A stretch of 64,000 nucleotides of DNA from IMG/VR virus record IMGVR_UViG_3300050821_009094, positions 1 through 64,000 of that record, one strand, 5' to 3'. The translations under genes and the position numbers were made by a program. The notes under the pieces were generated by a model that saw nothing but the letters and a program-made list of their open reading frames with translations, had not been told where the DNA came from and ran no database searches. Numbering within the stretch: the first letter of the stretch is position 1; each line of letters begins with the position of its first letter. Positions 1-64,000 of this stretch are shown here, in pieces. This stretch comes from a virus.

Positions 1-21
1 AATCAGTAGTCAGGGGGAAAG

Positions 22-138
22 ATGTATAGCTGGGATTGGAAGTTTTGGCGGCGCTGGGTGGACTTCTATCGTTCCGAATGCGGCGGCTGGTATTTGAAGT
101 TCGGCCGGCGCGGCTACCACATCATTCGTGACCACTAG
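22..138 (+). CDS. small basic hypothetical protein
   Basis: A 38-residue ORF starting MYSWDWKFWRRW, rich in Trp, Tyr and Arg, preceded by a purine-rich GGGGGAAAG ribosome site. It is the first complete gene at the left edge and reads in the same direction as the small genes after it. I do not recognise it. It is short enough to be chance, but the ribosome site and its place in a string of overlapping mini-genes support it. Confidence 0.5.
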   Translation: MYSWDWKFWRRWVDFYRSECGGWYLKFGRRGYHIIRDH

Positions 139-161
139 CATCACAACAGCAGGAGACTGAA

Positions 162-368
162 ATGCCACGAGGCGCACCCGCACAGGTCATGGGCATCTGG
201 CTCAAGCGCGTCGGCGATTACGCCGTTGTCACCGCTGAGGACATCTATGGTCACGAGGTCGAATTGATCCGTGAGCATATCGAAGGTCCATTTAGTCACA
301 ACATCAGCGAGCACGGCATCAATAAGCTGTTCGGCGAGGAATACTGGCGCCGGACAAAAGCCAGTTAA
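162..368 (+). CDS. hypothetical protein, 68 aa
   Basis: ATG follows an AGGAGA ribosome site with good spacing. The 68-residue product is mixed in charge, has no membrane segment and shows no motif I recognise. It is the second gene of a small-gene + strand operon. Such strings are typical of phage early or accessory regions. Function unknown. Confidence 0.65.
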   Translation: MPRGAPAQVMGIWLKRVGDYAVVTAEDIYGHEVELIREHIEGPFSHNISEHGINKLFGEEYWRRTKAS

Positions 369-374
369 ACCCCC

Positions 375-482
375 ATGAGCACGCCACTTTGGTTTTGGGC
401 AGAGACAGCACAGCCGATCGCGCTGTATGCTCGGGAATGGCGCTATGGGATCAACGTCAAATTTTATAGGCAGCGTCGATGA
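375..482 (+). CDS. hypothetical mini-protein, 35 aa
   Basis: A 35-codon ORF (MSTPLWFWAETAQP...) whose TGA overlaps the ATG of the next gene (479). The overlap and shared direction suggest translational coupling. No recognisable domain. Its short length limits certainty. Confidence 0.45.
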   Translation: MSTPLWFWAETAQPIALYAREWRYGINVKFYRQRR

Positions 483-655
483 TTAAGCCTCCAACTGACA
501 AACAGATCGAGGCTGCATTGCGGGCGTGGTTCAAGTTAGAGCCGCGCGAGCCTCTGGACTTTACAAGCAACCAGGAGCGCGAGGCCATGTATAGGGATAT
601 GGAAGCCACGTTGATTGCGGCTGCTGACACCGAGTTAACCGGGAGCAACAAATGA
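479..655 (+). CDS. hypothetical protein, 58 aa
   Basis: Starts at an ATG overlapping the end of the previous ORF and ends in an ATGA overlap with the next gene at 652, so it is locked into the operon at both ends. The product (MIKPPTDKQIEAALRAW...) is acidic and helical, with a repeated Glu/Ala/Arg pattern and no membrane segment. Function not recognised; a small regulatory or host-interaction protein is possible. Confidence 0.65.
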   Translation: MIKPPTDKQIEAALRAWFKLEPREPLDFTSNQEREAMYRDMEATLIAAADTELTGSNK

Positions 656-855
656 CAGACATAGTAGGCTGCTTTCCTGTCTCGGCTTCAATGGTTTCGT
701 TGGCCCATGAAGCATTCGGCGATGGCCATACAAAGGTTATAGGGGTGACCATTCAAATCCTGGTCGAGACGGATCACGTAAAAGAGCTGCCGCAGCCTTG
801 GCGAAAACTGGCGGAAGCTCAACTTTATAAGGCCGCAGTCGAGAGCGATAGATGA
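652..855 (+). CDS. hypothetical protein, 67 aa
   Basis: ATG overlaps the preceding stop by four bases. The 67-residue soluble product (MTDIVGCFPVSASMVS...) has no recognised motif. It is one of the small overlapping genes of the left + operon. Confidence 0.65.
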   Translation: MTDIVGCFPVSASMVSLAHEAFGDGHTKVIGVTIQILVETDHVKELPQPWRKLAEAQLYKAAVESDR

Positions 856-891
856 CGGCTTATCCCTGATTACTTTAAGCAGGAAACCGAA

Positions 892-972
892 ATGAGAAGT
901 GGGAAACCGCAAGGCGCGGTAGGGTCGGAACGAGGACGCGCTAAACTCATTGCCTCGCCGACATCGGAATAA
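892..972 (+). CDS. basic mini-protein, 26 aa
   Basis: A 26-codon ORF (MRSGKPQGAVGSERGR...) between the 652 and 988 genes, with only a weak purine-rich site (CAGGAAAC) upstream. Strongly basic. It may be a real micro-protein or a chance ORF; it is the only start I see in the gap. Confidence 0.3.
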   Translation: MRSGKPQGAVGSERGRAKLIASPTSE

Positions 973-987
973 CCAAAGGAGCTGGGA

Positions 988-1347
988 ATGACCGTGGCTG
1001 AAATCACTAACGAAGAAGGCGTAAAGATCGCCAATGTGCTCGGAGAAATGTTTGTTGATAAAACCGAGCGTCTAACACGAGCAGAAGCCGCCGAGCAGGC
1101 ATTAGGTCATGCCTTGGAAGTCATGACTCATGACCGCGACTATTGGCGAAGGCGTTGCGAGGACACCGAGCGCGAGCGAGACGCCGATAGAGAGCGCGCC
1201 GAAGTATATCTGAGGCAATGGAAGGGTGTCAGAGCCATAGCAAACGAAGCTGTGAACTACGAGAAGCATTCCAGAGAATCGCCAATGGAAGACGAAAAGG
1301 TGAAGCTGTTGGGTGCCAAGTTCGGGGCGGATAACAGGCAAAATTAA
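988..1347 (+). CDS. coiled-coil hypothetical protein, 119 aa
   Basis: Preceded by a clear AAAGGAG ribosome site. The middle (about residues 30-90) is a highly charged Glu/Arg-rich helix (ERERDADRERAEVYLRQW) with heptad-like spacing, typical of a coiled coil. No catalytic motif. It is the last gene of the left + operon: its TAA lies at the foot of the terminator hairpin at 1346. Likely structural or scaffolding in a regulatory complex, but the function is not identified. Confidence 0.7.
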   Translation: MTVAEITNEEGVKIANVLGEMFVDKTERLTRAEAAEQALGHALEVMTHDRDYWRRRCEDTERERDADRERAEVYLRQWKGVRAIANEAVNYEKHSRESPMEDEKVKLLGAKFGADNRQN

Positions 1348-1369
1348 CCCGCCATTTGCGGCGGGTTTT
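1346..1369 (+). terminator. intrinsic terminator of left + operon
   Basis: Perfect 8-bp stem AACCCGCC / GGCGGGTT with a six-base loop, followed by TTTTC. It sits directly after the stop of the 988 gene. A-rich sequence on the other side means it could also stop leftward transcripts leaving the 1375 gene, so it probably separates the two convergent operons. Confidence 0.85.
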
Positions 1370-1374
1370 CATCG

Positions 1375-1836
1375 TCAGGCAGGAATCGTACCGGGTGGCG
1401 GGGTCGGCTTAGATTGCATGAAGTCCGGCAGTATCGAAGCCTTTGTTTCGGGCTTGACCGGATCGCCTTTGACTTCGACCGGCTTCGGCGGATCGACGCG
1501 TTTCCACGACTTGGAGCCGACTGCTCCCTCGACCGCGGTGACGCGCTTCTCCAGATCCTCGACCTTCTTGCCGTCACTGTCCGGCTTGGCGACGATCTCG
1601 GCGATGCGGGTGGCGTGGGTATCACGGTCCTGGGCCAGCGAGCCGATCGAGACGCCATGAGCATGTTGCGTTGCGTCAAGAACGCTAACAGCGTGCTTAT
1701 AGCCAAGGCTGGAGGCTTCGAGGTTCTTGATGCGCTCGTTCTGTTCTACCATGAGTTCAAGGACTTGCAGCATGTCGGGAGACTCGAAGTGTTGGGCTTT
1801 GAGGGCGGTAACCGCGTCCTCGAATTTGGTAGGCAT
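1375..1836 (-). CDS. coiled-coil hypothetical protein, 153 aa
   Basis: The last gene of the long leftward late cluster. ATG at 1836 follows a GAAAGAGGAAAA ribosome site. It is helical with coiled-coil potential from about residues 20 to 110 and a Pro/Lys-rich C-terminal tail. No catalytic or membrane signal. It lies next to the terminator and outside the virion gene order, so it may be accessory. Function unknown. Confidence 0.7.
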   Translation of the reverse strand: MPTKFEDAVTALKAQHFESPDMLQVLELMVEQNERIKNLEASSLGYKHAVSVLDATQHAHGVSIGSLAQDRDTHATRIAEIVAKPDSDGKKVEDLEKRVTAVEGAVGSKSWKRVDPPKPVEVKGDPVKPETKASILPDFMQSKPTPPPGTIPA

Positions 1837-1894
1837 TGGGTTTTCCTCTTTCGGTATAGCTCTGGTCCGTGGATAACGCCGAAAGTTAAAATTG

Positions 1895-1912
1895 GTTCCA
1901 GGAACTTATAAG
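1895..1912 (+). promoter_or_regulatory. candidate promoter with 11-bp palindrome
   Basis: The palindrome GTTCC-A-GGAAC (1895-1905) is followed directly by TATAAG, a good -10 match, upstream of the + strand membrane gene starting at 1965. No convincing -35 box is present, so activation or weak constitutive use would be needed. This is the only regulatory-looking sequence between the divergent 1375 and 1965 genes. Confidence 0.3.
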
Positions 1913-1964
1913 GCATTACCGTGTTGTAGCTATGCGCCCCCCTGTGGGGGCAGGAGTTCTCAAA

Positions 1965-2234
1965 ATGTGCTTCTCATGGGATTTCATCAGGCAGTGCTTG
2001 ATCTTCCTGGTGGTGATTTGTGCCATTATTGCTATCTTGCAGATTATCATTCCATACGTCTTCAGTAAGATTGGCTTTACGGGCGGCGCCGGTTGGAACG
2101 TCGTTGTCCAGGTCGTTCGCATCTTCATCTGGGCGCTCGTCGCCATCTTCGTCATTATTTTCTGTTTCGAGATCATCGCCTGCCTGTGGTCGTATGTGGG
2201 CGGGGTGCCGCTGTTGCATAGAGGCAATTATTGA
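1965..2234 (+). CDS. small two-helix membrane protein
   Basis: I chose ATG 1965 (MCFSWDFIRQ...) over ATG 1932 because AGGAG lies eight bases upstream of it. The 89-residue product has two long hydrophobic helices (about residues 8-32 and 50-75) and little else. It is a + strand insert beside leftward lysis genes. Roles such as holin, antiholin or superinfection membrane protein are possible, but I see no diagnostic motif. Confidence 0.65.
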   Translation: MCFSWDFIRQCLIFLVVICAIIAILQIIIPYVFSKIGFTGGAGWNVVVQVVRIFIWALVAIFVIIFCFEIIACLWSYVGGVPLLHRGNY

Positions 2235-2353
2235 TGAACACGACGGCACTTATCGGCTTGATTCTGGCGGTTGTAGCTGTGGCTATCGGTTTGGAGCAGC
2301 TAACCGCCTGGATCTGGCCGCCGCCCGTGATCGGCGCCTGCCTGTGTTGCTAG
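2234..2353 (+). CDS. single-helix membrane mini-protein
   Basis: A 39-residue ORF coupled to the previous gene by a TGATG overlap. The N-terminal two thirds are hydrophobic (LIGLILAVVAVAIGL), and the protein ends in a Cys-rich tail (GACLCC). It is likely membrane inserted. Function unknown; the tight coupling suggests a partner of the 1965 protein. Confidence 0.5.
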   Translation: MNTTALIGLILAVVAVAIGLEQLTAWIWPPPVIGACLCC

Positions 2354-2357
2354 AACC

Positions 2358-2465
2358 GTGAAATGGCGCCGTCAATTTGCAGGAGCTGCCCAGCGCCTCG
2401 CCCTTGGCTTCGGCATCGTCGCTCTTATTCTTTTGGCGGCTTGGTTCGCAGGTCAAACACCTTGA
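2358..2465 (+). CDS. GTG-start single-helix mini-protein
   Basis: GTG at 2358 opens a 35-residue ORF with a basic N-terminus (MKWRRQ), a hydrophobic helix (LALGFGIVALILLAAWF) and a short tail. It follows the 2234 ORF by four bases. Its last 41 bases run antisense to the zinc-ribbon gene 2425-2604, so the two genes converge and overlap. Moderately supported by the positive-inside membrane pattern. Confidence 0.4.
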   Translation: MKWRRQFAGAAQRLALGFGIVALILLAAWFAGQTP

Positions 2466-2604
2466 CCAGGACTTCTCCGCACTTGGCGCAATCATAGTAG
2501 TGAAATGCGATCGGCTCTGTCTGGTGCCGCTCAATTCTCGCGTCTGGAATTGTAGTCCCGCATTTCGGGCATTTACCATTGGCGGGAAAATAGACACTTG
2601 GCAC
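2425..2604 (-). CDS. GTG-start zinc-ribbon mini-protein, 59 aa
   Basis: An ORF with no ATG: the only usable start in the frame is GTG 2604, four bases beyond the stop of the 2609 gene. The product has two cysteine knuckles, KCPKCG (about residues 11-16) and CAKCG (about 39-43), the usual four-Cys zinc ribbon, separated by a His/Tyr-containing loop. It is probably a small nucleic-acid or protein adaptor. No strong ribosome site is visible, so coupling to the upstream gene is likely. Confidence 0.6.
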   Translation of the reverse strand: MPSVYFPANGKCPKCGTTIPDARIERHQTEPIAFHYYDCAKCGEVLVKVFDLRTKPPKE

Positions 2605-2608
2605 AGCG

Positions 2609-3028
2609 TCACGCTGGTTTGTGCAATAATACCGCCGAGATCAATGACACAATACCAATAGCTCCAACAATATAAGCTCCGACAGTTGCCCAATCCTTAC
2701 GGCCAAGATCGGAAACCCGGTCTTTCAAATCGTCGATCTTTTCATCCAAGCTTTCAATCTGCTTGGCAAACGCCGCGCTCATCTTGTCGTTGGCAATATT
2801 GTTGCTGTCATTTTGCTGCTTGACTAGCTCCTGCGCAGCCTTCAAGGCTGCAGCGAGCGCCGTATCGCGGCCGTCGAATTTCTCGGTAACAAGTTCCTTA
2901 AAACCGCTTAGCTTGGTATCAAATAGCTTTTCAATATCGTTTTTTGCCGCTGTGACTGCATCCGTTGTTAGTTTGGTCGGATCAGGAACTGGCACAAATC
3001 CTGTTGTCTGTATTAGTTTCTCAGCCAT
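2609..3028 (-). CDS. coiled-coil protein with C-terminal membrane anchor
   Basis: 139 residues. A long charged helix with coiled-coil character covers about residues 20-110, and a hydrophobic segment near the C-terminus (VGAYIVGAIGIVSLISAVLL) precedes a short basic tail. It lies in the lysis region, six bases after the 3034 gene. This architecture fits a tail-anchored lysis or spanin-like accessory protein, but no spanin signature (lipobox, signal peptide) is seen. Confidence 0.65.
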   Translation of the reverse strand: MAEKLIQTTGFVPVPDPTKLTTDAVTAAKNDIEKLFDTKLSGFKELVTEKFDGRDTALAAALKAAQELVKQQNDSNNIANDKMSAAFAKQIESLDEKIDDLKDRVSDLGRKDWATVGAYIVGAIGIVSLISAVLLHKPA

Positions 3029-3033
3029 AGCAC

Positions 3034-3477
3034 TTAGTGTTTCGTTTGAAACCCGCCACCAACCGCTACCCCACCCCCCGATCCAGGACCAGAGATCGGC
3101 GCTGCCACGCGCAGCGCATCCACCTGGTTCGAGATCTTGGTGAGCGTGTCGGCAATCATCTGTTCCCGCTGTTCTTCCAGGGCTAGTTTCGAGGTCACAT
3201 CGCTGACCTTTTGATCCAGCGCCCCCCGCTTGTTGTCCTGGTCCTTGAAGGCGTCCTTGATGTCCTTGATAGCAGTTTCGAAGGTGTTTTTCACTGACGA
3301 AATGTCGCGATTACCCTCGACCTGGCCCCAGACCACGAACCCCCAACCCGCCGCGACCGACAGCATGATAATACCTCCGATCACCATCTGCTTGACGCTC
3401 ATACTGACGGTCGAGTCGGGCGAGATGGTGCCGCCCCCATTGCGTCCTTGACGTTTCTGGGGGCGGCGCCTGGGCAT
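3034..3477 (-). CDS. membrane-anchored coiled-coil protein
   Basis: 147 residues. A very basic N-terminus (PRRRPQKRQGR) comes first, then one membrane helix at about residues 29-51, then a coiled coil to about 120 and a Gly-rich tail. Topology by the positive-inside rule puts the coiled coil in the periplasm, as in an inner-membrane spanin subunit. It lies directly downstream of the outer-membrane barrel gene 3478. An i-spanin role is inference from layout; family not recognised. Confidence 0.65.
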   Translation of the reverse strand: MPRRRPQKRQGRNGGGTISPDSTVSMSVKQMVIGGIIMLSVAAGWGFVVWGQVEGNRDISSVKNTFETAIKDIKDAFKDQDNKRGALDQKVSDVTSKLALEEQREQMIADTLTKISNQVDALRVAAPISGPGSGGGVAVGGGFQTKH

Positions 3478-4293
3478 TTAGAAGTCGTACCGGATGTACG
3501 CCTTGTACTGGGTGCCGATGTTGGCGCTTGCGTTGAGCGTCAGCGGAGCGCCATTCGTGGCAAACACGTTGTCGAAGGTGAAGCCGCGGGTTGGCCAGTC
3601 CACGGCCACGCCGAGATCCAGTGCGCCGCCGTTGGGCTTCCCGGTGGAGTCGATCGTCTGCCACAGGTAACCGGTACGGATGCCAGGAGCGACGCCAACG
3701 GACGTGCCGGCGCCTTGGGCAAGTCCGGTGCCGCTGATGCCGAACTCGGTCACAAACGCCCCGAAGTACTCTCGCGGTGTGACCGCAACGGCGACGTTAG
3801 ATGGGAGCTGCGGCGTGAACGCCGGGAACGGATTGGCGATACCAAGCCGGGTCATGAGCAGCGATACCAGGTCGGCGCCAACGTCAACGCCCTGCATCGA
3901 GGACCAGCGCGAGGCCACCCCAAAGCTTGCCGCACCCGTAGTGGGGGTCGCAGAAGTACTCACGCCACCACTGATGTTCTGGAAAGAACCGCTGACATAA
4001 ACGCGCGCCCATTGGGCAATGCCCGCGATGGAGGCGTTTCCCCAAATATAGCCGCCTTCGAGATCAATCGACTGGCCGGCAGCGACAAGGTTGTTGCTGA
4101 CAAGTGAAGTGGCAAACACGTTGTTATTGACGTTGGCCTGATCGACGCCGGACGTAGTACCGACGCCCCAGTACCAGCCGGATCCAGTGACGGTGAGGAA
4201 CGGGGTAGGCGCTGCTTTGACAGCCATATCGGCCGCCACGGCAGGAAGAACCAGCGCAATCAGTGCGGCGCTGGAAAGCAAGAATTTACGCAT
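3478..4293 (-). CDS. outer-membrane beta-barrel protein with signal peptide
   Basis: 271 residues. A textbook signal peptide (MRKFLLSSAALIALVLPAVA, cleavage before AD at 21) is followed by alternating Gly/aromatic strands and ends in RYDF, the terminal Phe expected for BAM-dependent outer-membrane insertion. The style resembles Rhizobiales outer-membrane proteins. ATG 4293 has an AGGAGA site. A porin-like gene inside a phage lysis block is unusual. It could mask the host receptor (superinfection exclusion), alter permeability at lysis, or be a host gene picked up by transfer. The exact barrel family is not assigned. Confidence 0.75.
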   Translation of the reverse strand: MRKFLLSSAALIALVLPAVAADMAVKAAPTPFLTVTGSGWYWGVGTTSGVDQANVNNNVFATSLVSNNLVAAGQSIDLEGGYIWGNASIAGIAQWARVYVSGSFQNISGGVSTSATPTTGAASFGVASRWSSMQGVDVGADLVSLLMTRLGIANPFPAFTPQLPSNVAVAVTPREYFGAFVTEFGISGTGLAQGAGTSVGVAPGIRTGYLWQTIDSTGKPNGGALDLGVAVDWPTRGFTFDNVFATNGAPLTLNASANIGTQYKAYIRYDF

Positions 4294-4350
4294 GGTGTAT
4301 CTCCTGAAAGGGGCCTGATGCCCGAGGGGATACTACCTGCGATCTTAGTG

Positions 4351-4500
4351 TCATTTCCGCAACACCGACACTTTATCTGTTAGATAAGCCGTGCCCGCCG
4401 GCCCGGCCGGCGGCTTCTTTTTGTGCGGGACCGGCAGGTCGGCGGCATAGGCCGACGTCACGAGCAAGGCGGTGATCAGGAGCACCATAAATCTGAGCAT
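4351..4500 (-). CDS. small exported protein, 49 aa
   Basis: ATG 4500 starts a 49-residue product with a signal peptide (MLRFMVLLITALLVTSAYA, cleavage before AD) and a short Pro/Lys-rich mature part (PHKKKPPAGP). Size and Pro content resemble an outer-membrane spanin, but there is no lipobox cysteine. It lies between the holin-like and barrel genes. Confidence 0.55.
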   Translation of the reverse strand: MLRFMVLLITALLVTSAYAADLPVPHKKKPPAGPAGTAYLTDKVSVLRK

Positions 4501-4502
4501 GA

Positions 4503-4823
4503 TCAGCTACCAATCGCGCCGCCGCCGACTACGCCAGGAGCTGCGGCGCCAACCGGAGCCGCCTTAGCAGCTACCACTGCCGCCGCGCTCGTGTGCTTGG
4601 CCGTCAGCTTTTTCAAAAGACTGTCGGCAATGATGTAACCGCCTGTTGTCCACCACCCCCAGGCAATGCCGCCCAGCGTCATACCGGCGCCAATGAATGC
4701 CGTCACCTGAGCTTCATCAGTAATGATGCCTCTGGCGAGCAAGTACATCCCGGCGGTGCGCAGTACGTCACGCGCGCCTTGAGCTACTAACGGCTGAAGT
4801 GCACTCCAAGTGGTTTGGTCCAT
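4503..4823 (-). CDS. putative phage holin (Pam3 gp28-like)
   Basis: 106 residues. The N-terminal half is amphipathic, then a Gly/Trp-rich hydrophobic stretch (IGAGMTLGGIAWGWW, about residues 44-58) and an Ala/Gly/Val-rich C-terminal region. The pattern resembles the Pam3 gp28 family of putative holins as I remember it. It sits downstream of the endolysin in the lysis block, which supports a role in timing membrane permeabilisation. Assignment is by architecture and context. Confidence 0.6.
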   Translation of the reverse strand: MDQTTWSALQPLVAQGARDVLRTAGMYLLARGIITDEAQVTAFIGAGMTLGGIAWGWWTTGGYIIADSLLKKLTAKHTSAAAVVAAKAAPVGAAAPGVVGGGAIGS

Positions 4824-4830
4824 TTTAGCC

Positions 4831-5070
4831 TCACTGGTTTCCTTGGTTGACTGGTTTAAAGGACACTATGCCACCCCACCAAAAATGACAGCACAAAAAG
4901 CCGGTAAGGAAGCCAGCAATCCATGGGAATGGAGGGAAATCGGCTGTAACAGTCCAGACGAAACGCGAGAGTGTCGAAGTATTCTCGTGCAGCGACCAGC
5001 CCTCCATGATTGAGAAACTGACCACAATCAGGAGCAACCAGACTGCCCATTTGATACTGCCTTTCATCAT
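4831..5070 (-). CDS. two-helix membrane protein of the lysis block
   Basis: 79 residues with two hydrophobic helices (about residues 7-22 and 47-66), the second rich in Phe, Cys and Trp. The start overlaps the endolysin stop by four bases, so it is translated with the lysin. A second holin or antiholin is plausible. No family recognised. Confidence 0.65.
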   Translation of the reverse strand: MMKGSIKWAVWLLLIVVSFSIMEGWSLHENTSTLSRFVWTVTADFPPFPWIAGFLTGFLCCHFWWGGIVSFKPVNQGNQ

Positions 5071-5645
5071 GTCACTACCCCCGTTGAAGCCATTTTAAGC
5101 GCCTGCGTCCCGATCTCCTTCGACCGGCGAATCCAGTCAGTACCGAAATACTTGAACGTTGTCAGTGAGCGGTAGTACGCCTCGCGCGCTGCGGTGAAAG
5201 CGTTGATCATGCCGGTTACGTTAGAGATGGCAGCAACTGCAGCATCCGTCTGCGATCCCCACATACCATCGGCCGCAATGTTGAGGGAGCGCTGCAACAG
5301 GATCGTGGACCTGCGTGGCCCGGCGTTCACGTTCTCATCGAACACGCATAGATTAAAGCCAGCCGGCAGCTTGTCGCAATTGGGCTGCCAGTACGAATCT
5401 AGGTAGATCGTCTCGCCTTGTATCTGCGTGATCTTGCGCACATCGACGATCGGCAAGCCTTGGGCTTTCAGCCACAGATCGTACTCGTTGCCGGTGATCC
5501 CGCATTGCGTCTCACCGCCGGGATCGTGCGGGTCATCGTCGAAATTGCGCGGGTTGGACCAGTCGGCGGCCGTGCCAGTGTAGACGTTGCATTCCTGTTG
5601 CAACGTGAACGGCAGGCAGGCGAGGAAATTTTTAAGGTCAGCCAT
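5067..5645 (-). CDS. endolysin, GH108-type lysozyme with peptidoglycan-binding C-terminus
   Basis: 192 residues, normal for the GH108 plus PG_binding_3 family. The N-terminal signature is visible as Glu18, then DPGG (about 41-44) and CGIT (48-51). The middle NAGP/LQRSLN region resembles the PG-binding half. It would cut the glycan strand of host peptidoglycan at lysis. Odd feature: the usual Glu-Gly-Gly at the catalytic Glu is replaced by Glu-Cys, with a longer loop before DPGG. No signal peptide, so it needs the holin. Start overlaps the 5638 gene. Confidence 0.85.
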   Translation of the reverse strand: MADLKNFLACLPFTLQQECNVYTGTAADWSNPRNFDDDPHDPGGETQCGITGNEYDLWLKAQGLPIVDVRKITQIQGETIYLDSYWQPNCDKLPAGFNLCVFDENVNAGPRRSTILLQRSLNIAADGMWGSQTDAAVAAISNVTGMINAFTAAREAYYRSLTTFKYFGTDWIRRSKEIGTQALKMASTGVVT

Positions 5646-5757
5646 TTTTCCTCACCCACGCAGCGAAATGCTCGTTCTTCATGTGCTCATGCCATTGCTT
5701 CTCGGTCATCTGGCCGGACAAATAGCAGGCGAGGATGAGATCATAGCGGTGGCTCAT
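5638..5757 (-). CDS. small acidic-basic hypothetical protein, 39 aa
   Basis: ATG 5757 overlaps the stop of the 5754 gene (ATGA), and the stop overlaps the endolysin start. Product MSHRYDLILACYLSG... ends WVRKNG. No membrane helix. The double overlap with real genes makes it likely to be expressed. Function unknown. Confidence 0.6.
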   Translation of the reverse strand: MSHRYDLILACYLSGQMTEKQWHEHMKNEHFAAWVRKNG

Positions 5758-5954
5758 TTGGGCGCCTCACATTTAGCTTTCGCTTCGTCTAACTGCTTTT
5801 GCAAGTCGACGATTTGTTTGGCCTGGGCTTCGACTGTCAGCGCCCATTGAGCGATGACACCATTGATTGCCAGCGCGGTTTGCGACGGGGTGCGTTGCTC
5901 TTGCGCTAACGCCGGGGAGCTGAATAGTAAGGCCACGCCAATTAAGAATTTCAT
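5754..5954 (-). CDS. exported helical protein, 66 aa
   Basis: Signal peptide MKFLIGVALLFSSPALA (cleavage before QE) followed by a single amphipathic helix with heptads (IVDLQKQLDEAKAK). It is adjacent to the endolysin. A periplasmic helical protein here could be a spanin component, though no lipobox or membrane anchor remains after cleavage. It is part of the unusual run of exported proteins. Confidence 0.65.
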   Translation of the reverse strand: MKFLIGVALLFSSPALAQEQRTPSQTALAINGVIAQWALTVEAQAKQIVDLQKQLDEAKAKCEAPK

Positions 5955-5961
5955 ATTTCAC

Positions 5962-7356
5962 CTAGCAGTGCGTGACGATGCCGTTGACGCTGGCGAAACT
6001 TGAAGTTGGCGACCCAGTGCAAGACAGACCAGTATGGGCGCCCACAATAAAAGCCTGTCCTGTGACTACTCCCGTGGGACTAACCACAAATCCAGGCGTA
6101 AAGATCGCTGCGGTCGTGAATGTAGCGCTGCCCCATTGTAGCCCATAGCTGTGGGTTCCAGACGGGGCAAGCCACATATTCGTTGCGCTGCTGTTCGATT
6201 GAATATCGGCAGTGTTGATACTGGCAGCATAAAAAGCGAGGCCAACATCCCAGTATGCAACGAAATCTGCTGAACGTATTTCGACGCCGACGCCACCGTT
6301 ATTGTGCCCTGTACCGCCATAGTAGGCCAGGTCAAGCCCGACAAAAAGATTTGGGGTGCCAACTGGATTAAACAGCGCCGGTGCCCCAGTTAAGTTCTGT
6401 ATATCGCCACTGAGAAAAACAGCACCGTTGCCAACAGTCGTCGCTTCCGTCACCCCAAACATATCATAGCCGATATGACCTTGGTTGACATCGCCTGACT
6501 GTACCGACGCGGCGTAAAAAGCCACGTTGTCGTTCGTGGATCCCGTGCCGCTTGTGTTGGTGGTGACGAAAACTTTCAGCCCGTTTAATTGCTGGGTGTT
6601 GTTGGTGGTAGCGTCAATTCGCATCACTGAACCAAGCGAACCATCGCCCGAACTCGTTCCATTGACGATGCTCTCGGTTCTGCTGATCTGTACGGTTGGC
6701 GTGTTGCCCGCAATAATCGGGTGCGCAGAACTGCCCGACTCGATCAGCAATTCGTTTGGTGTATTGGCGGAAGGCAGCAGCGTGCTGTTCGGTCCAAGAA
6801 TGGAGAATAGATCGGGGCTGACGACATTCGTACCCGAAAAGGTGTTGTTGCCCGTAAGCGTATTATTACCATCGAGAAGTACGAGATCACTTCCCAACAC
6901 GCCCGAGTCGCTCAACAATGACCCAGATGTGTTGTTGAACAAGGCGACATCTCCTACTGTCGATGAAACCGGTCCAACAATTCCGCCAACGGTGTAGGGA
7001 AAATTATAAGTCGTGCCGTTGAGCACGATCGAGAACGGCTGTGGCGTGTCGGTGCCGAAATTCTGGATGACCAAGCTCACGCCGGTTGCGTCGCTGATGT
7101 TCCAACAGACCTGCTGATAGCCCGGCGCTGTCGGCGGTGCGGTACTCTGGCAGATCGTCTGGCCTTGTCCGACCACGCCAAGGCTGGTCAGGAAGCCGTT
7201 AGCAGCGGTACCGGCGTCCTGGATGATGCCATTGGTCGTCCAGGATGCTGCGTGGCCCGGCGTGACGTTACCCGATTGTTTGACCGCATTACCGGTTTGA
7301 CCAAGCGCCGGCAGGCACGTCGCCAGCAACAGAAAGACACTAAGGAAGCGGCTCAT
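5962..7356 (-). CDS. exported fibre-like protein with QSG/PGH module
   Basis: 464 residues. A signal peptide (MSRFLSVFLLLATCLPALG) is followed by the QSGNVTPGHAASWTTNGII module (about residues 27-45), which also opens the 7340 and 13737 proteins. A small beta domain with two Cys (about 65-110) and a long Ser/Thr/Asn/Gly-rich beta region follow. Composition is that of a fibre or spike shaft. No enzymatic motif seen. Start overlaps the 7340 gene by 17 bases. Virion fibre versus secreted protein cannot be decided from sequence. Confidence 0.7.
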   Translation of the reverse strand: MSRFLSVFLLLATCLPALGQTGNAVKQSGNVTPGHAASWTTNGIIQDAGTAANGFLTSLGVVGQGQTICQSTAPPTAPGYQQVCWNISDATGVSLVIQNFGTDTPQPFSIVLNGTTYNFPYTVGGIVGPVSSTVGDVALFNNTSGSLLSDSGVLGSDLVLLDGNNTLTGNNTFSGTNVVSPDLFSILGPNSTLLPSANTPNELLIESGSSAHPIIAGNTPTVQISRTESIVNGTSSGDGSLGSVMRIDATTNNTQQLNGLKVFVTTNTSGTGSTNDNVAFYAASVQSGDVNQGHIGYDMFGVTEATTVGNGAVFLSGDIQNLTGAPALFNPVGTPNLFVGLDLAYYGGTGHNNGGVGVEIRSADFVAYWDVGLAFYAASINTADIQSNSSATNMWLAPSGTHSYGLQWGSATFTTAAIFTPGFVVSPTGVVTGQAFIVGAHTGLSCTGSPTSSFASVNGIVTHC

Positions 7357-7831
7357 AGAACACCGTGATGTTGGCTGTTGCGGCTGCGCCCTGGGCGTTT
7401 TGCAGTTGGAAGTAGATCACGGTGTCCGAGAACACCATTGTATCCTGACTGTTGATTGTCAGCGACTGAGCGTTATTGTTGGTATCGGCGTTCGGCGTCG
7501 TGATGGTGATGGCCGATCCGGCAGTGACGATCGCAACACCGCCTTGTTGGATACCGGTGAACACGCCGCACGTCGCCATGGTCAGTGCCGACGAAGACCC
7601 TGAGATAACGATTCGATCGCAGCGCCAGCGGGTGAACCCGACTGGCAGATTGATCAGGATCGGGTTGTCGAAGTTGGTTTGATTAAAGTTGACGTTGGTG
7701 ATTGACTGCGAGAGCAACCCCTGGGTATTAAGCAGGATCGCGGTCCCGCCGTCGCCAACCACTTCATTGGTCGTCCAGACCGCCAGATGCCCTGGAGTAA
7801 CCCTGCCTGACTGGAGAACCCGGTTGCTCAT
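7340..7831 (-). CDS. fibre-associated beta protein, paralogue of 13737 gene
   Basis: 163 residues, no signal peptide. It starts with the module QSGRVTPGHLAVWTT and continues with blocks nearly shared with the 13737 protein: VNFNQxNxDNxILIxLP, RWRCxRIV, ATCGVFTG, NAQSLTIN and NVFYEPLP-like endings. It is clearly a duplicated gene. The beta-rich fold with paired Cys suggests a receptor-binding or fibre-tip protein. No known family recognised. Confidence 0.75.
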   Translation of the reverse strand: MSNRVLQSGRVTPGHLAVWTTNEVVGDGGTAILLNTQGLLSQSITNVNFNQTNFDNPILINLPVGFTRWRCDRIVISGSSSALTMATCGVFTGIQQGGVAIVTAGSAITITTPNADTNNNAQSLTINSQDTMVFSDTVIYFQLQNAQGAAATANITVFYEPLP

Positions 7832-7844
7832 GGTTCGAGCTATA

Positions 7845-9209
7845 TCACATATGGAACAAGCAGTGATAGACGAGTTTTGTGCCGCTGATTGAACCGCTGG
7901 TCACCGACCATCCCGTGTATGGGCTGGAACCAATGGGCGTAACCGCAAGTCCTCCCGTGACGATGCAATCCGGCAATTGCAACCACGTTTGAGATTGGAA
8001 CGTTACCGTACAGCCCGTAGCACCAGACCCCACGGTAATCGTACCGCTGGTGTCGGTATCATTGGTATCGATGCTTGCTCCCGATCCGCATGAACTAACA
8101 GCAGGTGGTGACGCGCTCGGTGACTGGTTATAGGGGTAATGGGTAGCCAAACCCGACGCGGTGAAGTAGCCCTGAAAATTGGTGCCTTGATACACTAAAC
8201 TCGACGCGACGGAACAGCCGGAAACGATTTGCTGTTTCATCACGCCATTGTTGGCGCCCGCCAGGTTGGTGCTGCCGACCAGCCAATAGCACGGGCCGCC
8301 GACGCTACCAGTTATGGTATCGTACGACCCGAATGTGTTTATCCCGGTGCTGTCACCCCTGATAACGCCGGTCTGCCCGCCGCCGAGTATTGTACCCGAT
8401 CCGATGAAATTGATCGTCGCGCCGTCATCCAGCCACTGCCCGCCGTTGAATATGTCAACGACTGATTGTGTAAGTCCGGTCCCAACCGTGATATTGGCGA
8501 CGCCGGTAACAAAAACCTCGCCGCCGCCTTCAAGGTTGAAAATATCACGGCCGGATGACGGCCCAAAATTATTGGTGCCACTGAACTGGACCTTGGTGCC
8601 AGTCCACGCGCTCACGATATTGCAAACATAGGTCGCTTCACTGGTTGCGTTGGCGCTTATGCCGTGGAGATTATAATTGCCGGAGTAGAACAATAAGACT
8701 GCGCCATCGCCGCCCCAATCGCCCTTGTTGCAGGTCCCGTTCGGCGGCGAGATGACGACACTGGACGGCGATGCGTCGTTGCCGAAAATCTCTATCTGGC
8801 TGTAGCCATAATTGGCGTTGCAAGTGAAGCATTTCGGAAAGCCAATAGGCGATCCAAATTGTGGTGTCTCGGGATAGGTGCCATTGCCCGTGTATATTAC
8901 GGCGCTGCCGACATTGAAACTCCAGAGCAGCGTCTGGTTCATAATATAGAGAGCATTCTGGAGTGTCTTGCATGGCGCGGCGATCGTCAGACACGTATTT
9001 GAGTCGCTTCCTGCCTGACAGGTCGATCCACCGTTGACACCACACGGCGTCGTGCCACTGCCGGATGGGTTGACGTAAAGAGCGACATTGCCGGTAACCA
9101 GCGAGATCAGACTGGCGATGGCAGCACCCCGGATCCAGCCCGGCGCCACTTGCGGGACCAGAACAAGCGCAACCGCTGATGCAATTAGAAACGTTCGCAG
9201 TGCCTTCAT
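7845..9209 (-). CDS. exported parallel beta-helix (pectin-lyase-like) spike protein
   Basis: 454 residues. A hydrophobic N-terminus (about residues 7-22, again 29-42) precedes a YVNPSGSG...PCGV / CKTLQNAL pattern, characteristic of the start of right-handed beta-helix proteins. Repeated short strands rich in Asn, Gly and Ser follow to about 330, then a Cys-containing C-terminal domain. Such folds occur in polysaccharide-degrading tail spikes. Catalytic residues cannot be picked out by eye. Starts in an ATGA overlap with the 9206 gene's stop. Confidence 0.65.
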   Translation of the reverse strand: MKALRTFLIASAVALVLVPQVAPGWIRGAAIASLISLVTGNVALYVNPSGSGTTPCGVNGGSTCQAGSDSNTCLTIAAPCKTLQNALYIMNQTLLWSFNVGSAVIYTGNGTYPETPQFGSPIGFPKCFTCNANYGYSQIEIFGNDASPSSVVISPPNGTCNKGDWGGDGAVLLFYSGNYNLHGISANATSEATYVCNIVSAWTGTKVQFSGTNNFGPSSGRDIFNLEGGGEVFVTGVANITVGTGLTQSVVDIFNGGQWLDDGATINFIGSGTILGGGQTGVIRGDSTGINTFGSYDTITGSVGGPCYWLVGSTNLAGANNGVMKQQIVSGCSVASSLVYQGTNFQGYFTASGLATHYPYNQSPSASPPAVSSCGSGASIDTNDTDTSGTITVGSGATGCTVTFQSQTWLQLPDCIVTGGLAVTPIGSSPYTGWSVTSGSISGTKLVYHCLFHM

Positions 9210-12200
9210 GGGATAACCTCGACGATTTGAGCATCGGCTGCAAGCGATACCGAAACCGATGACGTTGAGTGAGTTGTAGTTGGGGTGGTGCTGACTATGG
9301 GATCGTAGACGTTGACGGTCGTCGCCGTGATCGGCAGCGTTACCGTAAGCGACGATGTGGAAGGTGTTACTTGGCTATGGGTTGTATCGTTCCATATCGT
9401 CGGTTCCTTCCAGATCACGATTTCCCATGTGCCATTTGATTTCTCCAGCAGCAAGGAATTGCCGCCGCCTGCCCCTGCCGCAGGCAACCCGGAAATCGAA
9501 TAATTGAACTGGCCAGGCGTAAACGTTAGAGCCGTACCGCCGGTGTCATTGAGTATCGTGTAGGTGTTTTTTACCGCGGTGCCATTCACCTTAATGGTCG
9601 CCTGATCGCTCTGATAAAAACCGTAGTTATCGATGCAAGCACCATCGCCGGTGTTGAAGTCAAAAAGTGTATAAAGCGTCGTGTAGGGAACGCCTGCGGT
9701 AAACATATCGAAATAGATATTCATCTCCAATCGCGCCTGCGTGGTCTGATCGACCGCGCCAGTCTGCGCCGAAGGCGTGCAATAGCCGCCCTCGGTTATG
9801 ACAGTAGGCGCGCCAACAATCGGCTGGTTGGCCGGATTGAGCGCCGCCACCATCGTTGAGCCGACATAGGTCGTCGGCTGCGTGCCGCTGAATGGATAAA
9901 AATGGATGTTGTTGTAATTTGCCGTGCCGGCAATGCTCGGCGGCTGCGGCACCGTGTTGCCGAAGTAGCTGGTGTAATTTGCTACCTGGACGCCGGCCCC
10001 GGTCAGGGTCGCATCGGCTTGCGTGACGTTATAAATCAACGCCTGCCATAACAGACTGGAGGCCACCGATGCTTCGAGTTGCGCCAGCGGCGCGGCAGAT
10101 GGGCCTGTGACGCCCTGTGCCGAGAACTGGATAAGATCGCCACTTTTTACACCACCATTGATGGCGTTGGCGCTCATCGTCAGCGTGGTGCTGGTGGCTG
10201 ATACGACCGTGGTGCCCGGCGCTATCGCCGGCAAAACGGCGGCAGCATTGAGCACAACGGCATCCGCTATGGCGCCGTTAGCATTGCCGGCGCCGGTCCC
10301 GATCGTGACCGACAATCCCGACTGGGTGGATGTGAATGTCTGGTATTCGTTAAGCGTGTAAAAGCCGTTGCCGAGCTGTGTATAACCCGAGCCGGCTGTT
10401 GGTGCCGCGGTCGAGGCCATGCGGAAACCGCCGAGAACAACCGTGTTGTTATGCGAAGTCGAGATGGTAAGAGGATCGGTTGTCCCCGTAATGGGGGAGC
10501 CATCGAAAGGCGACGACGTATTGCAATTGACAATTCCAACGACACCAGCCGCGACAAAACCGGGAGGATTGCTAAACGTAATGGTGTCGGTCTGAGGAAA
10601 TCCACCGCTTGACGGTCCTATGGCATAGAATTCCTGCTCTGGCTGTCCTGTGCCGGCAGTTGCTCGCAACGCCCAGCTCAAACTCAAAGAATCGTTTACC
10701 GCAGAGATAGCGCCGGTATTTGTCGCCGTGAACGCCACCAGACACTCGTTCGGCGAGTTTATTGTAATGGGAACCTGAAAACCCGTACTGCAACTGGCAC
10801 AAGAAAGATAGTTGCTCCCTGGATCAACGGTTTGAGAAACATCTGTTACCGTTATGCCGGTGCCGGCATTGACCGTTCCGGTCCCGCTGAGTGTAAAGCT
10901 GTAGTTGCCGACCGACTCGACTTCGGCAGGCGTTGCGGCGAAGTGCAGTACGGCGCTGCTGGTGGACGTGGTGTTGTTGGTGGTGCCAGTGTTGACATAG
11001 CAAATCGGGAAATTGTTGGTCTCGTTCGGTCCCTCGTTCGCCAGCATCTTGCCGGGGTAAGTGGTAACAAACGTATTCATCAAGGCAATGGATGCAGCCG
11101 CACCGGTTGACGCATTATCACAGTCAATGGTCGGAAAACTGACCGGGCCGTTGATCCAAAGGAAATTAAACCTGACGTTATCGTTTGCTGCGAGATAATT
11201 ATAATTGCCACCGCCGTCGCCTGGCGTCGGCATGACGGCGCGCGCTACCGTCATCCCCATATTCGACATCGCGGTTCCGGCTGCGGCGGCAGGTGTGCCA
11301 AGAGGATCAACAACGCCGACCGAATTGGTGAAGTTCTTGGCGCGTTGCGCCTGCGCTCCAATGGTGCAAGGCGAACTCCCAATGCCCCCGACTGCAATCA
11401 AATAATTGGCAAAGGCACCGCAGGTGTTTGAAACATCTTGGGCAGTCATTTGACTGCCCCAGAATGCCATGGCTACTATTGACGTGGAATCCGAGAATGC
11501 GCCGCCGGCGCCATAATAATTAAGCAGGTTTGCAGTACCAGTTCCAACGCTGTTCGAAGTAGAATTCGGCGAACCTATTGCAGTGTTGTTAAAATACAGC
11601 GTAGTTGCCGATACTCCGGTACGTACCGCAACGGCATAACCTGACTGAGATGCTTCGGTTTCTTGATCGAATCCTAAACTATTGGAAAGTTGAGCAAGCA
11701 AAGTACCAGCGCCGGCATTGTTTTCCACCAATGCGTAGACAGCGGTATTAGCCGAGCCGCCTAGCATTATACCGCCGTTTGTTGGAGCAGTCCCCAACAA
11801 CCAACCGCCGAGGCTGACACTGTTCTGCGTCAACTGAGTGCCGGAAGTAAATGAAACTCCGCTGGCTAAATAGCTGGTTGAACCATCCGAATTATAGCCT
11901 TCATTGGCTGTGAAAGTCGGCGAGTTGACCGCAGTCAAAGTTGCCGTGCCGGGATTTTTCCAATTGATCAGGGCCGACTGACTATCGGCTGCCGCCGGAA
12001 CATAGAGGTAATCCATCTTCCCCCAAACATTCGATGGATTCGCCAAAAGTGCCGCAACCAGATTGTTGATCGCGGTTTTGTATGCTGTCGTTGGCGGGGT
12101 ATTAAACGCTGCAAAAATTGCACACGATTGTGCGAGGTACGGACAAACTGTGCCGGGCACAGTATGATTATAACTAGAATCACGACCAGGCGGCAGGCCG

Positions 12201-12247
12201 GTCCCACAAAGAAGAACAACAAGCAGTACCAGAAACGCGCGCTTCAT
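9206..12247 (-). CDS. large exported multidomain glycosidase-like spike
   Basis: 1013 residues from ATG 12247, preferred because it forms a TGATG overlap with the upstream stop. Hydrophobic N-terminus (KRAFLVLLVVLLC). Residues about 90-290 look like a LamG/concanavalin-like sandwich (GGWLLG...). A clan GH-A-type hydrolase follows: ANEGPNE supplies Glu405/Glu409 as candidate acid/base, and ITEGGYC supplies Glu819 as candidate nucleophile. Between them lies an inserted beta-sandwich region of about 300 residues. A C-terminal beta domain closes it. Likely substrate is a capsule or exopolysaccharide. Enzyme class is inferred from the two Glu motifs. Confidence 0.65.
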   Translation of the reverse strand: MKRAFLVLLVVLLCGTGLPPGRDSSYNHTVPGTVCPYLAQSCAIFAAFNTPPTTAYKTAINNLVAALLANPSNVWGKMDYLYVPAAADSQSALINWKNPGTATLTAVNSPTFTANEGYNSDGSTSYLASGVSFTSGTQLTQNSVSLGGWLLGTAPTNGGIMLGGSANTAVYALVENNAGAGTLLAQLSNSLGFDQETEASQSGYAVAVRTGVSATTLYFNNTAIGSPNSTSNSVGTGTANLLNYYGAGGAFSDSTSIVAMAFWGSQMTAQDVSNTCGAFANYLIAVGGIGSSPCTIGAQAQRAKNFTNSVGVVDPLGTPAAAAGTAMSNMGMTVARAVMPTPGDGGGNYNYLAANDNVRFNFLWINGPVSFPTIDCDNASTGAAASIALMNTFVTTYPGKMLANEGPNETNNFPICYVNTGTTNNTTSTSSAVLHFAATPAEVESVGNYSFTLSGTGTVNAGTGITVTDVSQTVDPGSNYLSCASCSTGFQVPITINSPNECLVAFTATNTGAISAVNDSLSLSWALRATAGTGQPEQEFYAIGPSSGGFPQTDTITFSNPPGFVAAGVVGIVNCNTSSPFDGSPITGTTDPLTISTSHNNTVVLGGFRMASTAAPTAGSGYTQLGNGFYTLNEYQTFTSTQSGLSVTIGTGAGNANGAIADAVVLNAAAVLPAIAPGTTVVSATSTTLTMSANAINGGVKSGDLIQFSAQGVTGPSAAPLAQLEASVASSLLWQALIYNVTQADATLTGAGVQVANYTSYFGNTVPQPPSIAGTANYNNIHFYPFSGTQPTTYVGSTMVAALNPANQPIVGAPTVITEGGYCTPSAQTGAVDQTTQARLEMNIYFDMFTAGVPYTTLYTLFDFNTGDGACIDNYGFYQSDQATIKVNGTAVKNTYTILNDTGGTALTFTPGQFNYSISGLPAAGAGGGNSLLLEKSNGTWEIVIWKEPTIWNDTTHSQVTPSTSSLTVTLPITATTVNVYDPIVSTTPTTTHSTSSVSVSLAADAQIVEVIP

Positions 12248-13740
12248 CAGATCGAGTATCCCCACGCCGTTACTGAAACTACGCCGCCGGTGCTTGCAGC
12301 CGACGAAATGACGGCAATCGAGGTTGATACGGCACTCGCCGGAATGCAGGGGCTAAATACTTCCTCGGTAACACCTAACCCGGAAGCATTCGGCGCGGTC
12401 CACTGCGTGAAATTAAGTGTTCCTGTCACAGTGCCCGTCACCGTCGCATTGCCGGTCACAGCCGCGGTTGCGTTGGCGCGGATAGAGAAGCCACAAATAT
12501 ACGTCAAATGCCCGGATACGTTGGTCAGCGTCGCCGTCGTCGCCGCAGTCGTGCCGGTAGTAGAGGCCGTGATGGGCACGGCAGTTGCCGGATATGGGCT
12601 GATCGAGTCGACCGCACCGATGTTTACCGTATGCGATACTTGTGCCGGGATCGGTTGCCCGGTATTGGTCGCAATCGCCGCAAGTGAAGAATTGCCGGTC
12701 GTCTGCAGCGCTGCAGTCGCCGCCGATCCAAGCGTGGTGTTGATCGTGCCGAGCGAGGTGTTGATAGTGGTCAGCGTCGAGTTGCCGGTGGTCTGCAGCG
12801 ATGAAGTTGAGGCACCGGTTGGCAACGGAAATGCCGACGCGATACTGACCGGTTGCGTGGTGGCAGAGGCATCGACCAGCAGCGCATTTCCGACCGTGAC
12901 ATTGGCCGAATTGCTGCCCTGATGGATCGTCATCAACCAGGGCGACGTGTTTGGGGTATTGCCCGGCTGTACCGTCCAGGTGCCCGACTCAGTCGCCGGG
13001 AAGGTACCGCCCGTGCCGGTCGTTAAGATCGCCGTGCCATTGGCCCCGGTGTTGGCCAGACTGACCTGCGCAGGAGAAGCCGCAGTACCGATCTCAGCAC
13101 CAGCCGCGGTGCGCAAATTGACCATGCCAGCGCGATAGGCTGTCATCTGCCATGCACCGGTCTGGCCCGTCGTCAAGGGATTGGAGGTCGCCGTGGTCTG
13201 GAACACGCCGCCGGCAGGGGTCAGCGCCGTGGTGCCGAACGTGAACGCGGACTCGTCCACAACCGCCGTACCGCCCGAGCCGGCGCAGCCGGTCACGCAG
13301 TTGACGATCAGGCGCCCCGAGGCGTCGAGCTGCAACCCCTCGAACTGACCAGTCGAAGGACTGGGCAGTGACGAGTTGTACACGCCGCCAATGAACAGTC
13401 CCTTGGCCGGGGCGGTAGCACCTGGCGCGACTTGTACGGCAATCTGATTAGCTGCTGTTCCCGCTCCAGTCGGTAACGGCCACGACACAGCACTGACAGG
13501 CTGGGTCGTGGTGCCTGTCGGGTCAGTACGCAGGGGGGCGCCAGCAGTGGCGACTTCGGTGCCGGACGAGTTTTCCAGCACCATGGCGGTGTAATATGGC
13601 CCGGAGCCGAAGATCTGGATCAAGAAGGTATTGAGGGCCGCGTCCTTGTAGGTGTAGGTCGTGGATGCCGCTAGCGCCACCTCCACCGTTACGGCCAGAA
13701 ACAGAGCGGCGCCGGCCGCGATCTTCTGCAAGCGGGTCAT
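12247..13740 (-). CDS. exported fibre/baseplate-like repeat protein
   Basis: 497 residues from ATG 13740 (MTRLQKIAAGAALFL...). A longer frame reaching 14091 is only antisense-free shadow of the upstream gene. Signal peptide ends VALA before AS. The centre carries repeats of the type LQTTGNSTLTTINTSLG / LQTTGNSSLAAIATNTG, typical of trimeric fibre or baseplate shafts, and TTQPVS blocks recur twice. The C-terminal beta domain has two Cys. Start overlaps the 13737 stop (ATGA). Role: adhesion or structural fibre, inferred. Confidence 0.7.
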   Translation of the reverse strand: MTRLQKIAAGAALFLAVTVEVALAASTTYTYKDAALNTFLIQIFGSGPYYTAMVLENSSGTEVATAGAPLRTDPTGTTTQPVSAVSWPLPTGAGTAANQIAVQVAPGATAPAKGLFIGGVYNSSLPSPSTGQFEGLQLDASGRLIVNCVTGCAGSGGTAVVDESAFTFGTTALTPAGGVFQTTATSNPLTTGQTGAWQMTAYRAGMVNLRTAAGAEIGTAASPAQVSLANTGANGTAILTTGTGGTFPATESGTWTVQPGNTPNTSPWLMTIHQGSNSANVTVGNALLVDASATTQPVSIASAFPLPTGASTSSLQTTGNSTLTTINTSLGTINTTLGSAATAALQTTGNSSLAAIATNTGQPIPAQVSHTVNIGAVDSISPYPATAVPITASTTGTTAATTATLTNVSGHLTYICGFSIRANATAAVTGNATVTGTVTGTLNFTQWTAPNASGLGVTEEVFSPCIPASAVSTSIAVISSAASTGGVVSVTAWGYSI

Positions 13741-14288
13741 GGCATACCTAGTGGTTGTGAGTCGGGAGTGCCTGTGGGTGGCGGGGGTACGATGGTGGCG
13801 GACAAGGGTAGTGGCTCGTAGAACACGTTGACGTCGGCATAGGCCGCGTTGCCTTGCGGGGTTTGCAGACGGAAGTAGATGGCCGTATCCGACAATGCTT
13901 CGGTATTCTGGTTGTTGATCGTGAGCGACTGGGCGTTGTCGTCGGTATCGATCATGTTCGTCGTGATGGTAATCGCCGTGCTGCCGGACACGATCGCGGT
14001 GCCGGTCCCGCCGACACCTGTGAACACACCGCACGTTGCCGTGCTGAGATTGCCGGATGGGTTGGAAAGCACGATGCGGGAGCAACGCCAACGGCCATAG
14101 GTTGCCGGCAGCTTGATGAGAATGAGGTTATCGACGTTGGCCTGGTTGAAGTTGACTGCCTTGATGGTGGACAGAAATTTGGCGTAGGTGTTAACAATTG
14201 TAACCCCGGCATCATCAATCACGCCATCGGTCAACCAGGCCGCCAAATGACCTGGCACGACGCTGCCACTTTGCAGAATTTGGTTCAT
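13737..14288 (-). CDS. fibre-associated beta protein, paralogue of 7340 gene
   Basis: 183 residues, no signal peptide. Opens with QSGSVVPGHLAAWLTDGVI, the same module as in the 7340 and 5962 proteins, and then matches the 7340 protein along its length (VNFNQANVDN, RWRCSRIV, ATCGVFTG, DDNAQSLTIN, NVFYEPLP). A Pro-rich tail of about 25 residues is unique to this copy. Duplication and divergence of a receptor-binding protein is the simplest reading. Confidence 0.75.
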   Translation of the reverse strand: MNQILQSGSVVPGHLAAWLTDGVIDDAGVTIVNTYAKFLSTIKAVNFNQANVDNLILIKLPATYGRWRCSRIVLSNPSGNLSTATCGVFTGVGGTGTAIVSGSTAITITTNMIDTDDNAQSLTINNQNTEALSDTAIYFRLQTPQGNAAYADVNVFYEPLPLSATIVPPPPTGTPDSQPLGMP

Positions 14289-14521
14289 TTATCAGCCGGT
14301 TTAGGCGCTTCTTCAGATTTTACCTGCGCCGCTGCCTTCACGCGCGTCTGCCAGTTGACGCACCACGTCGCGATATAGGCGGTTACCGCAATATCGACGG
14401 TCGGCGATTTGGCCGCCAGCGCACACATCGAGGCAATATTGTTCTGATCCTCGTCGGTGACGGGAAAAGGAGCGGCGAAGGCCGTTGATGTTAGAACTAA
14501 AAGCGCGACGATTGTTTTCAT
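14285..14521 (-). CDS. small exported protein, 78 aa
   Basis: Signal peptide MKTIVALLVLTSTAFA (cleavage before AP), then a helical region with two Cys (MCALAA, TWCVNW) that could form a disulphide in the periplasm, and a charged tail. Overlaps both neighbours by four bases, so co-translated with the SGNH hydrolase gene. Function unknown. Confidence 0.65.
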   Translation of the reverse strand: MKTIVALLVLTSTAFAAPFPVTDEDQNNIASMCALAAKSPTVDIAVTAYIATWCVNWQTRVKAAAQVKSEEAPKPADK

Positions 14522-16086
14522 AATGCTGAAAATCCCGATGGTGGGCTATAGAACGGCGAGGCACCCGAATAAGTGAAAGAACCTCCAGCGTAATTTAGCC
14601 CCAAAGCCGCATAGATTGTGTAACTGCCGCTCCATGTCAGCCACGGGTTGGCACCAGTCGCTGGATTGCCGCTCGCGCCCCACACATTGTTGATGCCGAG
14701 CCACGCTTTTTTCGCGTCCGCATCAAACGCAATCATGATCCGGTCGCCGAGTCCCGGCGTTATCGTCACCGCATTTGCAATGGTGAAGCCCGTAATATTC
14801 GGTGTGCCGCCTGATGCTACGCTGTTGGCATAGGTGCCAAGATCGAAACTGAGTGGCATGTATTGCAACTGCGTATCATCACAAATGCCATAGCTGTATG
14901 CCGCCCCCGTTCCAGCAACCAAAAATTCGAAATACCATTTGCCGGTTGACTTGCCGATCAGGGAACGAGCCACGTTCTCTATTGCGCCGGTCGGATTCGA
15001 TGTAGCCGTAAGGTTGCTGTTCGACAGCGTAAATATGGGCGTAGCAGTGAGATTATCGAGCGTGTCCGGCAACGTGGTGAGCGTTGCCGTCATCGCCTTG
15101 AATATGTAAGGCCCTTGTCCTAGCGTGCCTGTTGGGGCAATGCGGACATCGTAGGCAGTGGCCGCCGAAAGTCCCGTCAGCAGAACAGAGGGATTGCGCG
15201 ACGCGGTATGAGAGAACGATGTCCAGCTTCCAGAGCCGTGAACGGCGTATTGAATTGAATAATCCGAATAATATCCGCCGGAACTGGGAAACGACCACGA
15301 CAACGCAATCGAAATGTTTTTGGTTGCTCCTTGCTGGATATTGAAAACAGAACCGGGGGTTACCGCACCAGCAATCAGGCTGTTAATGGTCGCCGCGTAC
15401 ATGCACTCCATGTATGTCTGACCAAGATTGGTCGGGTGAGTGCCGTCGCTGAATAGGTTTGTGAACAGCGATATTCCGGGGATGCCTACCGACGCGCTGC
15501 TGCCGTAGTCAATCAAGGCATCGCAGTGCGTCGGGACCAATGCAGAAATGGCGGCATTGAGCGTTGCCCGCCATGTCTCATGGGCTTGATCGCTATCGAA
15601 ATCGGTTAAAGTCGAAACTACAGCATAGGTAAAACCCCCAGATTTAACGCTGTCACACACCCCACCGATGGCTGTGGCAAGACCTGCAGCATTGTTTGGA
15701 TAGTAGGTTGCGTTGCTTGAGTCATTGACCCCAATCAGAATCGTATAGATGTATTTGCTAAAACCTGGGTTTGAACTGATAAGAGCAATGTCGGATGACT
15801 CGCGCGAGACAGGTCCAGCAACCCCATCGCCGGAGTGGCCATTATTCTGCAAAGTAACCAGCGACGTATTCGGAGCATACAAATTAGGATAGCTGGTGAC
15901 TCCCGTGGCACCGTGATTTTGAGTGATGCTGTCGCCTTCGGCTACAATGAAGGTGCTGCTGGCGGTCGGAGCGACGTGGCACGGACATGTGCCGCAGTTG
16001 TCAATGAAGAAAACTTGCGAGGATGATTTACTATAGAATAGCGCCGCACAAGCAACAGCAAGCGCGGCTATCACAAACTTTCGCAT
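14518..16086 (-). CDS. SGNH/GDSL esterase with Fn3 and SPRY-like domains
   Basis: 522 residues. Hydrophobic N-terminus (residues 4-18). SGNH blocks are all visible: GDSI (Ser53 nucleophile), the NNGHSGDG glycine block (about 81-88), GVND (119-122) and DGTH (Asp214, His217). Residues about 250-335 form a fibronectin III-like domain, and about 345-522 a SPRY-like domain (GKWYFEF, AFDADAKKAWLG, NPATGANPW) also found in the 25292 protein. Probable role: deacetylation of host surface polysaccharide. A hydrophobic leader on such a fibre enzyme is unexpected. Confidence 0.8.
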   Translation of the reverse strand: MRKFVIAALAVACAALFYSKSSSQVFFIDNCGTCPCHVAPTASSTFIVAEGDSITQNHGATGVTSYPNLYAPNTSLVTLQNNGHSGDGVAGPVSRESSDIALISSNPGFSKYIYTILIGVNDSSNATYYPNNAAGLATAIGGVCDSVKSGGFTYAVVSTLTDFDSDQAHETWRATLNAAISALVPTHCDALIDYGSSASVGIPGISLFTNLFSDGTHPTNLGQTYMECMYAATINSLIAGAVTPGSVFNIQQGATKNISIALSWSFPSSGGYYSDYSIQYAVHGSGSWTSFSHTASRNPSVLLTGLSAATAYDVRIAPTGTLGQGPYIFKAMTATLTTLPDTLDNLTATPIFTLSNSNLTATSNPTGAIENVARSLIGKSTGKWYFEFLVAGTGAAYSYGICDDTQLQYMPLSFDLGTYANSVASGGTPNITGFTIANAVTITPGLGDRIMIAFDADAKKAWLGINNVWGASGNPATGANPWLTWSGSYTIYAALGLNYAGGSFTYSGASPFYSPPSGFSAL

Positions 16087-16089
16087 GGC

Positions 16090-17805
16090 CTACCGGACCT
16101 TGCGTTTGAGTTGCTCGATTTCGGCTTGTTGCTCTTGCAGCGCCTTTACTAGAACCGGCACGACGCCTAGATAGTCAAAGGTGTTGGGTTGGCCTTGGTC
16201 GTCAAGACCGGCGAGTTTCGGAAGCACCTTGATGCCCTGCTCGGCTGTGAACCCATAAAGCAATTTGTCCGGATCACCATGATCGGAATTTAGCTTGTAC
16301 TTTACCGGCTCCAATTTCATGATCTCGGCCAGCCCAACGTCTAAATCACCAATATCATGCTTGTACCGCGTGCTCGACGTGCCGAGGCAAATTCCCAGAG
16401 TGCCCGATCCAGAATAGAACGCATGGCTCGTAGTATCTTCACATACCGTCGCGTCGGTATGCGTTGCGTCGCTGCTAATCTGCGGAAGTTCAAATAAACC
16501 GGCGGAAGTAATCACAGCCAAATTGCTACCGTTGTTGACAAGAAATGTGAACCCGCCAGACGCACCTGGTGCGTTGAAGTAAACCGTGTTGTTCATCCCT
16601 GCTGTCTGTATCAAAGCGGTCGAAGTCGTGAAGGTACTTTCTCCAAGCCAGAGCGCGTAATAGCTATTCGCAATGACGTTCGGCGACGACACCGCGAAAA
16701 CTGGCGTATAGCCACCACCAGCAAGTTGTGACGACATCACCAAATTGCTGCCGACGCGCGTCACCACACCTTGAACCGGCTGATTCTCGATGATCCAATC
16801 CACTTCGTTCGTAGCCGCTGTGGCGGTCGTGTTCCAAGCCTGCCCGCTAAGACGCAACCGGGGCGACCATTGCTGCGCACCGGAAGCAGCCGCGGTTGTG
16901 TTGGTCAGCACATAACCGTCAGTCGAGGTCGCACCGATGCTTTGTGTATTGATCTCATGGCTGGCAGTATAAGTGATGCCACTTGTTGCCTGTATTACTG
17001 ATCCATCCGTATAAAGCAGGTTACCCGCGCTGCCGCCGCTGACGGTGGTTGAATTGATCGTAAGGCCGCCACCGCTCTGCGCCACGCAGGCGGGCAAACC
17101 GCCAGAAGCGCCGAGGACATTCGTTCCGGTGCAAACCGCAAGCCGCGTCAGTACGCCGGATGAATTCCGATAGTAGAGGTCGCCAGTGGCATCAGACCCC
17201 AGCGTCATGGTGACGCCGCCGATCACGTCCGAGGTATTGTTCAACGTAACCGATGTCGGCGTTCCGAGAATGGGCGTGACCAGCGTCGGCGACGTGGCAT
17301 AGACCAGATTGCCGCTGCCGGTCGTGCCGAACGTTCCTGCGCCAACGGTCTGATAATTGGTGCCGTCCGATACCACGCGGTAGCACTGGCCCTTAATGAT
17401 CGGCAGCGTCGCCGCGCCATTGATGGTCGAAGTCGCGGGGGTTAGCGTCTGCGTGCCGGCGCCGATATTGCAGATGTCAGCGTACCAGTTCGCAGCGAAG
17501 TTACCGCCAGTGCCAGCTTGAGCAATCGTTGGAATTTGGGCCGACCCATTGGATAGATCGACTAGCTTGCCGCAATCGGTATTGTTGATCGGGTAATTGG
17601 CGCCGGTCTGCAGATTCACCACTTCAGCCGTTGAAATCGTTCCGGTCGTCGTGATTGGACTCGGGCTTACTACACCAGCGCAGCCTGCGGATATGCTGGT
17701 GACGGTGCCGGAACCGCCACCAGAACTTCCTCCCGGCAACACAATCTGGGCATTTGCAGGTGTGATAAAACAAAGCGCAAAGCAAACTGCAAGAATCTTG
17801 CGCAT
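16090..17805 (-). CDS. exported tail fibre with S74 intramolecular chaperone
   Basis: 571 residues. Signal peptide MRKILAVCFALCFITPANA, then a Gly/Ser/Thr-rich fibre body and, from about residue 470, a peptidase S74 chaperone domain: GTSSTRYKHDIGDLDVGL with the Ser and Lys of the autocleavage site, LEPVKYKL, YGFTAEQ, and a terminal coiled coil (VKALQEQQAEIEQLKRK). S74 domains trimerise fibres and then cut themselves off. The combination with a Sec leader is odd, because S74 fibres normally assemble in the cytoplasm. Confidence 0.85.
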   Translation of the reverse strand: MRKILAVCFALCFITPANAQIVLPGGSSGGGSGTVTSISAGCAGVVSPSPITTTGTISTAEVVNLQTGANYPINNTDCGKLVDLSNGSAQIPTIAQAGTGGNFAANWYADICNIGAGTQTLTPATSTINGAATLPIIKGQCYRVVSDGTNYQTVGAGTFGTTGSGNLVYATSPTLVTPILGTPTSVTLNNTSDVIGGVTMTLGSDATGDLYYRNSSGVLTRLAVCTGTNVLGASGGLPACVAQSGGGLTINSTTVSGGSAGNLLYTDGSVIQATSGITYTASHEINTQSIGATSTDGYVLTNTTAAASGAQQWSPRLRLSGQAWNTTATAATNEVDWIIENQPVQGVVTRVGSNLVMSSQLAGGGYTPVFAVSSPNVIANSYYALWLGESTFTTSTALIQTAGMNNTVYFNAPGASGGFTFLVNNGSNLAVITSAGLFELPQISSDATHTDATVCEDTTSHAFYSGSGTLGICLGTSSTRYKHDIGDLDVGLAEIMKLEPVKYKLNSDHGDPDKLLYGFTAEQGIKVLPKLAGLDDQGQPNTFDYLGVVPVLVKALQEQQAEIEQLKRKVR

Positions 17806-18311
17806 TATTCATAATCCGCTGAGATGTACCCCGTGTCAGTCCCGGTCGTATAAGTGAACGGCGTGGTTGCCGAAGTCATCAAAATGACAATTCCAGTACC
17901 ATACGCGACGGTGCCATTGATGTGTGCCAACGAGCAGCCGCGCGCTGTCGTATCGAAATAGCAAACATCAAGAACTGCCGCGCCCGTCAAAGCCCCCGTG
18001 CTTGGCGCCGATGCTGCATTATAAGCAATACAGTAACCTGCAGCACCACCTGTGATCGCCGTGCAATTAAACCCTGCCAGATCACCTGCCGCAGCTTTGA
18101 CGACAAGAGATGTACCTAAACTTGTCGTAACCGCATGACTTAAAACCACTGCTGAAGCAGCGGCGGAAGTCGGAAATAAGTTCGTGGTATTGCACGGGAC
18201 GTAGCGATTTGCACCCGCTGTTCCAGTATCGCAGTAAACGACAACGGGAGTTTGTGCATCGACTAAGGTTGGTGTCAGCAGGATGGCGAGAAAGACGAGG
18301 ATCTTAATCAT
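17805..18311 (-). CDS. exported Cys-containing beta protein, 168 aa
   Basis: Start placed at ATG 18311 (MIKILVFLAILL...), which overlaps the 18308 stop as ATGA. Signal peptide ends VDA before QT. The mature part is Ala/Thr/Gly-rich with six Cys in pairs (YCD, PCN, NCT, YCI, VCY, GCS), suggesting disulphides and hence an extracytoplasmic destination. No known family recognised. Confidence 0.65.
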   Translation of the reverse strand: MIKILVFLAILLTPTLVDAQTPVVVYCDTGTAGANRYVPCNTTNLFPTSAAASAVVLSHAVTTSLGTSLVVKAAAGDLAGFNCTAITGGAAGYCIAYNAASAPSTGALTGAAVLDVCYFDTTARGCSLAHINGTVAYGTGIVILMTSATTPFTYTTGTDTGYISADYE

Positions 18312-18583
18312 CTCATTCTCACCAGCCAGCACGCGGTCAGAACGAACAGCGCGTAGATCGTCAGCGAGACGATCTGGAACACGTCGGGTTTTGGCGTGAG
18401 GTACCAGAGCCAGAACGCGGAGCCTACGGCGGGCACCGCGAACAGCGCCGGCATGGCCGCAAGCGCACGCTTCGACAGGGCGCCAAGCCCCATCATTAGC
18501 ATGGTCATGCCGGCGTCAGTGCCGGACTTGGTTTCGGATTCTTCAGTTTCGGGAACGACTTCGAGTTTGAACGGCTCTGCCAT
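18308..18583 (-). CDS. two-helix membrane protein, 91 aa
   Basis: A charged N-terminal 25 residues precede two hydrophobic helices (about 45-62 and 68-88) and a basic end. It overlaps the 18543 gene by 41 bases and the 17805 gene by four. It sits between internal virion proteins and the fibre block. Possibly holin-like or a membrane target of ejection proteins; not recognised. Confidence 0.6.
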   Translation of the reverse strand: MAEPFKLEVVPETEESETKSGTDAGMTMLMMGLGALSKRALAAMPALFAVPAVGSAFWLWYLTPKPDVFQIVSLTIYALFVLTACWLVRMR

Positions 18584-18797
18584 TCCCTGTCTCCTGATCG
18601 TTGATCTGCTGGCGCATATCGTCCATCGTCGGCTCGTTCGACTCCTGGACGTCCTGGCCAGCGGCTTTCTTCAGCGCGGTATAATAGAGTCCCAAAACCT
18701 TCAATGCGTCTATACGCTTTTCAAGCGGAGTATCTTTATCCAACGCATCGCAGGCAGTCTTTTGCGCCAGTTTCTCGATGTCGGAAAGGGTGGTCAT
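18543..18797 (-). CDS. helical hypothetical protein, 84 aa
   Basis: 84 residues, mostly helical (LSDIEKLAQKTACDALD, IDALKVLGLYYTALKKAAG), with a polar Arg/Gln-rich tail. Overlaps the neighbouring reading frames at both ends. Possibly a small virion or assembly protein. Unknown. Confidence 0.6.
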   Translation of the reverse strand: MTTLSDIEKLAQKTACDALDKDTPLEKRIDALKVLGLYYTALKKAAGQDVQESNEPTMDDMRQQINDQETGNGRAVQTRSRSRN

Positions 18798-19006
18798 TGT
18801 TTACCGGTCATAGGGATAGCGTGCCGCTTAAGCTGATCTATTGCTGTCGCAAGCAACGCAGGCCCATCAGGGTCTGGATATAGCACCATGCAAAGGGCTG
18901 TTACAAGAATCGCAAATCTTTCGCTGGGCGCTGTATCAGCAAGTGATTCGACTATTTCTTGTGCTGTTTTAGCGCAATTTTCTGATCGCGTTATAAAATT
19001 GGTCAT
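18794..19006 (-). CDS. helical hypothetical protein, 70 aa
   Basis: 70 residues with a helical N-terminal half and a moderately hydrophobic middle (FAILVTALCMVLYPD). Coupled by four-base overlaps to the internal virion gene upstream and the 18543 gene downstream. Function unknown. Confidence 0.6.
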   Translation of the reverse strand: MTNFITRSENCAKTAQEIVESLADTAPSERFAILVTALCMVLYPDPDGPALLATAIDQLKRHAIPMTGKQ

Positions 19007-21936
19007 GGCAACAACACGCTCTGATTTGGGGTTTGGAATTGCGACTGCCCAACGCCCGCGCCGGCAGCGCCGCCGATCTTCATGCGTCTTTGCACCAGTT
19101 CTTTCACCATCTCGCGCGCCTGATCGTCACCCTTAAGTCCCTTCTCAATCCAGCGCAAAAACGCTGGGTTATTTGCCATATCAGTTACAAATTTATAGTA
19201 TTTGCCCAAAATAAAACGCCCGACAGCATCGGCGAATGGAGCCTTTGGTAGATATTCGCCGCCTTTGCCAACTACCGCGCTCCAAGGATGTTCAACATGA
19301 GACATGGCCGCCATACCGCCAGCCATCGACGAACCGCCAGCACCCCCTCTTGTAGCTAAAAGAAAGTCCATCTCTTTAGCTAGAGTCCGCATCTGATCTA
19401 GGCTCGTACCCGGGAACATAATACGCTGAACTTCTTCAGATACTTTCGCCAGTTTTCCGCTCGGCTGCAAGGTATTTGTCAAAAGTTTTTGCGCCCAAGT
19501 CTGGCGCAGCAAGTTGAATTCCGGCGAGTCGGGGCCGAACTTCGAAGCGGCGGCGATGATCAAATCCTCACTGCCGAGAATCTTGTCCACGGCTTCCGAA
19601 GCACCGACCGACTCGTCATACAGGAAGTCGAGCGGGTTGTTGGCCTTGAGCTTCTGCCGCGCCAGCTTCTGGGTGTTTTGCAATTTTGCTTCAATGCCGC
19701 GCACTTCCTTGGTGATCGTACCCAGTGGATCAGCCTTGGCTGCGGCCTTCGCCGCGTCGGCAGCCATCTTGGCCTTGGTTATGATATCGCCGATCGTGTC
19801 GCCGGGCTGAGCAGGGATGGTCAAGCGGCCGGACAGCGCCTCGATGTTCTGTGCCTGCTGCAACAACTTCTGTGTGACTGCTTTGCCGTGAACCGCTTCG
19901 AGCATCCCGCTGCGGTAACGCTCCAGCACCTGCGAGACAAACCGTCTGCCGTCGATCTGTCCTGTCAACGACTTCGACTGCTCCAGCATATCGCGCACAT
20001 CGGCCGCCTTGACCCCGGCCCACAGATTCGGGCCGACCATATTGGCAACCTTTTGCGTCAAGTCTGAGCGACCTTCCTTGACGATGGTGTCGAACAGCAC
20101 CTTGGGATCGGCCGGCAGCCCGGCGTCCAGACCATCCATCACCGCCTGGATACGCTTGTCGTTGAACGCGCCCATATTCTCACGATAAAAGTTGTCGGCC
20201 TCGCGAAGTTGTTTGGCTGCCGCCTGCAGCTCGGGCACAGCATCCGCATCGTTGAGGATTTCATCAACGCGATTGGCGAAGAATTTGAACGTGCCCTGCT
20301 TCACGTCGGGCGTCAGATCGAGGCGGTTATAATTCTGGCGCATCACCGAGCGCAGATTATGCAATTGCGCCCATGTCGGCTGCACCGGCTCGCGAACAAC
20401 CTTACCTTCTTCGTCCACCTCGCCAGCCATATCACGTAATTGCTTAACAATCGTCGGGTACTTGCCCTCAAAACCTTCCGGTAATTCGTTGAGAAATTCC
20501 TGCGCGCGTTCCGGCAAACCGCTGATGTCCGGTTTCAGCCCGCCGGCCAGCGAGTCGGCTTCCGAATACATCTTGTTGGCCCGCGCCATAATACCAGCGC
20601 GTGTTTTCTGGATTTTCTCGGCAACCTGTTGCCAGAGACTGCCGCTGTTGTGCCCGGCCTTGACAGCATCCATGGCCGCCTGGCTCGACTTGTCGATCTC
20701 GCTGAAACCGGCGTCGATCACCTTCTGGGCGGCGTTGCGCGCGTCGGTCGCGGCTGCTTCGAGCTGTCGGGTTTGACCTTCCTTGGCAGCAATGCGCTCT
20801 TGCATTCCGGTCGTCAGTTCGGTGCGGCGCGCTTCGAGCGCTGCGCGCAACGCTTCATCTGCCTTGCGCAATTCCTCGCGCGTGCGGCCCAGCACAGCCT
20901 CACCGGCGCGTTCGGTGGACACCGCAGCTTCAGGGTCGGTCAGCAACTTGACGTTTGGAGGACCGGCGTCACCGGAAAGCGTGTTGAGAATGTCCTTACC
21001 GGACTTCTCGTAATGCCCAGTCGCCGATTGCAGCAGCGGATCCTGTGTGCGAAATGCTGGATCAAATCGTTCATTGATATTGATAACGTGCGGCGCCTCT
21101 TTCATATGCGCTGACGCTGGCACTAAAACATCCTTATCCCGCAAAGCAACAGCTTGTGATATATTCTCTGGTGTTTCACCAAGAAAGTCGCCCACAGCTT
21201 TGGGCAATGCCGTTTTGATCGCACCCTTAATCGCAGGCGCGGCAGCGGCGAGACCACGGCCGATGCCGGCACCGGCGCCGCCAAACAGGCCCGAGAGGGT
21301 CACTTCGTCCGCCTCCTGCGCGCCGGTACGGTCGTACACGCCGGCCAGCGCCATGATCGCGTCGTTGAAACCCTGCCCCGCAGCACCGCCGGCAGCACCG
21401 CCAGCTACGGCACCGCCGAACACGCCGGGAGGGCCGGCAGGAGCACCCGCCACGCCACCGCCGACCTCGCCAGCGATCGAGCCAAGGACCGGCGCTGCCT
21501 GGGAGGCCATGAACGATAGTGGCGAGCGCTGGAAGCCGCGAGAGCGGCGCAAGGTGCCGTCCTCATCGACGTACATCTCGCCGGTCTGCTTGTTTTCCTT
21601 GACTTTGCCGGGATAACCGCGCTCCAGCGCTTTCTTGCGCTCGGAATCAGTCACGCTCATGTTGTAGAGCGTCTGGGTGGTGAAATCCAAGTCCTCATAT
21701 TTCGGACTTGTGCGCGTGTTGCCTTCAGGATCGACGTAAGGCACGCCCTCGGGCAGTCCTGCGTAGTCGCTGGCATCTTTGACGCGGTACGGCTTGGTGC
21801 GCTTCTGCCCCTTGGGATCGATGTAGTCCATCCCAGGACCGATGGCCTCATAAGACGCGGTATCGGTCACCGCGGGAGGCGCTTTGTCCAGATCCGGGGT
21901 GACGCCTTCAGGCCCTATATTGGCAAGATCGACCAT
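19003..21936 (-). CDS. large internal virion/ejection-like protein, 977 aa
   Basis: 977 residues. The N-terminal region has two similar YIDPKGQKRT / YVDPEGNTRT repeats, then a long Gly/Ala-rich hydrophobic stretch (about 145-240) of the kind found in membrane-active ejection proteins, then some 700 residues of alpha-helix with coiled-coil sections. Gene order (after nozzle and small virion genes) and size match the internal core proteins of podoviruses, which cross the envelope during DNA ejection. No transglycosylase motif seen. Function inferred from layout and composition. Confidence 0.65.
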   Translation of the reverse strand: MVDLANIGPEGVTPDLDKAPPAVTDTASYEAIGPGMDYIDPKGQKRTKPYRVKDASDYAGLPEGVPYVDPEGNTRTSPKYEDLDFTTQTLYNMSVTDSERKKALERGYPGKVKENKQTGEMYVDEDGTLRRSRGFQRSPLSFMASQAAPVLGSIAGEVGGGVAGAPAGPPGVFGGAVAGGAAGGAAGQGFNDAIMALAGVYDRTGAQEADEVTLSGLFGGAGAGIGRGLAAAAPAIKGAIKTALPKAVGDFLGETPENISQAVALRDKDVLVPASAHMKEAPHVININERFDPAFRTQDPLLQSATGHYEKSGKDILNTLSGDAGPPNVKLLTDPEAAVSTERAGEAVLGRTREELRKADEALRAALEARRTELTTGMQERIAAKEGQTRQLEAAATDARNAAQKVIDAGFSEIDKSSQAAMDAVKAGHNSGSLWQQVAEKIQKTRAGIMARANKMYSEADSLAGGLKPDISGLPERAQEFLNELPEGFEGKYPTIVKQLRDMAGEVDEEGKVVREPVQPTWAQLHNLRSVMRQNYNRLDLTPDVKQGTFKFFANRVDEILNDADAVPELQAAAKQLREADNFYRENMGAFNDKRIQAVMDGLDAGLPADPKVLFDTIVKEGRSDLTQKVANMVGPNLWAGVKAADVRDMLEQSKSLTGQIDGRRFVSQVLERYRSGMLEAVHGKAVTQKLLQQAQNIEALSGRLTIPAQPGDTIGDIITKAKMAADAAKAAAKADPLGTITKEVRGIEAKLQNTQKLARQKLKANNPLDFLYDESVGASEAVDKILGSEDLIIAAASKFGPDSPEFNLLRQTWAQKLLTNTLQPSGKLAKVSEEVQRIMFPGTSLDQMRTLAKEMDFLLATRGGAGGSSMAGGMAAMSHVEHPWSAVVGKGGEYLPKAPFADAVGRFILGKYYKFVTDMANNPAFLRWIEKGLKGDDQAREMVKELVQRRMKIGGAAGAGVGQSQFQTPNQSVLLP

Positions 21937-23529
21937 TTAATGACTCAGCGGGTCGTTTTCCCAAGGTCTGTCGTCAGGATCGGCAGGAGCAGCGGCAGGA
22001 GCTGGAGTGCCGCCCGGAAGTTGCGCCTTGTCACGATCGCGGATCGTGCTCAATCGCTCTCTAAGCTCTTTCATCGCACGCAAAGTGTTTGCCGTGGTAT
22101 CGCCAAGACTTAAACCAGCAATAACATCGCTAATCTTGCCAGCTTCAACCGATAGCGGGCGACCTGTTTTCTGGTCAAGCAAAAGCCGCGGCGCCATAAT
22201 CTGCAACTGCTCAATATCGCGCATCATCTGCTTACGATCACTTTTGTTAGAACCGAGAATATTACTAACTACTTCTCCTAATCGCGTGGCACGTCCCGCC
22301 ACACCTGCAGCGCCGGCATATTTGTTCAGCGTCTTATCGATGCCGTCGATCAATTTCAACGCATCATCGTACTGGCCGATGTGCGACTCCATATCGACGC
22401 GCTTGTTGCCGGTAACCGGCGGGGCCTTGGCCTCTTTCATTGCCTTGTCTGTTTCCAATTCCAGTTTATCGGCGGGCCAATCTGGATTCTTTTGCCGCAA
22501 ACCATCCTTTACCACCTGCCGCTCGCGAATTTCCTCGGCAGCTTTGAGTCCCTTCGCCTGAAAAGTCGTCGCAGCATCAACGATCCGTCTAGTCTGTTCC
22601 TCTCCGGGCAACTCCATGAATCCTGGCTGTGTAATTACACTGGCAACAGCCAGTTCTTGAGGTGTCTTGGCTCCAGGCGACGACAAAAAATCAGCGTACA
22701 TTAACGCTTGGGAGTCGTGTGCAGCCTTCTTAATTTTTTCTGGATCCTTGCTATCACCGAGAAACGCAGAAAATACTTGTCTGCGGACTTCATTTTCCTG
22801 CAAACGCTGCGTCGCATCCGCCAACTCGACCTTCGACTTGGCCAGCGCGTCGCGCGCTTCCAATGCCTGCTGGTCGTACCCGTTCGCCAGCATGATCTGC
22901 AACCGCTGATCATTGAACCGTGCCGCCAGCGCGCTCGCCGAGGCCCGCCACGACTCCATGTTCTTGGTGCGCAGGTGGTCGATCTGCTCGAACTCGTGTT
23001 CCTCGATATCGAGGCGCTTTATTGTCAGGTTCGAGTTCTCTTTCCAGGCGTCAAATGCCTTGTTGTAAGAATCCATATCATTCTGGTTGATGGCGTTCAT
23101 CGCCGCAGCGCCGGCATTGAGCGCAGAATTCATCGGCATGGCGGTGAAGGTCGAGGCCAGCATGGCGACAATGAAACCCGGAGAGCCGAACTGCTCCCAC
23201 AGATCGGTCTTGCGGCTGTTCAACTCCTTCGCGGCGTTCCATGGCTTCAAATCCTCCATGGTGGCGCCTTCTTGCGCCAGCATCCGCTCCTGCCGGGCGG
23301 CGTAAGCATCGTCGGAGCGCTTGCGCTGCGCTTCCATCCCGGCTTCGGCGCCGATCTTCTTTGTGGTTAGCGCCAAATCGGCCTTGGTGATCGCGTCGTA
23401 CTGCGCATCACCGCTCCCCGTCATATCATCAAGACTTTTCGGCGGCGCGTCGCCTTTGCCGGTAGAACCCGTTACCGCTGGAGGAAGCGGTGGGGAAGAG
23501 TCCGGTGCGTCAAATGCAGGTTCAGGCAT
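21937..23529 (-). CDS. internal virion-like helical protein, 530 aa
   Basis: 530 residues. Pro-rich N-terminus and C-terminus enclose a long helical, charged body. A hydrophobic segment (about 115-148, FIVAMLASTFTAMPM...) may insert in membrane. Follows the 19003 gene in the same block with stops and starts adjoining. Likely a second ejection/core protein. No enzymatic motif visible. Confidence 0.6.
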   Translation of the reverse strand: MPEPAFDAPDSSPPLPPAVTGSTGKGDAPPKSLDDMTGSGDAQYDAITKADLALTTKKIGAEAGMEAQRKRSDDAYAARQERMLAQEGATMEDLKPWNAAKELNSRKTDLWEQFGSPGFIVAMLASTFTAMPMNSALNAGAAAMNAINQNDMDSYNKAFDAWKENSNLTIKRLDIEEHEFEQIDHLRTKNMESWRASASALAARFNDQRLQIMLANGYDQQALEARDALAKSKVELADATQRLQENEVRRQVFSAFLGDSKDPEKIKKAAHDSQALMYADFLSSPGAKTPQELAVASVITQPGFMELPGEEQTRRIVDAATTFQAKGLKAAEEIRERQVVKDGLRQKNPDWPADKLELETDKAMKEAKAPPVTGNKRVDMESHIGQYDDALKLIDGIDKTLNKYAGAAGVAGRATRLGEVVSNILGSNKSDRKQMMRDIEQLQIMAPRLLLDQKTGRPLSVEAGKISDVIAGLSLGDTTANTLRAMKELRERLSTIRDRDKAQLPGGTPAPAAAPADPDDRPWENDPLSH

Positions 23530-24720
23530 TTATGCCGTCGCAGTTGGAGAACTGACGAGCTTGCCGCCATTCATCGCCGCGGCGAAGTTCGAGATCGACT
23601 GCATCATCGACTGGTTGAGCTGCTGGTTGAGCTTCGAGATCTGGATCGGAATCTGCGATTCGAGACTGGTCGCCGAAACGCCGGTGGCCAGCATCTGGTT
23701 TGCCGTGTTGACCATGTTCTGGCCAGCGGTCGCAAGCTGCGACTCAAGCTGGGTCATCAGCGTGTTGCGTGAGTTGTCAACCGCTGCCAGATCCTGCTGG
23801 AGCTGCGAGTTCTGCTGTGGATTGGTGGACATGCCGCGCGACGCATAGCCCTGGATGATGCCGGCCTTCTGGCTGGCGATCGTCTGGTCAACCTGGGTCT
23901 GGAACTGGGGCGGCAGCGTGCCGCTGGTCAGATATGTCATCAGGGTCTGGCCCTGGTTGATCAAAGGTGCCGCGGTCTGCTGGGCGATTGCTGCCGTACT
24001 TGCCGCCTGTGCCGTTGCAGCCGCTTCCTGCTTGTTGGTGGCGTTGAGCGCCTGCTTCTGTTCGTAGCCCTCGAACAGACTGCCGGCGACGCCCGCCGCG
24101 CCCACGAAGGGCGCTGCAGCCTTAATATCGGACCCGATGGTCGAGAGGATGCCGGTACCACCTCCTCCTGCAGCGCCGCCGCCCGCGCTGCCAGCTCCTA
24201 CCGTGGAAGCTGTATCCAGAGCCGAGGTGCCACCCCCTGCCCCGCCCGCCGCGGTCGCCAGGTCGCCTCCAGGTGTGCCCGCAATCACACCCCCGCCTAC
24301 CCCTGACGTGGTACCCGAGCCGGCCCCCGCAGCATCAAAGGCGCCTGCAAACGCATCAGGGGTGGTCCCGGCGGTCAATGTAGCCCCTTGGGGCAACGCT
24401 GCGGCCGTGTCGGCCGCCGTCTGCCCAGCGATCCCGGCATCGCCGAAGATATCGGTACCAGTCCCGGCAAGATCGATGGCTGACCCGCTATCGGCCGCCA
24501 GACCAGCGCCACCAAACAGGCTGCTAAGCCCGGCCCCTTCGCCCAGGAGGCCGAAGCCGCCGGTTGCCACGGCGCCGAGCGCCAGCGGGGCGGCAATCTC
24601 AAGGTCTTTGGCCCAGGAAGGTTGTTTCGAGAAGTCAGCACTGGCGTCGTCCAGCGGGTTGGACAGGTCGTGGCCGAGGTTCGAAGTCTTGCCCTCGAAT
24701 AAATCAGTTAGGAAACTTAT
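23530..24720 (-). CDS. Gly/Ala-rich virion protein, apparent ATA start
   Basis: About 397 residues read from ATA 24720 (ISFLTDLFEGKTSNLGHDL...). A perfect AGGAGGT lies seven bases upstream, immediately after the stop of the previous gene, and no ATG, GTG or TTG is close by in frame. An in-frame ATG at 24819 would need 88 bases of overlap and gives an implausible Arg/Cys-rich leader. The protein is Gly/Ala-rich with hydrophobic patches (residues about 40-75), then a Gln-rich helical half. Likely an internal virion or DNA-ejection protein. A rare AUA start or a base error are both possible. Confidence 0.65.
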   Translation of the reverse strand: MSFLTDLFEGKTSNLGHDLSNPLDDASADFSKQPSWAKDLEIAAPLALGAVATGGFGLLGEGAGLSSLFGGAGLAADSGSAIDLAGTGTDIFGDAGIAGQTAADTAAALPQGATLTAGTTPDAFAGAFDAAGAGSGTTSGVGGGVIAGTPGGDLATAAGGAGGGTSALDTASTVGAGSAGGGAAGGGGTGILSTIGSDIKAAAPFVGAAGVAGSLFEGYEQKQALNATNKQEAAATAQAASTAAIAQQTAAPLINQGQTLMTYLTSGTLPPQFQTQVDQTIASQKAGIIQGYASRGMSTNPQQNSQLQQDLAAVDNSRNTLMTQLESQLATAGQNMVNTANQMLATGVSATSLESQIPIQISKLNQQLNQSMMQSISNFAAAMNGGKLVSSPTATA

Positions 24721-24727
24721 GACACGA

Positions 24728-24733
24728 CCTCCT
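24728..24733 (-). promoter_or_regulatory. perfect Shine-Dalgarno deciding an ATA start
   Basis: AGGAGG (with T next) partly overlaps the TAG stop of the 24732 gene and is seven bases from ATA at 24720. Nothing else in the frame uses this ribosome site: the GTG in between opens only a two-codon frame. It is therefore the main evidence for the unusual start of the 23530 gene. Confidence 0.6.
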
Positions 24734-25295
24734 ACCCTATCCTCAGAGCACTGCAGATCGTCTGATGCTCCGCGGCATTCTGATTGAGCCATTCCTCGAA
24801 CTGGTCTGGATCGCTCCAATCGTAATCTAGCAGGTTGAACCCCTGGGTGCCAAGGACCGCGTTGATCTGATTATGCATTGTCTGGTGAACATAAAACCAC
24901 ATGCCCATGCTCTCCGGGTCAATCGGACTGAGCTGAAACTGGTCCAGCGCCTTGACGTTCGCCCCTGGGTAAAACTGGATGGTAGCGCCACTCGAAATAT
25001 TGCTAGTCAGCGCCAAACCGATCTGCGCTTCGGTCGCGTTCAACCCGACCACCTCGGCGCCATCTGGAATGCCCGTGCTGCTCACGATCATCCCGATCTG
25101 AATACCGGTTGTGGAAGCAAACCCCAGCACAAACCCGCCGGCCAACGATCCGATATTGGTCGTTAGCGTCGGCGAGGTCTGCTGAAACATCGTACCTGCA
25201 GTTACAATATCGAAATGATTGGCCTGATGATTCCACGCCCACGCCCGCAGCGAGGCTTCATCGGTCGGCTTCACGTAAAGCGCAGGCAAGCTCAT
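24732..25295 (-). CDS. virion-associated protein with inserted beta module, 187 aa
   Basis: The C-terminal half shows a recurrent podophage pattern (LSPIDPESMGMWFYVHQTMH, then NxxLGTQGFxLLDYDWSDPDQFEEWL). The N-terminal half carries a beta module (GSLAGGF...GMIVSSTGIPDGAEVVGL...ATIQF), probably an inserted domain. It sits between nozzle and internal virion genes. A structural or assembly role is likely. Exact function unknown. Confidence 0.65.
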   Translation of the reverse strand: MSLPALYVKPTDEASLRAWAWNHQANHFDIVTAGTMFQQTSPTLTTNIGSLAGGFVLGFASTTGIQIGMIVSSTGIPDGAEVVGLNATEAQIGLALTSNISSGATIQFYPGANVKALDQFQLSPIDPESMGMWFYVHQTMHNQINAVLGTQGFNLLDYDWSDPDQFEEWLNQNAAEHQTICSALRIG

Positions 25296-28198
25296 CCGCG
25301 ATACTGCACATCTTCAGCCGCCATCTTTGCGCTGATCAGCGCCACGTCGGCGGCATTTGTTGAAAGCGTCATTCCGGTCAGGACACCCTGCTGGCCGACC
25401 GCCAGCGATTGCGTGACGTAATAGCCGGTGTTCGCGGGACCGATAATCGTATAGGGTTGTGAATTGGTGTATTGGCTGCCATTGGGTCCAACCCCCACAC
25501 CGTCAACAGTTAGATTGATATTGGTGGCGGCAAACGGGTTTGGATAGACGAAAGAGCCGAGCGTGTTGATCGTCACAGACGGCGTATCGCTTGGAGTCGT
25601 GCCCACTATTGCCAAAGTAAAATACAAAGGATCATGATTCGAATTAGGGCCAGTTGCACCTGCAGAAGTCGGAAAGTTGATGCCGCCAACGCCAGTTGCC
25701 GGGTTGGCTGCCGGATTGCCGTTCCAAGGGGCGCCCGCGACGGAAAACCAGGCGAGCGCTGTTGTGGCGTTCAAGGCTACCCTGAGAATCTGACCGTTAA
25801 TATTACCGATGGACGCGACAAGTGTCTGGTGACCGAGAGTACCGGTAAAAATCTCGCCTCCATCGGCGCTGATGACAACGCCGCTGGTCGATACGAAGTC
25901 GATGACCGCCAGTTCGCAGGCGGGCTGCGAAAAATCAGCCGTACAAGTAAACTCGGCATAAACAATTCCAGCAGTATAAGGATCAACACTAAGAGCTTCG
26001 CCGGTCGAATTAGCAACCAATGTCGCGGTATGATTGGTGTTTGACAAGGTGATATTGGTAGGGGTTCCCCATGTATTATCGAGTTGCGGCGCTATCCCGC
26101 CAACGCTGTAATACTGCCACAGACTCCAAAACCGTGAATCGGCTTTGCTCGACTCGATACCGCCCGGATCGTCCCACAGCTTGGTCTGCGCCAGCTTGGT
26201 AAAATTAACCGAAGCGGTGTTGAACAACGGGTAGAGATGCGTGCCGTCCGTGCCCCAGGCAGTGTAAACCGAGTTGATTTCCTGGCCACCGATGAACGTC
26301 AGAGCTACGTCTTGCAGCGATGAAAACCAACGCTCGGCTCGGCCGGACCCCATGAACATCAAAATTTTATTCTGCTGCGTGTTCGCGACTGGATCGATGA
26401 TTGGAACCAGAACCATCCACACTCGCTTGCCGAAGATCGTCGCCTTAGCTGCACTGAGTTGGTTGCCGCCAAAGTTGGGAACCGTGTTATATACACCATC
26501 CATCGCTTCAGACTTTTTCACATACGCGCCGCCGGACGACACGGAAATGCCAGTCGAATTTGCAAGAAAAATTTCCTGTCCTAACGTCGTCACCGCGGCC
26601 GGATAGGGCGTACCCACCTCGGGATCGCTGTTGTTCTGAGTATAGGTCGTAGTCGGATTGCCGCCCTGCGGCGTGGTGGTAACGACGCCCGAGATATAGT
26701 CCATCGAGTTGTCACCGATGAGGAACAGAAAGCCGTTGGTCGAGACGAGCTGGGTATAGCCGACCTTGGTGTATGAATTGTTAGTCTGGTCCGAACCGCC
26801 GCCCGCCGACGTCGCGAAATTCGAAACCGAACCTGGAGCGCTGAAATTGATAACCGTGCCATCCGCCACCCAAACATGGCCCTGGTAGGTCTCGACCGCC
26901 GTGCCTTGAATACCGAACGGCATGAGGATGACGGTACCGGCGGCAGTGACTGCAGTATCCGTCACTGTCAATGTTGGAGCTGTGTTCGAATCATAGATGC
27001 CACCATTCGTAATAGTGGTCCCGGTGATGACCCCTGCGGTAATAATTGGAATAATCGTCGCCTGTGTGATCGGAGTCCCACCGGCAGAAGCGGTGATCTT
27101 CGTACCAGGACTATAATTAGATCCGCCGCTGCCGATCGTGACGCTGGAAACATAGTAATAACCCGTGTCGGCAATGGTTATTGTGGGAAATGCCGGTGAG
27201 GCGGTTGGCGTCGAGTACAAACCAAGCGGATTGCTAGGCGCTTGAACGCCGTTGGCACCGGTAATCGCACCACCGGTTTCAGTGACTTGGATAGCGGGTG
27301 TGGGGGCGATAGACGTTTCACCCCAATATGAACCAGTCGGTGGTGGATTGAACCCAGCAACAACATTCGCACTGTAACCAGTGCCAGGAGCGGTAATTGT
27401 AATATTTGTCCACGAGTAAACATTATTGGGACCGTCAGTGCCGATCAACGTAAACACCGGCGTAAGCACGCCTCCAGAACCAGGCGCAGCGTGAGTGAGA
27501 ACTGCCGTGAGCGATGCGCCGCTGCCCGCGAGCGTGCCACCTGAGAAAACCAAAGTAACGACATCACCGGGCAAATACCCCGAACCCGGATTCGTCTCGG
27601 TAACGTTGGTGACCACGCCGCCGCCGATCGTAGCGACGAAGGTAGCGCCACTGCCGTGACCACCGCTTGCCGTCACCGAGGGCACGGTCTGATAGGCAGA
27701 ACCAGGATTGGTCAGTGTAACACCGGGGCCAAGTGTGCCTGCCGCGTAAAGCAAATTGCCATCCCAGACCCAGTAGCCGTTCGACTGATTGGCAACAATG
27801 ATCAGATACTGGTTGCCATATTGGGTAATGCCAAGATCAACGATACTGGGGGCAAGGATCGTGCCGGCGGGCAAAATTGTCACCACGGCGCCCGTGATGG
27901 TGTTGACCTGAACCGCGGAGCCATCCGAGATAAACACGACTGCGTAGGGCGTGGCGCCCAGATTGTAGAAATAGAAGCAGACTATGGTGGTAGGATTGGT
28001 TGCAGTGAATTTCGCGGCACCAATGCCGTAAAGCGTGCGAAGATTGCCTGAAGCAAGCGGTATAAAGCCATCGAGCCAATAAGCCATCTCATCCGGCACA
28101 CCCAGACGAGTCGTAGCCGTATTGACGCCGGCGAACTGATTGAAGGTCAGGCCAGCTTCATTGCCCTGTTGGGGCTGCTGTTGCTGGTTGGGCGGCAT
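25292..28198 (-). CDS. tail nozzle-like protein with repeat and SPRY-like inserts
   Basis: 968 residues. The N-terminus (FNQFAGVNTATTRLGV, then DGFIPLASGNLRTLYG) and the conserved body (VWVADGTVINFSAPGSVSNF, NSMDYISG, WFSSLQDVALTFIGG) fit the beta-propeller nozzle/tubular proteins of short-tailed phages. Residues about 165-420 are a run of Ig-like repeats with GSGY/GTGY motifs. Residues about 720-900 hold a SPRY-like domain like that of the 14518 protein. Probable function: distal tail nozzle carrying decoration domains. Overlaps the 24732 gene by four bases. Confidence 0.65.
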   Translation of the reverse strand: MPPNQQQQPQQGNEAGLTFNQFAGVNTATTRLGVPDEMAYWLDGFIPLASGNLRTLYGIGAAKFTATNPTTIVCFYFYNLGATPYAVVFISDGSAVQVNTITGAVVTILPAGTILAPSIVDLGITQYGNQYLIIVANQSNGYWVWDGNLLYAAGTLGPGVTLTNPGSAYQTVPSVTASGGHGSGATFVATIGGGVVTNVTETNPGSGYLPGDVVTLVFSGGTLAGSGASLTAVLTHAAPGSGGVLTPVFTLIGTDGPNNVYSWTNITITAPGTGYSANVVAGFNPPPTGSYWGETSIAPTPAIQVTETGGAITGANGVQAPSNPLGLYSTPTASPAFPTITIADTGYYYVSSVTIGSGGSNYSPGTKITASAGGTPITQATIIPIITAGVITGTTITNGGIYDSNTAPTLTVTDTAVTAAGTVILMPFGIQGTAVETYQGHVWVADGTVINFSAPGSVSNFATSAGGGSDQTNNSYTKVGYTQLVSTNGFLFLIGDNSMDYISGVVTTTPQGGNPTTTYTQNNSDPEVGTPYPAAVTTLGQEIFLANSTGISVSSGGAYVKKSEAMDGVYNTVPNFGGNQLSAAKATIFGKRVWMVLVPIIDPVANTQQNKILMFMGSGRAERWFSSLQDVALTFIGGQEINSVYTAWGTDGTHLYPLFNTASVNFTKLAQTKLWDDPGGIESSKADSRFWSLWQYYSVGGIAPQLDNTWGTPTNITLSNTNHTATLVANSTGEALSVDPYTAGIVYAEFTCTADFSQPACELAVIDFVSTSGVVISADGGEIFTGTLGHQTLVASIGNINGQILRVALNATTALAWFSVAGAPWNGNPAANPATGVGGINFPTSAGATGPNSNHDPLYFTLAIVGTTPSDTPSVTINTLGSFVYPNPFAATNINLTVDGVGVGPNGSQYTNSQPYTIIGPANTGYYVTQSLAVGQQGVLTGMTLSTNAADVALISAKMAAEDVQYRG

Positions 28199-28657
28199 TT
28201 ACACCCGCGCAAACCGCAGTTCGCGAGTGAACACCCGGCCGATGTGTTCCTTGATGATCTCGTGCGGCACGTCGCTTAATTCTTCGACCCACACCTTCTC
28301 GATACCTTGTGGCTTGGCCCACCGCGCCACTTCCTCGTAGAACGCGCCGCCTTCCTTCTGGAAGCCTTCCTGACAGAACACGAAGCGCTCGATGATCTCG
28401 GGTTTCGGCGCCAGCGAGTATATGTTCGTGAGCTGAAACAGCGCGACACTGTGATCTTGGTAGAGAAACAGATTGGCGTTGTCGTACAGCAAGGTGCGGA
28501 TCCAGCCGAGGATGAAGCGGTCGTTAAGATGCGTGTAAGCCGCCTTCAGGCGGGTCAAAAGGAAACCGCCGTGCGTGTCGATGTCGGGAAGCGCGAAGCG
28601 GCGCAGCGTGGAGATCGGGGTGATTTCAGTTGTTTCAGCGAGGGCAGCTTGAGCCAT
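28199..28657 (-). CDS. podophage conserved protein, possibly acyltransferase-like fold
   Basis: 152 residues. Motifs RFILGWIRTLLYD, LFLYQDHSVALFQL, EEVARWAKPQGIEKVWVEE and DVPHEIIKEHIGRVFTRE resemble a family found beside adaptor and nozzle genes in several podoviruses, sometimes linked to the GNAT fold. I cannot see an acetyl-CoA loop with confidence. Position between adaptor and nozzle genes argues for an assembly role. Confidence 0.55.
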   Translation of the reverse strand: MAQAALAETTEITPISTLRRFALPDIDTHGGFLLTRLKAAYTHLNDRFILGWIRTLLYDNANLFLYQDHSVALFQLTNIYSLAPKPEIIERFVFCQEGFQKEGGAFYEEVARWAKPQGIEKVWVEELSDVPHEIIKEHIGRVFTRELRFARV

Positions 28658-29580
28658 TAGTATCTCCCGTATGGATTGGTTGCACGACCGGCCCGCGCGT
28701 AGTTCGAGTAACCAAGCGCACGACGGTTGAACTGGTCTTCGTAATATTTCGCAGCATTGAGATTTTGCAGTTCCTCAAACGCCATCTTAGTAGCAAAGTA
28801 TGGCACTGCGTCGGTCCAAGGGGCAGGAATTGCTTCAACGCTCTGATCATCTATGAGGTCAGAAGGAATACAACAGCAGTCAAGTTCAACTTGGTATGAT
28901 TGACTTGGATATGGATAAAAAAACAAACTGCCTGCTGCACCCTGACCGAATTGAGAAAAAAACGTAGGAACGTATGAATATTGGTAAGGAAAACTTCGGA
29001 TTGTCGATTGATATACTGAGAAAGCGTAGCACGGAAGCGAATACCGATAATTTGCATAAATGATCGAAGCCGAACGCACAAAATAAATTTCTTTCACGCC
29101 GGGAAACGTACTCAAATCGAAATCAGAGAAGTTATATACTTCGCGAGCCTCCGTTACTTGAGAGATCGGCGTCATGATCGGTGTTGCCGTTGCGCCAGTG
29201 CCAGTCGAATCCGTGATCGTCATGATCGGCTGGAAATAGCCATAACCACCAAACGCACTGAAGATCGAGACAATCTTACCGCCCGACACAACGCAGGTAG
29301 CCGTCGCCTGCGCACCGCCAGGACTCGGCAATTGCCCACTAGGAAAATCGGGAGGTGTGATCGTTAAGGTCGGCGTCAACGAATAACCCGAACCACCATT
29401 CGTCACATTCCAACCAATGATCGACCCAGAAACAGGTGGCACAGCGCGAATACACTGCGTCCGCATCGCCACTTCACGACGTGCCTGGTTGATGTAGTCA
29501 GTGAGGTTACCGACATCGAGGTACTGCTGCTTCTGATCGCGAGCAAAGCGCTGACATTGAGCGATGTAATTATTGAGCAT
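28657..29580 (-). CDS. head-tail adaptor-like protein with inserted GSGY repeats
   Basis: 307 residues from ATG 29580 (MLNNYIAQCQRFARD...), which overlaps the upstream stop by 11 bases. N-terminal helices (LTDYINQARREVA) and C-terminal WTDAVPYFATKMAFEEL pattern match the 29570 protein, so the two are tandem paralogues. Between them, about residues 50-150, lie beta repeats with GGSGY and GGYGY motifs like those of the 25292 protein. Probably forms or joins the ring between portal and nozzle. Confidence 0.65.
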   Translation of the reverse strand: MLNNYIAQCQRFARDQKQQYLDVGNLTDYINQARREVAMRTQCIRAVPPVSGSIIGWNVTNGGSGYSLTPTLTITPPDFPSGQLPSPGGAQATATCVVSGGKIVSIFSAFGGYGYFQPIMTITDSTGTGATATPIMTPISQVTEAREVYNFSDFDLSTFPGVKEIYFVRSASIIYANYRYSLPCYAFSVYQSTIRSFPYQYSYVPTFFSQFGQGAAGSLFFYPYPSQSYQVELDCCCIPSDLIDDQSVEAIPAPWTDAVPYFATKMAFEELQNLNAAKYYEDQFNRRALGYSNYARAGRATNPYGRY

Positions 29581-30352
29581 TGCCACTGGCCTGTTGCACT
29601 GGACCACCGAAGCGATTGGCTCTGGTTGGATCCTGCGATTGCGGGAATGCGAAATTGTTCAGGTCAGGATTGGCGAAGTCACGCGCTCGCGCTACGAACT
29701 GCTCGTAAAGTGCATAATACTGCTGCGCCTGCTGGACCCGCGTCGAGGTTTGTGCCGATAGCAGTGCAAGATAAGCAGCAAAGTAAGGCACTGAATCGGA
29801 CCACAAGTATGGCACAGCCTCGATGTCAGTATCGAGCACCAGTGCTTGCGGGTAGCACACGCAGTCGCAATTCAACACATAGGCATAATCCGGCAGCGGA
29901 TCGAGGTAGAAACTGCCACTGAGAATCGTTCCAGCTCCTTCATTGGTAATCGCGCCAATACCCGCCGATCCAGCACCATATTGCGCCCACTCGGTCGGCG
30001 GGCCACTGGTTGGAACCGGATTGTTAAAGCGCTGGAAGTCGAACCATGGCCAGCTCTTGCCCTTGATCCATTTTTGCCCCTGGCCGACGTTGTATTGGAT
30101 GCGCTGCACGTTGATCGCACCTGCAATGCCGGTCGCAGATGGCGTGCCGAAGCTGATGCCCGAGAAATTGTAGTTGCGCTGGCCGACTACGGTCGAAATT
30201 GTGCCGATCGAGCGAACACAACGGCCCTCGCCAGCCACCTGACCGCGCGCTGTGTTGATGTAGCTGGTAATATCCGCGGGAGAATACAGCGAAACTGGAG
30301 CGCCGGGATTCTGAAGCAACCGTTGCGTCTGAGTGATGTAGTAGTTCAACAC
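29570..30352 (-). CDS. head-tail adaptor-like protein, 260 aa
   Basis: 260 residues. N-terminal YITQTQRLLQ...ADITSYINTARGQVA and C-terminal WSDSVPYFAAYLALLSAQ are helical, with a beta centre between them. This is the usual layout of short-tailed phage adaptors that bind the portal ring. It is a tandem paralogue of the 28657 gene but lacks the inserted repeats. Having two adaptors suggests one moved to a new role. Confidence 0.65.
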   Translation of the reverse strand: MLNYYITQTQRLLQNPGAPVSLYSPADITSYINTARGQVAGEGRCVRSIGTISTVVGQRNYNFSGISFGTPSATGIAGAINVQRIQYNVGQGQKWIKGKSWPWFDFQRFNNPVPTSGPPTEWAQYGAGSAGIGAITNEGAGTILSGSFYLDPLPDYAYVLNCDCVCYPQALVLDTDIEAVPYLWSDSVPYFAAYLALLSAQTSTRVQQAQQYYALYEQFVARARDFANPDLNNFAFPQSQDPTRANRFGGPVQQASGNAQ

Positions 30353-30377
30353 GGCAAGCTACCTCTGCCGCGTTATA

Positions 30378-30635
30378 TCATGGACCGCGGTAGCGAAGTA
30401 CAGGGTTGGCGGCAGTCGATCGCTCGGGATCCAGCTCGTACCAGTGCAGAGACCCGTCCGGCCCCTTGACCAGCATCTGATCGGCAGTCTGCATCGCTTT
30501 GGCTTGGCCGCCACCGCCGACCGCGCCGGTCATGATGCTCGACGCGCTGAGATCGGGAATGTCATAGATCTTAGTGGTCGATAGGTTTTGTCCACCAACC
30601 ACCACACCCGTTGCGGCAAGCGAGTATGTCGCCAT
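30378..30635 (-). CDS. small virion-region protein, 85 aa
   Basis: 85 residues, Gly/Ala/Thr-rich N-terminal half and a defined C-terminal motif (MLVKGPDGSLHWYELDPERS). It lies between the decoration-like gene 30636 and the adaptors. No family recognised. Likely structural by location. Confidence 0.55.
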   Translation of the reverse strand: MATYSLAATGVVVGGQNLSTTKIYDIPDLSASSIMTGAVGGGGQAKAMQTADQMLVKGPDGSLHWYELDPERSTAANPVLRYRGP

Positions 30636-31784
30636 TTACGGCGCCGGCTGGATGACGGCGATATCCGGCGTGCTACCCATGACAAATGCCACCGTGCCGA
30701 TCGTACCCGCAGCACCGCTAGTCGGTAGGAAAACCGCCGTGGGGGCCGCAAGGAACAGGCCACCATCGTAGATCGTGCCGGGAGCTGCCGACGTACCGGC
30801 GGCAAACGAGATGTTGACCGGCCGCGGGAACCAAGCCAGATACTTGCTTTCCGGTGAACCGGTAATTGAACCCTGCGGCGGCACGCCGCCGACCGCATAA
30901 GCTGGCGACCCAGCACCATACCCGATGCCAGCGCCCGACACCGTAGCAGCCGTGATCGTCTGCATGACGATCGCCGACACCGTGCCGGTCACACCCGCGC
31001 CGGCCACCGCCAACGTGATATTGGCCGGTGTGATCGGAACGCCAGGATTGGTGCAAAACACGGCAGTCAACAAGCCCGAATTGGTCAAGCTGAACGCCAC
31101 CGTGGCAAGCGTGATGCCGGTCGCGAGGTTCGGATCGGTCGGAACCGGGAGCAAAGCGAAGTTCGCAGGCGCACTCGGGTAACCGGCGCCCTGGTTGGTG
31201 AAGGTCACACCGGTCAGAACCACCGTGCCGCTGGCGATGCCCACATAAGCGCTTGCCGCTACGCCGCCAACGCCGTTCGCGTTGTTCGAGGGGCCGGGAG
31301 GGGCCGGGATGAGAACCAGCGGAGCCACCCCGTAACCACCACCAACCGATGCGACCGAGCCGCCGGTAAAGGCAAGTGCGCCGCCGACGATCGGCTGCCA
31401 GGTCGAGGTGCCGCCTGTTGCGGTAACCGTGGTCGTGGATTGGACGTAGCTCGCGCCCTGACTGGTGATGAACGCGCCGACCGGGCAGCCGGTCAGATTG
31501 GCGATGCGGACGTTGAATCCATCGCTTTTGACGAACTGAAGCCCGCGGTTGTAAGCGGCGCCAGAACCGAACGCCCAGAGATTAGTAATCGGATCCCGGT
31601 ACTGCAACACCAGATAGCCGCCCATGCCGACGAACCAGTCGCCGGCCGGAATGACGATGTTCTCGCCCGGCGCAAGGCAGACCTTGTTGGTCGCGAAGTC
31701 GTAGGGCGCGTTGTTCAGTTCGGAGGGATAAAGGTTAACGGGCGGGGGCAAGCCTAGCCCAGGCCCACTGAGCGGCGAATTCAT
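30636..31784 (-). CDS. head decoration-like beta protein with GxGY repeats
   Basis: 382 residues. Residues 1-115 look like a compact structural domain (GENIVIPAGDWFVGMGGYLVL). The centre (about 130-290) repeats Ig-like strands with GGGYGVAP, QGAGYPSAP and GIGYGAGSP, the same motif class as in 25292 and 28657. The gene follows the capsid gene, with the HNH insert between them. A capsid decoration or fibre role is plausible. Not experimentally assignable from sequence. Confidence 0.55.
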   Translation of the reverse strand: MNSPLSGPGLGLPPPVNLYPSELNNAPYDFATNKVCLAPGENIVIPAGDWFVGMGGYLVLQYRDPITNLWAFGSGAAYNRGLQFVKSDGFNVRIANLTGCPVGAFITSQGASYVQSTTTVTATGGTSTWQPIVGGALAFTGGSVASVGGGYGVAPLVLIPAPPGPSNNANGVGGVAASAYVGIASGTVVLTGVTFTNQGAGYPSAPANFALLPVPTDPNLATGITLATVAFSLTNSGLLTAVFCTNPGVPITPANITLAVAGAGVTGTVSAIVMQTITAATVSGAGIGYGAGSPAYAVGGVPPQGSITGSPESKYLAWFPRPVNISFAAGTSAAPGTIYDGGLFLAAPTAVFLPTSGAAGTIGTVAFVMGSTPDIAVIQPAP

Positions 31785-31841
31785 ACCTTTACCTCATCCT
31801 CTTGGTGTGGTACATTTGTACTGATCATAGAGGTACACTCC

Positions 31842-32537
31842 ATGAGCAACGTTGAACGGCATTCGCTTGGACAAGCGAAAGAAGGTACTTGCAAGTGCGG
31901 AGCCGTTTTTCAAAAGAAACGGTTTGACCAGATATTCTGCTCGCCAGATTGTCTACGGGAAGACAAAAAGCAAAAACGGCGTGTACCTTGGGAATTGCGT
32001 GCTGACCGTGAGCAACGTAATAAGGAGCGTAGCGAACGGTACTACGCAAATCGAGAAGCACATCTCGCAAAGCTGCGAGAATGGCGCAAAGCAAACCAAG
32101 AAGAAGCACGAGCGAGAGACCGAGCAACGTATCATAGAAATAAAGCAAGCCGAGCGATAGCAGCAAAAAAATACCGAGCAAAATATCCAAGAAAGCGAAC
32201 TGAGGAATACAAAAAAGCGCGACAACGCCGGCCGTGGATGATGGCCTTAACAAACGCAAAACATAGATCGACGAAAAAGAGCTGGGCATTTGATCTCACG
32301 AGAGAATGGTGCGAACAAAACTGGACCGGTCACTGCGCTGTCAGCGGCCTACCGTTCGTTTTTGGCACTCAAACCCATTTTCCTTTCTCTCCTAGCATTG
32401 ACCGTATTGACAGTACGAAGGGCTACACTCAAGGCAACTGCCGTTTCGTACTATTTGCCATAAACTCCTTCAGAGGTACAGGCACCGATCAAGACATGCT
32501 CCACATTGCCCGTGCCATTATCCAATACAACCAGTAG
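31842..32537 (+). CDS. HNH homing-type endonuclease
   Basis: 231 residues on the strand opposite all neighbours. N-terminal four-Cys knuckle (Cys17, 19, 33, 37), a very basic Arg/Lys-rich helix (about 45-130), then an HNH-type core: HCAVSGLPF (about 164-172), PSIDRID (184-190), GYTQGNCRFV (194-203). AGAGGT lies seven bases before the ATG. It ends two bases from the capsid stop. A free-standing mobile endonuclease that cuts alleles lacking it is the likely role. No intron is evident. Confidence 0.8.
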   Translation: MSNVERHSLGQAKEGTCKCGAVFQKKRFDQIFCSPDCLREDKKQKRRVPWELRADREQRNKERSERYYANREAHLAKLREWRKANQEEARARDRATYHRNKASRAIAAKKYRAKYPRKRTEEYKKARQRRPWMMALTNAKHRSTKKSWAFDLTREWCEQNWTGHCAVSGLPFVFGTQTHFPFSPSIDRIDSTKGYTQGNCRFVLFAINSFRGTGTDQDMLHIARAIIQYNQ

Positions 32538-32538
32538 T

Positions 32539-33579
32539 TTAAAACTGATTATTTTGGATATTATAGATATGTGCCCCGGATACCGACTTAGCCGTCACCA
32601 CATCGTAACCGACAACCACGACACCTTGCTGGCCGATTTGCCCCAAGGGCACCAGCGAGTAGAACCCGCTGAAGTCAAACGCAGCATCTTCAGACAAGTA
32701 CATAGCGGTGTACTTGGTGTTGACGGCGTAGGCGTGATTGGTTGGACAGAAGTGATCCTGGAAGATCGGAATACCCGAGACATTGAGGTTCGGGAAGCTC
32801 GACCGCACCGCGGTGTCCATCGTGTAGGTCATGCCAGGATTGACGTAGATATTCTCAGTCCCGATGAACGAGAGGTTCAGCGTCGCGTAGTCGCCGGGCG
32901 ACATGACGATGAAGCTCGGAGCCTCGCCGCCGGCGGCATTGGTGATGTACGACAACATTGTCGCCATGTTCTGACGGGTGAAGCCCGACGAGAACGAGAA
33001 CAGCGCCGCATTGTTGGTGTTGATGTACTGACCCTTGAACGCCGAATTACCCTGGGCGTTGCGGTTGATGCCGCCGTAATTCGGTACGTTGGTGCCGTCG
33101 TCAAACGCATTGTAAAAGCTGTCGGGATAAAGCGCGTTCGCCGTGTTGTTGGTGAAGAACAAGTTGGCGAAATTCTGTTTGGTCACCGCCGCGACGTCGT
33201 TCATGCGAGCTTTGAGCAGGCTGATCTCGCGGTCGGTCGCCTGGATAATCGTCTCGCCGAAAGGCAGCGGAACCGGCACAACCCAGTACGCCAGATTCCA
33301 TTGGCCGTTCTGGATCGCCGGAATGATCTGCGGTGAGTTGAAGCCGCCGCCATAGCCGGTGAACTGGCCCTGCACCATCGACTGGCCCTGCAAGGGCACA
33401 GTGATCTGGTTGAGGCCGCCCGCCGCTTTCTGCGCATTGCCCATCATGTAGAACAGCGTGGGCGAGCCGAAGTAGATTTGTACAAAGAGACGCGGCACGA
33501 ACGTGCGCCGTGTGGTCGAAGCCAGCTCGGTGTAAAGACTGCCGGCTGCCGGCGCAACGCCAATACCTGGAAGGGGCAC
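32539..33579 (-). CDS. major capsid protein
   Basis: 346 residues, directly downstream of the scaffold-like gene. It has the composition of a capsid subunit: few Cys, alternating helix and sheet, a FVPRLFVQIYFGSPTLFYMM region near the N-terminus and FIVMSPGDYATLNLSFIGTENIY-type strands in the second half. An HK97-type fold is expected from gene order, not proven. It would form the icosahedral shell with portal 35656. Confidence 0.8.
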   Translation of the reverse strand: MPLPGIGVAPAAGSLYTELASTTRRTFVPRLFVQIYFGSPTLFYMMGNAQKAAGGLNQITVPLQGQSMVQGQFTGYGGGFNSPQIIPAIQNGQWNLAYWVVPVPLPFGETIIQATDREISLLKARMNDVAAVTKQNFANLFFTNNTANALYPDSFYNAFDDGTNVPNYGGINRNAQGNSAFKGQYINTNNAALFSFSSGFTRQNMATMLSYITNAAGGEAPSFIVMSPGDYATLNLSFIGTENIYVNPGMTYTMDTAVRSSFPNLNVSGIPIFQDHFCPTNHAYAVNTKYTAMYLSEDAAFDFSGFYSLVPLGQIGQQGVVVVGYDVVTAKSVSGAHIYNIQNNQF

Positions 33580-33594
33580 GGTTGGAACTCCTTA

Positions 33595-34191
33595 TTAGCG
33601 TCGATTGTTGCCGCGGAAATCGTTCAGCGATTTCATCGCCTGATTCATGACAAGCGATTCACTGTCACCACGAGTCTCCAAAAGCTTCTTGGTGTAGTCC
33701 TCGTCTTCCTTCGCCGGCGTGGTGAAGTCCCAGCCGCCGATGTGACTGGAAGGCGTGGCCGGAGCGACCTGCGAACCGTGCAATTTCTCATACACGGCCG
33801 CGGCGTGAACCGGATCGAGGATGCCTTCCTTTTCGCGGAATTCGTCGAGCGCCTTGAGACCGTCTGCCGTCCAGCCCTCGGAGAGCAGCTTCGAATTGCC
33901 CCGCTCAACTTTCGCAGCGAGCGCGGATAGCTTCTCGTTCTTCTCGCGCTCGGCATCTTTCTCCGCGAGCGACTTCTTCAGCTCGGCGATCTCGCCGTGA
34001 AGCTTCTCGATCGGCTCGTTCACCTGTTTGTGAGCGTCAAGCCGCGGCGTCGGCGCGTCCGGCTCGACGAGCTTGCGCGCCTTCTCAATCAGAAGCGAAG
34101 CCTCGGGATGAGCCATCAGCTTGCGAACGGCGGCAATGGTCTGCTGGCCGTTGGCAAATTCGGTTTCGTCAACCTCGATGACCTTGGCCAT
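33595..34191 (-). CDS. scaffold-like protein
   Basis: 198 residues from ATG 34191 (TGATG overlap with the previous gene; a GTG three bases earlier is also possible). Highly charged and helical, with a coiled coil at about residues 60-100 (EKLHGEIAELKKSLAEKDAE), and positioned immediately before the capsid gene. Both are the hallmarks of a scaffolding protein. Basic C-terminal end (DFRGNNRR) would bind capsid, as in other scaffolds. Confidence 0.75.
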   Translation of the reverse strand: MAKVIEVDETEFANGQQTIAAVRKLMAHPEASLLIEKARKLVEPDAPTPRLDAHKQVNEPIEKLHGEIAELKKSLAEKDAEREKNEKLSALAAKVERGNSKLLSEGWTADGLKALDEFREKEGILDPVHAAAVYEKLHGSQVAPATPSSHIGGWDFTTPAKEDEDYTKKLLETRGDSESLVMNQAMKSLNDFRGNNRR

Positions 34192-34376
34192 CACTTGCCG
34201 CCCACGGTCGAGCCAGCGTTCGGAACGTGGCTGAGGGTCAGCGCGCCGGACTTGTCAGTAGCCGGCAGATGGCTTTTCCGGCCGCCAATCTCGTTCACGT
34301 CGAGATCGACGCGAATGGTCTGGTCGTCGGCCTTCATCGGCACGGTCTTGGCCGGATTCTGGAAGATATTAACCAT
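34191..34376 (-). CDS. small head-region protein, 61 aa
   Basis: ATG 34376 follows AGGAG by seven bases; an earlier GTG at 34379 is less well spaced. Product MVNIFQNPAKTVPMKADD... is soluble and polar. Overlaps both neighbours (TGATG each). Probably a minor head or assembly protein. Function unknown. Confidence 0.6.
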   Translation of the reverse strand: MVNIFQNPAKTVPMKADDQTIRVDLDVNEIGGRKSHLPATDKSGALTLSHVPNAGSTVGGK

Positions 34377-34552
34377 CACGATTCTCCTGATTTTCTGCGA
34401 ACCGCCCCGCGCTGAATATTCTGAACATCCATCTCGGATGTCTTCTTCAAGCCCGGAAGGTGCTGCGCTGCGGAATGATCGATCGTTGCGCTGACGACGC
34501 TATCGGTCGAAAGCACGATCCCCGGAGCCACCTCGGTTTTGAAGATACTCAT
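34376..34552 (-). CDS. small head-region protein, 58 aa
   Basis: A 58-residue frame starting MSIFKTEVAPGIVLS, with an ATGA overlap to the 34549 gene and a TGATG overlap to the 34191 gene. Contains the AGGAG site of the next gene in its last codons. Soluble, no motif. Two-sided overlaps argue that it is real. Confidence 0.6.
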   Translation of the reverse strand: MSIFKTEVAPGIVLSTDSVVSATIDHSAAQHLPGLKKTSEMDVQNIQRGAVRRKSGES

Positions 34553-34935
34553 GCGGCCTTCGGTTGCTGCTGCGCCCCGGCGCCCGGTTGGCCCTGCATC
34601 TGCATTTGCTTGAGCGCCTGCATCTGCTGATTGTTCTGTCCCTGCTTCATCGCCGTGGCTTCGAGCTGGTTGCGGTTGGCAGCCGGCGTCATCGTGCCAG
34701 GCGGTACGAACTTGGCCAGTTTCTTGATCATGTCGAGAATGGCTTGTCCCGGTTCGGAACTGGCGCCGACCAGCGGGAGTGCATCGGTGAGACTCTGGAG
34801 AGCAACCCCCAGCTTCTGCAGTCCGGCAGCCTCATGGCCACGGTTCGGCGACGGCGACACGGCCGGCGTCGATCCGAAAGGTGCTTGTGGTTGCTGCGGT
34901 TGACCGGGAACAGAAGCGGGGGTGCCTTCAGGCAT
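34549..34935 (-). CDS. Pro/Gln-rich head assembly protein, 128 aa
   Basis: 128 residues. Pro/Gln-rich ends enclose a short helical core (LQKLGVALQSLTDALPLV, ILDMIKKLAKFVPPG), and the tail is Met/Gln-rich (MQALKQMQMQGQ). This type of protein is common between portal and scaffold genes. Likely a head assembly factor. Not assigned to a family. Confidence 0.6.
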   Translation of the reverse strand: MPEGTPASVPGQPQQPQAPFGSTPAVSPSPNRGHEAAGLQKLGVALQSLTDALPLVGASSEPGQAILDMIKKLAKFVPPGTMTPAANRNQLEATAMKQGQNNQQMQALKQMQMQGQPGAGAQQQPKAA

Positions 34936-34939
34936 GGGC

Positions 34940-34984
34940 TTACTTGCGGCCCTTGCGATGCTTGCGACGAGATCGGGTAAACAT
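34940..34984 (-). CDS. 14-residue basic mini-peptide (possible)
   Basis: ATG 34984 follows AAAGGGA at good spacing and encodes MFTRSRRKHRKGRK, nearly all Arg/Lys/His. It ends four bases before the 34935 start. Might be a DNA-binding mini-protein or merely a leader peptide setting translation of the next gene. Size makes it uncertain. Confidence 0.35.
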   Translation of the reverse strand: MFTRSRRKHRKGRK

Positions 34985-35098
34985 GTGCGTCCCTTTCAAG
35001 GTTGCATCAATCAGGCCCACCATAGGCACCGATGCGCCACCTTAAGGGCGACCCTCTTGCCAAAGCCATCGTTTGAAACTATCGTGCTTCATACGCTT

Positions 35099-35108
35099 TT
35101 ATCGATAA
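35099..35108. promoter_or_regulatory. 10-bp palindrome between divergent genes
   Basis: TTATCGATAA is a perfect palindrome in the gap between the leftward head genes and the rightward HTH gene at 35122. Its position 14 bases before the HTH start makes an autoregulatory operator possible. No clear promoter boxes are visible beside it. Confidence 0.3.
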
Positions 35109-35121
35109 TTCAAGGCGCCTC

Positions 35122-35328
35122 ATGGCCAATATGGATTCGAACGCATTCCTATCTGTCAAGGAAGCTGCGAGTTACCTGCGCATCCATGCCAACACTTTCT
35201 ATATTTGGATGCGCAAAAAGGATGGACCACCGGTCATAAAATTACGCCGGTCACGCGCCAGAATCCCGAAAGAAGAATTCTTGAAATGGGTGGACGGCCA
35301 ACGACTCAGGAGCAAAAAACGTGCATAG
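35122..35328 (+). CDS. MerR/excisionase-type HTH DNA-binding protein
   Basis: 68 residues: LSVKEAASYLRIHANTFYIWMRKK is the helix-turn-helix of the HTH_17/excisionase class, followed by the wing (PVIKLRRSRARIPKEEFLKWVDG). It is on the + strand inside the leftward head region. Without an integrase in view it is more likely a small transcription regulator than an excisionase. The following gene overlaps its end by eight bases. Confidence 0.75.
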   Translation: MANMDSNAFLSVKEAASYLRIHANTFYIWMRKKDGPPVIKLRRSRARIPKEEFLKWVDGQRLRSKKRA

Positions 35329-35659
35329 CATCACCGTCATCGTCGGCCCCGCCTCGCTCCGCTTCCTGTTCAGAACCAAAGAAAAAGCGGAAGTCTTCAA
35401 AAACTTCAAAACCGATCATCCAACGCAAGATCTCCATATCGATGATGATTTCGGTCAGCACGCCGAGTTCAAGGCGCTGTCAATCCACGGCATCCTCATC
35501 GAGGACATGGACCAGTCAAAGCTGGCAGCAGTCGAGTTGATGTTGCACAACACCAGAATTCAGAACACCGCCCAGCACCGCGCCCAGAGCGATCCGGGCA
35601 TTGCCAGAACTGGCCCAAGAGTGCTCAGCCCGATCCCTGGCGGCATGAACGGCAGCTAG
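35321..35659 (+). CDS. hypothetical partner of HTH gene, 112 aa
   Basis: 112 residues, soluble alpha/beta (ITVIVGPASLRFLFRTKEKAEVF, FGQHAEFKALSIHGILIED). The start overlaps the HTH gene, so the two form a mini-operon. Its stop shares the tetranucleotide CTAG with the portal gene's stop on the other strand. No known family. Confidence 0.65.
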   Translation: MHSITVIVGPASLRFLFRTKEKAEVFKNFKTDHPTQDLHIDDDFGQHAEFKALSIHGILIEDMDQSKLAAVELMLHNTRIQNTAQHRAQSDPGIARTGPRVLSPIPGGMNGS

Positions 35660-37413
35660 TGGTGGCCGTGGCCGCCCTTGCTTATTGACTTGATCGCCGC
35701 TTCAGGGTCGATCTTAAGAAGCTGCTCAAACATCTGCTTCTCCCCTTCTTGTTTCTTTCGGAACGCCTGAATCGCGGTTTCCTTGTTGGGAGCATCCGTG
35801 TTGTTGATGACGTATTCTCCATCGACAATGCCTCGTCCGTTAAGCGCGAGCACCAGTTGAGCATTCTCGTCGGCGAAGATCGGCGACGACGAGTGACTGT
35901 CAACGGTAACGCGCCAGTCATCCGGCAAATCTGAAAGCAAAAACTTCGTCTTCTCGATATCCTCGATCGGATTGTCGGCCTTAGTCCAATAGAACCGCTC
36001 GTCCTTCAGCTCCATCAGCGTCAAGGTGAGATCGGCAGCGGCAGCGCATTGCTGTTCGACCAGCAGCGAGCGGTCACGCAAGTCCGGGGATGCGGTTTTC
36101 ATCAGCGTATTGGCGTGTGAACCAGCCCGCACCCCCGGTTCCCCCTGGCCTTGCATGATTGGCGGGAAACCGAGGATAACGTTGACCGTTTCCATCAACC
36201 ATTTCACCATCGGCAGCAATTGTTCCGGGAATTTTGGTGTTAAATCGCTAATCGTCGAGCCTTGAGCCAGATTAGCATACCCGGCCATGCGCGCCTGGGC
36301 ATAAAGCTCATCGGTCATGCTATTTTCACCGATAAACCCGAGGAATTTGTCGATCTGCAAACCAACCAAACGCTTGGCATCGTCGCACCACGTTGCCAGA
36401 AGCTGCTGTGGCTCAATCACATCGACCAACTCCGAACGGCCCCAGATCCAATCGGTCGTTTCGTTGGGCTGAATGATGCGATAAGGCTGCAAACGGCTGT
36501 TCGCGCCAAGCGCATTCTGCTTTTTCATCATGATATCGCGCTTCTCGACGCGACTGAACAGCGGCGTGATGAGAACATCTGGCATGATCATCTGAATCGT
36601 GGTGTAATCATGCTCGTCCTGCACCCACAATTCATGGAACTCGACCACTTCAGCAGCAATAGTCGGACCCATCAGCGCATAATTAGGGTCGCTGTTGAGC
36701 TGAACAATGCCGCCGGGCACCGGGCTAACCATTCCCTGTACGCCGGTATTCAATTGCGAGGTTGAAAGCACTTGATGAAAGAAGCTGTTTGGTTCGGATC
36801 CGGCACTGCCAAGCGCCGCGTGTGATTTGATTCGATCAAACAGCTTCTCAGCGTTCGGAAATTTCCAAATCTTCTGCCATACTTCCGGCAAGGTAAGCGA
36901 AGTTGTCTCACAGATGATCGGCTGCTCGTCGAGAGCACGATCCTCGCGGTACACGCCCATGTTCCACGGCATCACCAGCCGATCTCTCAGCATCAGATGA
37001 TCGTCGGAATCCCGCTCGGTCCATTGCTTGAGGAAGGCAGCGCCGTATTTCAACGATTCGAACGCGCCGCGGCCAAACGTATTGCCGGTGCCATTGCGCT
37101 CCCAGTTCAAGGTGAGCTGCTTTGCCACCTCCTGGCCACGCTGGTAGGTCGTCGGCGCCTGTGGGTGGTCGAAGCTCATGGCGAACTTCAACTCGACCGG
37201 GCTGAAAAGGTGTGCCGCCGTCCGCTTCAAGGACGGATTCATCATGTTTACCAGCGCTTTGGTGCCGTCATACTTGCCGGTCTCGGCGATGGCGTTGAGG
37301 ATGCGGTAGTACGACTTGCGCATCCCGACACTGACACGACAAATCTCGATCCACTCATTGACTTGGGTGATGAGCTTTTCATGGTCGGAGGGAATACCGC
37401 CGGGCAGGATCAT
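35656..37413 (-). CDS. portal protein
   Basis: 585 residues. Size, the order TerL-portal-scaffold-capsid and the helical C-terminal tail support this call. Characteristic stretches include VKWLMETVNVILGFPPIMQGQGEPGV and FIGENSMTDELYAQARMAG, common in podovirus portals. It forms the dodecameric ring through which terminase pumps DNA and on which the adaptors dock. His-rich C-terminus (GGHGHH). Stop overlaps the convergent 35321 gene in CTAG. Confidence 0.8.
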   Translation of the reverse strand: MILPGGIPSDHEKLITQVNEWIEICRVSVGMRKSYYRILNAIAETGKYDGTKALVNMMNPSLKRTAAHLFSPVELKFAMSFDHPQAPTTYQRGQEVAKQLTLNWERNGTGNTFGRGAFESLKYGAAFLKQWTERDSDDHLMLRDRLVMPWNMGVYREDRALDEQPIICETTSLTLPEVWQKIWKFPNAEKLFDRIKSHAALGSAGSEPNSFFHQVLSTSQLNTGVQGMVSPVPGGIVQLNSDPNYALMGPTIAAEVVEFHELWVQDEHDYTTIQMIMPDVLITPLFSRVEKRDIMMKKQNALGANSRLQPYRIIQPNETTDWIWGRSELVDVIEPQQLLATWCDDAKRLVGLQIDKFLGFIGENSMTDELYAQARMAGYANLAQGSTISDLTPKFPEQLLPMVKWLMETVNVILGFPPIMQGQGEPGVRAGSHANTLMKTASPDLRDRSLLVEQQCAAAADLTLTLMELKDERFYWTKADNPIEDIEKTKFLLSDLPDDWRVTVDSHSSSPIFADENAQLVLALNGRGIVDGEYVINNTDAPNKETAIQAFRKKQEGEKQMFEQLLKIDPEAAIKSISKGGHGHH

Positions 37414-38024
37414 GCGCGAGACCTATACCCCGGCTGTTGCGTTTCCAACGCGGGCATGTCGCTCGTTGCCGAGCCATGACTTAGTTGTTCATGATGCTGG
37501 TGCAAAACTTTGCGCATCCGCGCGCCTGCACTTGGCTCAAGCCCGTTCACGAGCGGGCGGCCATTCAACTCGATGGCGCCCGTCATAATGTTTGGACCAA
37601 ACTGACTCGCATCTGCTCCAAAACCAACACTACCACCCCGCGACTTTATGTAATCCATTTGGCGAGTAACATCGTTAACCACCGGCATCGCCGCCACTTC
37701 CCCCGATCGAGTATTATCACGCAGGTTCGTCACCTTGAGATGTGACATTTCGGAAACGGGAACACCTGCCATCTCGGCAGCAAGTTGCGCGCGGATCTCC
37801 GACGACCTTTCAAGCTCGCGATAAACGCCGTCATTTGCCTTCATGACATGGCTGCGCAGGAATGGCGCGGCAATCACGATCTCGCCGTTCTCGTCCACCT
37901 CGGGATCGCGCTTCTTTGCCACATAGCCGCAACCCTTGAGCGGACAGCGCTCGGGCAAATCGATGGCAGGATCCCAAGGGAAAGGTTTGCGGCAGCCGGG
38001 ACAGCGGATCTGGAATCTAGCCAT
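37410..38024 (-). CDS. zinc-ribbon phage protein, 204 aa
   Basis: N-terminal four-Cys ribbon: Cys8, Cys11, Cys27, Cys32 (CPGC...CPLKGC). The rest is polar, with a helix around residues 70-95 and a low-complexity tail. It overlaps the portal start by four bases and lies between TerL and portal. Role in packaging or head assembly is a guess. Confidence 0.65.
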   Translation of the reverse strand: MARFQIRCPGCRKPFPWDPAIDLPERCPLKGCGYVAKKRDPEVDENGEIVIAAPFLRSHVMKANDGVYRELERSSEIRAQLAAEMAGVPVSEMSHLKVTNLRDNTRSGEVAAMPVVNDVTRQMDYIKSRGGSVGFGADASQFGPNIMTGAIELNGRPLVNGLEPSAGARMRKVLHQHHEQLSHGSATSDMPALETQQPGYRSRA

Positions 38025-38271
38025 CCTGCAAACTCAAATATTCCTGCTGCATTTCCATTTGTGTTACTGCAAGCTTGCCAATGGCATCAATATAGCCAAA
38101 CGACCCAACCCACTTGTTAAGCCAATGCTTATCAGGATCTGTAAATACCATGACAAGTCCGGTTAACCGCCCGGCTTCTGCTTCTACCAACGCATTGCGT
38201 AGCAATTCCACAACCTTATCCTGATCGGTCGGTTCTGCTTTACGCTTATCTGCCAAAGAGACAACGGTCAT
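38017..38271 (-). CDS. hypothetical protein between TerL and portal, 84 aa
   Basis: Start set at ATG 38271 (MTVVSLADKRKAEP...), in an ATGA overlap with the TerL stop; the longer frame to 38469 only shadows TerL. Helical (VVELLRNALVEAEAG) with a GLVMVFTDPDKHW segment. Similar short proteins are common in phages, but I assign no function. Confidence 0.65.
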   Translation of the reverse strand: MTVVSLADKRKAEPTDQDKVVELLRNALVEAEAGRLTGLVMVFTDPDKHWLNKWVGSFGYIDAIGKLAVTQMEMQQEYLSLQDG

Positions 38272-40184
38272 CGGTACCGCCAGTTTTGTCGTATCTGAAG
38301 TCGCCGCTGGTTCAACCGCTGCATCGTTTTTGCCTTGAAGAACTGGCCCAACTGGTTTTGCTGGAATAGATACACCTGATCGGTCAAGGTCAACCTCTGC
38401 CGCGCAGCTTCCGATTCTCTGGTCCGGTTGGTATTGATCAAGTTGCGCCTGACTTTTTCTTCCCAGCAATGAACTGCGAAGGCCATTGCCATCACGCGAT
38501 CGTCCTTCGAACCGGACGGAACGCCGATCAGATCCCCGTCGCCGGCATCCCGCGTAACCCTCGTCATCTCCTTGAGCAATTCGGCCGACCGAATGCGCAA
38601 TTTACCAACGGAAACCACGTTGCGCAACTGTTCCAGCATCTCGGCCTTGGTTCGCCGGTTGGTCAGAATGTGGTAATTCGACCCCTGTCCGATCGAGTCG
38701 GTGCGGTTGTAAATATAAGTCCGCACGTTGCGAAACACGTCCTGCAGGCCCTTCTCGCGCACTTCCTTGGACTGGTGGCCGTTCTCCAACTGGAATTTCA
38801 AGCTCTTGAGCGCGCTGAAGACCGCGCTGCCGGGGCCGTTGAGTTCGAGCGCATAGCGCACTTCGTTGCCGGCCGAGCCATACCAGCCGAGCAGGCTGGC
38901 GACGACCCAGGCCAGATGCTGCGCCGTGATCAATGGCCACGCATACTCAGCCACCTGGTCAAGACCATCAGCATAACACCGGCATACCTGGATTGCCGAG
39001 CGGGCGTTGGACTCGGACGTGCCAAAAGCCGGATCGACGCCGATGACATAGACACCATCGTTTGTTGCGGGTGGGGTCCACACCTTAAGCTCGACCATCT
39101 TGGCGTTGGGCGCCTTGAGAACCTGCGTATAAGCAAACTCGTCAAGCACGATGTACATATGCGTCTGAAAATCATCGCTGACATTTTGGTTGAACTGATC
39201 CGTCAGTTTTTCAGGAGCAAAGAAAACCGAGCCAGTTTGTTGAAAAGCTTCCTGTTCAGTCCAAGGTTGTTCCTGAATCCGGTTGGGGTTGCCCTCGAAC
39301 TTGGCTACAGCATCACCTTCCGGCTGGGCGGTAGGGTCCATCTTCCGCCGGATCCAGGCAAGCTGTTCTGGCGTAATGTCATGATCATATAGTTCCTTGA
39401 CCTGTTTGATCTTGCGCGCTTCTTCCTCGCTCGGCGGCGCCTCGCCATAGAGCTGGAAGTCGCGATGATTGCGCGGCACCTGCTGGCTTTCCTTCGACCA
39501 CCAGCCGAGGAAGATGCACTTGCAGTGATAAGGATCGTTGCGCGCGTCCTCCCACATCTGGTTCCACGAATTGAACCCGCGAGCGGTAGACTCGTAGATG
39601 TAAAGCCGATCAGGGTTGACATCGGACAGCGAGTTGCGGAACGATTCCAAACCCTCGTCATTGTCCCACGAACACAGCTCGCTGCAATGCGCCAGCGACA
39701 AGCCGACCGATCGGCCCAGCGTGCCACTGGTCTTAGTCCGCTTCACGCCGGCGGACATGAACAAGACCTTCGAGTCGCTACTGAGCGTCAGCCCGCCGCG
39801 GTTGTTCTGCTTGATCGAGGGAAATTTCAGGCTGTTGGGCAATTCCTCGATCATCACCTCGATCTCGGATCGCGCCTCGTTCTTGTTTTCGGCCGAATCG
39901 AAGACGATAGCACCTTTCAGCCCTGGATGGATGCCGATCAGGAAGATGCAAAGCGCGCGAATGATGGTCGAGATGCCGAGCTGGCGGGATTTCAGAATGT
40001 AAATGTCGTGAATATCGTCTTCGAGTGCGTCGAAGATCTCGGTGATTGCCCGGCGCTGGCCGTCATACAGGCTCTTACCCAGACAGATGCGGCCGGAATC
40101 CTTAGAATTGACGTAGCAGCAATTCAGGAAGGTGTAGAACGCCCGTTCAACGGTGTCGCGCTTGTGGGGTGACCAGCCTGCCAT
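38268..40184 (-). CDS. terL: terminase large subunit
   Basis: 638 residues. ATPase domain: Walker A-like KSRQLGIST (65-73), and the catalytic Glu in LAHCSEL (Glu169). Nuclease domain: GVDPAFG (Asp384) with NARSAIQVC and LELNGPGSAVF further on, then DDRVMAMAFA (late acidic residues). It binds the portal, cuts concatemers and pumps DNA. Gln/Arg-rich C-terminal tail probably docks on the portal. No classical small terminase is obvious next to it; the 40193 and 40643 genes are candidates by position only. Confidence 0.9.
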   Translation of the reverse strand: MAGWSPHKRDTVERAFYTFLNCCYVNSKDSGRICLGKSLYDGQRRAITEIFDALEDDIHDIYILKSRQLGISTIIRALCIFLIGIHPGLKGAIVFDSAENKNEARSEIEVMIEELPNSLKFPSIKQNNRGGLTLSSDSKVLFMSAGVKRTKTSGTLGRSVGLSLAHCSELCSWDNDEGLESFRNSLSDVNPDRLYIYESTARGFNSWNQMWEDARNDPYHCKCIFLGWWSKESQQVPRNHRDFQLYGEAPPSEEEARKIKQVKELYDHDITPEQLAWIRRKMDPTAQPEGDAVAKFEGNPNRIQEQPWTEQEAFQQTGSVFFAPEKLTDQFNQNVSDDFQTHMYIVLDEFAYTQVLKAPNAKMVELKVWTPPATNDGVYVIGVDPAFGTSESNARSAIQVCRCYADGLDQVAEYAWPLITAQHLAWVVASLLGWYGSAGNEVRYALELNGPGSAVFSALKSLKFQLENGHQSKEVREKGLQDVFRNVRTYIYNRTDSIGQGSNYHILTNRRTKAEMLEQLRNVVSVGKLRIRSAELLKEMTRVTRDAGDGDLIGVPSGSKDDRVMAMAFAVHCWEEKVRRNLINTNRTRESEAARQRLTLTDQVYLFQQNQLGQFFKAKTMQRLNQRRLQIRQNWRYR

Positions 40185-40192
40185 GCCACAGT

Positions 40193-40435
40193 CTAGCGTA
40201 CCCCGAACGTCCTGTTAACCTGCTTTTTCTGGTCATTCTCGTTGATCGCCATCTGGATCCGGGTCATAATCGTTGCCCAAAACTGACCTTCATCCTCGGC
40301 GGTATCGAGCATCAGCAACTCAACCGGTTTACCACCTCCAGGCGGAACAATCACACACGCGCCCCCGAACGGATCATTAATACTACGCTGGATGCGCTGA
40401 TCCATTGCGCGAAAAGCTTCTGAAGGGTCAGACAT
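40193..40435 (-). CDS. hypothetical protein upstream of TerL, 80 aa
   Basis: Start at ATG 40435 (MSDPSEAFRAMDQRI...), overlapping the KTSC stop by eight bases; the longer frame is a shadow. Short helical protein with a GGACVIVPPGGGKPVELLML centre and a helix at the end. Position just before TerL would suit a terminase small subunit, but there is no clear HTH. Confidence 0.6.
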   Translation of the reverse strand: MSDPSEAFRAMDQRIQRSINDPFGGACVIVPPGGGKPVELLMLDTAEDEGQFWATIMTRIQMAINENDQKKQVNRTFGVR

Positions 40436-40643
40436 AGCGGTGCGCGTAGACGGGTTTGATCTCGCTGTTGAGAAATTGGCCAACACTGGGTGCGTTCGCG
40501 CAACTATGTGCGACATCCTCCGGCACCCCCGAGTAGGCCGAGGTCTTACCACTTTTCCACGTCACCAGCAATTCCTCCCGGTCGGCGTCATAGGCGACTT
40601 CCGACACGTTGGAACTGAAGACGGATTGGGACCAAGTGACCAT
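40428..40643 (-). CDS. KTSC-domain protein, 71 aa
   Basis: The pattern SEVAYDADREELLVTWKSGKTSAYSGVPED...FLNSEIKPVY matches the KTSC domain (short C-terminal-domain family found in phages and beside lysyl-tRNA synthetase relatives). ATG 40643 follows as TGATG on the 40643 gene's stop. Biological role of the domain is not established; a protein-binding role is supposed. Confidence 0.75.
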   Translation of the reverse strand: MVTWSQSVFSSNVSEVAYDADREELLVTWKSGKTSAYSGVPEDVAHSCANAPSVGQFLNSEIKPVYAHRYV

Positions 40644-40996
40644 CACAGTTTCCCCATGTTGTCTCGCATGATGCCGTCAATAATGGGCAAAAGAATATCG
40701 TCTCGATCCTCGATCGATTCGTCGGCAAAGGCAAGCATGGGGATCTTCAAGATCGCCGGCTTCTTCGGATCGTAGAACACGTTGTCCGGCGGTACTTTCC
40801 ACAACAGGATGCGGCGACGATCCCTGTCATGATCACCCAGTGAGAAGAACTCGCCAGCACACTCGTCAGTGAAGCGCGTGCCAAATCGCCGGTCGATCTC
40901 CATTTGCCGAATTGGCTCGCGGATATGGGCGGTGCGATCCGGGTGATCATGAAACCACTGGCCATCTTCATCGAGTTTGCGCAAGGTGACAGTCAC
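40643..40996 (-). CDS. hypothetical protein, GTG start, 117 aa
   Basis: GTG 40996 (MTVTLRKLDEDGQWF...) makes a GTGA overlap with the methyltransferase stop and is preferred to ATG 41023. Charged protein, rich in Asp/Arg/His (HDHPDRTAH, GDHDRDRRR), possibly metal-binding. No family recognised. Confidence 0.65.
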   Translation of the reverse strand: MTVTLRKLDEDGQWFHDHPDRTAHIREPIRQMEIDRRFGTRFTDECAGEFFSLGDHDRDRRRILLWKVPPDNVFYDPKKPAILKIPMLAFADESIEDRDDILLPIIDGIMRDNMGKL

Positions 40997-41805
40997 GCGT
41001 AACTCAACACCGCTCGCGGCCACGCGTTACTGACAGCTTCCACCGTGGAGAACAGCACGTTCACCGTGCCGTTGGATTCCTCGGCCTCAAAGATCGTCGT
41101 CTTGTCCGGCACCAGACACGGCAACTGGCCGTCACGAAACAAGATGAACGCCGAGTAACCCCACTCGCGCATGAACCTGCGCAGCGATTCTTGGCTCGAT
41201 CCCAACGCCTTGAGCGCTGGCTGGTTCAACTCGCAGATGATGTAAGGAACGTGATCAGCCAGATGCTTGCTGGCACCGCGCAAGGCGTGTTCCTCGGCAC
41301 CCTCAATGTCGAGTTTGATCAGGCGCGGCGTGGTGTACCAAGTGTTGAGCGTGATGCCCTCCATCTCCTTCTTACCCATCATCGGCGCCTGACAGCCCAG
41401 CGAGTTCAAACCGCCGTGCTCGTGGTAGTGCAGAAACACATTCTCGTTGGACGACCAAAGCGGGCGATTGCAAATCTCGAAATTGGTCAGCTTGTTGAGC
41501 TTGAGATTATCACGCAACTTGAACAGATTGTTCTCGCCCGGCTCGACCGCAAGCACGATGCCATTGATATCGACGAGCTGCGCCATGACGTTCGTAAAAA
41601 ACCCGACGTTGGCACCACCGTCGATAGCGAAATCGCCGGGCCGCAACACGCGGGTCATCAGATGGACGATCTCCGGTTCGGGGCAACCGTAATTCCTGAT
41701 GCAGATCATCATGTCGCGATCAATTAGAGAATTGGGATCGTGCGTCATCTGAAACGCAAACTTGCGTTTGTTGATCGTGAAATTGATGTTAACGGTTTGG
41801 AGCAC
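40993..41805 (-). CDS. FkbM-family SAM methyltransferase
   Basis: 270 residues from GTG 41805 with GAGG six bases upstream; the longer frame to 41904 overlaps the 41807 gene. Motif I DGGANVGFFT, AVEPG at strand 2, KLDIEGAE in the FkbM region and VNVLFST at the end define the fold. FkbM enzymes methylate hydroxyls of sugars. Located between TerL-side genes and the sugar genes 42318-47678, which it probably serves by capping a glycan. Confidence 0.8.
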   Translation of the reverse strand: MLQTVNINFTINKRKFAFQMTHDPNSLIDRDMMICIRNYGCPEPEIVHLMTRVLRPGDFAIDGGANVGFFTNVMAQLVDINGIVLAVEPGENNLFKLRDNLKLNKLTNFEICNRPLWSSNENVFLHYHEHGGLNSLGCQAPMMGKKEMEGITLNTWYTTPRLIKLDIEGAEEHALRGASKHLADHVPYIICELNQPALKALGSSQESLRRFMREWGYSAFILFRDGQLPCLVPDKTTIFEAEESNGTVNVLFSTVEAVSNAWPRAVLSYA

Positions 41806-41806
41806 G

Positions 41807-41989
41807 CTAAACCTCAGTATGCAGGTGATTGTCAGCGATGCCCCAGATAAAGTTGACGGCCATCGCGTGATTGCATCCTGCGGAAGTATTGTCCTCGCAA
41901 ACATCTTTGATTTGCTGTAGCGCAGCTCGTAGCCGCTTGATTTCGGCCTCTAGCTCTCCACAAACGCGGGCCATGGGCATATCGGTCAT
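41807..41989 (-). CDS. small coiled-coil protein, 60 aa
   Basis: 60 residues: an N-terminal helix (CGELEAEIKRLRAALQQIKDV) with leucine-zipper spacing and a short Cys/His-containing end. Same type as the 43780 protein. Overlaps the 41986 gene by four bases. Function unknown; oligomerisation likely. Confidence 0.6.
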   Translation of the reverse strand: MTDMPMARVCGELEAEIKRLRAALQQIKDVCEDNTSAGCNHAMAVNFIWGIADNHLHTEV

Positions 41990-42225
41990 TTTTGCCTCCG
42001 CGCCTTGGCAACCGCTTTTGCGGTTCTGCGACGCTCAAATGTGCGGTCCAACAATTTCCAGGGTATATGCCAGGCGGGCCAAGCGAGTAAAAGTTCACCT
42101 TTTGCGTCGCGCGGCTGAAAGATGCAGCATAAGCCTCTCTTGTCCTCATAGTACCAAAAGTTCTCGCTCACATTCTGCGGCGAGAGAGAATAGCCATGCT
42201 TATCTAAGCGATCAGAGTGGCCCAT
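41986..42225 (-). CDS. hypothetical protein, 79 aa
   Basis: 79 residues, GGAGAATGAA upstream of ATG 42225. An aromatic-rich N-terminal part (ENFWYYEDKRGLCCIFQ) is followed by a basic C-terminus (ERRRTAKAVAKARRQK). Possibly a small binding protein. Not recognised. Confidence 0.6.
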   Translation of the reverse strand: MGHSDRLDKHGYSLSPQNVSENFWYYEDKRGLCCIFQPRDAKGELLLAWPAWHIPWKLLDRTFERRRTAKAVAKARRQK

Positions 42226-42226
42226 T

Positions 42227-42394
42227 TCATTCTCCCGACATTGCAGAAGTTAGCGCCTGTAATGCCTTCGTTGCTTCCCGCAGCAAGTCGCACAGCTCCA
42301 CCATGTCACAGTCGTACTCAGCGCCGTGCCACCGCTCGCGGTCCATGTCGTCCGACCATTTTCTGAGTTTGCTCACCAGGGTTTCCAAGCGCAT
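42227..42394 (-). CDS. small helical protein, 55 aa
   Basis: ATG 42394 (MRLETLVSKLRKWSDD...) with an AGGAGAGG ribosome site. It starts inside the end of the TPR-GT9 gene, giving a 77-base same-strand overlap. Helical throughout, Leu- and charge-rich. The long frame to 42652 is a shadow. Function unknown. Confidence 0.6.
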   Translation of the reverse strand: MRLETLVSKLRKWSDDMDRERWHGAEYDCDMVELCDLLREATKALQALTSAMSGE

Positions 42395-43766
42395 CGATCC
42401 TCTCCTGCAAAGCCGTCGTGATCCGGGCGAACACCTTGTCCCACCGCATGTCGCGATCCTGGATGAACAGGCGATGGGTCTTGCCGTACCACAGCATCGA
42501 CTTGCCGTCGTGACCAAGACGGTAGTCGTGGGCGTGGTACGAGTACGGAATCCACACCTCCTTGCCGATAGCGCCGGCGATATGCGCCAGCGCCGACTCG
42601 CAGGTGATGACCAGATCCAGGTGCTGCAGCATGGCCACGGTATCGACCACATCGGACACCCAGCCGCTCATGTCACGCACCAGCGACTCGGCGCCGAAAT
42701 GGCCGAGGTCGAGCTTGCGGTCGTCGAGCTGCAGCGAATAGAGCTGGATGCCGGGCACTTTGTAGAGATCGAGGAAGTGAATCATCGGAAACGAGCGCCA
42801 CTTGTCGAGATCGTTGAGCGCCGATCCGGCCCAGGCAATGCCGATATGACACTTGATGTCCGGCATCTTCCAGGTATCCGACATGCCGTACACCGGCAGC
42901 CGCGGGTGCGGCGCGTTCTTGATCTCGTCATTGGTCAATTGCAAAGCGAACGGCAGCGAGACGAACGTGGTCCAGGCGTCGGCCTGCGGGTACGACGTCG
43001 AAATCGGCGTAAAATTCACGTTGGGCAGATGCGCGAACGTCTCGGTGAATGCCCGCAACAATGCCGGCTGCACCATGGCGTGAATATATTTGGCGCGTTT
43101 CGAAGCGTGTTCAAGGAAGCGCGAGAACGACAGCGTGTCGCCCATGCCCTGATCAGCCACCAGAAACACCGTCGCGTCCTTCTCACCCTCCCACTTCGGG
43201 TAAGGATAGGTCAGGTAGTTCTTCAGGCGATGCTCGAAGCGTGACTCCAGAAACTTGAACCCCTCGGCGTAGTCCTCGTTGAACAACAGCGCGAACGCCA
43301 GATTAAACTGGGTCGCGGTATCGCTCGGCTTTAACTCATAAGCCTTGCGCGCTGCCGCCAACGCGGCCACGCGCTCGCCGAAGGCACCGTGCGCTTGCGA
43401 CAGGTTCACCCACGGATACGCCTCGTGCGGACCCAACTCAACTGCGCGCTGCGCAAACGATAACGCTTCCTCGAACTCGCCAAGTTGGTTGAGCCGCCAA
43501 GAGGTATTGGACAGCACCTCGATCCGCTTGTCGGTGCCCAGGTCGCCGTCGAGCGCGCGGCGATAACAGGCGACCGCGGCGTGCAGCCGGCTGATGTCGC
43601 CGTTCGAGTTCGCGTTATCCGCCCACGCCTGCCCGAACGTCGGATCGACGATGCAGGCGGATTGCAGCAGACCATAGGCGTGGACCGCCCAGTCTTTGTA
43701 ATTCTGGTTCTTCACCGCCTCGAAGGCGGCGTTGTACATTTTCAGTGCGGCCGGACGATCACCCAT
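42318..43766 (-). CDS. TPR - GT9-like glycosyltransferase fusion
   Basis: 482 residues. Residues 1-185 are tetratricopeptide repeats (AWADNANSNGDI, RRALDGD, WVNLSQAHGAFGERVAALAAARKAYELKP). Residues about 195-460 match the heptosyltransferase/GT9 style: VADQGMGDTLSFSRFL, HIGIAWAGS, LDLVITCESALAHIAGAIGKEVW. It probably transfers a sugar onto a protein or glycan, with the TPR part binding the acceptor. Bacterial TPR-GT9 proteins exist; finding one in a phage late cluster is unusual. Confidence 0.8.
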   Translation of the reverse strand: MGDRPAALKMYNAAFEAVKNQNYKDWAVHAYGLLQSACIVDPTFGQAWADNANSNGDISRLHAAVACYRRALDGDLGTDKRIEVLSNTSWRLNQLGEFEEALSFAQRAVELGPHEAYPWVNLSQAHGAFGERVAALAAARKAYELKPSDTATQFNLAFALLFNEDYAEGFKFLESRFEHRLKNYLTYPYPKWEGEKDATVFLVADQGMGDTLSFSRFLEHASKRAKYIHAMVQPALLRAFTETFAHLPNVNFTPISTSYPQADAWTTFVSLPFALQLTNDEIKNAPHPRLPVYGMSDTWKMPDIKCHIGIAWAGSALNDLDKWRSFPMIHFLDLYKVPGIQLYSLQLDDRKLDLGHFGAESLVRDMSGWVSDVVDTVAMLQHLDLVITCESALAHIAGAIGKEVWIPYSYHAHDYRLGHDGKSMLWYGKTHRLFIQDRDMRWDKVFARITTALQERIDALGNPGEQTQKMVGRHGPRAVARR

Positions 43767-43779
43767 TATTAAACCTCAG

Positions 43780-43947
43780 TCAGTCGGTAAGTGCTTCGCG
43801 GGCGATCTGCATAAATTTCTTGGCGCCGTCGAAAAAAGCATCACCATCTGCGATTTTAGAGAGAGCGGCGCGCAGCCGATCATTTTCCTTATTTAGCTCG
43901 ATGACCTCTGCGGCCTCGGCCTCGTAAAGCGCGCGGTAGTCGGCCAT
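43780..43947 (-). CDS. small coiled-coil protein, 55 aa
   Basis: 55 residues. The helix (EAAEVIELNKENDRLRAALSKIADG) has leucine-zipper spacing; a short C-terminal helix ends the protein. GGAGAAATGAA precedes the ATG. Resembles the 41807 protein, so this type of mini-coiled coil occurs at least twice among the sugar genes. Function unknown. Confidence 0.6.
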   Translation of the reverse strand: MADYRALYEAEAAEVIELNKENDRLRAALSKIADGDAFFDGAKKFMQIAREALTD

Positions 43948-43948
43948 T

Positions 43949-44959
43949 TCATTTCTCCGAAATTGCAGAAGTCAGTCGCACCCTGTCAATCGCGCGCCGG
44001 ATACCCTCGGTCAAGGTAATCCGGCACTGATAGAGTTGCGACATCTGGTAGATGTCAGCCACCCGCGAGAACACCCCCTCGGGTTTGAGCGGGTCGTTAC
44101 GCACGCTGGCACCTGTGCTGGCATAAGCCAGAACTTGTTCGGCAAGATCGAAGAACGACGTGGAAATGCCGCGGCCGAGGTTCAGCACCTTACCGTAGAG
44201 CTTCGGATAGGTCTGCAGCACACATTCCACGATATCGTCGATGTGGATCCAGTCGCGCTCCTGGTCGCCGGACCCCCACACGATCACCGGGTTCTCGCCA
44301 TCGAGAACGCGCTTGACGATCGCCGGGAACGGGTAGGTCTTGGGATCCTGGTCCTCGCCATATCCCCCAAATGGCCGGTAGATCGCAACGTCGAGGCCAT
44401 ACTTCTCCTGGGCAAATCTTGCCAGGTACTCGCCGGCAAACTTGACGAAGCCGTAGGTCATGTCCGGCTTGCTCCACCGGTTCTGTGCGAGATCGACGTA
44501 TGATTCGGAAAGTGCGACGTGCTTGTCCCTGGTCTGCAGCTCCAGCGGGTAGACCGCCGATGACGAGAAATAGATCACCTTCGGATATGGTTTGCGGTCG
44601 GTAACCCAACGGAAGAACTCGGAGTCGATGGCCATATCGAGCGCCACTTCGAGCGGATGATCCTCGATCTTGATCCGACCGCCGACGATCGCCGCGCAAT
44701 GAATGACCAGATCAAAGCGGTTGGCTGACCAGACGTCGCCCGATGAAGCGAAAAAGGACCGACAGTCGCCGATCATGAGCTGAAGATTTTTAACAGAACG
44801 GGTGTTGGGATCCCAGGCGTTGGGCTTGAACTCCCAGTCATACAGTTCCTTGCCGGCGTACATATTGTCGATCGCGGTCACGATATGACCGTCGTCGAGC
44901 AAGCGCTTGACGAAGTGTCGGCCGACGAAGCCGCAGGCGCCTGTCACAAGGACTTTCAT
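43949..44959 (-). CDS. NAD-dependent sugar epimerase/dehydratase (SDR)
   Basis: 336 residues. N-terminal Rossmann motif GACGFVG (7-13), VIHCAAIVGG, the Ser triad region FSSSAVY (131-137) and YxxxK (Tyr169, Lys173). C-terminal ERDWIHIDDI is typical of extended SDRs that act on nucleotide sugars. Likely product is an activated sugar donor used by the neighbouring transferases. Exact substrate cannot be told. Confidence 0.85.
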   Translation of the reverse strand: MKVLVTGACGFVGRHFVKRLLDDGHIVTAIDNMYAGKELYDWEFKPNAWDPNTRSVKNLQLMIGDCRSFFASSGDVWSANRFDLVIHCAAIVGGRIKIEDHPLEVALDMAIDSEFFRWVTDRKPYPKVIYFSSSAVYPLELQTRDKHVALSESYVDLAQNRWSKPDMTYGFVKFAGEYLARFAQEKYGLDVAIYRPFGGYGEDQDPKTYPFPAIVKRVLDGENPVIVWGSGDQERDWIHIDDIVECVLQTYPKLYGKVLNLGRGISTSFFDLAEQVLAYASTGASVRNDPLKPEGVFSRVADIYQMSQLYQCRITLTEGIRRAIDRVRLTSAISEK

Positions 44960-44960
44960 G

Positions 44961-45353
44961 CTAGGATCCCAACTGTCGTTTTTTGTTACTGATTGGAATT
45001 ACCTTAGCTCTACTGTCGGCCACAAATTCAGGATGTTGGTGCTTCATGTGGACAGCCATGTTTGAAAATGTGCGCTGACAGCATGGGCAAGTTCCGGCAG
45101 CCGCTCGCTTTTTGATCCTGTTAATCTCTTGCTCTTTTGCCGCAAGCGCCTCGCGTTTTTCATCCTCGACCCTGGCAAGCTCCTGCTTGAGCTGATCGCG
45201 CTCCCTTCGCAACTGTTCCGAAATGGACGTTGTAAAAGACTGCTCATGTCCATTGGGGCACCAGAAAATCCTGCGGTCATCACGGCGATGGGTACACCAC
45301 TGATCGGGCACACTAAACGTGATTCCACATTCGCAGCAATTCAAATAGGCCAT
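44961..45353 (-). CDS. double zinc-finger coiled-coil protein, 130 aa
   Basis: N-terminal Cys/His cluster (Cys6/7/9, Cys20, Cys32, His36), a coiled-coil helix (about 43-85, QLRRERDQLKQELARVEDEKREAL) and a C-terminal C2H2 finger: Cys89-x2-Cys92-x9-His102-x4-His107. C2H2 fingers are rare in bacteria but recur in alphaproteobacterial phages. It may be a DNA-binding regulator or a nucleoid-type protein. Function not established. Confidence 0.7.
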   Translation of the reverse strand: MAYLNCCECGITFSVPDQWCTHRRDDRRIFWCPNGHEQSFTTSISEQLRRERDQLKQELARVEDEKREALAAKEQEINRIKKRAAAGTCPCCQRTFSNMAVHMKHQHPEFVADSRAKVIPISNKKRQLGS

Positions 45354-45372
45354 GAAAGTTGCCCTCTAACAA

Positions 45373-46674
45373 TTACAACTCTACGCGCCCATGCGGCAAC
45401 GTATTCCAGTCGAACCTCCAGCTCGGCATACGCGGCTGCTCGCGCTGGCAGCGCACGCCGTAGAATATGGTGCCTGGATTGAGCATGTTGATGCGAATGG
45501 TGCGGTACGCGATGTTGCCCGGCAGGTTCACCGTGATGATCGTGCCGTCCTTGCCCTCGGGCGGCAGCACCGGGCGCGCGGTCCAGCCGGACTGCTCGTC
45601 GATGATCATCACCTCGCCGCCAACCGTGCCGCCGCTCACCATGATCTCGGCAGGGCCGAAGATGGGGACAAACGCACGCGGATCCCAGTCCTCACTGGCC
45701 GAGTCGGCGATCCAGCCGAACGGGCCGAAGCCTGGTGAGTCTTTCAGTTTCCAGTTGCCCTGGTAATGGCCGCCGATGGCACCGATCTGGTGGGCAAAAA
45801 TGGTATGGCCGCCTTGCTGGTCGTGGAAGAACAAGGTGTCGGGCAATCTGAAATTGCCTTGCCGGATACTCGTGAGAGTGTCGCGGTAACGGTTGAATCC
45901 CTCGCTCAAACCCCCCTTGTGCGTTACAAGTTTCAGTCCTTGCTGCTCAAGCGGCGGGATCTGCCCGATCATCTCGACGTGCGAGGGCGTCAGAGCGAGG
46001 GAGGCGAGACCGTGGCTGGCCAAGAGGGTGTCCCACCGCCAGTCGGCTACCAGGAAATGCTCCTGGCCGCGGAATGCCCAGTATTTGCCAATGTCGGTTC
46101 CGGTCAACATGGCGAACGCCGCGCGGTTCTCGCTGGTCCATTGCGTGCGGTAGTGCTTGAGAACTAGTTCTGCGGCCTCGCGGGTGAAGATGATCATGCC
46201 GGCGCCGAGGTTGTGGCAGATGGCGTAATCCGGGCGCTGGATCAGGACGCGATCCTCGTAGCAGCGTGCGGACACGGCACCGACTTCGAGGCCATCGGCT
46301 TTGCCCTGCTCGAACAAGGCCATGGTCGGCTCGAACCAGTCCTTCGGCAGCACCACGTCATTCTCGACGAGACCGATGTAATCGTAGATCTGATCCTTGA
46401 AAGTGAAGCCCTGAGAGCGATGATTCACACCCTCTCCTGCGTTGAGCATCATGGTCAGCGCGTAGATGATCGCTGGTCCTGAGCCGCCACGCACATGATT
46501 GTGCATATATAAATTATCGCCATAATGCTCATTAGCAAAATTGAATCCTTCAAGGTACTTACTGCCATCCACCCAATGCAAATCAAACTTGTCAGGCTGC
46601 AAAAGCGGCTCGATCGACTGACGCGACAGTTCGACGCGATCGCAGGTCGAGAAGGCTATGGCGACGCGGTTCAT
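45373..46674 (-). CDS. glycosyltransferase with C-terminal beta domain
   Basis: 433 residues from ATG 46674 (ATGA overlap with the 46671 gene). The first 250 residues look like a GT-A fold: VAIAFSTCDRVELSRQSI at the start, IGLVENDVVLPKDWF with an acidic metal-site candidate, and HNLGAGMIIFTREAAELVL. The C-terminal part is beta-rich (VSGGTVGGEVMIIDEQSGW, NTLPHGRVEL) and may bind carbohydrate. Family not certain. Adjacent to a second transferase and an epimerase. Confidence 0.65.
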   Translation of the reverse strand: MNRVAIAFSTCDRVELSRQSIEPLLQPDKFDLHWVDGSKYLEGFNFANEHYGDNLYMHNHVRGGSGPAIIYALTMMLNAGEGVNHRSQGFTFKDQIYDYIGLVENDVVLPKDWFEPTMALFEQGKADGLEVGAVSARCYEDRVLIQRPDYAICHNLGAGMIIFTREAAELVLKHYRTQWTSENRAAFAMLTGTDIGKYWAFRGQEHFLVADWRWDTLLASHGLASLALTPSHVEMIGQIPPLEQQGLKLVTHKGGLSEGFNRYRDTLTSIRQGNFRLPDTLFFHDQQGGHTIFAHQIGAIGGHYQGNWKLKDSPGFGPFGWIADSASEDWDPRAFVPIFGPAEIMVSGGTVGGEVMIIDEQSGWTARPVLPPEGKDGTIITVNLPGNIAYRTIRINMLNPGTIFYGVRCQREQPRMPSWRFDWNTLPHGRVEL

Positions 46675-47678
46675 AGTACGTCCACGCAGTCGTTTAACCA
46701 CGCCTCCCAGAAGGCAGGTGGAAACAGTTTCTGGTCAAACCCAGCTACGAGAATCCCAACGTCGGTCACGACCGACTCGCCGGGGATCGGCGCACGGTCC
46801 AGGTACTCGGCAAACTCCGCGATCCGCTCGTTGCCGATCATCTCGTTGCGCAGGTCGGGCAACAGCGGTCGGGACTGGCGGGCGTGAAAGGCGGCTGGCG
46901 GGCCGAAATAGGTGTACAGGTTGCGCTCGCGCATGATCCTGCGCATTAACAGGGAAGCGAAGATGTCGGTGTTGCGGCCTTGCGCGGAGTAGAGCTGGGC
47001 GAAGGCGGGGGCCAGCTCGCGCCGGAATGCGGTGATTTGCGAGTTGAACACGGCTCTGGCGGCCGGATCCACCACGAAACCAGCGCGGAGCACGTCGCTG
47101 GTATTGATAATCATGGGTTTGTTAGTAATGGCATTTGCAGCATCGCAATCCGGGACGCCAAGGATGATGCCTTGGGCCACGCCGATCTGAGCATCGGTTA
47201 TAAAAGTAACATCAGTGTAGAACAGCGTATCGTAAGGCAATCCACGTTGGTTAGTGACCGGCGTTGCGCACGCACCAACGTTGAACCATTGCTTGGCAAA
47301 GCCGAGCTGGAGACCGTGATAAGGATTACCAAGTAACCCATACCACCCCCAAAAAAACGACCAGTTTGAATTCATCGGGATCATATCGTCATCGATACTC
47401 ACGATAATGTCAGCGCCCCACTTCAGGGCTTCGAGCAGTGCGATGTTGCGGCGGCTGTCGGTGTTCCACCCGATCAGCTCGGATGATTTGTATTCCATGT
47501 GCTTCTGCTGCGCGCAGCCATAGGCCCAGCAGTTCGGCAGCGCGTCGCAGAACTCATAAGCCTCCTGCGGCGTCTTTTGATCGCCGGCGACGAAGAACAT
47601 CACGTCGGGATCGTGGGCGCGGTACAAGGAGAGGACACGCGGCACGTTGATGGTGGTGGTGATTAGCGCGACCTTCAC
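46671..47678 (-). CDS. STELLO-like glycosyltransferase
   Basis: 335 residues from GTG 47678, which forms a GTGA overlap with the RHH gene; SD-like GAGGAAGGA upstream. VALITTTINVPRVLSLY start, FFVAGDQKTP and IVSIDDDMIP (Asp96-98) match the STELLO/DUF288 class, where the Asp triad binds metal-sugar. The C-terminal half is conserved-looking but not assigned. First sugar gene after the RHH regulator, so transcribed with it. Confidence 0.7.
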   Translation of the reverse strand: MKVALITTTINVPRVLSLYRAHDPDVMFFVAGDQKTPQEAYEFCDALPNCWAYGCAQQKHMEYKSSELIGWNTDSRRNIALLEALKWGADIIVSIDDDMIPMNSNWSFFWGWYGLLGNPYHGLQLGFAKQWFNVGACATPVTNQRGLPYDTLFYTDVTFITDAQIGVAQGIILGVPDCDAANAITNKPMIINTSDVLRAGFVVDPAARAVFNSQITAFRRELAPAFAQLYSAQGRNTDIFASLLMRRIMRERNLYTYFGPPAAFHARQSRPLLPDLRNEMIGNERIAEFAEYLDRAPIPGESVVTDVGILVAGFDQKLFPPAFWEAWLNDCVDVL

Positions 47679-47836
47679 GACGGATCTTCCTTCCTCGACT
47701 TGAGATAAGCCAGCCGCCACTGCTCCAGGATGCGGATGATGATCTGCGACACGGTACGACCTTCCTCACTGCCGCGGCGGCGCAGGAAATCCTTGAGTTG
47801 CTTGTCGAGACGGATCGAAGTCGGAGATTCGGACAT
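47675..47836 (-). CDS. ribbon-helix-helix (CopG/Arc-type) regulator
   Basis: 53 residues. TSIRLDKQLKDFLRRRG is the beta strand and first helix, and TVSQIIIRILEQW the second helix of an RHH fold; dimers insert the strand in the major groove. The gene is followed at once by the glycosyltransferase 46671 (GTGA). Upstream lies a promoter with a palindromic operator (47965-47977), so autoregulation is probable. Size is normal for phage Arc/CopG proteins. Confidence 0.85.
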   Translation of the reverse strand: MSESPTSIRLDKQLKDFLRRRGSEEGRTVSQIIIRILEQWRLAYLKSRKEDPS

Positions 47837-47859
47837 CACGGCTCGTCGAAAAAGATGAA

Positions 47860-47905
47860 GGCCGGGCGGGTGGCGTTTGGAGGGCTGAGTAAATGCCGCC
47901 CGGCC
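47860..47905. repeat. 10-bp inverted repeat in RHH leader
   Basis: GGCCGGGCGG (47860-47869) and CCGCCCGGCC (47896-47905) are perfect complements around a 26-base loop. They lie in the leader between the RHH promoter and start codon. No T-run follows on either strand, so it is more likely an attenuator or RNA structure than an intrinsic terminator. Confidence 0.6.
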
Positions 47906-47957
47906 TGCCGCCCACCCCGTTGCATTGGGGAATGGTCCTGAGAGGGCAGCGGCCGGC

Positions 47958-47986
47958 AGTAGAAACTACAATGTAGTAACTGTCAA
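47958..47986 (-). promoter_or_regulatory. RHH promoter with ACTAC-N3-GTAGT operator
   Basis: Leftward TTGACA (47986-47981), 17-base spacer, TCTACT (47963-47958). The spacer contains the 13-bp palindrome ACTACAATGTAGT (47965-47977), and a further half site ACTACA starts at 47986, 21 bases from the first, two helical turns. An RHH dimer pair binding here would block RNA polymerase. The transcript would carry the inverted-repeat leader, the RHH gene and the sugar genes. Confidence 0.6.
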
Positions 47987-47994
47987 CTACAAAA

Positions 47995-48327
47995 TCACGC
48001 GACCGTCGAATTAATGACGACGCTGGTCGGTACCTGCGGCGCCGCGGCAATCACGATGCCCTCGGTCGCGGTGAACGGGCCGGACGCGCCGGTCACCGTC
48101 AACGACAGGCTGAGCGTGTCGGTGGACGCGGCGTCGGTCGCCAACGTGGTAAGCGTCGAGGTGGTGCCATCGGGGGAGACAGTGAGCGTGTCGATGCCCG
48201 GTGCGCTCGGCGCGTTGGTCCAGGTTGCCGGCGCGGCGAGGACCGGCGGCGTGAGCATCGGATTGCCGTTGGCATCAAGGATGGTGTAGGTCGAGGTGAC
48301 GGTGTGGCCGGCATTGACGGTAAGCAT
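47995..48327 (-). CDS. Ig-like domain protein, 110 aa
   Basis: ATG 48327 has AGGAG at good spacing; the longer frame to 48459 adds 44 residues without a ribosome site. Beta-strand pattern (TSTYTILDANGNPM, GIDTLTVSPDG, LSLSLTVTGASGPFTATEGIVI) of a bacterial Ig-like (BIG) domain, common as weak-binding decoration of phage particles. The stop lies nine bases from the RHH promoter. The 164-base gap upstream (48328-48491) holds nothing else I can support. Confidence 0.65.
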   Translation of the reverse strand: MLTVNAGHTVTSTYTILDANGNPMLTPPVLAAPATWTNAPSAPGIDTLTVSPDGTTSTLTTLATDAASTDTLSLSLTVTGASGPFTATEGIVIAAAPQVPTSVVINSTVA

Positions 48328-48491
48328 GACGTAGGTTCTCCTGTTGGGGTGCAGCTCGTACAGACAAGGTTCGAAACCATCGACGGATACTATCAGAAAC
48401 ACGCGGAAGTGGCGTCGCCGATAGGGGTGGTAGCGTTTCTGATGGAAAAGTTCGAACATCGGTACAAGGTAACATAGTGTTGAAGCTGTGG

Positions 48492-48992
48492 CTAGAACAG
48501 ATCTACCAGCATATCCGCAGTACGGCGCATCAGCTCAGCATATGCGGGACGCGTTACAGGATTGCCGGCCGAGAAGTTGGCAATGCGCAAAGCCTCGTCC
48601 TCGCGCTGTTCCAGCATGATCTTCTGCGCCAGCATGATGTCGCCGGTGGTGTAGGCGCCTTGAGGGACGAAGCAGAGGCTGCGTACCACCTGGTTCTGGT
48701 TGTTCAGCTCGCGCACATTGAAGGTTGTTCGGCGCTCGATGCGGTACTTTTTGCAGGTGACGTTGCCGATGACGTGGAAATAACCATGCTTGTCGAAGTC
48801 CTGGTTTTGTTTCTTGGTTAGCCAGGATTGCAGAAGTTCGATCGACTTGTGCTCGGCTTCGGCCTCATTGTAGGTGTAGGTCGTGGCGTTCACCGGCTGC
48901 GCCACGTAACCACTTCCAGCGTTGAGAATAGTCACTTCGGTCACAGCACCAACGTCGTCGTATTCAATCAGTGCCGAAGCAAAGACGGCCAT
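48492..48992 (-). CDS. hypothetical protein, 166 aa
   Basis: Start at ATG 48992, a TAATG overlap with the previous stop; the longer frame to 49247 is a shadow. N-terminal beta hairpin with a GSGY motif (VTILNAGSGYVAQ), then a helical part with CKKYRIERRTTFNV. Soluble, mixed alpha/beta. No family recognised; the small upstream genes suggest an accessory late role. Confidence 0.6.
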   Translation of the reverse strand: MAVFASALIEYDDVGAVTEVTILNAGSGYVAQPVNATTYTYNEAEAEHKSIELLQSWLTKKQNQDFDKHGYFHVIGNVTCKKYRIERRTTFNVRELNNQNQVVRSLCFVPQGAYTTGDIMLAQKIMLEQREDEALRIANFSAGNPVTRPAYAELMRRTADMLVDLF

Positions 48993-49198
48993 TAGCCGCC
49001 CTGCATCCGCGGCACGAACAGCGTCTCGTCGGCGGTCGGATCGAACTGGCGGGTGACCGTGTAGTCCTTTTGATCGGCCTTGCGCGTGGCTGCGGTCGAG
49101 CCGAGGCCTACGAGTTCGTTGAACTTTTCCATCGCATCGTTGGTGTCGGTGATGTCGAGCGTGGTGTGGCCGGTGTGGTCGAGGATCTGGAATTTCAT
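48992..49198 (-). CDS. conserved-type phage mini-protein, 68 aa
   Basis: 68 residues: MKFQILDHTGHTTLDI...DAMEKFNELVG...FDPTADETLFVP. The FDPxADETLFVP ending looks like a small family I associate with rhizobial phages. Soluble. Coupled to the 48492 gene. Function unknown. Confidence 0.6.
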   Translation of the reverse strand: MKFQILDHTGHTTLDITDTNDAMEKFNELVGLGSTAATRKADQKDYTVTRQFDPTADETLFVPRMQGG

Positions 49199-49221
49199 CT
49201 GGTGTCCTTTCGGGTTGCAGT

Positions 49222-49431
49222 TTAGCGAGGTGGATTGAGTTTTTCAATAACTTTGGATGCCTGGTCGTAGGCGTCGAGCACGATCTTGACGATATGCTCG
49301 AAGCGCTCGATCGGCGTGGACTTGTCGTAAGCGTTGTAGGTGGGTGCCACGAGCTGCGCGACGAGATTGTTGAATTGGTTCTCGATTACGGATTGGAGCG
49401 CTTTGTCCAGGGCGTGTTTGAGGTCGGGCAT
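49222..49431 (-). CDS. helical hypothetical protein, 69 aa
   Basis: ATG 49431 overlaps the Dam-type gene stop as TAATG, so I prefer it to ATG 49446. Helical throughout (LKHALDKALQSVIENQFNNLVAQ, EHIVKIVLDAYDQASKVIEKL). Probably a small oligomeric protein. Not recognised. Confidence 0.6.
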   Translation of the reverse strand: MPDLKHALDKALQSVIENQFNNLVAQLVAPTYNAYDKSTPIERFEHIVKIVLDAYDQASKVIEKLNPPR

Positions 49432-49919
49432 TACTGTATTTCCCAACTTGTTACGAGATTGCCCTTTAATTTCGAAATGCGCAAGGCATCGGCGTTAAAC
49501 TCGCCAAATGCCACCAAGCAAGCGGGAGCACCAGAGTTTGCTTCTGCGCGTTCACCGCTCGGATAGTGGAAGTACAAGCGATCGGCGAGAAACAAAATTG
49601 CACTGGCAAATTCCCAACACGGCTCGAACCATTCTGCTTCGGTCCTGGCGTGCAGCAGCGCGATCCCATTACCATGCGTCGCAAGCTTCGCGATCCACTT
49701 GCCGACTTGGTAGCGATCAAACGGCGGGTTCAAATAGACGCGCCCGTCCCATTCAAAATCGAGACCATGACTGAAATGCTGAACAGCAGCGCATTTCCAC
49801 GGTGCGATCGGCGAAGCGCACGGATCGAGATCAAAAGGACCGAGCGCTTCGAGAATATGCTTCGGCGTGATCCAGTTTTGTGAAGCGCCGACAGTTTTTT
49901 GGTGGGAGCCGAGGGTCAT
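49431..49919 (-). CDS. phage DNA N-6-adenine methyltransferase (Dam-type)
   Basis: 162 residues from ATG 49919 (MTLGSHQKTV...). Sequence NWITPKHILEALGPFDLDPCASP, RVYLNPPF (the catalytic [N/D]PP[Y/F]) and ALLHARTEAEWFEP define the phage Dam family. Methylation could protect phage DNA from restriction. An ATG at 49937 lies within the promoter and cannot be transcribed from it; 49919 is about where transcription should start, so the mRNA may be leaderless. Confidence 0.85.
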   Translation of the reverse strand: MTLGSHQKTVGASQNWITPKHILEALGPFDLDPCASPIAPWKCAAVQHFSHGLDFEWDGRVYLNPPFDRYQVGKWIAKLATHGNGIALLHARTEAEWFEPCWEFASAILFLADRLYFHYPSGERAEANSGAPACLVAFGEFNADALRISKLKGNLVTSWEIQ

Positions 49920-49925
49920 TTGACG

Positions 49926-49953
49926 AGTGTAAGCCAAACTACAAGGTAGTCAA
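49926..49953 (-). promoter_or_regulatory. Dam promoter with ACTAC-N3-GTAGT operator
   Basis: Leftward TTGACT (49953-49948), 16-base spacer, TACACT (49931-49926). The palindrome ACTACAAGGTAGT (49938-49950) overlaps the -35 end and spacer. It differs from the RHH operator at one central base (T/G), so the same RHH protein probably binds both. This starts the late leftward cluster. Confidence 0.6.
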
Positions 49954-49958
49954 GAGGC

Positions 49959-50306
49959 GGGTTTTTGGGGCTGGGAACGGGGAATTTTTTTGGGGTTTTT
50001 TCCGGGGGGCGTGAAGGGTGCGCTACCCAGAATTCTACTTCACGTTGGGCCGAAGGGGGTTGCACAACCGCACAATGCGCGGATAGGTAAGGTATATCCC
50101 CACCCCTATCGCTAAGTGTTCCCAGCCCGCCAGGTATCAACCGAGACCTATTAGGAGCAGGAATCATAGCACCTAACCCGTTGATATTGCTTACGTGATA
50201 TGTTCCCGCTGTTACCTACGGTCAACATAGATAACACGGCGCCAGGCGCCAGGAGTTGCGCGTTCGGCGCCAAACGTTTAGAGGTGCTTTGATCGGAGGA
50301 TCGGAC
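49959..50306. other. 348-bp non-coding regulatory region with G-runs and palindromes
   Basis: Between the divergent Dam (-) and HTH-like (+) genes. Contents by eye: four G-runs at 49959-49982 (GGG-TTTTT-GGGG-CT-GGG-AAC-GGGG, a quadruplex pattern), T/G tracts after it, a GATAGG ... CCTATC inverted pair near 50082-50115, and three GGCGCC sites near 50239-50270. I see no convincing + strand promoter boxes. No gene is apparent. A control region or origin is possible. Confidence 0.4.
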
Positions 50307-50693
50307 ATGGACGACGGAACCCGGAATTCGGCGTCGAGCGCCGAACGCATCGAACCGGAAAGCTACCCCGAATCGTTCGCTCGACAAGACGCTTCGCCTA
50401 CTTTCAATGCTGTTTTACGGCGCCTAGGCCATACCGGGACACACCGCCAAATCATGCGCTTATTCCCTGGTGCCGCACACTTTCAAATCAGGGATTGGCG
50501 CAATGGCCGGCGCCTCGCGCCACGATGGGCATGGGACAGGCTTGGCCAGCTGCTGGATATCGAGGTTGCTAAAGCAAACGACGTTCTAGCGCGGCTGCGC
50601 GCACTACCGCCAGCGGCCGGCCGCGGCTCTCACAACAACATCGCCAAATGGAATGCGCGCCGCTTTGCCGAAAAGAAAAAGCCCGGGGTCTAG
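50307..50693 (+). CDS. HTH-like DNA-binding protein, 128 aa
   Basis: ATG 50307 follows GGAGG by seven bases (an earlier in-frame start at 50256 has no ribosome site). The centre FNAVLRRLGHTGTHRQIMRLFPG with HFQIRDWRNGRRLAPRWAWDRL resembles an HTH with a recognition helix, then a basic tail (ARRFAEKKK). It faces the Dam gene and may control that regulatory region. The stop codon lies in the loop of the terminator hairpin. Family assignment tentative. Confidence 0.6.
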   Translation: MDDGTRNSASSAERIEPESYPESFARQDASPTFNAVLRRLGHTGTHRQIMRLFPGAAHFQIRDWRNGRRLAPRWAWDRLGQLLDIEVAKANDVLARLRALPPAAGRGSHNNIAKWNARRFAEKKKPGV

Positions 50694-50705
50694 CCCCGGG
50701 CTTCT
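50671..50705. terminator. bidirectional terminator holding a stop codon in its loop
   Basis: GCCCGGGG-TCTA-GCCCCGGGC (with AA/TT extending it) is a very stable hairpin. On the - strand it is followed by a T-run (from AAAAGAAAAA), so it terminates the clamp operon; on the + strand CTTCTC follows. The TAG of the 50307 gene falls in its loop. Confidence 0.8.
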
Positions 50706-50727
50706 CGCTGGTCGTGTCTGGCGCTAA

Positions 50728-51381
50728 CTAGGCAGCTTTCTCCGCGCTAGTCTTGGCATAGAACCATTCCGGCGCTACCGTCGTCGCCTCGCCGCGCACT
50801 GGCATAAGCACACCAAAGGCGTGAGGCGAATTCGCGAACAGCACAAGCGCCGGCGAATTGCAGTCCGATCCACAGAATAGCAATTCCCCGTTACGGCCGG
50901 TATCGCTTACCTTTTCCAATTCGATCGCCGCCGTCGCGAACGAGGCCATATACCGGCCGCGAAACCAGGGATGAAGCGTCTTTGTCGGGTCAATCTTCAC
51001 GTCCGGCACCACGCGCCGATAGTCAGGAAACGTGCCATCGACAAACACTTTTGCCGATAGGCCGATCGATTCCCACGTTTCGCCGCTATCGAGGCTTTTC
51101 TCAATCAAAGCATCCTGGCCGTCGATCGTCACGCGCCGAGTCTCGCGCGGCTTGCTCTTACAAAGCTTCATGGCGTCCGGCGAAAGCTGCACAATGCCGG
51201 ACTGGTCGGCGCTGCCCGTTTCGTCGCGAACGCAAATCAGCCGATGGCCATCTGTCACCGTCATGGTCACACCGCCAGCCGCACAAGGCTCGACATACAC
51301 ACCAATCAAGTAATAACGCGTCTGTTCGTCCGATTCGAACGCTGTTACGATTCGGTAGAGATCCGCGTTGAATTTCATCAT
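50728..51381 (-). CDS. DnaN/sliding-clamp-like protein, 217 aa
   Basis: 217 residues from ATG 51381 (GGAGG five bases upstream; ATG 51378 equally possible). MMKFNADLYRIVTAFESDEQTRYYLIGVYV...TVTDGHRLICVRDE is the recognisable part of a beta-clamp domain, and FPDYRRVVPDVKI resembles its second domain start. Shorter than a bacterial clamp (about 370), so perhaps two domains forming a larger ring. It would tether the phage polymerase (56406) to DNA. The TTGACT promoter at 51420-51448 drives it. Confidence 0.7.
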   Translation of the reverse strand: MMKFNADLYRIVTAFESDEQTRYYLIGVYVEPCAAGGVTMTVTDGHRLICVRDETGSADQSGIVQLSPDAMKLCKSKPRETRRVTIDGQDALIEKSLDSGETWESIGLSAKVFVDGTFPDYRRVVPDVKIDPTKTLHPWFRGRYMASFATAAIELEKVSDTGRNGELLFCGSDCNSPALVLFANSPHAFGVLMPVRGEATTVAPEWFYAKTSAEKAA

Positions 51382-51419
51382 CACACCCTCCATTGTCCCG
51401 CCATCATTGGCGTCTGCAT

Positions 51420-51448
51420 TCTTTACTCTCTATCAACCCAAGAGTCAA
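51420..51448 (-). promoter_or_regulatory. promoter of clamp-like gene with shared element
   Basis: TTGACT (51448-51443), 17-base spacer, TAAAGA (51425-51420), about 30 bases before the clamp-like start. The spacer and -10 contain TTGATAGAGAGTAAAG, the same 16 bases found in the 52119-52147 promoter. Confidence 0.6.
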
Positions 51449-51492
51449 CAGCAAAAAGCCCGCCGGTTAGGACGTGCTTCCTGGCGCATGGC

Positions 51493-51780
51493 TCACCCTG
51501 CATTGGCTTCGGCTTGAAGCGCCTCCGATAGGCGCATTGCAATGCCCACCGCATCGCGCGGCATGACGCGGTATGCCTCCAATGCCGCCTGATACAGCTC
51601 CCGGCGCACGGCGTCGTGCGGGTCGCCATAAAGACGTCGATACCGGCGCGCAGCTTCCGCATAGCGTTGCTGTGACAAACAAGTCACATCCTCACCATAT
51701 CGACGCACGATGCTTTCCGAGCGACGCGCAACCACCCAATTCTTCCCAAACTCCGCTTCTAGGAACTCTAAATAACCCAT
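51493..51780 (-). CDS. Arg-rich helical hypothetical protein, 95 aa
   Basis: 95 residues after a GGAGGG site. Helical with Arg/Tyr-rich pattern (SQQRYAEAARRYRRLYGDP) and an amphipathic C-terminal helix. Located between the clamp and 51872 genes. Possibly DNA-binding. Not recognised. Confidence 0.6.
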   Translation of the reverse strand: MGYLEFLEAEFGKNWVVARRSESIVRRYGEDVTCLSQQRYAEAARRYRRLYGDPHDAVRRELYQAALEAYRVMPRDAVGIAMRLSEALQAEANAG

Positions 51781-51871
51781 GACCGCCCTCCATTAACGCT
51801 AGAACCTATCCCAAACCCATTCTAAGAGGCACCCAAGGGGGTTTGCCGGCCGTTGGGTACCCTGGTAGCCG

Positions 51872-52087
51872 CTAAACGCCGCACGCCTTCATGAAGCGCC
51901 CAAAGTCAAAACGCGGGTTACTCCGCGAGCACGCATCGCCAAACCGTTGCGCCATCGCATAACGCTGCTCTAGATCGGGTATATCCCGGATCACAGCCGC
52001 AATAAACGAAAAGTGCCGGTGTTGCAGCTCAACGCCATGCCGGGCTGTGCTCACGTCCTTCCGATTTGCGCTTTCCACTGTCAGCAT
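51872..52087 (-). CDS. small hypothetical protein, 71 aa
   Basis: I place the start at ATG 52087 (MLTVESANRKDVS...), six bases after GGAGAG; the long frame to 52207 would begin before the promoter. Helical C-terminal half (LEQRYAMAQRFGDACSRS, FGRFMKACGV). First gene after the 52119-52147 promoter. Function unknown. Confidence 0.6.
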   Translation of the reverse strand: MLTVESANRKDVSTARHGVELQHRHFSFIAAVIRDIPDLEQRYAMAQRFGDACSRSNPRFDFGRFMKACGV

Positions 52088-52118
52088 TTCACTCTCCATT
52101 GGTTTGACCGCGCCTTTT

Positions 52119-52147
52119 CCTTTACTCTCTATCAAAAGGGGAGTCAA
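52119..52147 (-). promoter_or_regulatory. promoter sharing the TAGAGAGTAAA element
   Basis: TTGACT (52147-52142), 17-base spacer, TAAAGG (52124-52119). The spacer holds TTGATAGAGAGTAAAG identical to the clamp promoter. It would drive the 51872 gene and perhaps 51493. Confidence 0.6.
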
Positions 52148-52172
52148 GCAGGAATTTTCAAAATCGACCGGC

Positions 52173-52196
52173 TGAAGGGATGAAGGGATGAAGGGT
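52173..52196. repeat. three tandem TGAAGGG(A/T) repeats
   Basis: TGAAGGGA, TGAAGGGA, TGAAGGGT follow each other with an 8-bp period; another TGAAGGGT lies near 52350 just downstream of the prim-pol stop. In the 155-bp non-coding gap between prim-pol and the 51872 gene. May be protein-binding sites. Confidence 0.6.
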
Positions 52197-52283
52197 TGAT
52201 TCCACATCGCTAACTTTTTCTCCGATTCGCGCTTTATGCCGCGAAGATAAGAAAGCGAGAATTGGCCTCACATGTAACCATAA

Positions 52284-52315
52284 ACTATTCAGAACTATTC
52301 AACTATTCAGACTAT
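52284..52315. repeat. AT-rich iteron-like repeats
   Basis: Three copies of ACTATTCA (from 52284, 52294 and 52302) plus a partial fourth (ACTATAAT from 52311), spaced 8-10 bp, lead into an AT-rich run. Such tandem AT-rich iterons next to a replication primase gene are a usual layout for an origin. No origin-binding protein is proven here. Confidence 0.5.
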
Positions 52316-52362
52316 AATAATATCAATGGCTTATCCTGAACAGTCCTGAAGCGTATGAAGGG

Positions 52363-54735
52363 TTAGCCATGCCAATCGGTCAAACTGTTGCGCCACGGCC
52401 AAGCGCCGAATTTGTCAGTCCATATCTTCCTGGCATCAATTAAAGCCGGAAAACGCCAATAATTACCATTTTCGCGGTGCAACCCTTCAGCCCCAAGGCT
52501 CCTAAGGAACCTCCCCAAAGCCGTCACCGAGGCCTCTTTTAGCTTGGGCACATCATCGCGTGCCCGGTCATAAACGACGACCGCCGGAATGACGCCGTGC
52601 GTGTCGCGCCGACCTGGCAACACGCCGCTTTGCAGTACTGATTCCCACCATTCATGCCGCGGATCCAGGCTGCGGGCTTTCTGTTCTGCGAGCGCGACCG
52701 TGCGCACGATCTTGCGCGGATGCCAGTCCTTCAAATCGAGGTGTAGTAAGTCGTGGAGCATCGCTGCCAATCCGCCTCCCCGCATTTCGGCATATAACTC
52801 TCTAAAGTATGCTTCATCGTTCATCCGTGCGCCCGACACCTCGAACACGGCATAACGCCGTTCATCGTGACTCGCCGGCACCACCCACTCGGCATTTGCA
52901 GCCATGATGACATGCAGCCGGTTTTTCCACGCGGTCGCATCGATTCCCTTCTGCTCGATCATCAATACAGGCTCGGTGAGCATCCCTTTAAGGACTGCCT
53001 CGCCGTGCTTGTCGCCGGCCCAGAACGCTTCATCCGCGAACAGGAACAGGCAATTGCGCAAATGGCCGTTGAACGCGCCGACGAGGTGCTTTGAATTGAA
53101 GATATGCAAACCGTGTTGCCCGAATATCACGCGCATGGCGTCGGCAAAGGTGCCCTTGCCGCTTCCCTTGCCGCCTTTGAGCACCAGCGCTGCCTCCGCG
53201 CGCTCGCCGGGATGCTGGACCGCCCAGGCGGCCCACCGCGCGATATAGTCCGCCGAAGGCCGGTCGCCGGCCGCCAGCACGTCGAGGATATGCCGCTTCA
53301 TCAACGGCCACGCGCCGGGCTTTGGCTCGATCGCAAACCCCTGCCATAGATTGAGCACCTTGCCGGGCAGCTCGCGCTCGCCGTTCGGCACCAGGTCGAT
53401 CCCCTCGAAGGTGCGGCGATGGCCCCATTTGAGCCAATAGGCGCCCAGCGCCTTGACGTCCTCGACCACCTCCCCGTTGTCATCTGTGCTCTTGAGCGTC
53501 ACATATTTGTGTGCATAACGTTCGGTAAAGCTTTTAAAGGCTTGAAACGATGGCACTTTGACCGCGCGCTCGACCTTCGACTCGACCCACGACATAACTA
53601 GGCATTTACCGCCCAGATCGCCTATGACCGCATACTTTTCGTTAAGCTTTATGAGGGGGTTGCCGGGTTTGTCTAAATCTATTTCCGCGAATAATTGTGC
53701 TAAACTCTTGTGACCGTTTACCTCTTGCTCGCTTTGCTCGAAAAAGTCCTTTTCTTGCGGCACCTCTTTAGCTTCTGGCTCTAAGTCTTTGGACGCTGCC
53801 GCTTTTGGCTCTCGACTTGGTGGCACCCAGCCCGGAATTACCTGCCGGATCCAGAATATGATCGAGCCGAAACCCCAATCGGTCGGCGGGGACGTGGGAT
53901 AATGCCGCCAGCGATCCTCGACAGCTTCCGCGTCATATTTCCGCGACTTACGAGAAAATGTGTGAGCGGCTTCTAAGCCTACAGGCGAGCCGCGCGAGGC
54001 GACCCACAAGGCCATAAGGCGATCATTCCAATCGGCCCATTCCAGTTCGGGGTTAGGCAATAGCTTGCCGGCCGCCTCTATATCCTCATCCGGCACATCA
54101 TCCATACCGGCCGCCGCGCGATCGGCCAGGCGGGGCAGGTTGCTCTTGCGAAGGTGCTCGGGCACACTCTTGGCATTGATCGCTTTGCGCCTTCCCTTGC
54201 CCTCCCGCGGCCGCGCGTTGAGCGCTTCGACCAGCCAAGGCTCGATCGGCATGATGGGTGTTTCTAGGCCATCTCGGTCTCTTATCCACTCGTAACGTTT
54301 GCCCGATTTGTGCAGGGAGGGCGGGGCGACGACGAAATGGCCGGTATATTGGACCTCAATTCCGCCTCCGCGGCTACTGGCCAGATCCATACCCTCGGGT
54401 ACGCTGTAATAGGCGTGCTGGCCGCCTTCCGCGCGCCCGCTGCGTGATCGCAGCGTGTTCGGCATGGGTTTGCCGCCCAGCACGTTCTTGAGCGTCTGTA
54501 CGGCTCGCTGGCCGTCTAAATCGACCACCACCAGCCAATCGCCGCATAAAATCGCGATATTGGCTTTGGGCCATTGCTGCCACCAGGCCTCGATCTGCTC
54601 GGGATCGGTAGTGGCCTCGATCTGCCACGCCCTGATGCAGGGAACCTTGTTCCTATAGACCGGAAACACCCGGAATCCGCGCGCCGCGAGGTGCAGCGCC
54701 TCATCGACCATAGTGAAGGTGTTTGATTGAGCCAT
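52363..54735 (-). CDS. bifunctional primase-polymerase / D5-like helicase
   Basis: 790 residues. Prim-pol domain: VVVDLDG (Asp72, Asp74), GGQHAYY (His107) and VVAPPSLHKSGKRYEW (about 135-150). PriCT-like domain around 230-310 (WNDRLMALWVAS, GFGSIIFWIRQVIPGW). Helicase domain, SF3/DUF5906 type: Walker A GGKGSGKGT (521-529), Walker B LFLFADEA (563-570), NRLHVIMAANAEWV sensor. It primes and unwinds phage DNA. A linker peptide at 192-211 also occurs in the SSB-like protein 62337. Confidence 0.85.
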   Translation of the reverse strand: MAQSNTFTMVDEALHLAARGFRVFPVYRNKVPCIRAWQIEATTDPEQIEAWWQQWPKANIAILCGDWLVVVDLDGQRAVQTLKNVLGGKPMPNTLRSRSGRAEGGQHAYYSVPEGMDLASSRGGGIEVQYTGHFVVAPPSLHKSGKRYEWIRDRDGLETPIMPIEPWLVEALNARPREGKGRRKAINAKSVPEHLRKSNLPRLADRAAAGMDDVPDEDIEAAGKLLPNPELEWADWNDRLMALWVASRGSPVGLEAAHTFSRKSRKYDAEAVEDRWRHYPTSPPTDWGFGSIIFWIRQVIPGWVPPSREPKAAASKDLEPEAKEVPQEKDFFEQSEQEVNGHKSLAQLFAEIDLDKPGNPLIKLNEKYAVIGDLGGKCLVMSWVESKVERAVKVPSFQAFKSFTERYAHKYVTLKSTDDNGEVVEDVKALGAYWLKWGHRRTFEGIDLVPNGERELPGKVLNLWQGFAIEPKPGAWPLMKRHILDVLAAGDRPSADYIARWAAWAVQHPGERAEAALVLKGGKGSGKGTFADAMRVIFGQHGLHIFNSKHLVGAFNGHLRNCLFLFADEAFWAGDKHGEAVLKGMLTEPVLMIEQKGIDATAWKNRLHVIMAANAEWVVPASHDERRYAVFEVSGARMNDEAYFRELYAEMRGGGLAAMLHDLLHLDLKDWHPRKIVRTVALAEQKARSLDPRHEWWESVLQSGVLPGRRDTHGVIPAVVVYDRARDDVPKLKEASVTALGRFLRSLGAEGLHRENGNYWRFPALIDARKIWTDKFGAWPWRNSLTDWHG

Positions 54736-54747
54736 GCCGACAACCCG

Positions 54748-54776
54748 TTGACAGTGTGGGTCCGCTCGGCTAAATG
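54748..54776 (+). promoter_or_regulatory. candidate promoter of a short + transcript
   Basis: TTGACA (54748-54753), exactly 17 bases, TAAATG (54771-54776). The -35 is perfect; the -10 is weak. It points to the terminator at 54814, so would make a transcript of about 55 bases with no gene in it. Confidence 0.35.
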
Positions 54777-54782
54777 GAGGGC

Positions 54783-54838
54783 TGCGACGCGCTCACATTA
54801 ACCGATCTGAGACACCCCGCCCTCGTGGCGGGGTTTTT
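54783..54838 (+). ncRNA. candidate small RNA ending at intrinsic terminator
   Basis: Defined by the promoter at 54748 and the terminator CCCCGCC-CTCGT-GGCGGGG followed by TTTTT (54814-54838). No ribosome site or ORF inside. It could instead be the tail of a longer transcript antisense to the primase start. Confidence 0.3.
54814..54838 (+). terminator. intrinsic terminator, first of two
   Basis: Seven-base stem (eight with A-T) CCCCGCC/GGCGGGG, five-base loop, TTTTT tail. There is no + strand gene upstream to end, which is why a small RNA is suspected. Confidence 0.8.
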
Positions 54839-54990
54839 CATGGTCGTCCCGATTCACATTTTCGTCAAGACTTAAGTCTGACACGCCTCTTGCGGGTCAG
54901 TAGGCTTGCGTTAACGCCAGACCTGTGCCAGCATCGGCGCCGGTGGACCTCCCTCCACCGACTGTGCAACACTCAGCAGACCACGAACCT
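54839..54990 (+). other. non-coding stretch between two terminators, with palindromes
   Basis: 152 bases with no credible ORF. Holds perfect palindromes AGACTTAAGTCT (54868-54879) and GCGTTAACGC (54908-54917) and a 7-bp hairpin CGGTGGA-CCTCCC-TCCACCG (54941-54960). The first two look like DNA-protein sites; the third like RNA structure. Clear promoter boxes were not found. May be the body of a second small RNA ending at 55019. Confidence 0.35.
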
Positions 54991-55019
54991 AACCCCCGCC
55001 TCGCCAGCGGGGGTTTTTT
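54991..55019 (+). terminator. intrinsic terminator, second of two
   Basis: AACCCCCGC / GCGGGGGTT stem of nine base pairs, seven-base loop, T-run of six. Five bases later the 55024 promoter starts, so it insulates the right-arm operon from transcription coming from the left. Confidence 0.85.
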
Positions 55020-55023
55020 ATTC

Positions 55024-55052
55024 TTGACACTGTTGTCAGGCTATGCTAGAGA
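55024..55052 (+). promoter_or_regulatory. promoter of the right-arm replication operon
   Basis: TTGACA (55024-55029), 17-base spacer, TAGAGA (55047-55052), with TAGAGAGTAAA shared with the two leftward promoters. The inverted repeat TGACA-CTGT-TGTCA (55025-55038) overlaps the -35, a possible operator. It leads to the 55079 gene and the polymerase operon. Confidence 0.55.
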
Positions 55053-55078
55053 GTAAAAATCAGGCAAGGGAGCAGGTA

Positions 55079-55273
55079 ATGGCTTGGAAGTCCCACTGGC
55101 AACCGAAAGATCGTAAAGAGGATATGGCAAACGATATTCTCGAATGGGCGCGGCGCGTATCGGGCGACGATAAGCTCGAACTACCTACACTCACCAACAT
55201 GAGTTACCGTGATCTTTCGAATTTCATGCTAGCGGTACGACAGGCGGAAATTGCATATGACCGTTGCGCATGA
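55079..55273 (+). CDS. hypothetical protein, 64 aa
   Basis: I chose ATG 55079 (MAWKSHWQPKDRKEDM...) because ATG 55043 lies within the promoter and AGGGAG stands six bases before 55079. 64 residues, acidic and helical. First gene of the right-arm operon. Function unknown; early host-interaction protein possible. Confidence 0.6.
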   Translation: MAWKSHWQPKDRKEDMANDILEWARRVSGDDKLELPTLTNMSYRDLSNFMLAVRQAEIAYDRCA

Positions 55274-55514
55274 CAAAGCCCGGCAGTGGCGCGAGTCGCT
55301 CAACCTCTCGGTTGCCGATCTAGCGCGTTTGAGCGGGTATAGCACCGTTAGCATTTGGTGGGCAGAGCAGGGCCTTACCCCGCCTCGCACTAATAAGCAT
55401 GTGGCGGGTGCCGCCAAGTCGGGCAAGATTAAAGGTGCAGTTTGGCAACGCTATCGTAATGTGTGTGCGGGCGTTGAATATCAGCTCAAAAATGGCAGGA
55501 GGTTCGATTGGTAA
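55257..55514 (+). CDS. HTH (Cro/C1-like) DNA-binding protein, 85 aa
   Basis: ATG 55257 lies inside the previous gene (17-base overlap). WRESLNLSVADLARLSGYSTVSIWWAEQGLTPPRTNK has the spacing of a Cro/C1 helix-turn-helix, then a basic C-terminal region. It may regulate the operon it sits in. The alternative TTG start two codons earlier is possible. Confidence 0.65.
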   Translation: MTVAHDKARQWRESLNLSVADLARLSGYSTVSIWWAEQGLTPPRTNKHVAGAAKSGKIKGAVWQRYRNVCAGVEYQLKNGRRFDW

Positions 55515-55699
55515 CGGACACTGAACGAATCGATTTCATCGAGAAAATCGCAAAACGCAGCCGGACAGGAATTTCGTTCGATTGGGTACCTTCCGATGAA
55601 GGGGAGCATTCGGGCTATCGGATGATGAGCAGTCATCTTATTCGGCAAAGCTATGAAAGCCTCCGCGATTCTATAGATGCAGCCATGCAGGCAGTTTAA
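55508..55699 (+). CDS. hypothetical protein, TTG start, 63 aa
   Basis: TTG 55508 (then GTA ACG GAC) with a perfect AGGAGG five bases upstream. No ATG upstream in frame. Product has IDFIEKIAKRSRTGISFDWV and LRDSIDAAMQAV. A type of small protein frequent in such operons; no function assigned. Confidence 0.65.
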   Translation: MVTDTERIDFIEKIAKRSRTGISFDWVPSDEGEHSGYRMMSSHLIRQSYESLRDSIDAAMQAV

Positions 55700-55713
55700 T
55701 TGGGGAGAATGAC

Positions 55714-55902
55714 ATGACTCGTCGCAAGCATCGGCTTTACATCGACGTGACTTACAGTTCGAAGCTTCCACCGCGCGAGGCTGCTCAGGGCTTGCAGCTT
55801 TTTCTCGACACGCACCTGGATTTGGCGAAGTGCCCGGTGTGGGCGTATTATGATTCTCTTTACATCGAGAAACTGCAAATTGTGGAGAATAACCAGCGAT
55901 GA
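55714..55902 (+). CDS. hypothetical protein, 62 aa
   Basis: GGGGAGAATGAC precedes ATG 55714. Product MTRRKHRLYIDVTYSS...AAQGLQLFLDTHLDL is alpha/beta and soluble. Overlaps the next gene. Function unknown. Confidence 0.6.
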   Translation: MTRRKHRLYIDVTYSSKLPPREAAQGLQLFLDTHLDLAKCPVWAYYDSLYIEKLQIVENNQR

Positions 55903-55994
55903 TCTACTTCCTCATCGCTCACCTGATCTCGGCCGCGCTGGTCATCGGCTCGGTCTGGCTGTGTTGCACATTCCCGACGAGGGCAAAGCCATGA
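55899..55994 (+). CDS. membrane mini-protein, 31 aa
   Basis: ATGA overlap with the previous stop. One hydrophobic helix (IYFLIAHLISAALVIGSVWLCC), short basic end. Stop overlaps the next mini-gene (ATGA). Membrane mini-protein of unknown function. Confidence 0.45.
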   Translation: MIYFLIAHLISAALVIGSVWLCCTFPTRAKP

Positions 55995-56089
55995 CCGAAC
56001 TCCTGAGCTGGATCCTGGTTTTCATTGTGTGGGCGATATTTGTCGCTATCCTGCTGCGTTGGAACTACAACGCCCACCGCAACAAATGA
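55991..56089 (+). CDS. membrane mini-protein, 32 aa
   Basis: ATGA overlap at 55991. Single helix (LLSWILVFIVWAIFVAILL) and a basic tail (RWNYNAHRNK), so positive-inside with the C-terminus in the cytoplasm. Overlaps the 56086 gene (ATGA). Partner of the previous mini-protein is possible. Confidence 0.5.
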   Translation: MTELLSWILVFIVWAIFVAILLRWNYNAHRNK

Positions 56090-56409
56090 CCCGCCCCCGC
56101 AAAGTGCAGACCAGGTGCCCGTGCTGTGGCCAGCCTCTGGCCAAGCCGATCGCCATTGCTGATCCGGCCATTCCGTACTTGCACACCCAGCGCCAGGCCC
56201 TCTTCAACCTGCTCAAGGCCAACCCGCAGGGGCTGACCGCGGAACAGATCCGTGCCCGCATCTTTCACACCAAGCGCAACGGCGAGCCGTACTGCGAGAA
56301 GGTGGTCAGCGTGACCTTGCATCACCTCAACAAGAAGATCGCGCCGTGGGGCCTGAAGGTCGCGGCGACCGGTGGCTGGGGGTCGGTTTATCGGCTGGTG
56401 CAGTTGTGA
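56086..56409 (+). CDS. zinc-knuckle winged-helix protein, 107 aa
   Basis: 107 residues from ATG 56086 (the frame extends to 56029 without reason). RCPCCGQP is a Cys knuckle; then a winged-helix fold (RQALFNLLKANPQGLTAEQIRARIFHTKRNG...VSVTLHHLNKKIAPWGLKVAATGG) resembling response-regulator C-terminal DNA-binding domains. GTGA overlap with the polymerase, so likely an operon regulator. Confidence 0.65.
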   Translation: MTRPRKVQTRCPCCGQPLAKPIAIADPAIPYLHTQRQALFNLLKANPQGLTAEQIRARIFHTKRNGEPYCEKVVSVTLHHLNKKIAPWGLKVAATGGWGSVYRLVQL

Positions 56410-58208
56410 ATTTCCTCACATTAGATTTTGAGACGATGTACTCGGACGACTTCACGTTGAAGAAGCTCAGCACCGAGGAATACTGTCGCGATCCGCGATT
56501 CGAGGTGCATGGTTTTGCTGTTAAGGTAAAGGATGAGGATCCATATTGGACTCCACAGCAATACGCACGTCACTACCTCTCACGTATAAACTGGAATACT
56601 ACAGCTCTCATCTCCTGGCACGCCCAGTTTGACGCATTCATCCTCAACCACACTTATGGCATAAAACCAAAATTCATCATCTGCCCGATGAGCATGGCGC
56701 GGCTGATGCTGGGCAACCACGTCAGCGTGTCGCTGGACTCGGTGCGCGCCCAGTTCGGCCTGTCGCCAAAGACCACGCCTTACAACCTGTTCAAGGGGCT
56801 GCACTGGAACGAGATGACGCCGGACGTGCAGCGCCAGGTCGGGGAGGGTGCGTGCGACGAGGTGAACAGCATATGGACGATCTTCAACAAGCTCATGGCC
56901 ATGGGCTTTCCCAAGGAGGAATTGCGTCTTATCGATCAGACCGTCAGAATGTTCACCGAGCCGGCACTGCGCGGCGACGTGAACCTGCTGGCCGACCTGT
57001 GGGAACGTGAGAACAATGCCAAGCAAACTCGACTGGGTCATCTCGGGATTGACGCTTCTGAGCTTCAGTCTAGTGCTAAGTTTGCCGATTTGCTCGCTGC
57101 TGAAGGCGTTGAGGTTGAGACGAAAGCGGGCAAGAATGGCCCAATTCCGGCGTTTGCTAAGACAGACGAATTCATGCGCGGCCTGCTCGAACACCCTTCC
57201 GAGCGAGTTAGAGCACTGGCGGAAGCAAGGCTGGGTGTGAAGTCCACGCTGCTGCAGACGCGAGCAGCAACATTTGGATGGACAGCGCGCCGTGGTCCGT
57301 TGCCAGTGTATCTGAAATACTGCGGCGCCAAGACTCTGCGTGATTCGTCCGGCGATGACATGGGCTGGCAGAATCTCAAGCGTGGCTCAGATCTGCGCCG
57401 GGCCGTCATGGCACCAAAGGATCACAAAATAGCAGCGGTAGATGCCAGCCAGATCGAGTGCCGCGTGCTCAACACTCTAGCCAACCAGGAGGACGTCGTT
57501 GCGCGATTCCGGGACGGACACGATCCATACATTCCCATTGCCTCCGAGTTCTACGGCCGACCTATTACTCGAAGCGATACGCTTGAACGTGGAACTGGCA
57601 AGCAAGCTGAACTCTCTTGTGGCTACGGCTGCGGGCCACCCAAGTTTAGGGACACAGCTCGCTTGGGAATCTATGGCCCTCCTGTTGACCTTACAATTGA
57701 TCAAGCTGGAAAATTTGTTGATCTCTACCGCCGCTCGCACCGGCAGGTTGTAGATTACTGGGCCGAGGGCAATTACTGCCTGCGCCGCATGGCCGATGGC
57801 ATCGACTACAACTGGGGCATCTTCAAGGTCCGCAACAAGCGCATTTACCTGGAAGGCCGACCGCTGATCTACGACACGCTGGAATGGCACGTCGACGAGG
57901 ACGGCGAGAAGTATTGGCGGGTCAAGACGCGCAAGGGCTGGGAGAAACTGTACGGTGCGAAATTGATTCAGAATCTATCAGAAGCTGTCGCTAGGCTGGT
58001 GGTGTTCCAGGCGGGTTTACGAATTCAGGATAAAGGGCACAGGATTTTGTGCAGGACGCACGACGAGCTTCTGATTCTGCTTGCCAACGATGGCAAACAG
58101 GAGCAACATCTTCAAGACTGCATTGCGGAATTCACGCGAGAGGTGCCTTGGTTGCCAGGTTTGCCCCTTGCTGCGGAAGGATCGTTGGGAGAGAGGTATA
58201 GCAAATGA
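56406..58208 (+). CDS. family A DNA polymerase with DEDD exonuclease
   Basis: 600 residues from GTG 56406 (GTGA overlap). Exonuclease: LDFET (Asp7, Glu9), HAQFD (about Asp76), CDEVNS (about Asp151). Polymerase: motif A AAVDASQIECRV (about 343-354), motif B RGTGKQAELSCGYG (about 395-408), motif C THDE (551-554). Fits the short pol A type of podoviruses. Primary replicase; likely acts with prim-pol 52363 and the clamp-like protein 50728. Confidence 0.9.
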   Translation: MNFLTLDFETMYSDDFTLKKLSTEEYCRDPRFEVHGFAVKVKDEDPYWTPQQYARHYLSRINWNTTALISWHAQFDAFILNHTYGIKPKFIICPMSMARLMLGNHVSVSLDSVRAQFGLSPKTTPYNLFKGLHWNEMTPDVQRQVGEGACDEVNSIWTIFNKLMAMGFPKEELRLIDQTVRMFTEPALRGDVNLLADLWERENNAKQTRLGHLGIDASELQSSAKFADLLAAEGVEVETKAGKNGPIPAFAKTDEFMRGLLEHPSERVRALAEARLGVKSTLLQTRAATFGWTARRGPLPVYLKYCGAKTLRDSSGDDMGWQNLKRGSDLRRAVMAPKDHKIAAVDASQIECRVLNTLANQEDVVARFRDGHDPYIPIASEFYGRPITRSDTLERGTGKQAELSCGYGCGPPKFRDTARLGIYGPPVDLTIDQAGKFVDLYRRSHRQVVDYWAEGNYCLRRMADGIDYNWGIFKVRNKRIYLEGRPLIYDTLEWHVDEDGEKYWRVKTRKGWEKLYGAKLIQNLSEAVARLVVFQAGLRIQDKGHRILCRTHDELLILLANDGKQEQHLQDCIAEFTREVPWLPGLPLAAEGSLGERYSK

Positions 58209-58342
58209 TGGTTGCGATTTTTCCGTCAGTGCTGATTCTCTTGGACATGGGAGCGTCCATTGTCTACGCGACGCAATACGACTGGCGACGCTCGATCTAC
58301 TGGCTCGCAGCAGCTGTGTTAACAACTTGTGTGACGATATGA
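58205..58342 (+). CDS. membrane mini-protein, 45 aa
   Basis: ATG 58205 overlaps the polymerase stop. Product MMVAIFPSVLILLDMGASIVY...WLAAAVLTTCVTI has two hydrophobic stretches around a basic turn. Overlap with the next gene (ATGA). Function unknown. Confidence 0.45.
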   Translation: MMVAIFPSVLILLDMGASIVYATQYDWRRSIYWLAAAVLTTCVTI

Positions 58343-58512
58343 GCTACAGCATCGTAGACGACGGCGACGAGATCAACATCCGCGCGGTGATCACCCAGCG
58401 CTGGGAACTAGCCGAGCTGGTTCTGAAGCTGCAGCAGCGTGTGGACGGCAAGCCGGTCAACTTGACCACCTACCTTTTCGACAACCAGGATGTGGAGCAA
58501 CCCAATGAATGA
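58339..58512 (+). CDS. hypothetical protein, 57 aa
   Basis: ATGA overlap with the previous gene. Acidic start (MSYSIVDDGDEINIRAVI) then a helix (ELAELVLKLQQRVDG). Soluble. Overlaps the 58505 gene. The frame up to 58081 is a shadow of the polymerase. Not recognised. Confidence 0.55.
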   Translation: MSYSIVDDGDEINIRAVITQRWELAELVLKLQQRVDGKPVNLTTYLFDNQDVEQPNE

Positions 58513-58837
58513 CGATCCGTTTGCCGCGTTCAAGGAAGGCGAGCCGCCGGTCGAAGACAAGCCGAAGAACGGGCGGAAGAAGCGCAAGATCCCGCCGAAG
58601 AAAACTGCCGAGGCTGCGCCGAAGAAGACACGCAAGAAATGGATAAAATCGGGACCAGTTAAGGGCTGGGCGCGTAGCGCTAAAGAAGTAATGATACCGA
58701 TCAGCACCTTGCTGGAACTCGGCCCGATGACCGGCGAGGAAGCCGGTGTACTGCTGGAAGTGTCGGCCAAGCTGCGCGGCTTCAGCAAGAAGTCGCGGCA
58801 GCGGGTTGCACTGGCCTTGGGCAAGCTGTTTTCATGA
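58505..58837 (+). CDS. Lys-rich hypothetical protein, 110 aa
   Basis: ATG 58505 (MNDDPFAAFKEGEPP...), SD-like GGAGC upstream; an earlier in-frame ATG at 58490 lacks a site. Residues about 22-45 are extremely basic (KPKNGRKKRKIPPKKTAEAAPKKTRKK), similar in charge to nucleoid-binding tails, then a helical C-terminal half. It may bind DNA or RNA. Confidence 0.6.
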   Translation: MNDDPFAAFKEGEPPVEDKPKNGRKKRKIPPKKTAEAAPKKTRKKWIKSGPVKGWARSAKEVMIPISTLLELGPMTGEEAGVLLEVSAKLRGFSKKSRQRVALALGKLFS

Positions 58838-58920
58838 CCGTCATAGATTACATCAGTTTGGCAGCGGTCGGGATATCGATTGTGTCGGTGGCATTGTCTT
58901 TGTGGACGATCAACCAATGA
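58834..58920 (+). CDS. membrane mini-protein, 28 aa
   Basis: ATGA overlap at both ends (58834 and 58917). One helix (YISLAAVGISIVSVALSLW). Small single-pass membrane peptides recur in this operon (31, 32, 45 and 28 residues). Function unknown. Confidence 0.45.
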   Translation: MTVIDYISLAAVGISIVSVALSLWTINQ

Positions 58921-59624
58921 CCCTGCAGGAATTCCACCCCGGCGACATCCCGGCCGAACTCGATCGCCGGCCGTTCATTGGCACCTACACCAACCTGCAC
59001 ACGTTTCGGGATGTGTGCGAGCACCAGGCCTATCGTCGTTACGTTATCAAGGACCAGCCGTTTTTCGAAACCGAGGCGATGCGGTTCGGCAAGGAAGCTC
59101 ATACCGCACTCGAAAAGCGAGTAGGGAAGGGTCAGGTGCTGCCGGACAATTTCCGCGATTGGGAGAAACATTGCACCCAGTTCGACAAGTACGAAGTGAT
59201 GACCGAACAGAAGCTGGCGATCAACGACCGCGGGCAGGCCACCGGCTACTGGGATGTGGACTGTTATTTCCGCGGTCAGGCCGACGTCGTAGTGATGCTC
59301 AACGACAAGGCGCTGTTCACCGACTGGAAAACAGGTTCACCGCGCTACGCCGAGACGTTCGAGCTGGCGACCGGCGCGCTGCTGCTCAAGGCGAAGTATC
59401 CGAACCTGCGCACGATCGCCGGCCGCTTCATCTTTTTGAAGGATGATCAGGTTGGACGGATGCAGGATCTGTCCGACTTCCAGGCGACGTGGCTGGAAAT
59501 TAATCGGCTGATGAACCTGATTGCCGAGAAGCGCAAGAGCGGGGTTTGGGTCAAGAAGAAGTCGGGGCTGTGCGGGTATTGCAGCGTGTCGGATTGTGAG
59601 CATTATTATGTAGCGAAGCCATGA
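58917..59624 (+). CDS. Cas4-like PD-(D/E)XK exonuclease with Fe-S cysteines
   Basis: 235 residues from ATG 58917; the longer frame to 58746 is a shadow. PD-(D/E)XK core: His62 (GKEAHTAL), Asp123 (GQADVV), DWKTG with Asp136 and Lys138. Cysteines 34, 219, 222 and 227 (CGYCSVSDC near the end) match the 4Fe-4S site of Cas4/AddB-like nucleases. It is not near CRISPR DNA; a recombination or end-processing role is expected. Confidence 0.8.
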   Translation: MTLQEFHPGDIPAELDRRPFIGTYTNLHTFRDVCEHQAYRRYVIKDQPFFETEAMRFGKEAHTALEKRVGKGQVLPDNFRDWEKHCTQFDKYEVMTEQKLAINDRGQATGYWDVDCYFRGQADVVVMLNDKALFTDWKTGSPRYAETFELATGALLLKAKYPNLRTIAGRFIFLKDDQVGRMQDLSDFQATWLEINRLMNLIAEKRKSGVWVKKKSGLCGYCSVSDCEHYYVAKP

Positions 59625-59944
59625 AAACCCCCGAATCACACGAGAAGGACGACATCTGCAAATACCTCACCGGCATCGCGAGCTGGTTCTTCCGGCCATA
59701 CATGGCCGGGTTCGGCAAATCCGGCGTGCCCGATATCGTTGCCTGTGTGCCGATCACAATCGAGGCCCACATGATTGGGATGCGCGTGGGCGTGTTCGTC
59801 GGCGTCGAGGTTAAAAGGGACGGCAAGACTCCGACCGCGTTGCAGACCTCGCGCATGGGTGAGATACAAGACGCCGGCGGCTTCGCCTGTTGGGGCACCG
59901 CCGAGCGCGTCATACCGATCTTGAAGAAGTTGCCTTATGCGTAA
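59621..59944 (+). CDS. VRR-NUC nuclease
   Basis: 107 residues. SGVPDIVACVP (catalytic Asp), VGVEVKRDGKTPTALQ (Glu-x-Lys), RMGEIQDAGGFACWGTAERV match the VRR-NUC domain, a PD-(D/E)XK variant seen as Holliday-junction or structure-specific nuclease. ATGA overlap with the Cas4-like gene; the two probably work in recombination with the SNF2 helicase. Confidence 0.85.
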   Translation: MKTPESHEKDDICKYLTGIASWFFRPYMAGFGKSGVPDIVACVPITIEAHMIGMRVGVFVGVEVKRDGKTPTALQTSRMGEIQDAGGFACWGTAERVIPILKKLPYA

Positions 59945-60083
59945 ACAGCTTATCGAGAAAATGGATCAACTTTTAGAATATGTTGATGGCATTAACGATG
60001 AGCGCGATAGCGTGCCGATTTTAATAGCTGTGCGCGAGTGTTGGCAAGAGGTTAAATCTGACTTGGAATTGTTTCGTGAATGA
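59937..60083 (+). CDS. small helical protein, 48 aa
   Basis: ATG 59937 overlaps the VRR-NUC stop. Charged helix (MRKQLIEKMDQLLEYV...VPILIAVRECWQEVKSDLELF). Soluble. Function unknown. Confidence 0.55.
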   Translation: MRKQLIEKMDQLLEYVDGINDERDSVPILIAVRECWQEVKSDLELFRE

Positions 60084-60098
60084 ACACAGGAGGGTGAG

Positions 60099-60332
60099 AT
60101 GTTGAAATTTATGTGTGGTGTAATTGTTGGTGCAACCATCTCTGCCGCATACGCACAAGATGTAAGCCAACAATTAGAGCAAATAAAAAAGGATGTGACT
60201 ACTGCGATCCCAAACACTCCAGTCACGGCGCCCATGAATTATATTTACGCGCTGGCCCACGGCAAAGATGCGGGTGGGCATATCAATCTTCTTACTGTGA
60301 ACGAAGATGGCAGTGTGAACTGTGCCAAATGA
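60099..60332 (+). CDS. exported small protein, 77 aa
   Basis: AGGAGGGTGAG precedes ATG 60099. Signal peptide MLKFMCGVIVGATISAAYA (cleavage before QD), then a helix and a short beta part ending NCAK. The only clearly exported product of the right arm, unlike the left block where most are. The SNF2 gene's GTG start overlaps its end. Confidence 0.65.
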   Translation: MLKFMCGVIVGATISAAYAQDVSQQLEQIKKDVTTAIPNTPVTAPMNYIYALAHGKDAGGHINLLTVNEDGSVNCAK

Positions 60333-61941
60333 ATTCTACCACGACCGCGCTAGGAATCTGTTAGTCTACAGGAACACCTCGCAGTTCCTGACCGACCAGG
60401 TGCGCCAGGCGATCCCCGAGGCGCGCGAGATCAACGGCCATTATCTGGCGGTGCCGCGCAATTTGCACACATCTCAAGTCCTTCGGCACTTCAACTATCC
60501 GGTCCCGCCGGTTTTGACCGACTCGAACTACGCCTGGCCTCGTCATCCTTCGATTTCAAAACCCTACGAGTCGCAGAAGCTGACCACCAATTTCATGATT
60601 CTGCACCCGCGATGCTTTGTGCTCTCCGATATGGGCGTCGGCAAGACGCTCTCGACCTTGTGGGCCGCCGACGCGGTGATGCGGATGCACAAAACCGGTA
60701 CCTGCCGGGCACTGATCGTCTGTCCTCTCTCAATCATGCAAAGGGTGTGGAGCGATGGGATATTCAAGAACTTCCTCGGAAACCGCACGTGTCGAATCCT
60801 TTATGGCGACAGTGCTGTTCGACTTAAGGCGCTCGCAACAGATTCTGATTTCTATATCATCAATTTTGACGGAGTCGGAATTGGCGCTCATACTCGAAAG
60901 CGCTTCGAACTTGACGGCTTTAGTAAGGAGCTTGCAGAACGATCCGACATCAGAATTGCAATTGTTGACGAGGCTTCCGCGTACAAGGATTCCACAACCA
61001 AGCGACATCGTATCGCCAGACTTGTCTTCGGCAAAAAAGATTACCTCTGGCTCCTGACCGGTACACCTACGCCCAACGCACCCACAGATGCCTACGGTCT
61101 TGCCAAGCTTGTGAACAACGCGATGGGCAAGTCCAACCAGTCGTTCCGGATGGAGACGATGTACCAGATCCAGCCCAACAGCTTCAAATGGCTGCCGAGG
61201 AAGGACGGCTACGACAAGGCTCGCGCACTGCTCAAGCCGTCGATCCGCTTCGAGATCAGCGACGTGTGGGACGGTCCCGAGCTGACTACCCAGCAGCGCG
61301 AGGTGGAGCTGACGGCCGAGCAGAAAAAGCTGATGCTCGACTTGAAGAAGGATTTCGTGGTCACGGTGAAGTCCGGCGCCGCGATCTCGGCGGTCAACGA
61401 GGCTGCTGCCAGGATCAAGTTCGTACAGATCAGCCTGGGCGCCATCTATGACCAGAACCACAAGGTCCACGCGATCGACGCCAAGCCGCGGTATGCCGAG
61501 CTGGAGGATGTGCTGGAACAGGCCCCCGGCAAAAGTCTGATTTTTTGCCCCTTGACAAGTGTCATCAACATCATCTACAAGAACATCAACAAGCGATGGA
61601 ACACAGCGATCGTCAATGGCGAAGTTACGCAAAACCAGCGGTCGGAAATCTTCCGAGACTTTCAGGATGGTGATCTACGGGTCATTATTGCCGATCCAGG
61701 AACGATGGCTCATGGACTGGATCTATACGCAGCTCGAAGTGTCATCTGGTTCGGCGTTACGGAAAAACCTGAACTCTACGCACAAGCAAACGCTCGTGCG
61801 CATCGACCTGGACAGAAATTCCCCGTAACCGTGGTGCAGCTCGTGAGCAATCCATTGGAACGCGAGATTTTCCGCAGGCTTGAGAATAACTTGGCGCTGC
61901 AAGGCGCGCTGCTCGATCTTGTGAAGGCGAATGCGCTATGA
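60322..61941 (+). CDS. SNF2-type superfamily 2 helicase
   Basis: 539 residues from GTG 60322 (no ATG nearby in frame). Walker A SDMGVGKT (102-109), motif II VDEAS (215-219), motif III LTGTP (245-249), then the second RecA lobe (GKSLIFCPLTSVIN, IVNGEVTQNQRSEIFRDF, ARAHRPGQ motif VI). Annealing/translocation rather than unwinding is typical. Position between nucleases and SSB-like gene supports recombination or replication. Confidence 0.85.
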   Translation: MPNEFYHDRARNLLVYRNTSQFLTDQVRQAIPEAREINGHYLAVPRNLHTSQVLRHFNYPVPPVLTDSNYAWPRHPSISKPYESQKLTTNFMILHPRCFVLSDMGVGKTLSTLWAADAVMRMHKTGTCRALIVCPLSIMQRVWSDGIFKNFLGNRTCRILYGDSAVRLKALATDSDFYIINFDGVGIGAHTRKRFELDGFSKELAERSDIRIAIVDEASAYKDSTTKRHRIARLVFGKKDYLWLLTGTPTPNAPTDAYGLAKLVNNAMGKSNQSFRMETMYQIQPNSFKWLPRKDGYDKARALLKPSIRFEISDVWDGPELTTQQREVELTAEQKKLMLDLKKDFVVTVKSGAAISAVNEAAARIKFVQISLGAIYDQNHKVHAIDAKPRYAELEDVLEQAPGKSLIFCPLTSVINIIYKNINKRWNTAIVNGEVTQNQRSEIFRDFQDGDLRVIIADPGTMAHGLDLYAARSVIWFGVTEKPELYAQANARAHRPGQKFPVTVVQLVSNPLEREIFRRLENNLALQGALLDLVKANAL

Positions 61942-62336
61942 CAACCGCCGTTGAGCTTATCACAGAATTCACCAAGTTAGACGATTGGATCGCTAGCGAG
62001 ACTAAGCGGTTCACCGACCACCTCGCGCCGCACAAGAAGCGCATGGACGAAATCAAGGCAACGTTGCTCGGCATGATGACGGAGCAACGGCTGAATTCCA
62101 TGCCGACCGACGTAGGCACTGCTTACATCTCGACGATCACCACACCGAAGGTGGTCGATCGCGACAAGTACCTCGATTTCGTCAACGAGAAGTGGGACGA
62201 GATCGGCAATGAATTGCTGCAGGTAGGCGCACCGCAGAAGGATGCGCTCAAGCAGTACCTCGAAGACAACAAAAACCAGCCGCCTCCTGGGATTGAGGTG
62301 ACTTATTTCAACCGCTGCAACATACGGAGATCATAA
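61938..62336 (+). CDS. hypothetical protein, 132 aa
   Basis: ATGA overlap with the helicase. N-terminal helical region (LITEFTKLDDWIASETKRFTDHLAPHKKRMDEIKATLLGMMTEQ), then a beta part (VGTAYISTITTPKVVD) and a basic end. Similar proteins accompany phage recombination genes. A nuclease-inhibitor or annealing role cannot be shown. Ends one base before the SSB-like start. Confidence 0.6.
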   Translation: MTTAVELITEFTKLDDWIASETKRFTDHLAPHKKRMDEIKATLLGMMTEQRLNSMPTDVGTAYISTITTPKVVDRDKYLDFVNEKWDEIGNELLQVGAPQKDALKQYLEDNKNQPPPGIEVTYFNRCNIRRS

Positions 62337-63248
62337 ATGGCCGACCAGATGAACCTGCCCGCACACCTGCGCAAAACCCAACTGCCTCGCCTGTCCGACC
62401 GTGCCACCGAGGGCATGGGATCGGCACTGCCACCGCACATCTCGATCCGTGGCAACGAGTTCACCCTGGTCGATGCCGCCGGCGAGAAAACGTCGGTCGA
62501 GACCAAGCACCTCGACGTGGCATTCATCGATATGTCCGACGTGATGTGCAAGTTGTATTATGACAAGGACTGGAACCCGGACTCCAACGATCCGCCCATC
62601 TGCTGGTCGGCTAACGGCATCGGTCCTTCCAAGGAAGCCATGACGCCGCAATCGCCCACCTGCCAGCAATGCCCAAACAACGTCCGCGGCTCGGCGGTGT
62701 CGAAACTGTCAGGCGCCTCGATCAAGGCGTGTCGTGACGAGAAGTGGCTGGCGGTACTGGTAGAGGGTTACAAGGATCTGATCTTCCAGTTCCGTGTTAC
62801 CCCCGGCTCGTTCAAGAACTGGTCGGCATACTCGGAGAAGTTCAAGAAGCAGCCGTTCGACATCCGCGATGTTGTCACTCGGCTGCAGTTCGAGAAGGAC
62901 AAGAACGGCGTGGTGACGTTCACGCCGACCGGGTGGCTGCCGGTGCCCATGACCGAGCTGCGCGACAAGCTGGTGACGTCGAAGGCGACGGACGGCATTG
63001 TGGGCCGGCTGGATCAGCCAATACAAGGAGCGATTGCGGCGCCCGTGCAGACCCAGCAGGCACTGCCAACGACCGAGCCTAAACCCCGTGGTCGTCCGAA
63101 AAAGCCTGAAGCTGCGGTGGCACCCGAGAACGGCCAGACCACCATGGCCCCGTTCCGGCCCGAGGTCGCGCCGACGTTCGGCGTGCAGGATGCTCCTGCG
63201 CCGCCTGCTGACCTGGCCAACGAGATCGATACGTTCTTCAAGTCATGA
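62337..63248 (+). CDS. SSB-like protein with zinc Cys and AT-hook
   Basis: 303 residues. Residues 8-27 share HLRKxxLPRLxDRAxxGM with the prim-pol. Core (about 45-215) has CQQCPNN (Cys109, Cys112) and KACRDEK (Cys132) as a likely zinc site, in a beta-rich fold often annotated in podoviruses as ssDNA-binding protein. An AT-hook RGRPKK at 251-256, a Pro/Ala linker, and an acidic-hydrophobic end (NEIDTFFKS) resembling an SSB tip follow. ssDNA binding inferred, not proven. Confidence 0.6.
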   Translation: MADQMNLPAHLRKTQLPRLSDRATEGMGSALPPHISIRGNEFTLVDAAGEKTSVETKHLDVAFIDMSDVMCKLYYDKDWNPDSNDPPICWSANGIGPSKEAMTPQSPTCQQCPNNVRGSAVSKLSGASIKACRDEKWLAVLVEGYKDLIFQFRVTPGSFKNWSAYSEKFKKQPFDIRDVVTRLQFEKDKNGVVTFTPTGWLPVPMTELRDKLVTSKATDGIVGRLDQPIQGAIAAPVQTQQALPTTEPKPRGRPKKPEAAVAPENGQTTMAPFRPEVAPTFGVQDAPAPPADLANEIDTFFKS

Positions 63249-63514
63249 CCTTTCAGGCCCGACTCAAACACTGTATGGCGAAGGGCAACCTGACCGTCTC
63301 GGACCTTGCCCGCTGGTTCGATCGCCCGAACCCAACCATGCGATCATGGGTGGTGGATGGCATCGAACCAAACGGTGCTCCACTTGATGCAGCGCTGGCC
63401 TGGGCTACTTTGGTCAAGTTGGAGAAGCTGATCACGAAGAATTCGAAGTTTCCGGTACCGCGATTGTCACCGCGGGATCGGATTACGTACCTGAAAGAGA
63501 TTCGCGGTGAGTGA
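63245..63514 (+). CDS. HTH-like DNA-binding protein, 89 aa
   Basis: ATGA overlap with the SSB-like gene. MTFQARLKHCMAKGNLTVSDLARWFDRPNPTMRSWVVDGIEP has the pattern of a helix-turn-helix (LTVSDLARWFDRP, TMRSWV). The C-terminal helix is basic. Probable small DNA-binding protein in the replication operon; regulatory target unknown. Confidence 0.6.
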   Translation: MTFQARLKHCMAKGNLTVSDLARWFDRPNPTMRSWVVDGIEPNGAPLDAALAWATLVKLEKLITKNSKFPVPRLSPRDRITYLKEIRGE

Positions 63515-63532
63515 CGACAGGATAGCAGGCAA

Positions 63533-63643
63533 ATGAAAAACAGAGTTGGGATGACCGGGCCGGTAACGGTTGCCATAACAGAGCGGAGGACTCCGATGCT
63601 GAAGGCCGCTCGAACTCCTAGGCGTCATCGGAAGGCGCGCTAG
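63533..63643 (+). CDS. basic mini-protein, 36 aa
   Basis: ATG 63533 with AGGATAGCAGG upstream. Product MKNRVGMTGPVTVAITERRTP... ends RRHRKAR. Strongly basic. May be nucleic-acid-binding. Also short enough to be chance. Confidence 0.45.
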   Translation: MKNRVGMTGPVTVAITERRTPMLKAARTPRRHRKAR

Positions 63644-63687
63644 GCATCCCATTCGGCTGTTTTCAACAAGTTAACCGGGAAAATCAG

Positions 63688-64000
63688 ATGGCGGAGACAC
63701 CAAAAACACCCGTTTTGTCTGTTGTGGACTACGACGCCTGGAACCGAGGATACATGCCGCCGTCAGAGCACATCCTGATCGACCAACTCGCCTATCGTGG
63801 TGCTCGCGTGAAGCTCGCCAGCGATTGGGGCGAACAGGGCGCAATTTGGATTGTCGTTCGCGGCGACAAGAATTGGACTCGTGCGGTGAGAAAAGCGACC
63901 CGCGAAATGATTGATTTGTTTTTCGAGGACGACGAACCAGCCGAAAAACTAGCGGATGATCCGGCCGCTCAGATTCCAGAAGGTCATACAGCGCCGCTGG
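63688..64000 (+). CDS. hypothetical protein, truncated by window edge
   Basis: ATG 63688 (MAETPKTPVLSVVDYDAWNRG...) reads open to the last base without a stop, so the C-terminus is outside the window. At least 104 residues, acidic C-terminal part. QGAIWIVVRGDKNWTRAVRKATREMIDLFFEDDE suggests an alpha/beta protein. Not recognised. Confidence 0.65.
   Translation, partial: MAETPKTPVLSVVDYDAWNRGYMPPSEHILIDQLAYRGARVKLASDWGEQGAIWIVVRGDKNWTRAVRKATREMIDLFFEDDEPAEKLADDPAAQIPEGHTAPL

Follow-up and report, generated by a model that had tools for sequence, protein, structure and literature searches.

It is generally assumed that tailed-phage fibres fold and are assembled in the cytoplasm, under reducing conditions; signal peptides are usually few in phage genomes. 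Five rumen phages, for instance, have 0 to 2 per genome (PMC5723332). The window, a stretch of 64,000 nucleotides from an uncultured podovirus of 65.5 kb, raises the question of why a phage would place secretion leaders on a run of fibre-like genes. A sequence-only reading had listed eleven such genes and proposed either a secreted set of surface-acting proteins or leaders that serve as virion anchors. The present analysis favours, with a probability of about 0.7, a cassette of late genes for fibres and polysaccharide enzymes that are exported and held by disulphides, together with an outer-membrane barrel, with predicted Sec leaders (Tat in two relatives). No description of exported tail fibres or of such a system was found in the open-licence literature.

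Composition and placement of the block

All eleven listed genes are present on the minus strand; the numbers given for them are their low (3') ends, by which genes are also named here. Genes 3478-18311 are the fibre/lysis end of the phage; the block follows the genes for internal virion proteins, a place taken by the tail fibre in T7-like phages. An endolysin and small membrane proteins also lie inside the block. The features are as follows, with a slash at the predicted cut.

3478-4293, minus strand: leader 1-21 (VAA/DM or AVA/AD; score 9.3) and a putative outer-membrane beta-barrel ending in F
4351-4500, minus strand: 49 aa; leader AYA/AD (score 12.9) and a proline/lysine-rich mature part of 30 aa
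5754-5954, minus strand: 66 aa; leader ALA/QE (score 13.2) and a short mature part
5962-7356, minus strand: fibre-like, 464 aa; leader ALG/QT, then a QSGNVTPGH fibre module with a cysteine pair
7340-7831, minus strand: leaderless partner, 163 aa, with the same N-terminal module and a jelly-roll head; this gene and the start of 5962 overlap
7845-9209, minus strand: 454 aa; leader APG/WI; 14 mature cysteines; possible beta-helix
9206-12247, minus strand: 1013 aa; hydrophobic leader without a clear AXA site; candidate glycosidase
12247-13740, minus strand: 497 aa; leader ALA/AS; 4 mature cysteines
13737-14288, minus strand: leaderless paralogue of 7340, 183 aa, with module and jelly-roll
14285-14521, minus strand: 78 aa; leader AFA/AP; one cysteine pair
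14518-16086, minus strand: GDSL/SGNH hydrolase with an fn3-like domain; weak Sec or lipoprotein-type leader
16090-17805, minus strand: tail-fibre-like, 571 aa; leader ANA/QI; C-terminal Peptidase_S74 chaperone; 8 mature cysteines
17805-18311, minus strand: first gene of the block, 168 aa; leader VDA/QT; 6 mature cysteines
18308-18583, minus strand: small protein containing hydrophobic segments; several relatives keep it at this place, immediately ahead of the leader-bearing block
19003-21936, minus strand: presumed internal virion protein, 977 aa, leaderless, just upstream of the block

Relatives were gathered through the 977-aa virion protein. Eleven phages in which this protein is 34-84% identical have leader-bearing runs at the equivalent place, and in several of them a leader-bearing gene similar to 17805 occupies the equivalent position. 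A profile of the virion protein found no relatives among 84,980 species of bacteria and archaea, and a prophage origin was rejected on this ground and on that of the DNA-pattern search for the fibre module (below). Among cultured phages, no homologues of 5962, 19003 or the barrel protein 3478 were detectable by sequence.

The domain assignments of the sequence-only reading held for Peptidase_S74 in 16090 (PF13884, 36.3 bits, cut-off 22), which the relative L028 also has, for the hydrolase 14518 (Pfam Lipase_GDSL_2, 38.9 bits, cut-off 32.9) and for the paired cysteines. Pfam gave no support for the beta-helix of 7845 or for a glycoside hydrolase domain in 9206, the latter even at an E value of 5, and a PDB sequence search with 9206 returned nothing. 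The candidate assignment of 9206 to Clan GH-A glycosidases comes from two motifs only, NEGPNE (404) and TEGGY (818).

To describe the listed proteins as fibres and enzymes was too broad, as one appears to be an outer-membrane barrel and three are very small. The strands in the model of 3478 match NspA, OprF, OmpA and OmpX, with a VIA Z of up to 13.9 to NspA, OprF and a Legionella porin at a pLDDT of only 59. With modest confidence, 3478 is taken to be an eight-stranded outer-membrane barrel of the OmpA/OmpX/Ail-Lom type behind a Sec leader. It matched no known outer-membrane family in Pfam, PHROG or NCBIfam. A search for the host through this protein gave no match in 297 genomes of one order, a result of little weight as the search had no positive control. 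The barrel starts with AAD(M/L)PxKAP, a stretch that we take to be shared with rhizobial outer-membrane proteins.

The jelly-roll head occurs in leaderless and leader-bearing proteins alike. Among solved structures it comes closest to cement and baseplate proteins of phages (Z 8.3-8.9), and the fold is too common for a function to be assigned. As no large fibre without a leader was recognised in the window, this phage may have no large fibres other than the exported ones. Large leaderless spikes are present in some relatives, such as an 814-aa pectate-lyase-like spike in L003. A suspected kinship between a small exported protein of L003 (10571-10801) and a small leaderless protein of the Manatee Spring phage MW202825 was not confirmed.

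Leader predictions and their controls

Leaders were scored with a home-made scorer combining the von Heijne cleavage matrix, the hydrophobic core and N-terminal charge, which was afterwards calibrated. All 20 known E. coli leaders used as positive control were called. In a 42-gene stretch of the E. coli chromosome tolR was the one clear false positive, in lambda 1 of 55 genes was called and this was Lom, a true outer-membrane protein, and in T7 none of 31. Internal methionine starts of the phage family were called in 3 of 997 cases. Starts were corrected for 12247-13740, 9206-12247, 17805-18311 and 4351-4500, all to ATG.

Clear Sec signal peptides were called for nine of the eleven listed proteins (3478, 4351, 5754, 5962, 7845, 12247, 14285, 16090 and 17805), each with a basic n-region, a hydrophobic h-region and small residues at -3 and -1. 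The remaining two are borderline. The leader of 14518 is weak, with a possible lipobox (LAVA/C), whereas in 9206 a strong hydrophobic core follows a basic N-terminus, yet the -3/-1 rule is broken and there is no AXA site. The cleavage sites listed earlier are present, the best cut of 3478 being VAA/D or AVA/AD. The scorer also called 4831 (score 7.09), which belongs to the lysis cassette as a small membrane protein and probably has no cleaved leader.

The calls in the window are confined to 3.5-18.3 kb, with none among the roughly 40 remaining genes, and within this interval the fibre-like genes 7340-7831 and 13737-14288 are without leaders. Across 12 phages, leaders were found on 0 of 106 structural genes upstream as against 53 of 139 genes downstream (Fisher p 4e-16, a value that overstates significance because the relatives and the leader-bearing sequences are mutually related). 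Chance hydrophobic N-termini are ruled out by the T7, lambda and E. coli controls, the upstream genes and the internal methionines. Wrong start codons were also rejected as an explanation, since after correction the leaders open at in-frame ATGs, several of them overlapping or abutting the upstream gene. The signature of predicted leaders is confirmed as an observation.

Probable use of the leaders and alternative readings

Four lines of sequence evidence suggest that the leaders are used, and they support the earlier proposal of a secreted, surface-acting set. The fibre motif QSGxVTPGHxxxW lies 2-7 residues past the predicted cut in proteins with a leader and 4-8 residues past the methionine in those without, and the predicted cuts have Ala at -3 in 15 of 16, Ala at -1 in 11 of 16 and Gln at +1 in 13 of 16. 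The mature proteins have an even number of cysteines in 36 clusters and an odd number in 6, and in the 5962 cluster all 18 members are even, with 4 to 20 cysteines. The upstream structural proteins are split 32 even to 30 odd (Fisher p 3e-4 against the leader-bearing clusters, likewise overstated by relatedness). Even cysteine counts are favoured in exported proteins of Gram-negative bacteria (PMC7678975). In one homologous domain all 14 copies with a leader have a cysteine pair and none of the 4 leaderless copies does, and a second pair, of the form WC..DCG or CW..DCG, arrives as a unit in four proteins. Finally, two relatives have twin-arginine leaders, one of which fronts a GTA-type spike-fibre/tail domain known leaderless in tail proteins of cultured phages.

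The other earlier suggestion, of virion anchors, is very unlikely, also in the wider form in which hydrophobic N-termini stay uncut and hold the proteins in either the virion or the inner membrane. Clean cleavage sites are indeed missing in 9206 and 14518, but the predicted mature end coincides with the start of the conserved module, and leaderless copies begin at that same point, which disfavours anchoring. The A-x-A consensus cuts with Gln at +1, the cysteine pairing that tracks the leader and the Tat leaders of relatives argue in the same direction. Equally improbable is a chance gathering of unrelated, host-derived secreted genes (morons) in the fibre region. The rhizobial-like stretch of the barrel would fit such an origin, but the arrangement is the same in 12 phages of one family, the matching domains are those of phage tail proteins, no homologues were found in the 297 genomes of one order, and the fibre module was not found in the 84,980 species. 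That search used a single exact DNA pattern, and its 11 matches were put down to chance, being transketolases or reads that were short or out of frame. Lysis proteins, such as spanins or SAR-type proteins, might have been misread as exported fibres, given the endolysin and small membrane proteins in the block and the small size of 4351, 5754 and 14285. This would account for at most three small proteins and not for fibre and enzyme proteins of 168-1013 aa, which leaves it hardly credible for the block.

The sequence-only reading drew no line between proteins that remain outside the virion and proteins that are exported and join it later. A stronger competitor, possible though on the whole doubtful, is that the fibres are matured in the periplasm for the virion, being exported, folded with disulphides and attached to particles after lysis through the shared N-terminal module. 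The fibre position and the S74 domain are consistent with this, as is the fact that leaderless partners have the same module, which could be a common docking site on the virion. The lack of a recognised large leaderless fibre in the window and the occurrence of the jelly-roll head, with its likeness to virion cement and baseplate jelly-rolls, in both protein classes also fit. Against it stand the large leaderless spikes of relatives such as L003 and the lack of the module in several leader-bearing proteins, and we know of no precedent in tailed phages.

Proposed export system and known counterparts

In the favoured reading of an exported cassette, the products would cross the inner membrane late in infection and lose their leaders, after which the host disulphide machinery would oxidise them. 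They would fold in the periplasm as enzymes or as fibres, probably trimeric, and the barrel would insert into the outer membrane. The likeliest use, though we give it slightly less than an even chance, would be action on the envelope of the host and, once it has lysed, on its debris and on exopolysaccharide. Covering or trimming of receptors might there keep progeny from being lost to the dead host or to neighbours already infected. The next likeliest, at about one chance in three, would be binding to emerging virions through the shared N-terminal module once the cell has lysed. An even chance is given to the wider proposal that most of the family's receptor-binding and depolymerase proteins now pass through host secretion pathways. 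The fibres would be locked by disulphides in the periplasm and would work outside the cell, whether as free weapons that also block receptors or as parts added to virions no earlier than lysis, while leaderless versions of these heads would be retained for cytoplasmic assembly.

The leader-bearing block and its leader-linked cysteine pairs suggest that receptor-binding domains of phages also have a role beyond the cytoplasm, and point to a reservoir of polysaccharide enzymes and binders that are secreted and stabilised by disulphides. Two questions become testable, namely whether phages turn their own fibres into decoys or blockers and whether virion fibres can be added after lysis.

Domains related to those of the block are known from cultured phages. 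Residues 37-263 of 9206 correspond to a domain that forms the C-terminus of leaderless proteins in rhizobial phages, with 32% identity to phiM12 gp203 (535-765); RHph_N3_2 EVB98_023 (447-690) is 28% identical to residues 37-289. RcapMu58 and P106B_37 are 39% identical to the Tat-leader protein of relative L030. All four cultured-phage proteins are leaderless, whereas their homologues in the window or relative have a leader before the domain; in phiM12, RHph_N3_2 and P106B the domain is C-terminal or lies deep within the protein. The Manatee Spring phages MW202825 and MW202753 (TerL 34% identical) have recognisable capsid, tail tube and S74 fibre genes, but their fibre genes are without leaders and the S74 gene is closer to the tail tube genes.

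The lambda Lom and Ail-OmpX barrels are alike in that a phage outer-membrane barrel with a Sec leader is found beside tail-fibre genes, whereas here the barrel accompanies a whole exported block. The superinfection-exclusion lipoproteins Llp of T5 and Cor of T1 are exported to the periplasm and keep phages from adsorbing to cells already infected and to fragments of lysed ones (PMC9586334), and by analogy they may offer a functional precedent for the exported set of the window. Llp is one small lipoprotein, whereas the set in the window consists of large predicted fibres and enzymes.

Signal peptides in the fibre and enzyme block

The sequence-only reading had proposed that a run of leftward genes between 3478 and 18311 encodes proteins with Sec signal peptides. 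This was confirmed when start codons were corrected and the eleven listed proteins scored with a home-made signal-peptide scorer (von Heijne cleavage matrix, hydrophobic core and N-terminal charge). Nine of the eleven have a clear leader score, 14518 (genes are named by their low end, minus strand) has a weak one, and the N-terminus of 9206 has the charge and hydrophobic core with no A-x-A site. None of about 40 other window genes outside the region scores; 4831, a membrane protein of the lysis cassette, is narrowly above the threshold. The scorer was calibrated on E. coli leaders (20 of 20 called), a stretch of the E. coli chromosome, lambda and T7, and 997 internal methionines (3 called).

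Within the block, 14518 encodes a GDSL hydrolase that also has an fn3-like domain, 16090 carries an S74 chaperone at its C-terminus and 9206 may, on motifs alone, be a glycosidase. The model of 3478, of modest confidence, has the fold of an outer-membrane barrel, with matches to NspA, OprF, OmpA and OmpX at Z up to 13.9. No family match was found for 7845, which has 14 cysteines, and three members are very small. Beside fibre genes there is a recurring type of small exported protein that has a single cysteine pair and a charged tail (window 14285-14521; 13971-14231 in L003, a contig of another phage). A small protein with hydrophobic segments is encoded at window 18308-18583, after the virion proteins and ahead of the exported block; several relatives (L004, L005, L024-L026 and L028) retain it, and it could serve the block or be holin-like. 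At 12943-13485 of L005, a homologue of window gene 18543 seems to be interrupted by an HNH-type reading frame inserted into it, and a related start follows downstream.

Distribution among related phages

The window covers most of an uncultured virus record of 65,543 bases. The phage is judged to be a podovirus, mainly from the appearance of its proteins and because the gene order fits: polymerase, terminase, portal, capsid, tail tube proteins, three large internal virion proteins, and then the block with lysis genes. None of the cultured phages is close to it. The best terminase match (34%) is a spring-water phage, itself uncultured, and 5962, 3478 and 19003, the last a presumed internal virion protein of 977 aa just upstream of the block, have no matches among 50,697 phage records. 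Beside the capsid gene, an HNH-endonuclease-like gene on the plus strand (31842-32537) breaks the leftward structural run. Genes resembling an FkbM-type methyltransferase, TPR proteins, a sugar epimerase and a glycosyltransferase, recognised by eye, stand in a row at 40993-47720, possibly for sugar modification of surface or DNA.

Eleven relatives were found with 19003 (34-84% identity), and in all eleven the leader-bearing genes come after its homologue. When genes of at least 100 aa are counted in all 12 phages, 0 of 106 score as leader-bearing in the 13 kb upstream, versus 53 of 139 within 10 kb downstream. The block proteins vary between phages, as receptor-binding proteins do, and the leaders stay; judged from these comparisons, the leader-bearing block is a trait of the whole phage family. 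Two phages further off, whose terminase, capsid and tail genes are still recognisably related, carry an S74 fibre that lacks a leader, and no leader-bearing fibre genes were found in them. Exported fibres may have more than one origin, because Sec leaders are also predicted in unrelated uncultured phages, on S74-matching proteins (L008, 9464-10348; L011, 436-3462) and on a fibre-like protein (L020, MW202444, 7317-11078).

Mature ends, cysteines and tail domains

Many block proteins share an N-terminal motif, QSGxVTPGHxxxWTTxGVxxDxG. It begins 2-7 residues past the predicted cut in leader-bearing proteins, versus 4-8 past the methionine in leaderless ones; the cleavage score is computed independently of the motif. 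One L053 protein listed as leaderless, at distance 24, evidently has a leader, whose score fell short of the threshold. Predicted mature ends begin with Gln in 13 of 16, with Ala at -3 in 15 and Ala (11) or Gly (4) at -1. Leaders are 36% identical (shuffled leaders 25%) and the next 75 residues 44%. The leader appears to end at the proper start of the protein. The leader-bearing gene is in many phages directly preceded, with an overlap, by a gene of about 163 aa that lacks a leader and encodes this motif region and a jelly-roll head. The modelled head is similar to jelly-rolls of phage cement and baseplate proteins, and recurs as the C-terminal domain of leader-bearing proteins in L004 (E 6e-39, 1e-26), L044 (3e-33) and L034 (6e-14).

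Overlapping pair and twin-arginine (Tat) leaders
7340 / 5962, window, minus strand: leaderless gene of about 163 aa overlapping a leader-bearing gene
L030 6570-7925: GTA-type spike-fibre protein of a relative, Tat leader MTRRLFLRG...
L054 3352-5139: 595-aa protein of a relative, Tat leader MISRRRLLIS...

Tat leaders in two relatives point to a second export route. In profile searches the L030 protein hits PHROG 5939 'tail protein' with E 6e-56, over profile positions 351-761 of 801, and, with E 1.6e-45, the NCBIfam GTA spike-fibre domain; it is also 39% identical to tail proteins of RcapMu and Rhizobium P106B, which, unlike it, are leaderless. Residues 37-263 of 9206, its first mature domain, correspond to the C-terminal domain of proteins in phiM12 and RHph_N3_2 that have no leader. 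The lineage appears to have put an export label ahead of ordinary phage tail domains.

When mature leader-bearing proteins were clustered at 40% identity, cysteine number was even in 36 clusters, odd in 6 and zero in 5; in the 5962 cluster the 18 proteins have 4, 6, 8, 10, 12, 14 or 20, never an odd count. For the structural proteins encoded upstream in these phages the counts are 32 even and 30 odd (p 3e-4 for the contrast, with independence overstated since the sequences are related). In one homologous domain a cysteine pair is present in 14 of 14 leader-bearing copies versus 0 of 4 leaderless copies on other contigs, and a second pair occurs as a unit in four proteins. Even cysteine numbers are preferred among exported Gram-negative proteins (PMC7678975). 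Together these observations are strong indirect evidence that the leader-bearing proteins are oxidised outside the cytoplasm.

Possible uses and known exported phage proteins

The leaders, the agreement of mature ends, the cysteine pairing and the homology to leaderless tail domains are established at the level of sequence. The block would be expressed late, together with structural and lysis genes; its products would be exported, lose the leader, and be oxidised and folded outside the cytoplasm. The reading we favour, at about 45%, is that they act on the host envelope and on debris, by receptor masking and exopolysaccharide trimming; T5 Llp is a precedent for a phage protein that blocks adsorption from the periplasm (PMC9586334). 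That they are mounted on virions after lysis by way of the shared N-terminal region is somewhat less probable, and the remaining, smaller share falls to other uses.

Two alternatives had been raised earlier, secreted proteins or hydrophobic leaders serving as virion anchors. The mature-end agreement, cysteine pairing and Tat leaders favour export, and uncleaved anchors are unlikely. It is also improbable that the block, with its leaders in the same place in every relative, is a set of unrelated morons, or that it consists of lysis proteins, even with lysis genes in the same region.

The literature searched yielded no account of a complete block of fibres and enzymes that carry leaders, and such a block is absent from the relatives examined in annotated phage records. 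Phage proteins exported singly are known, among them Lom, Bor, Llp, Cor and T4 RI.
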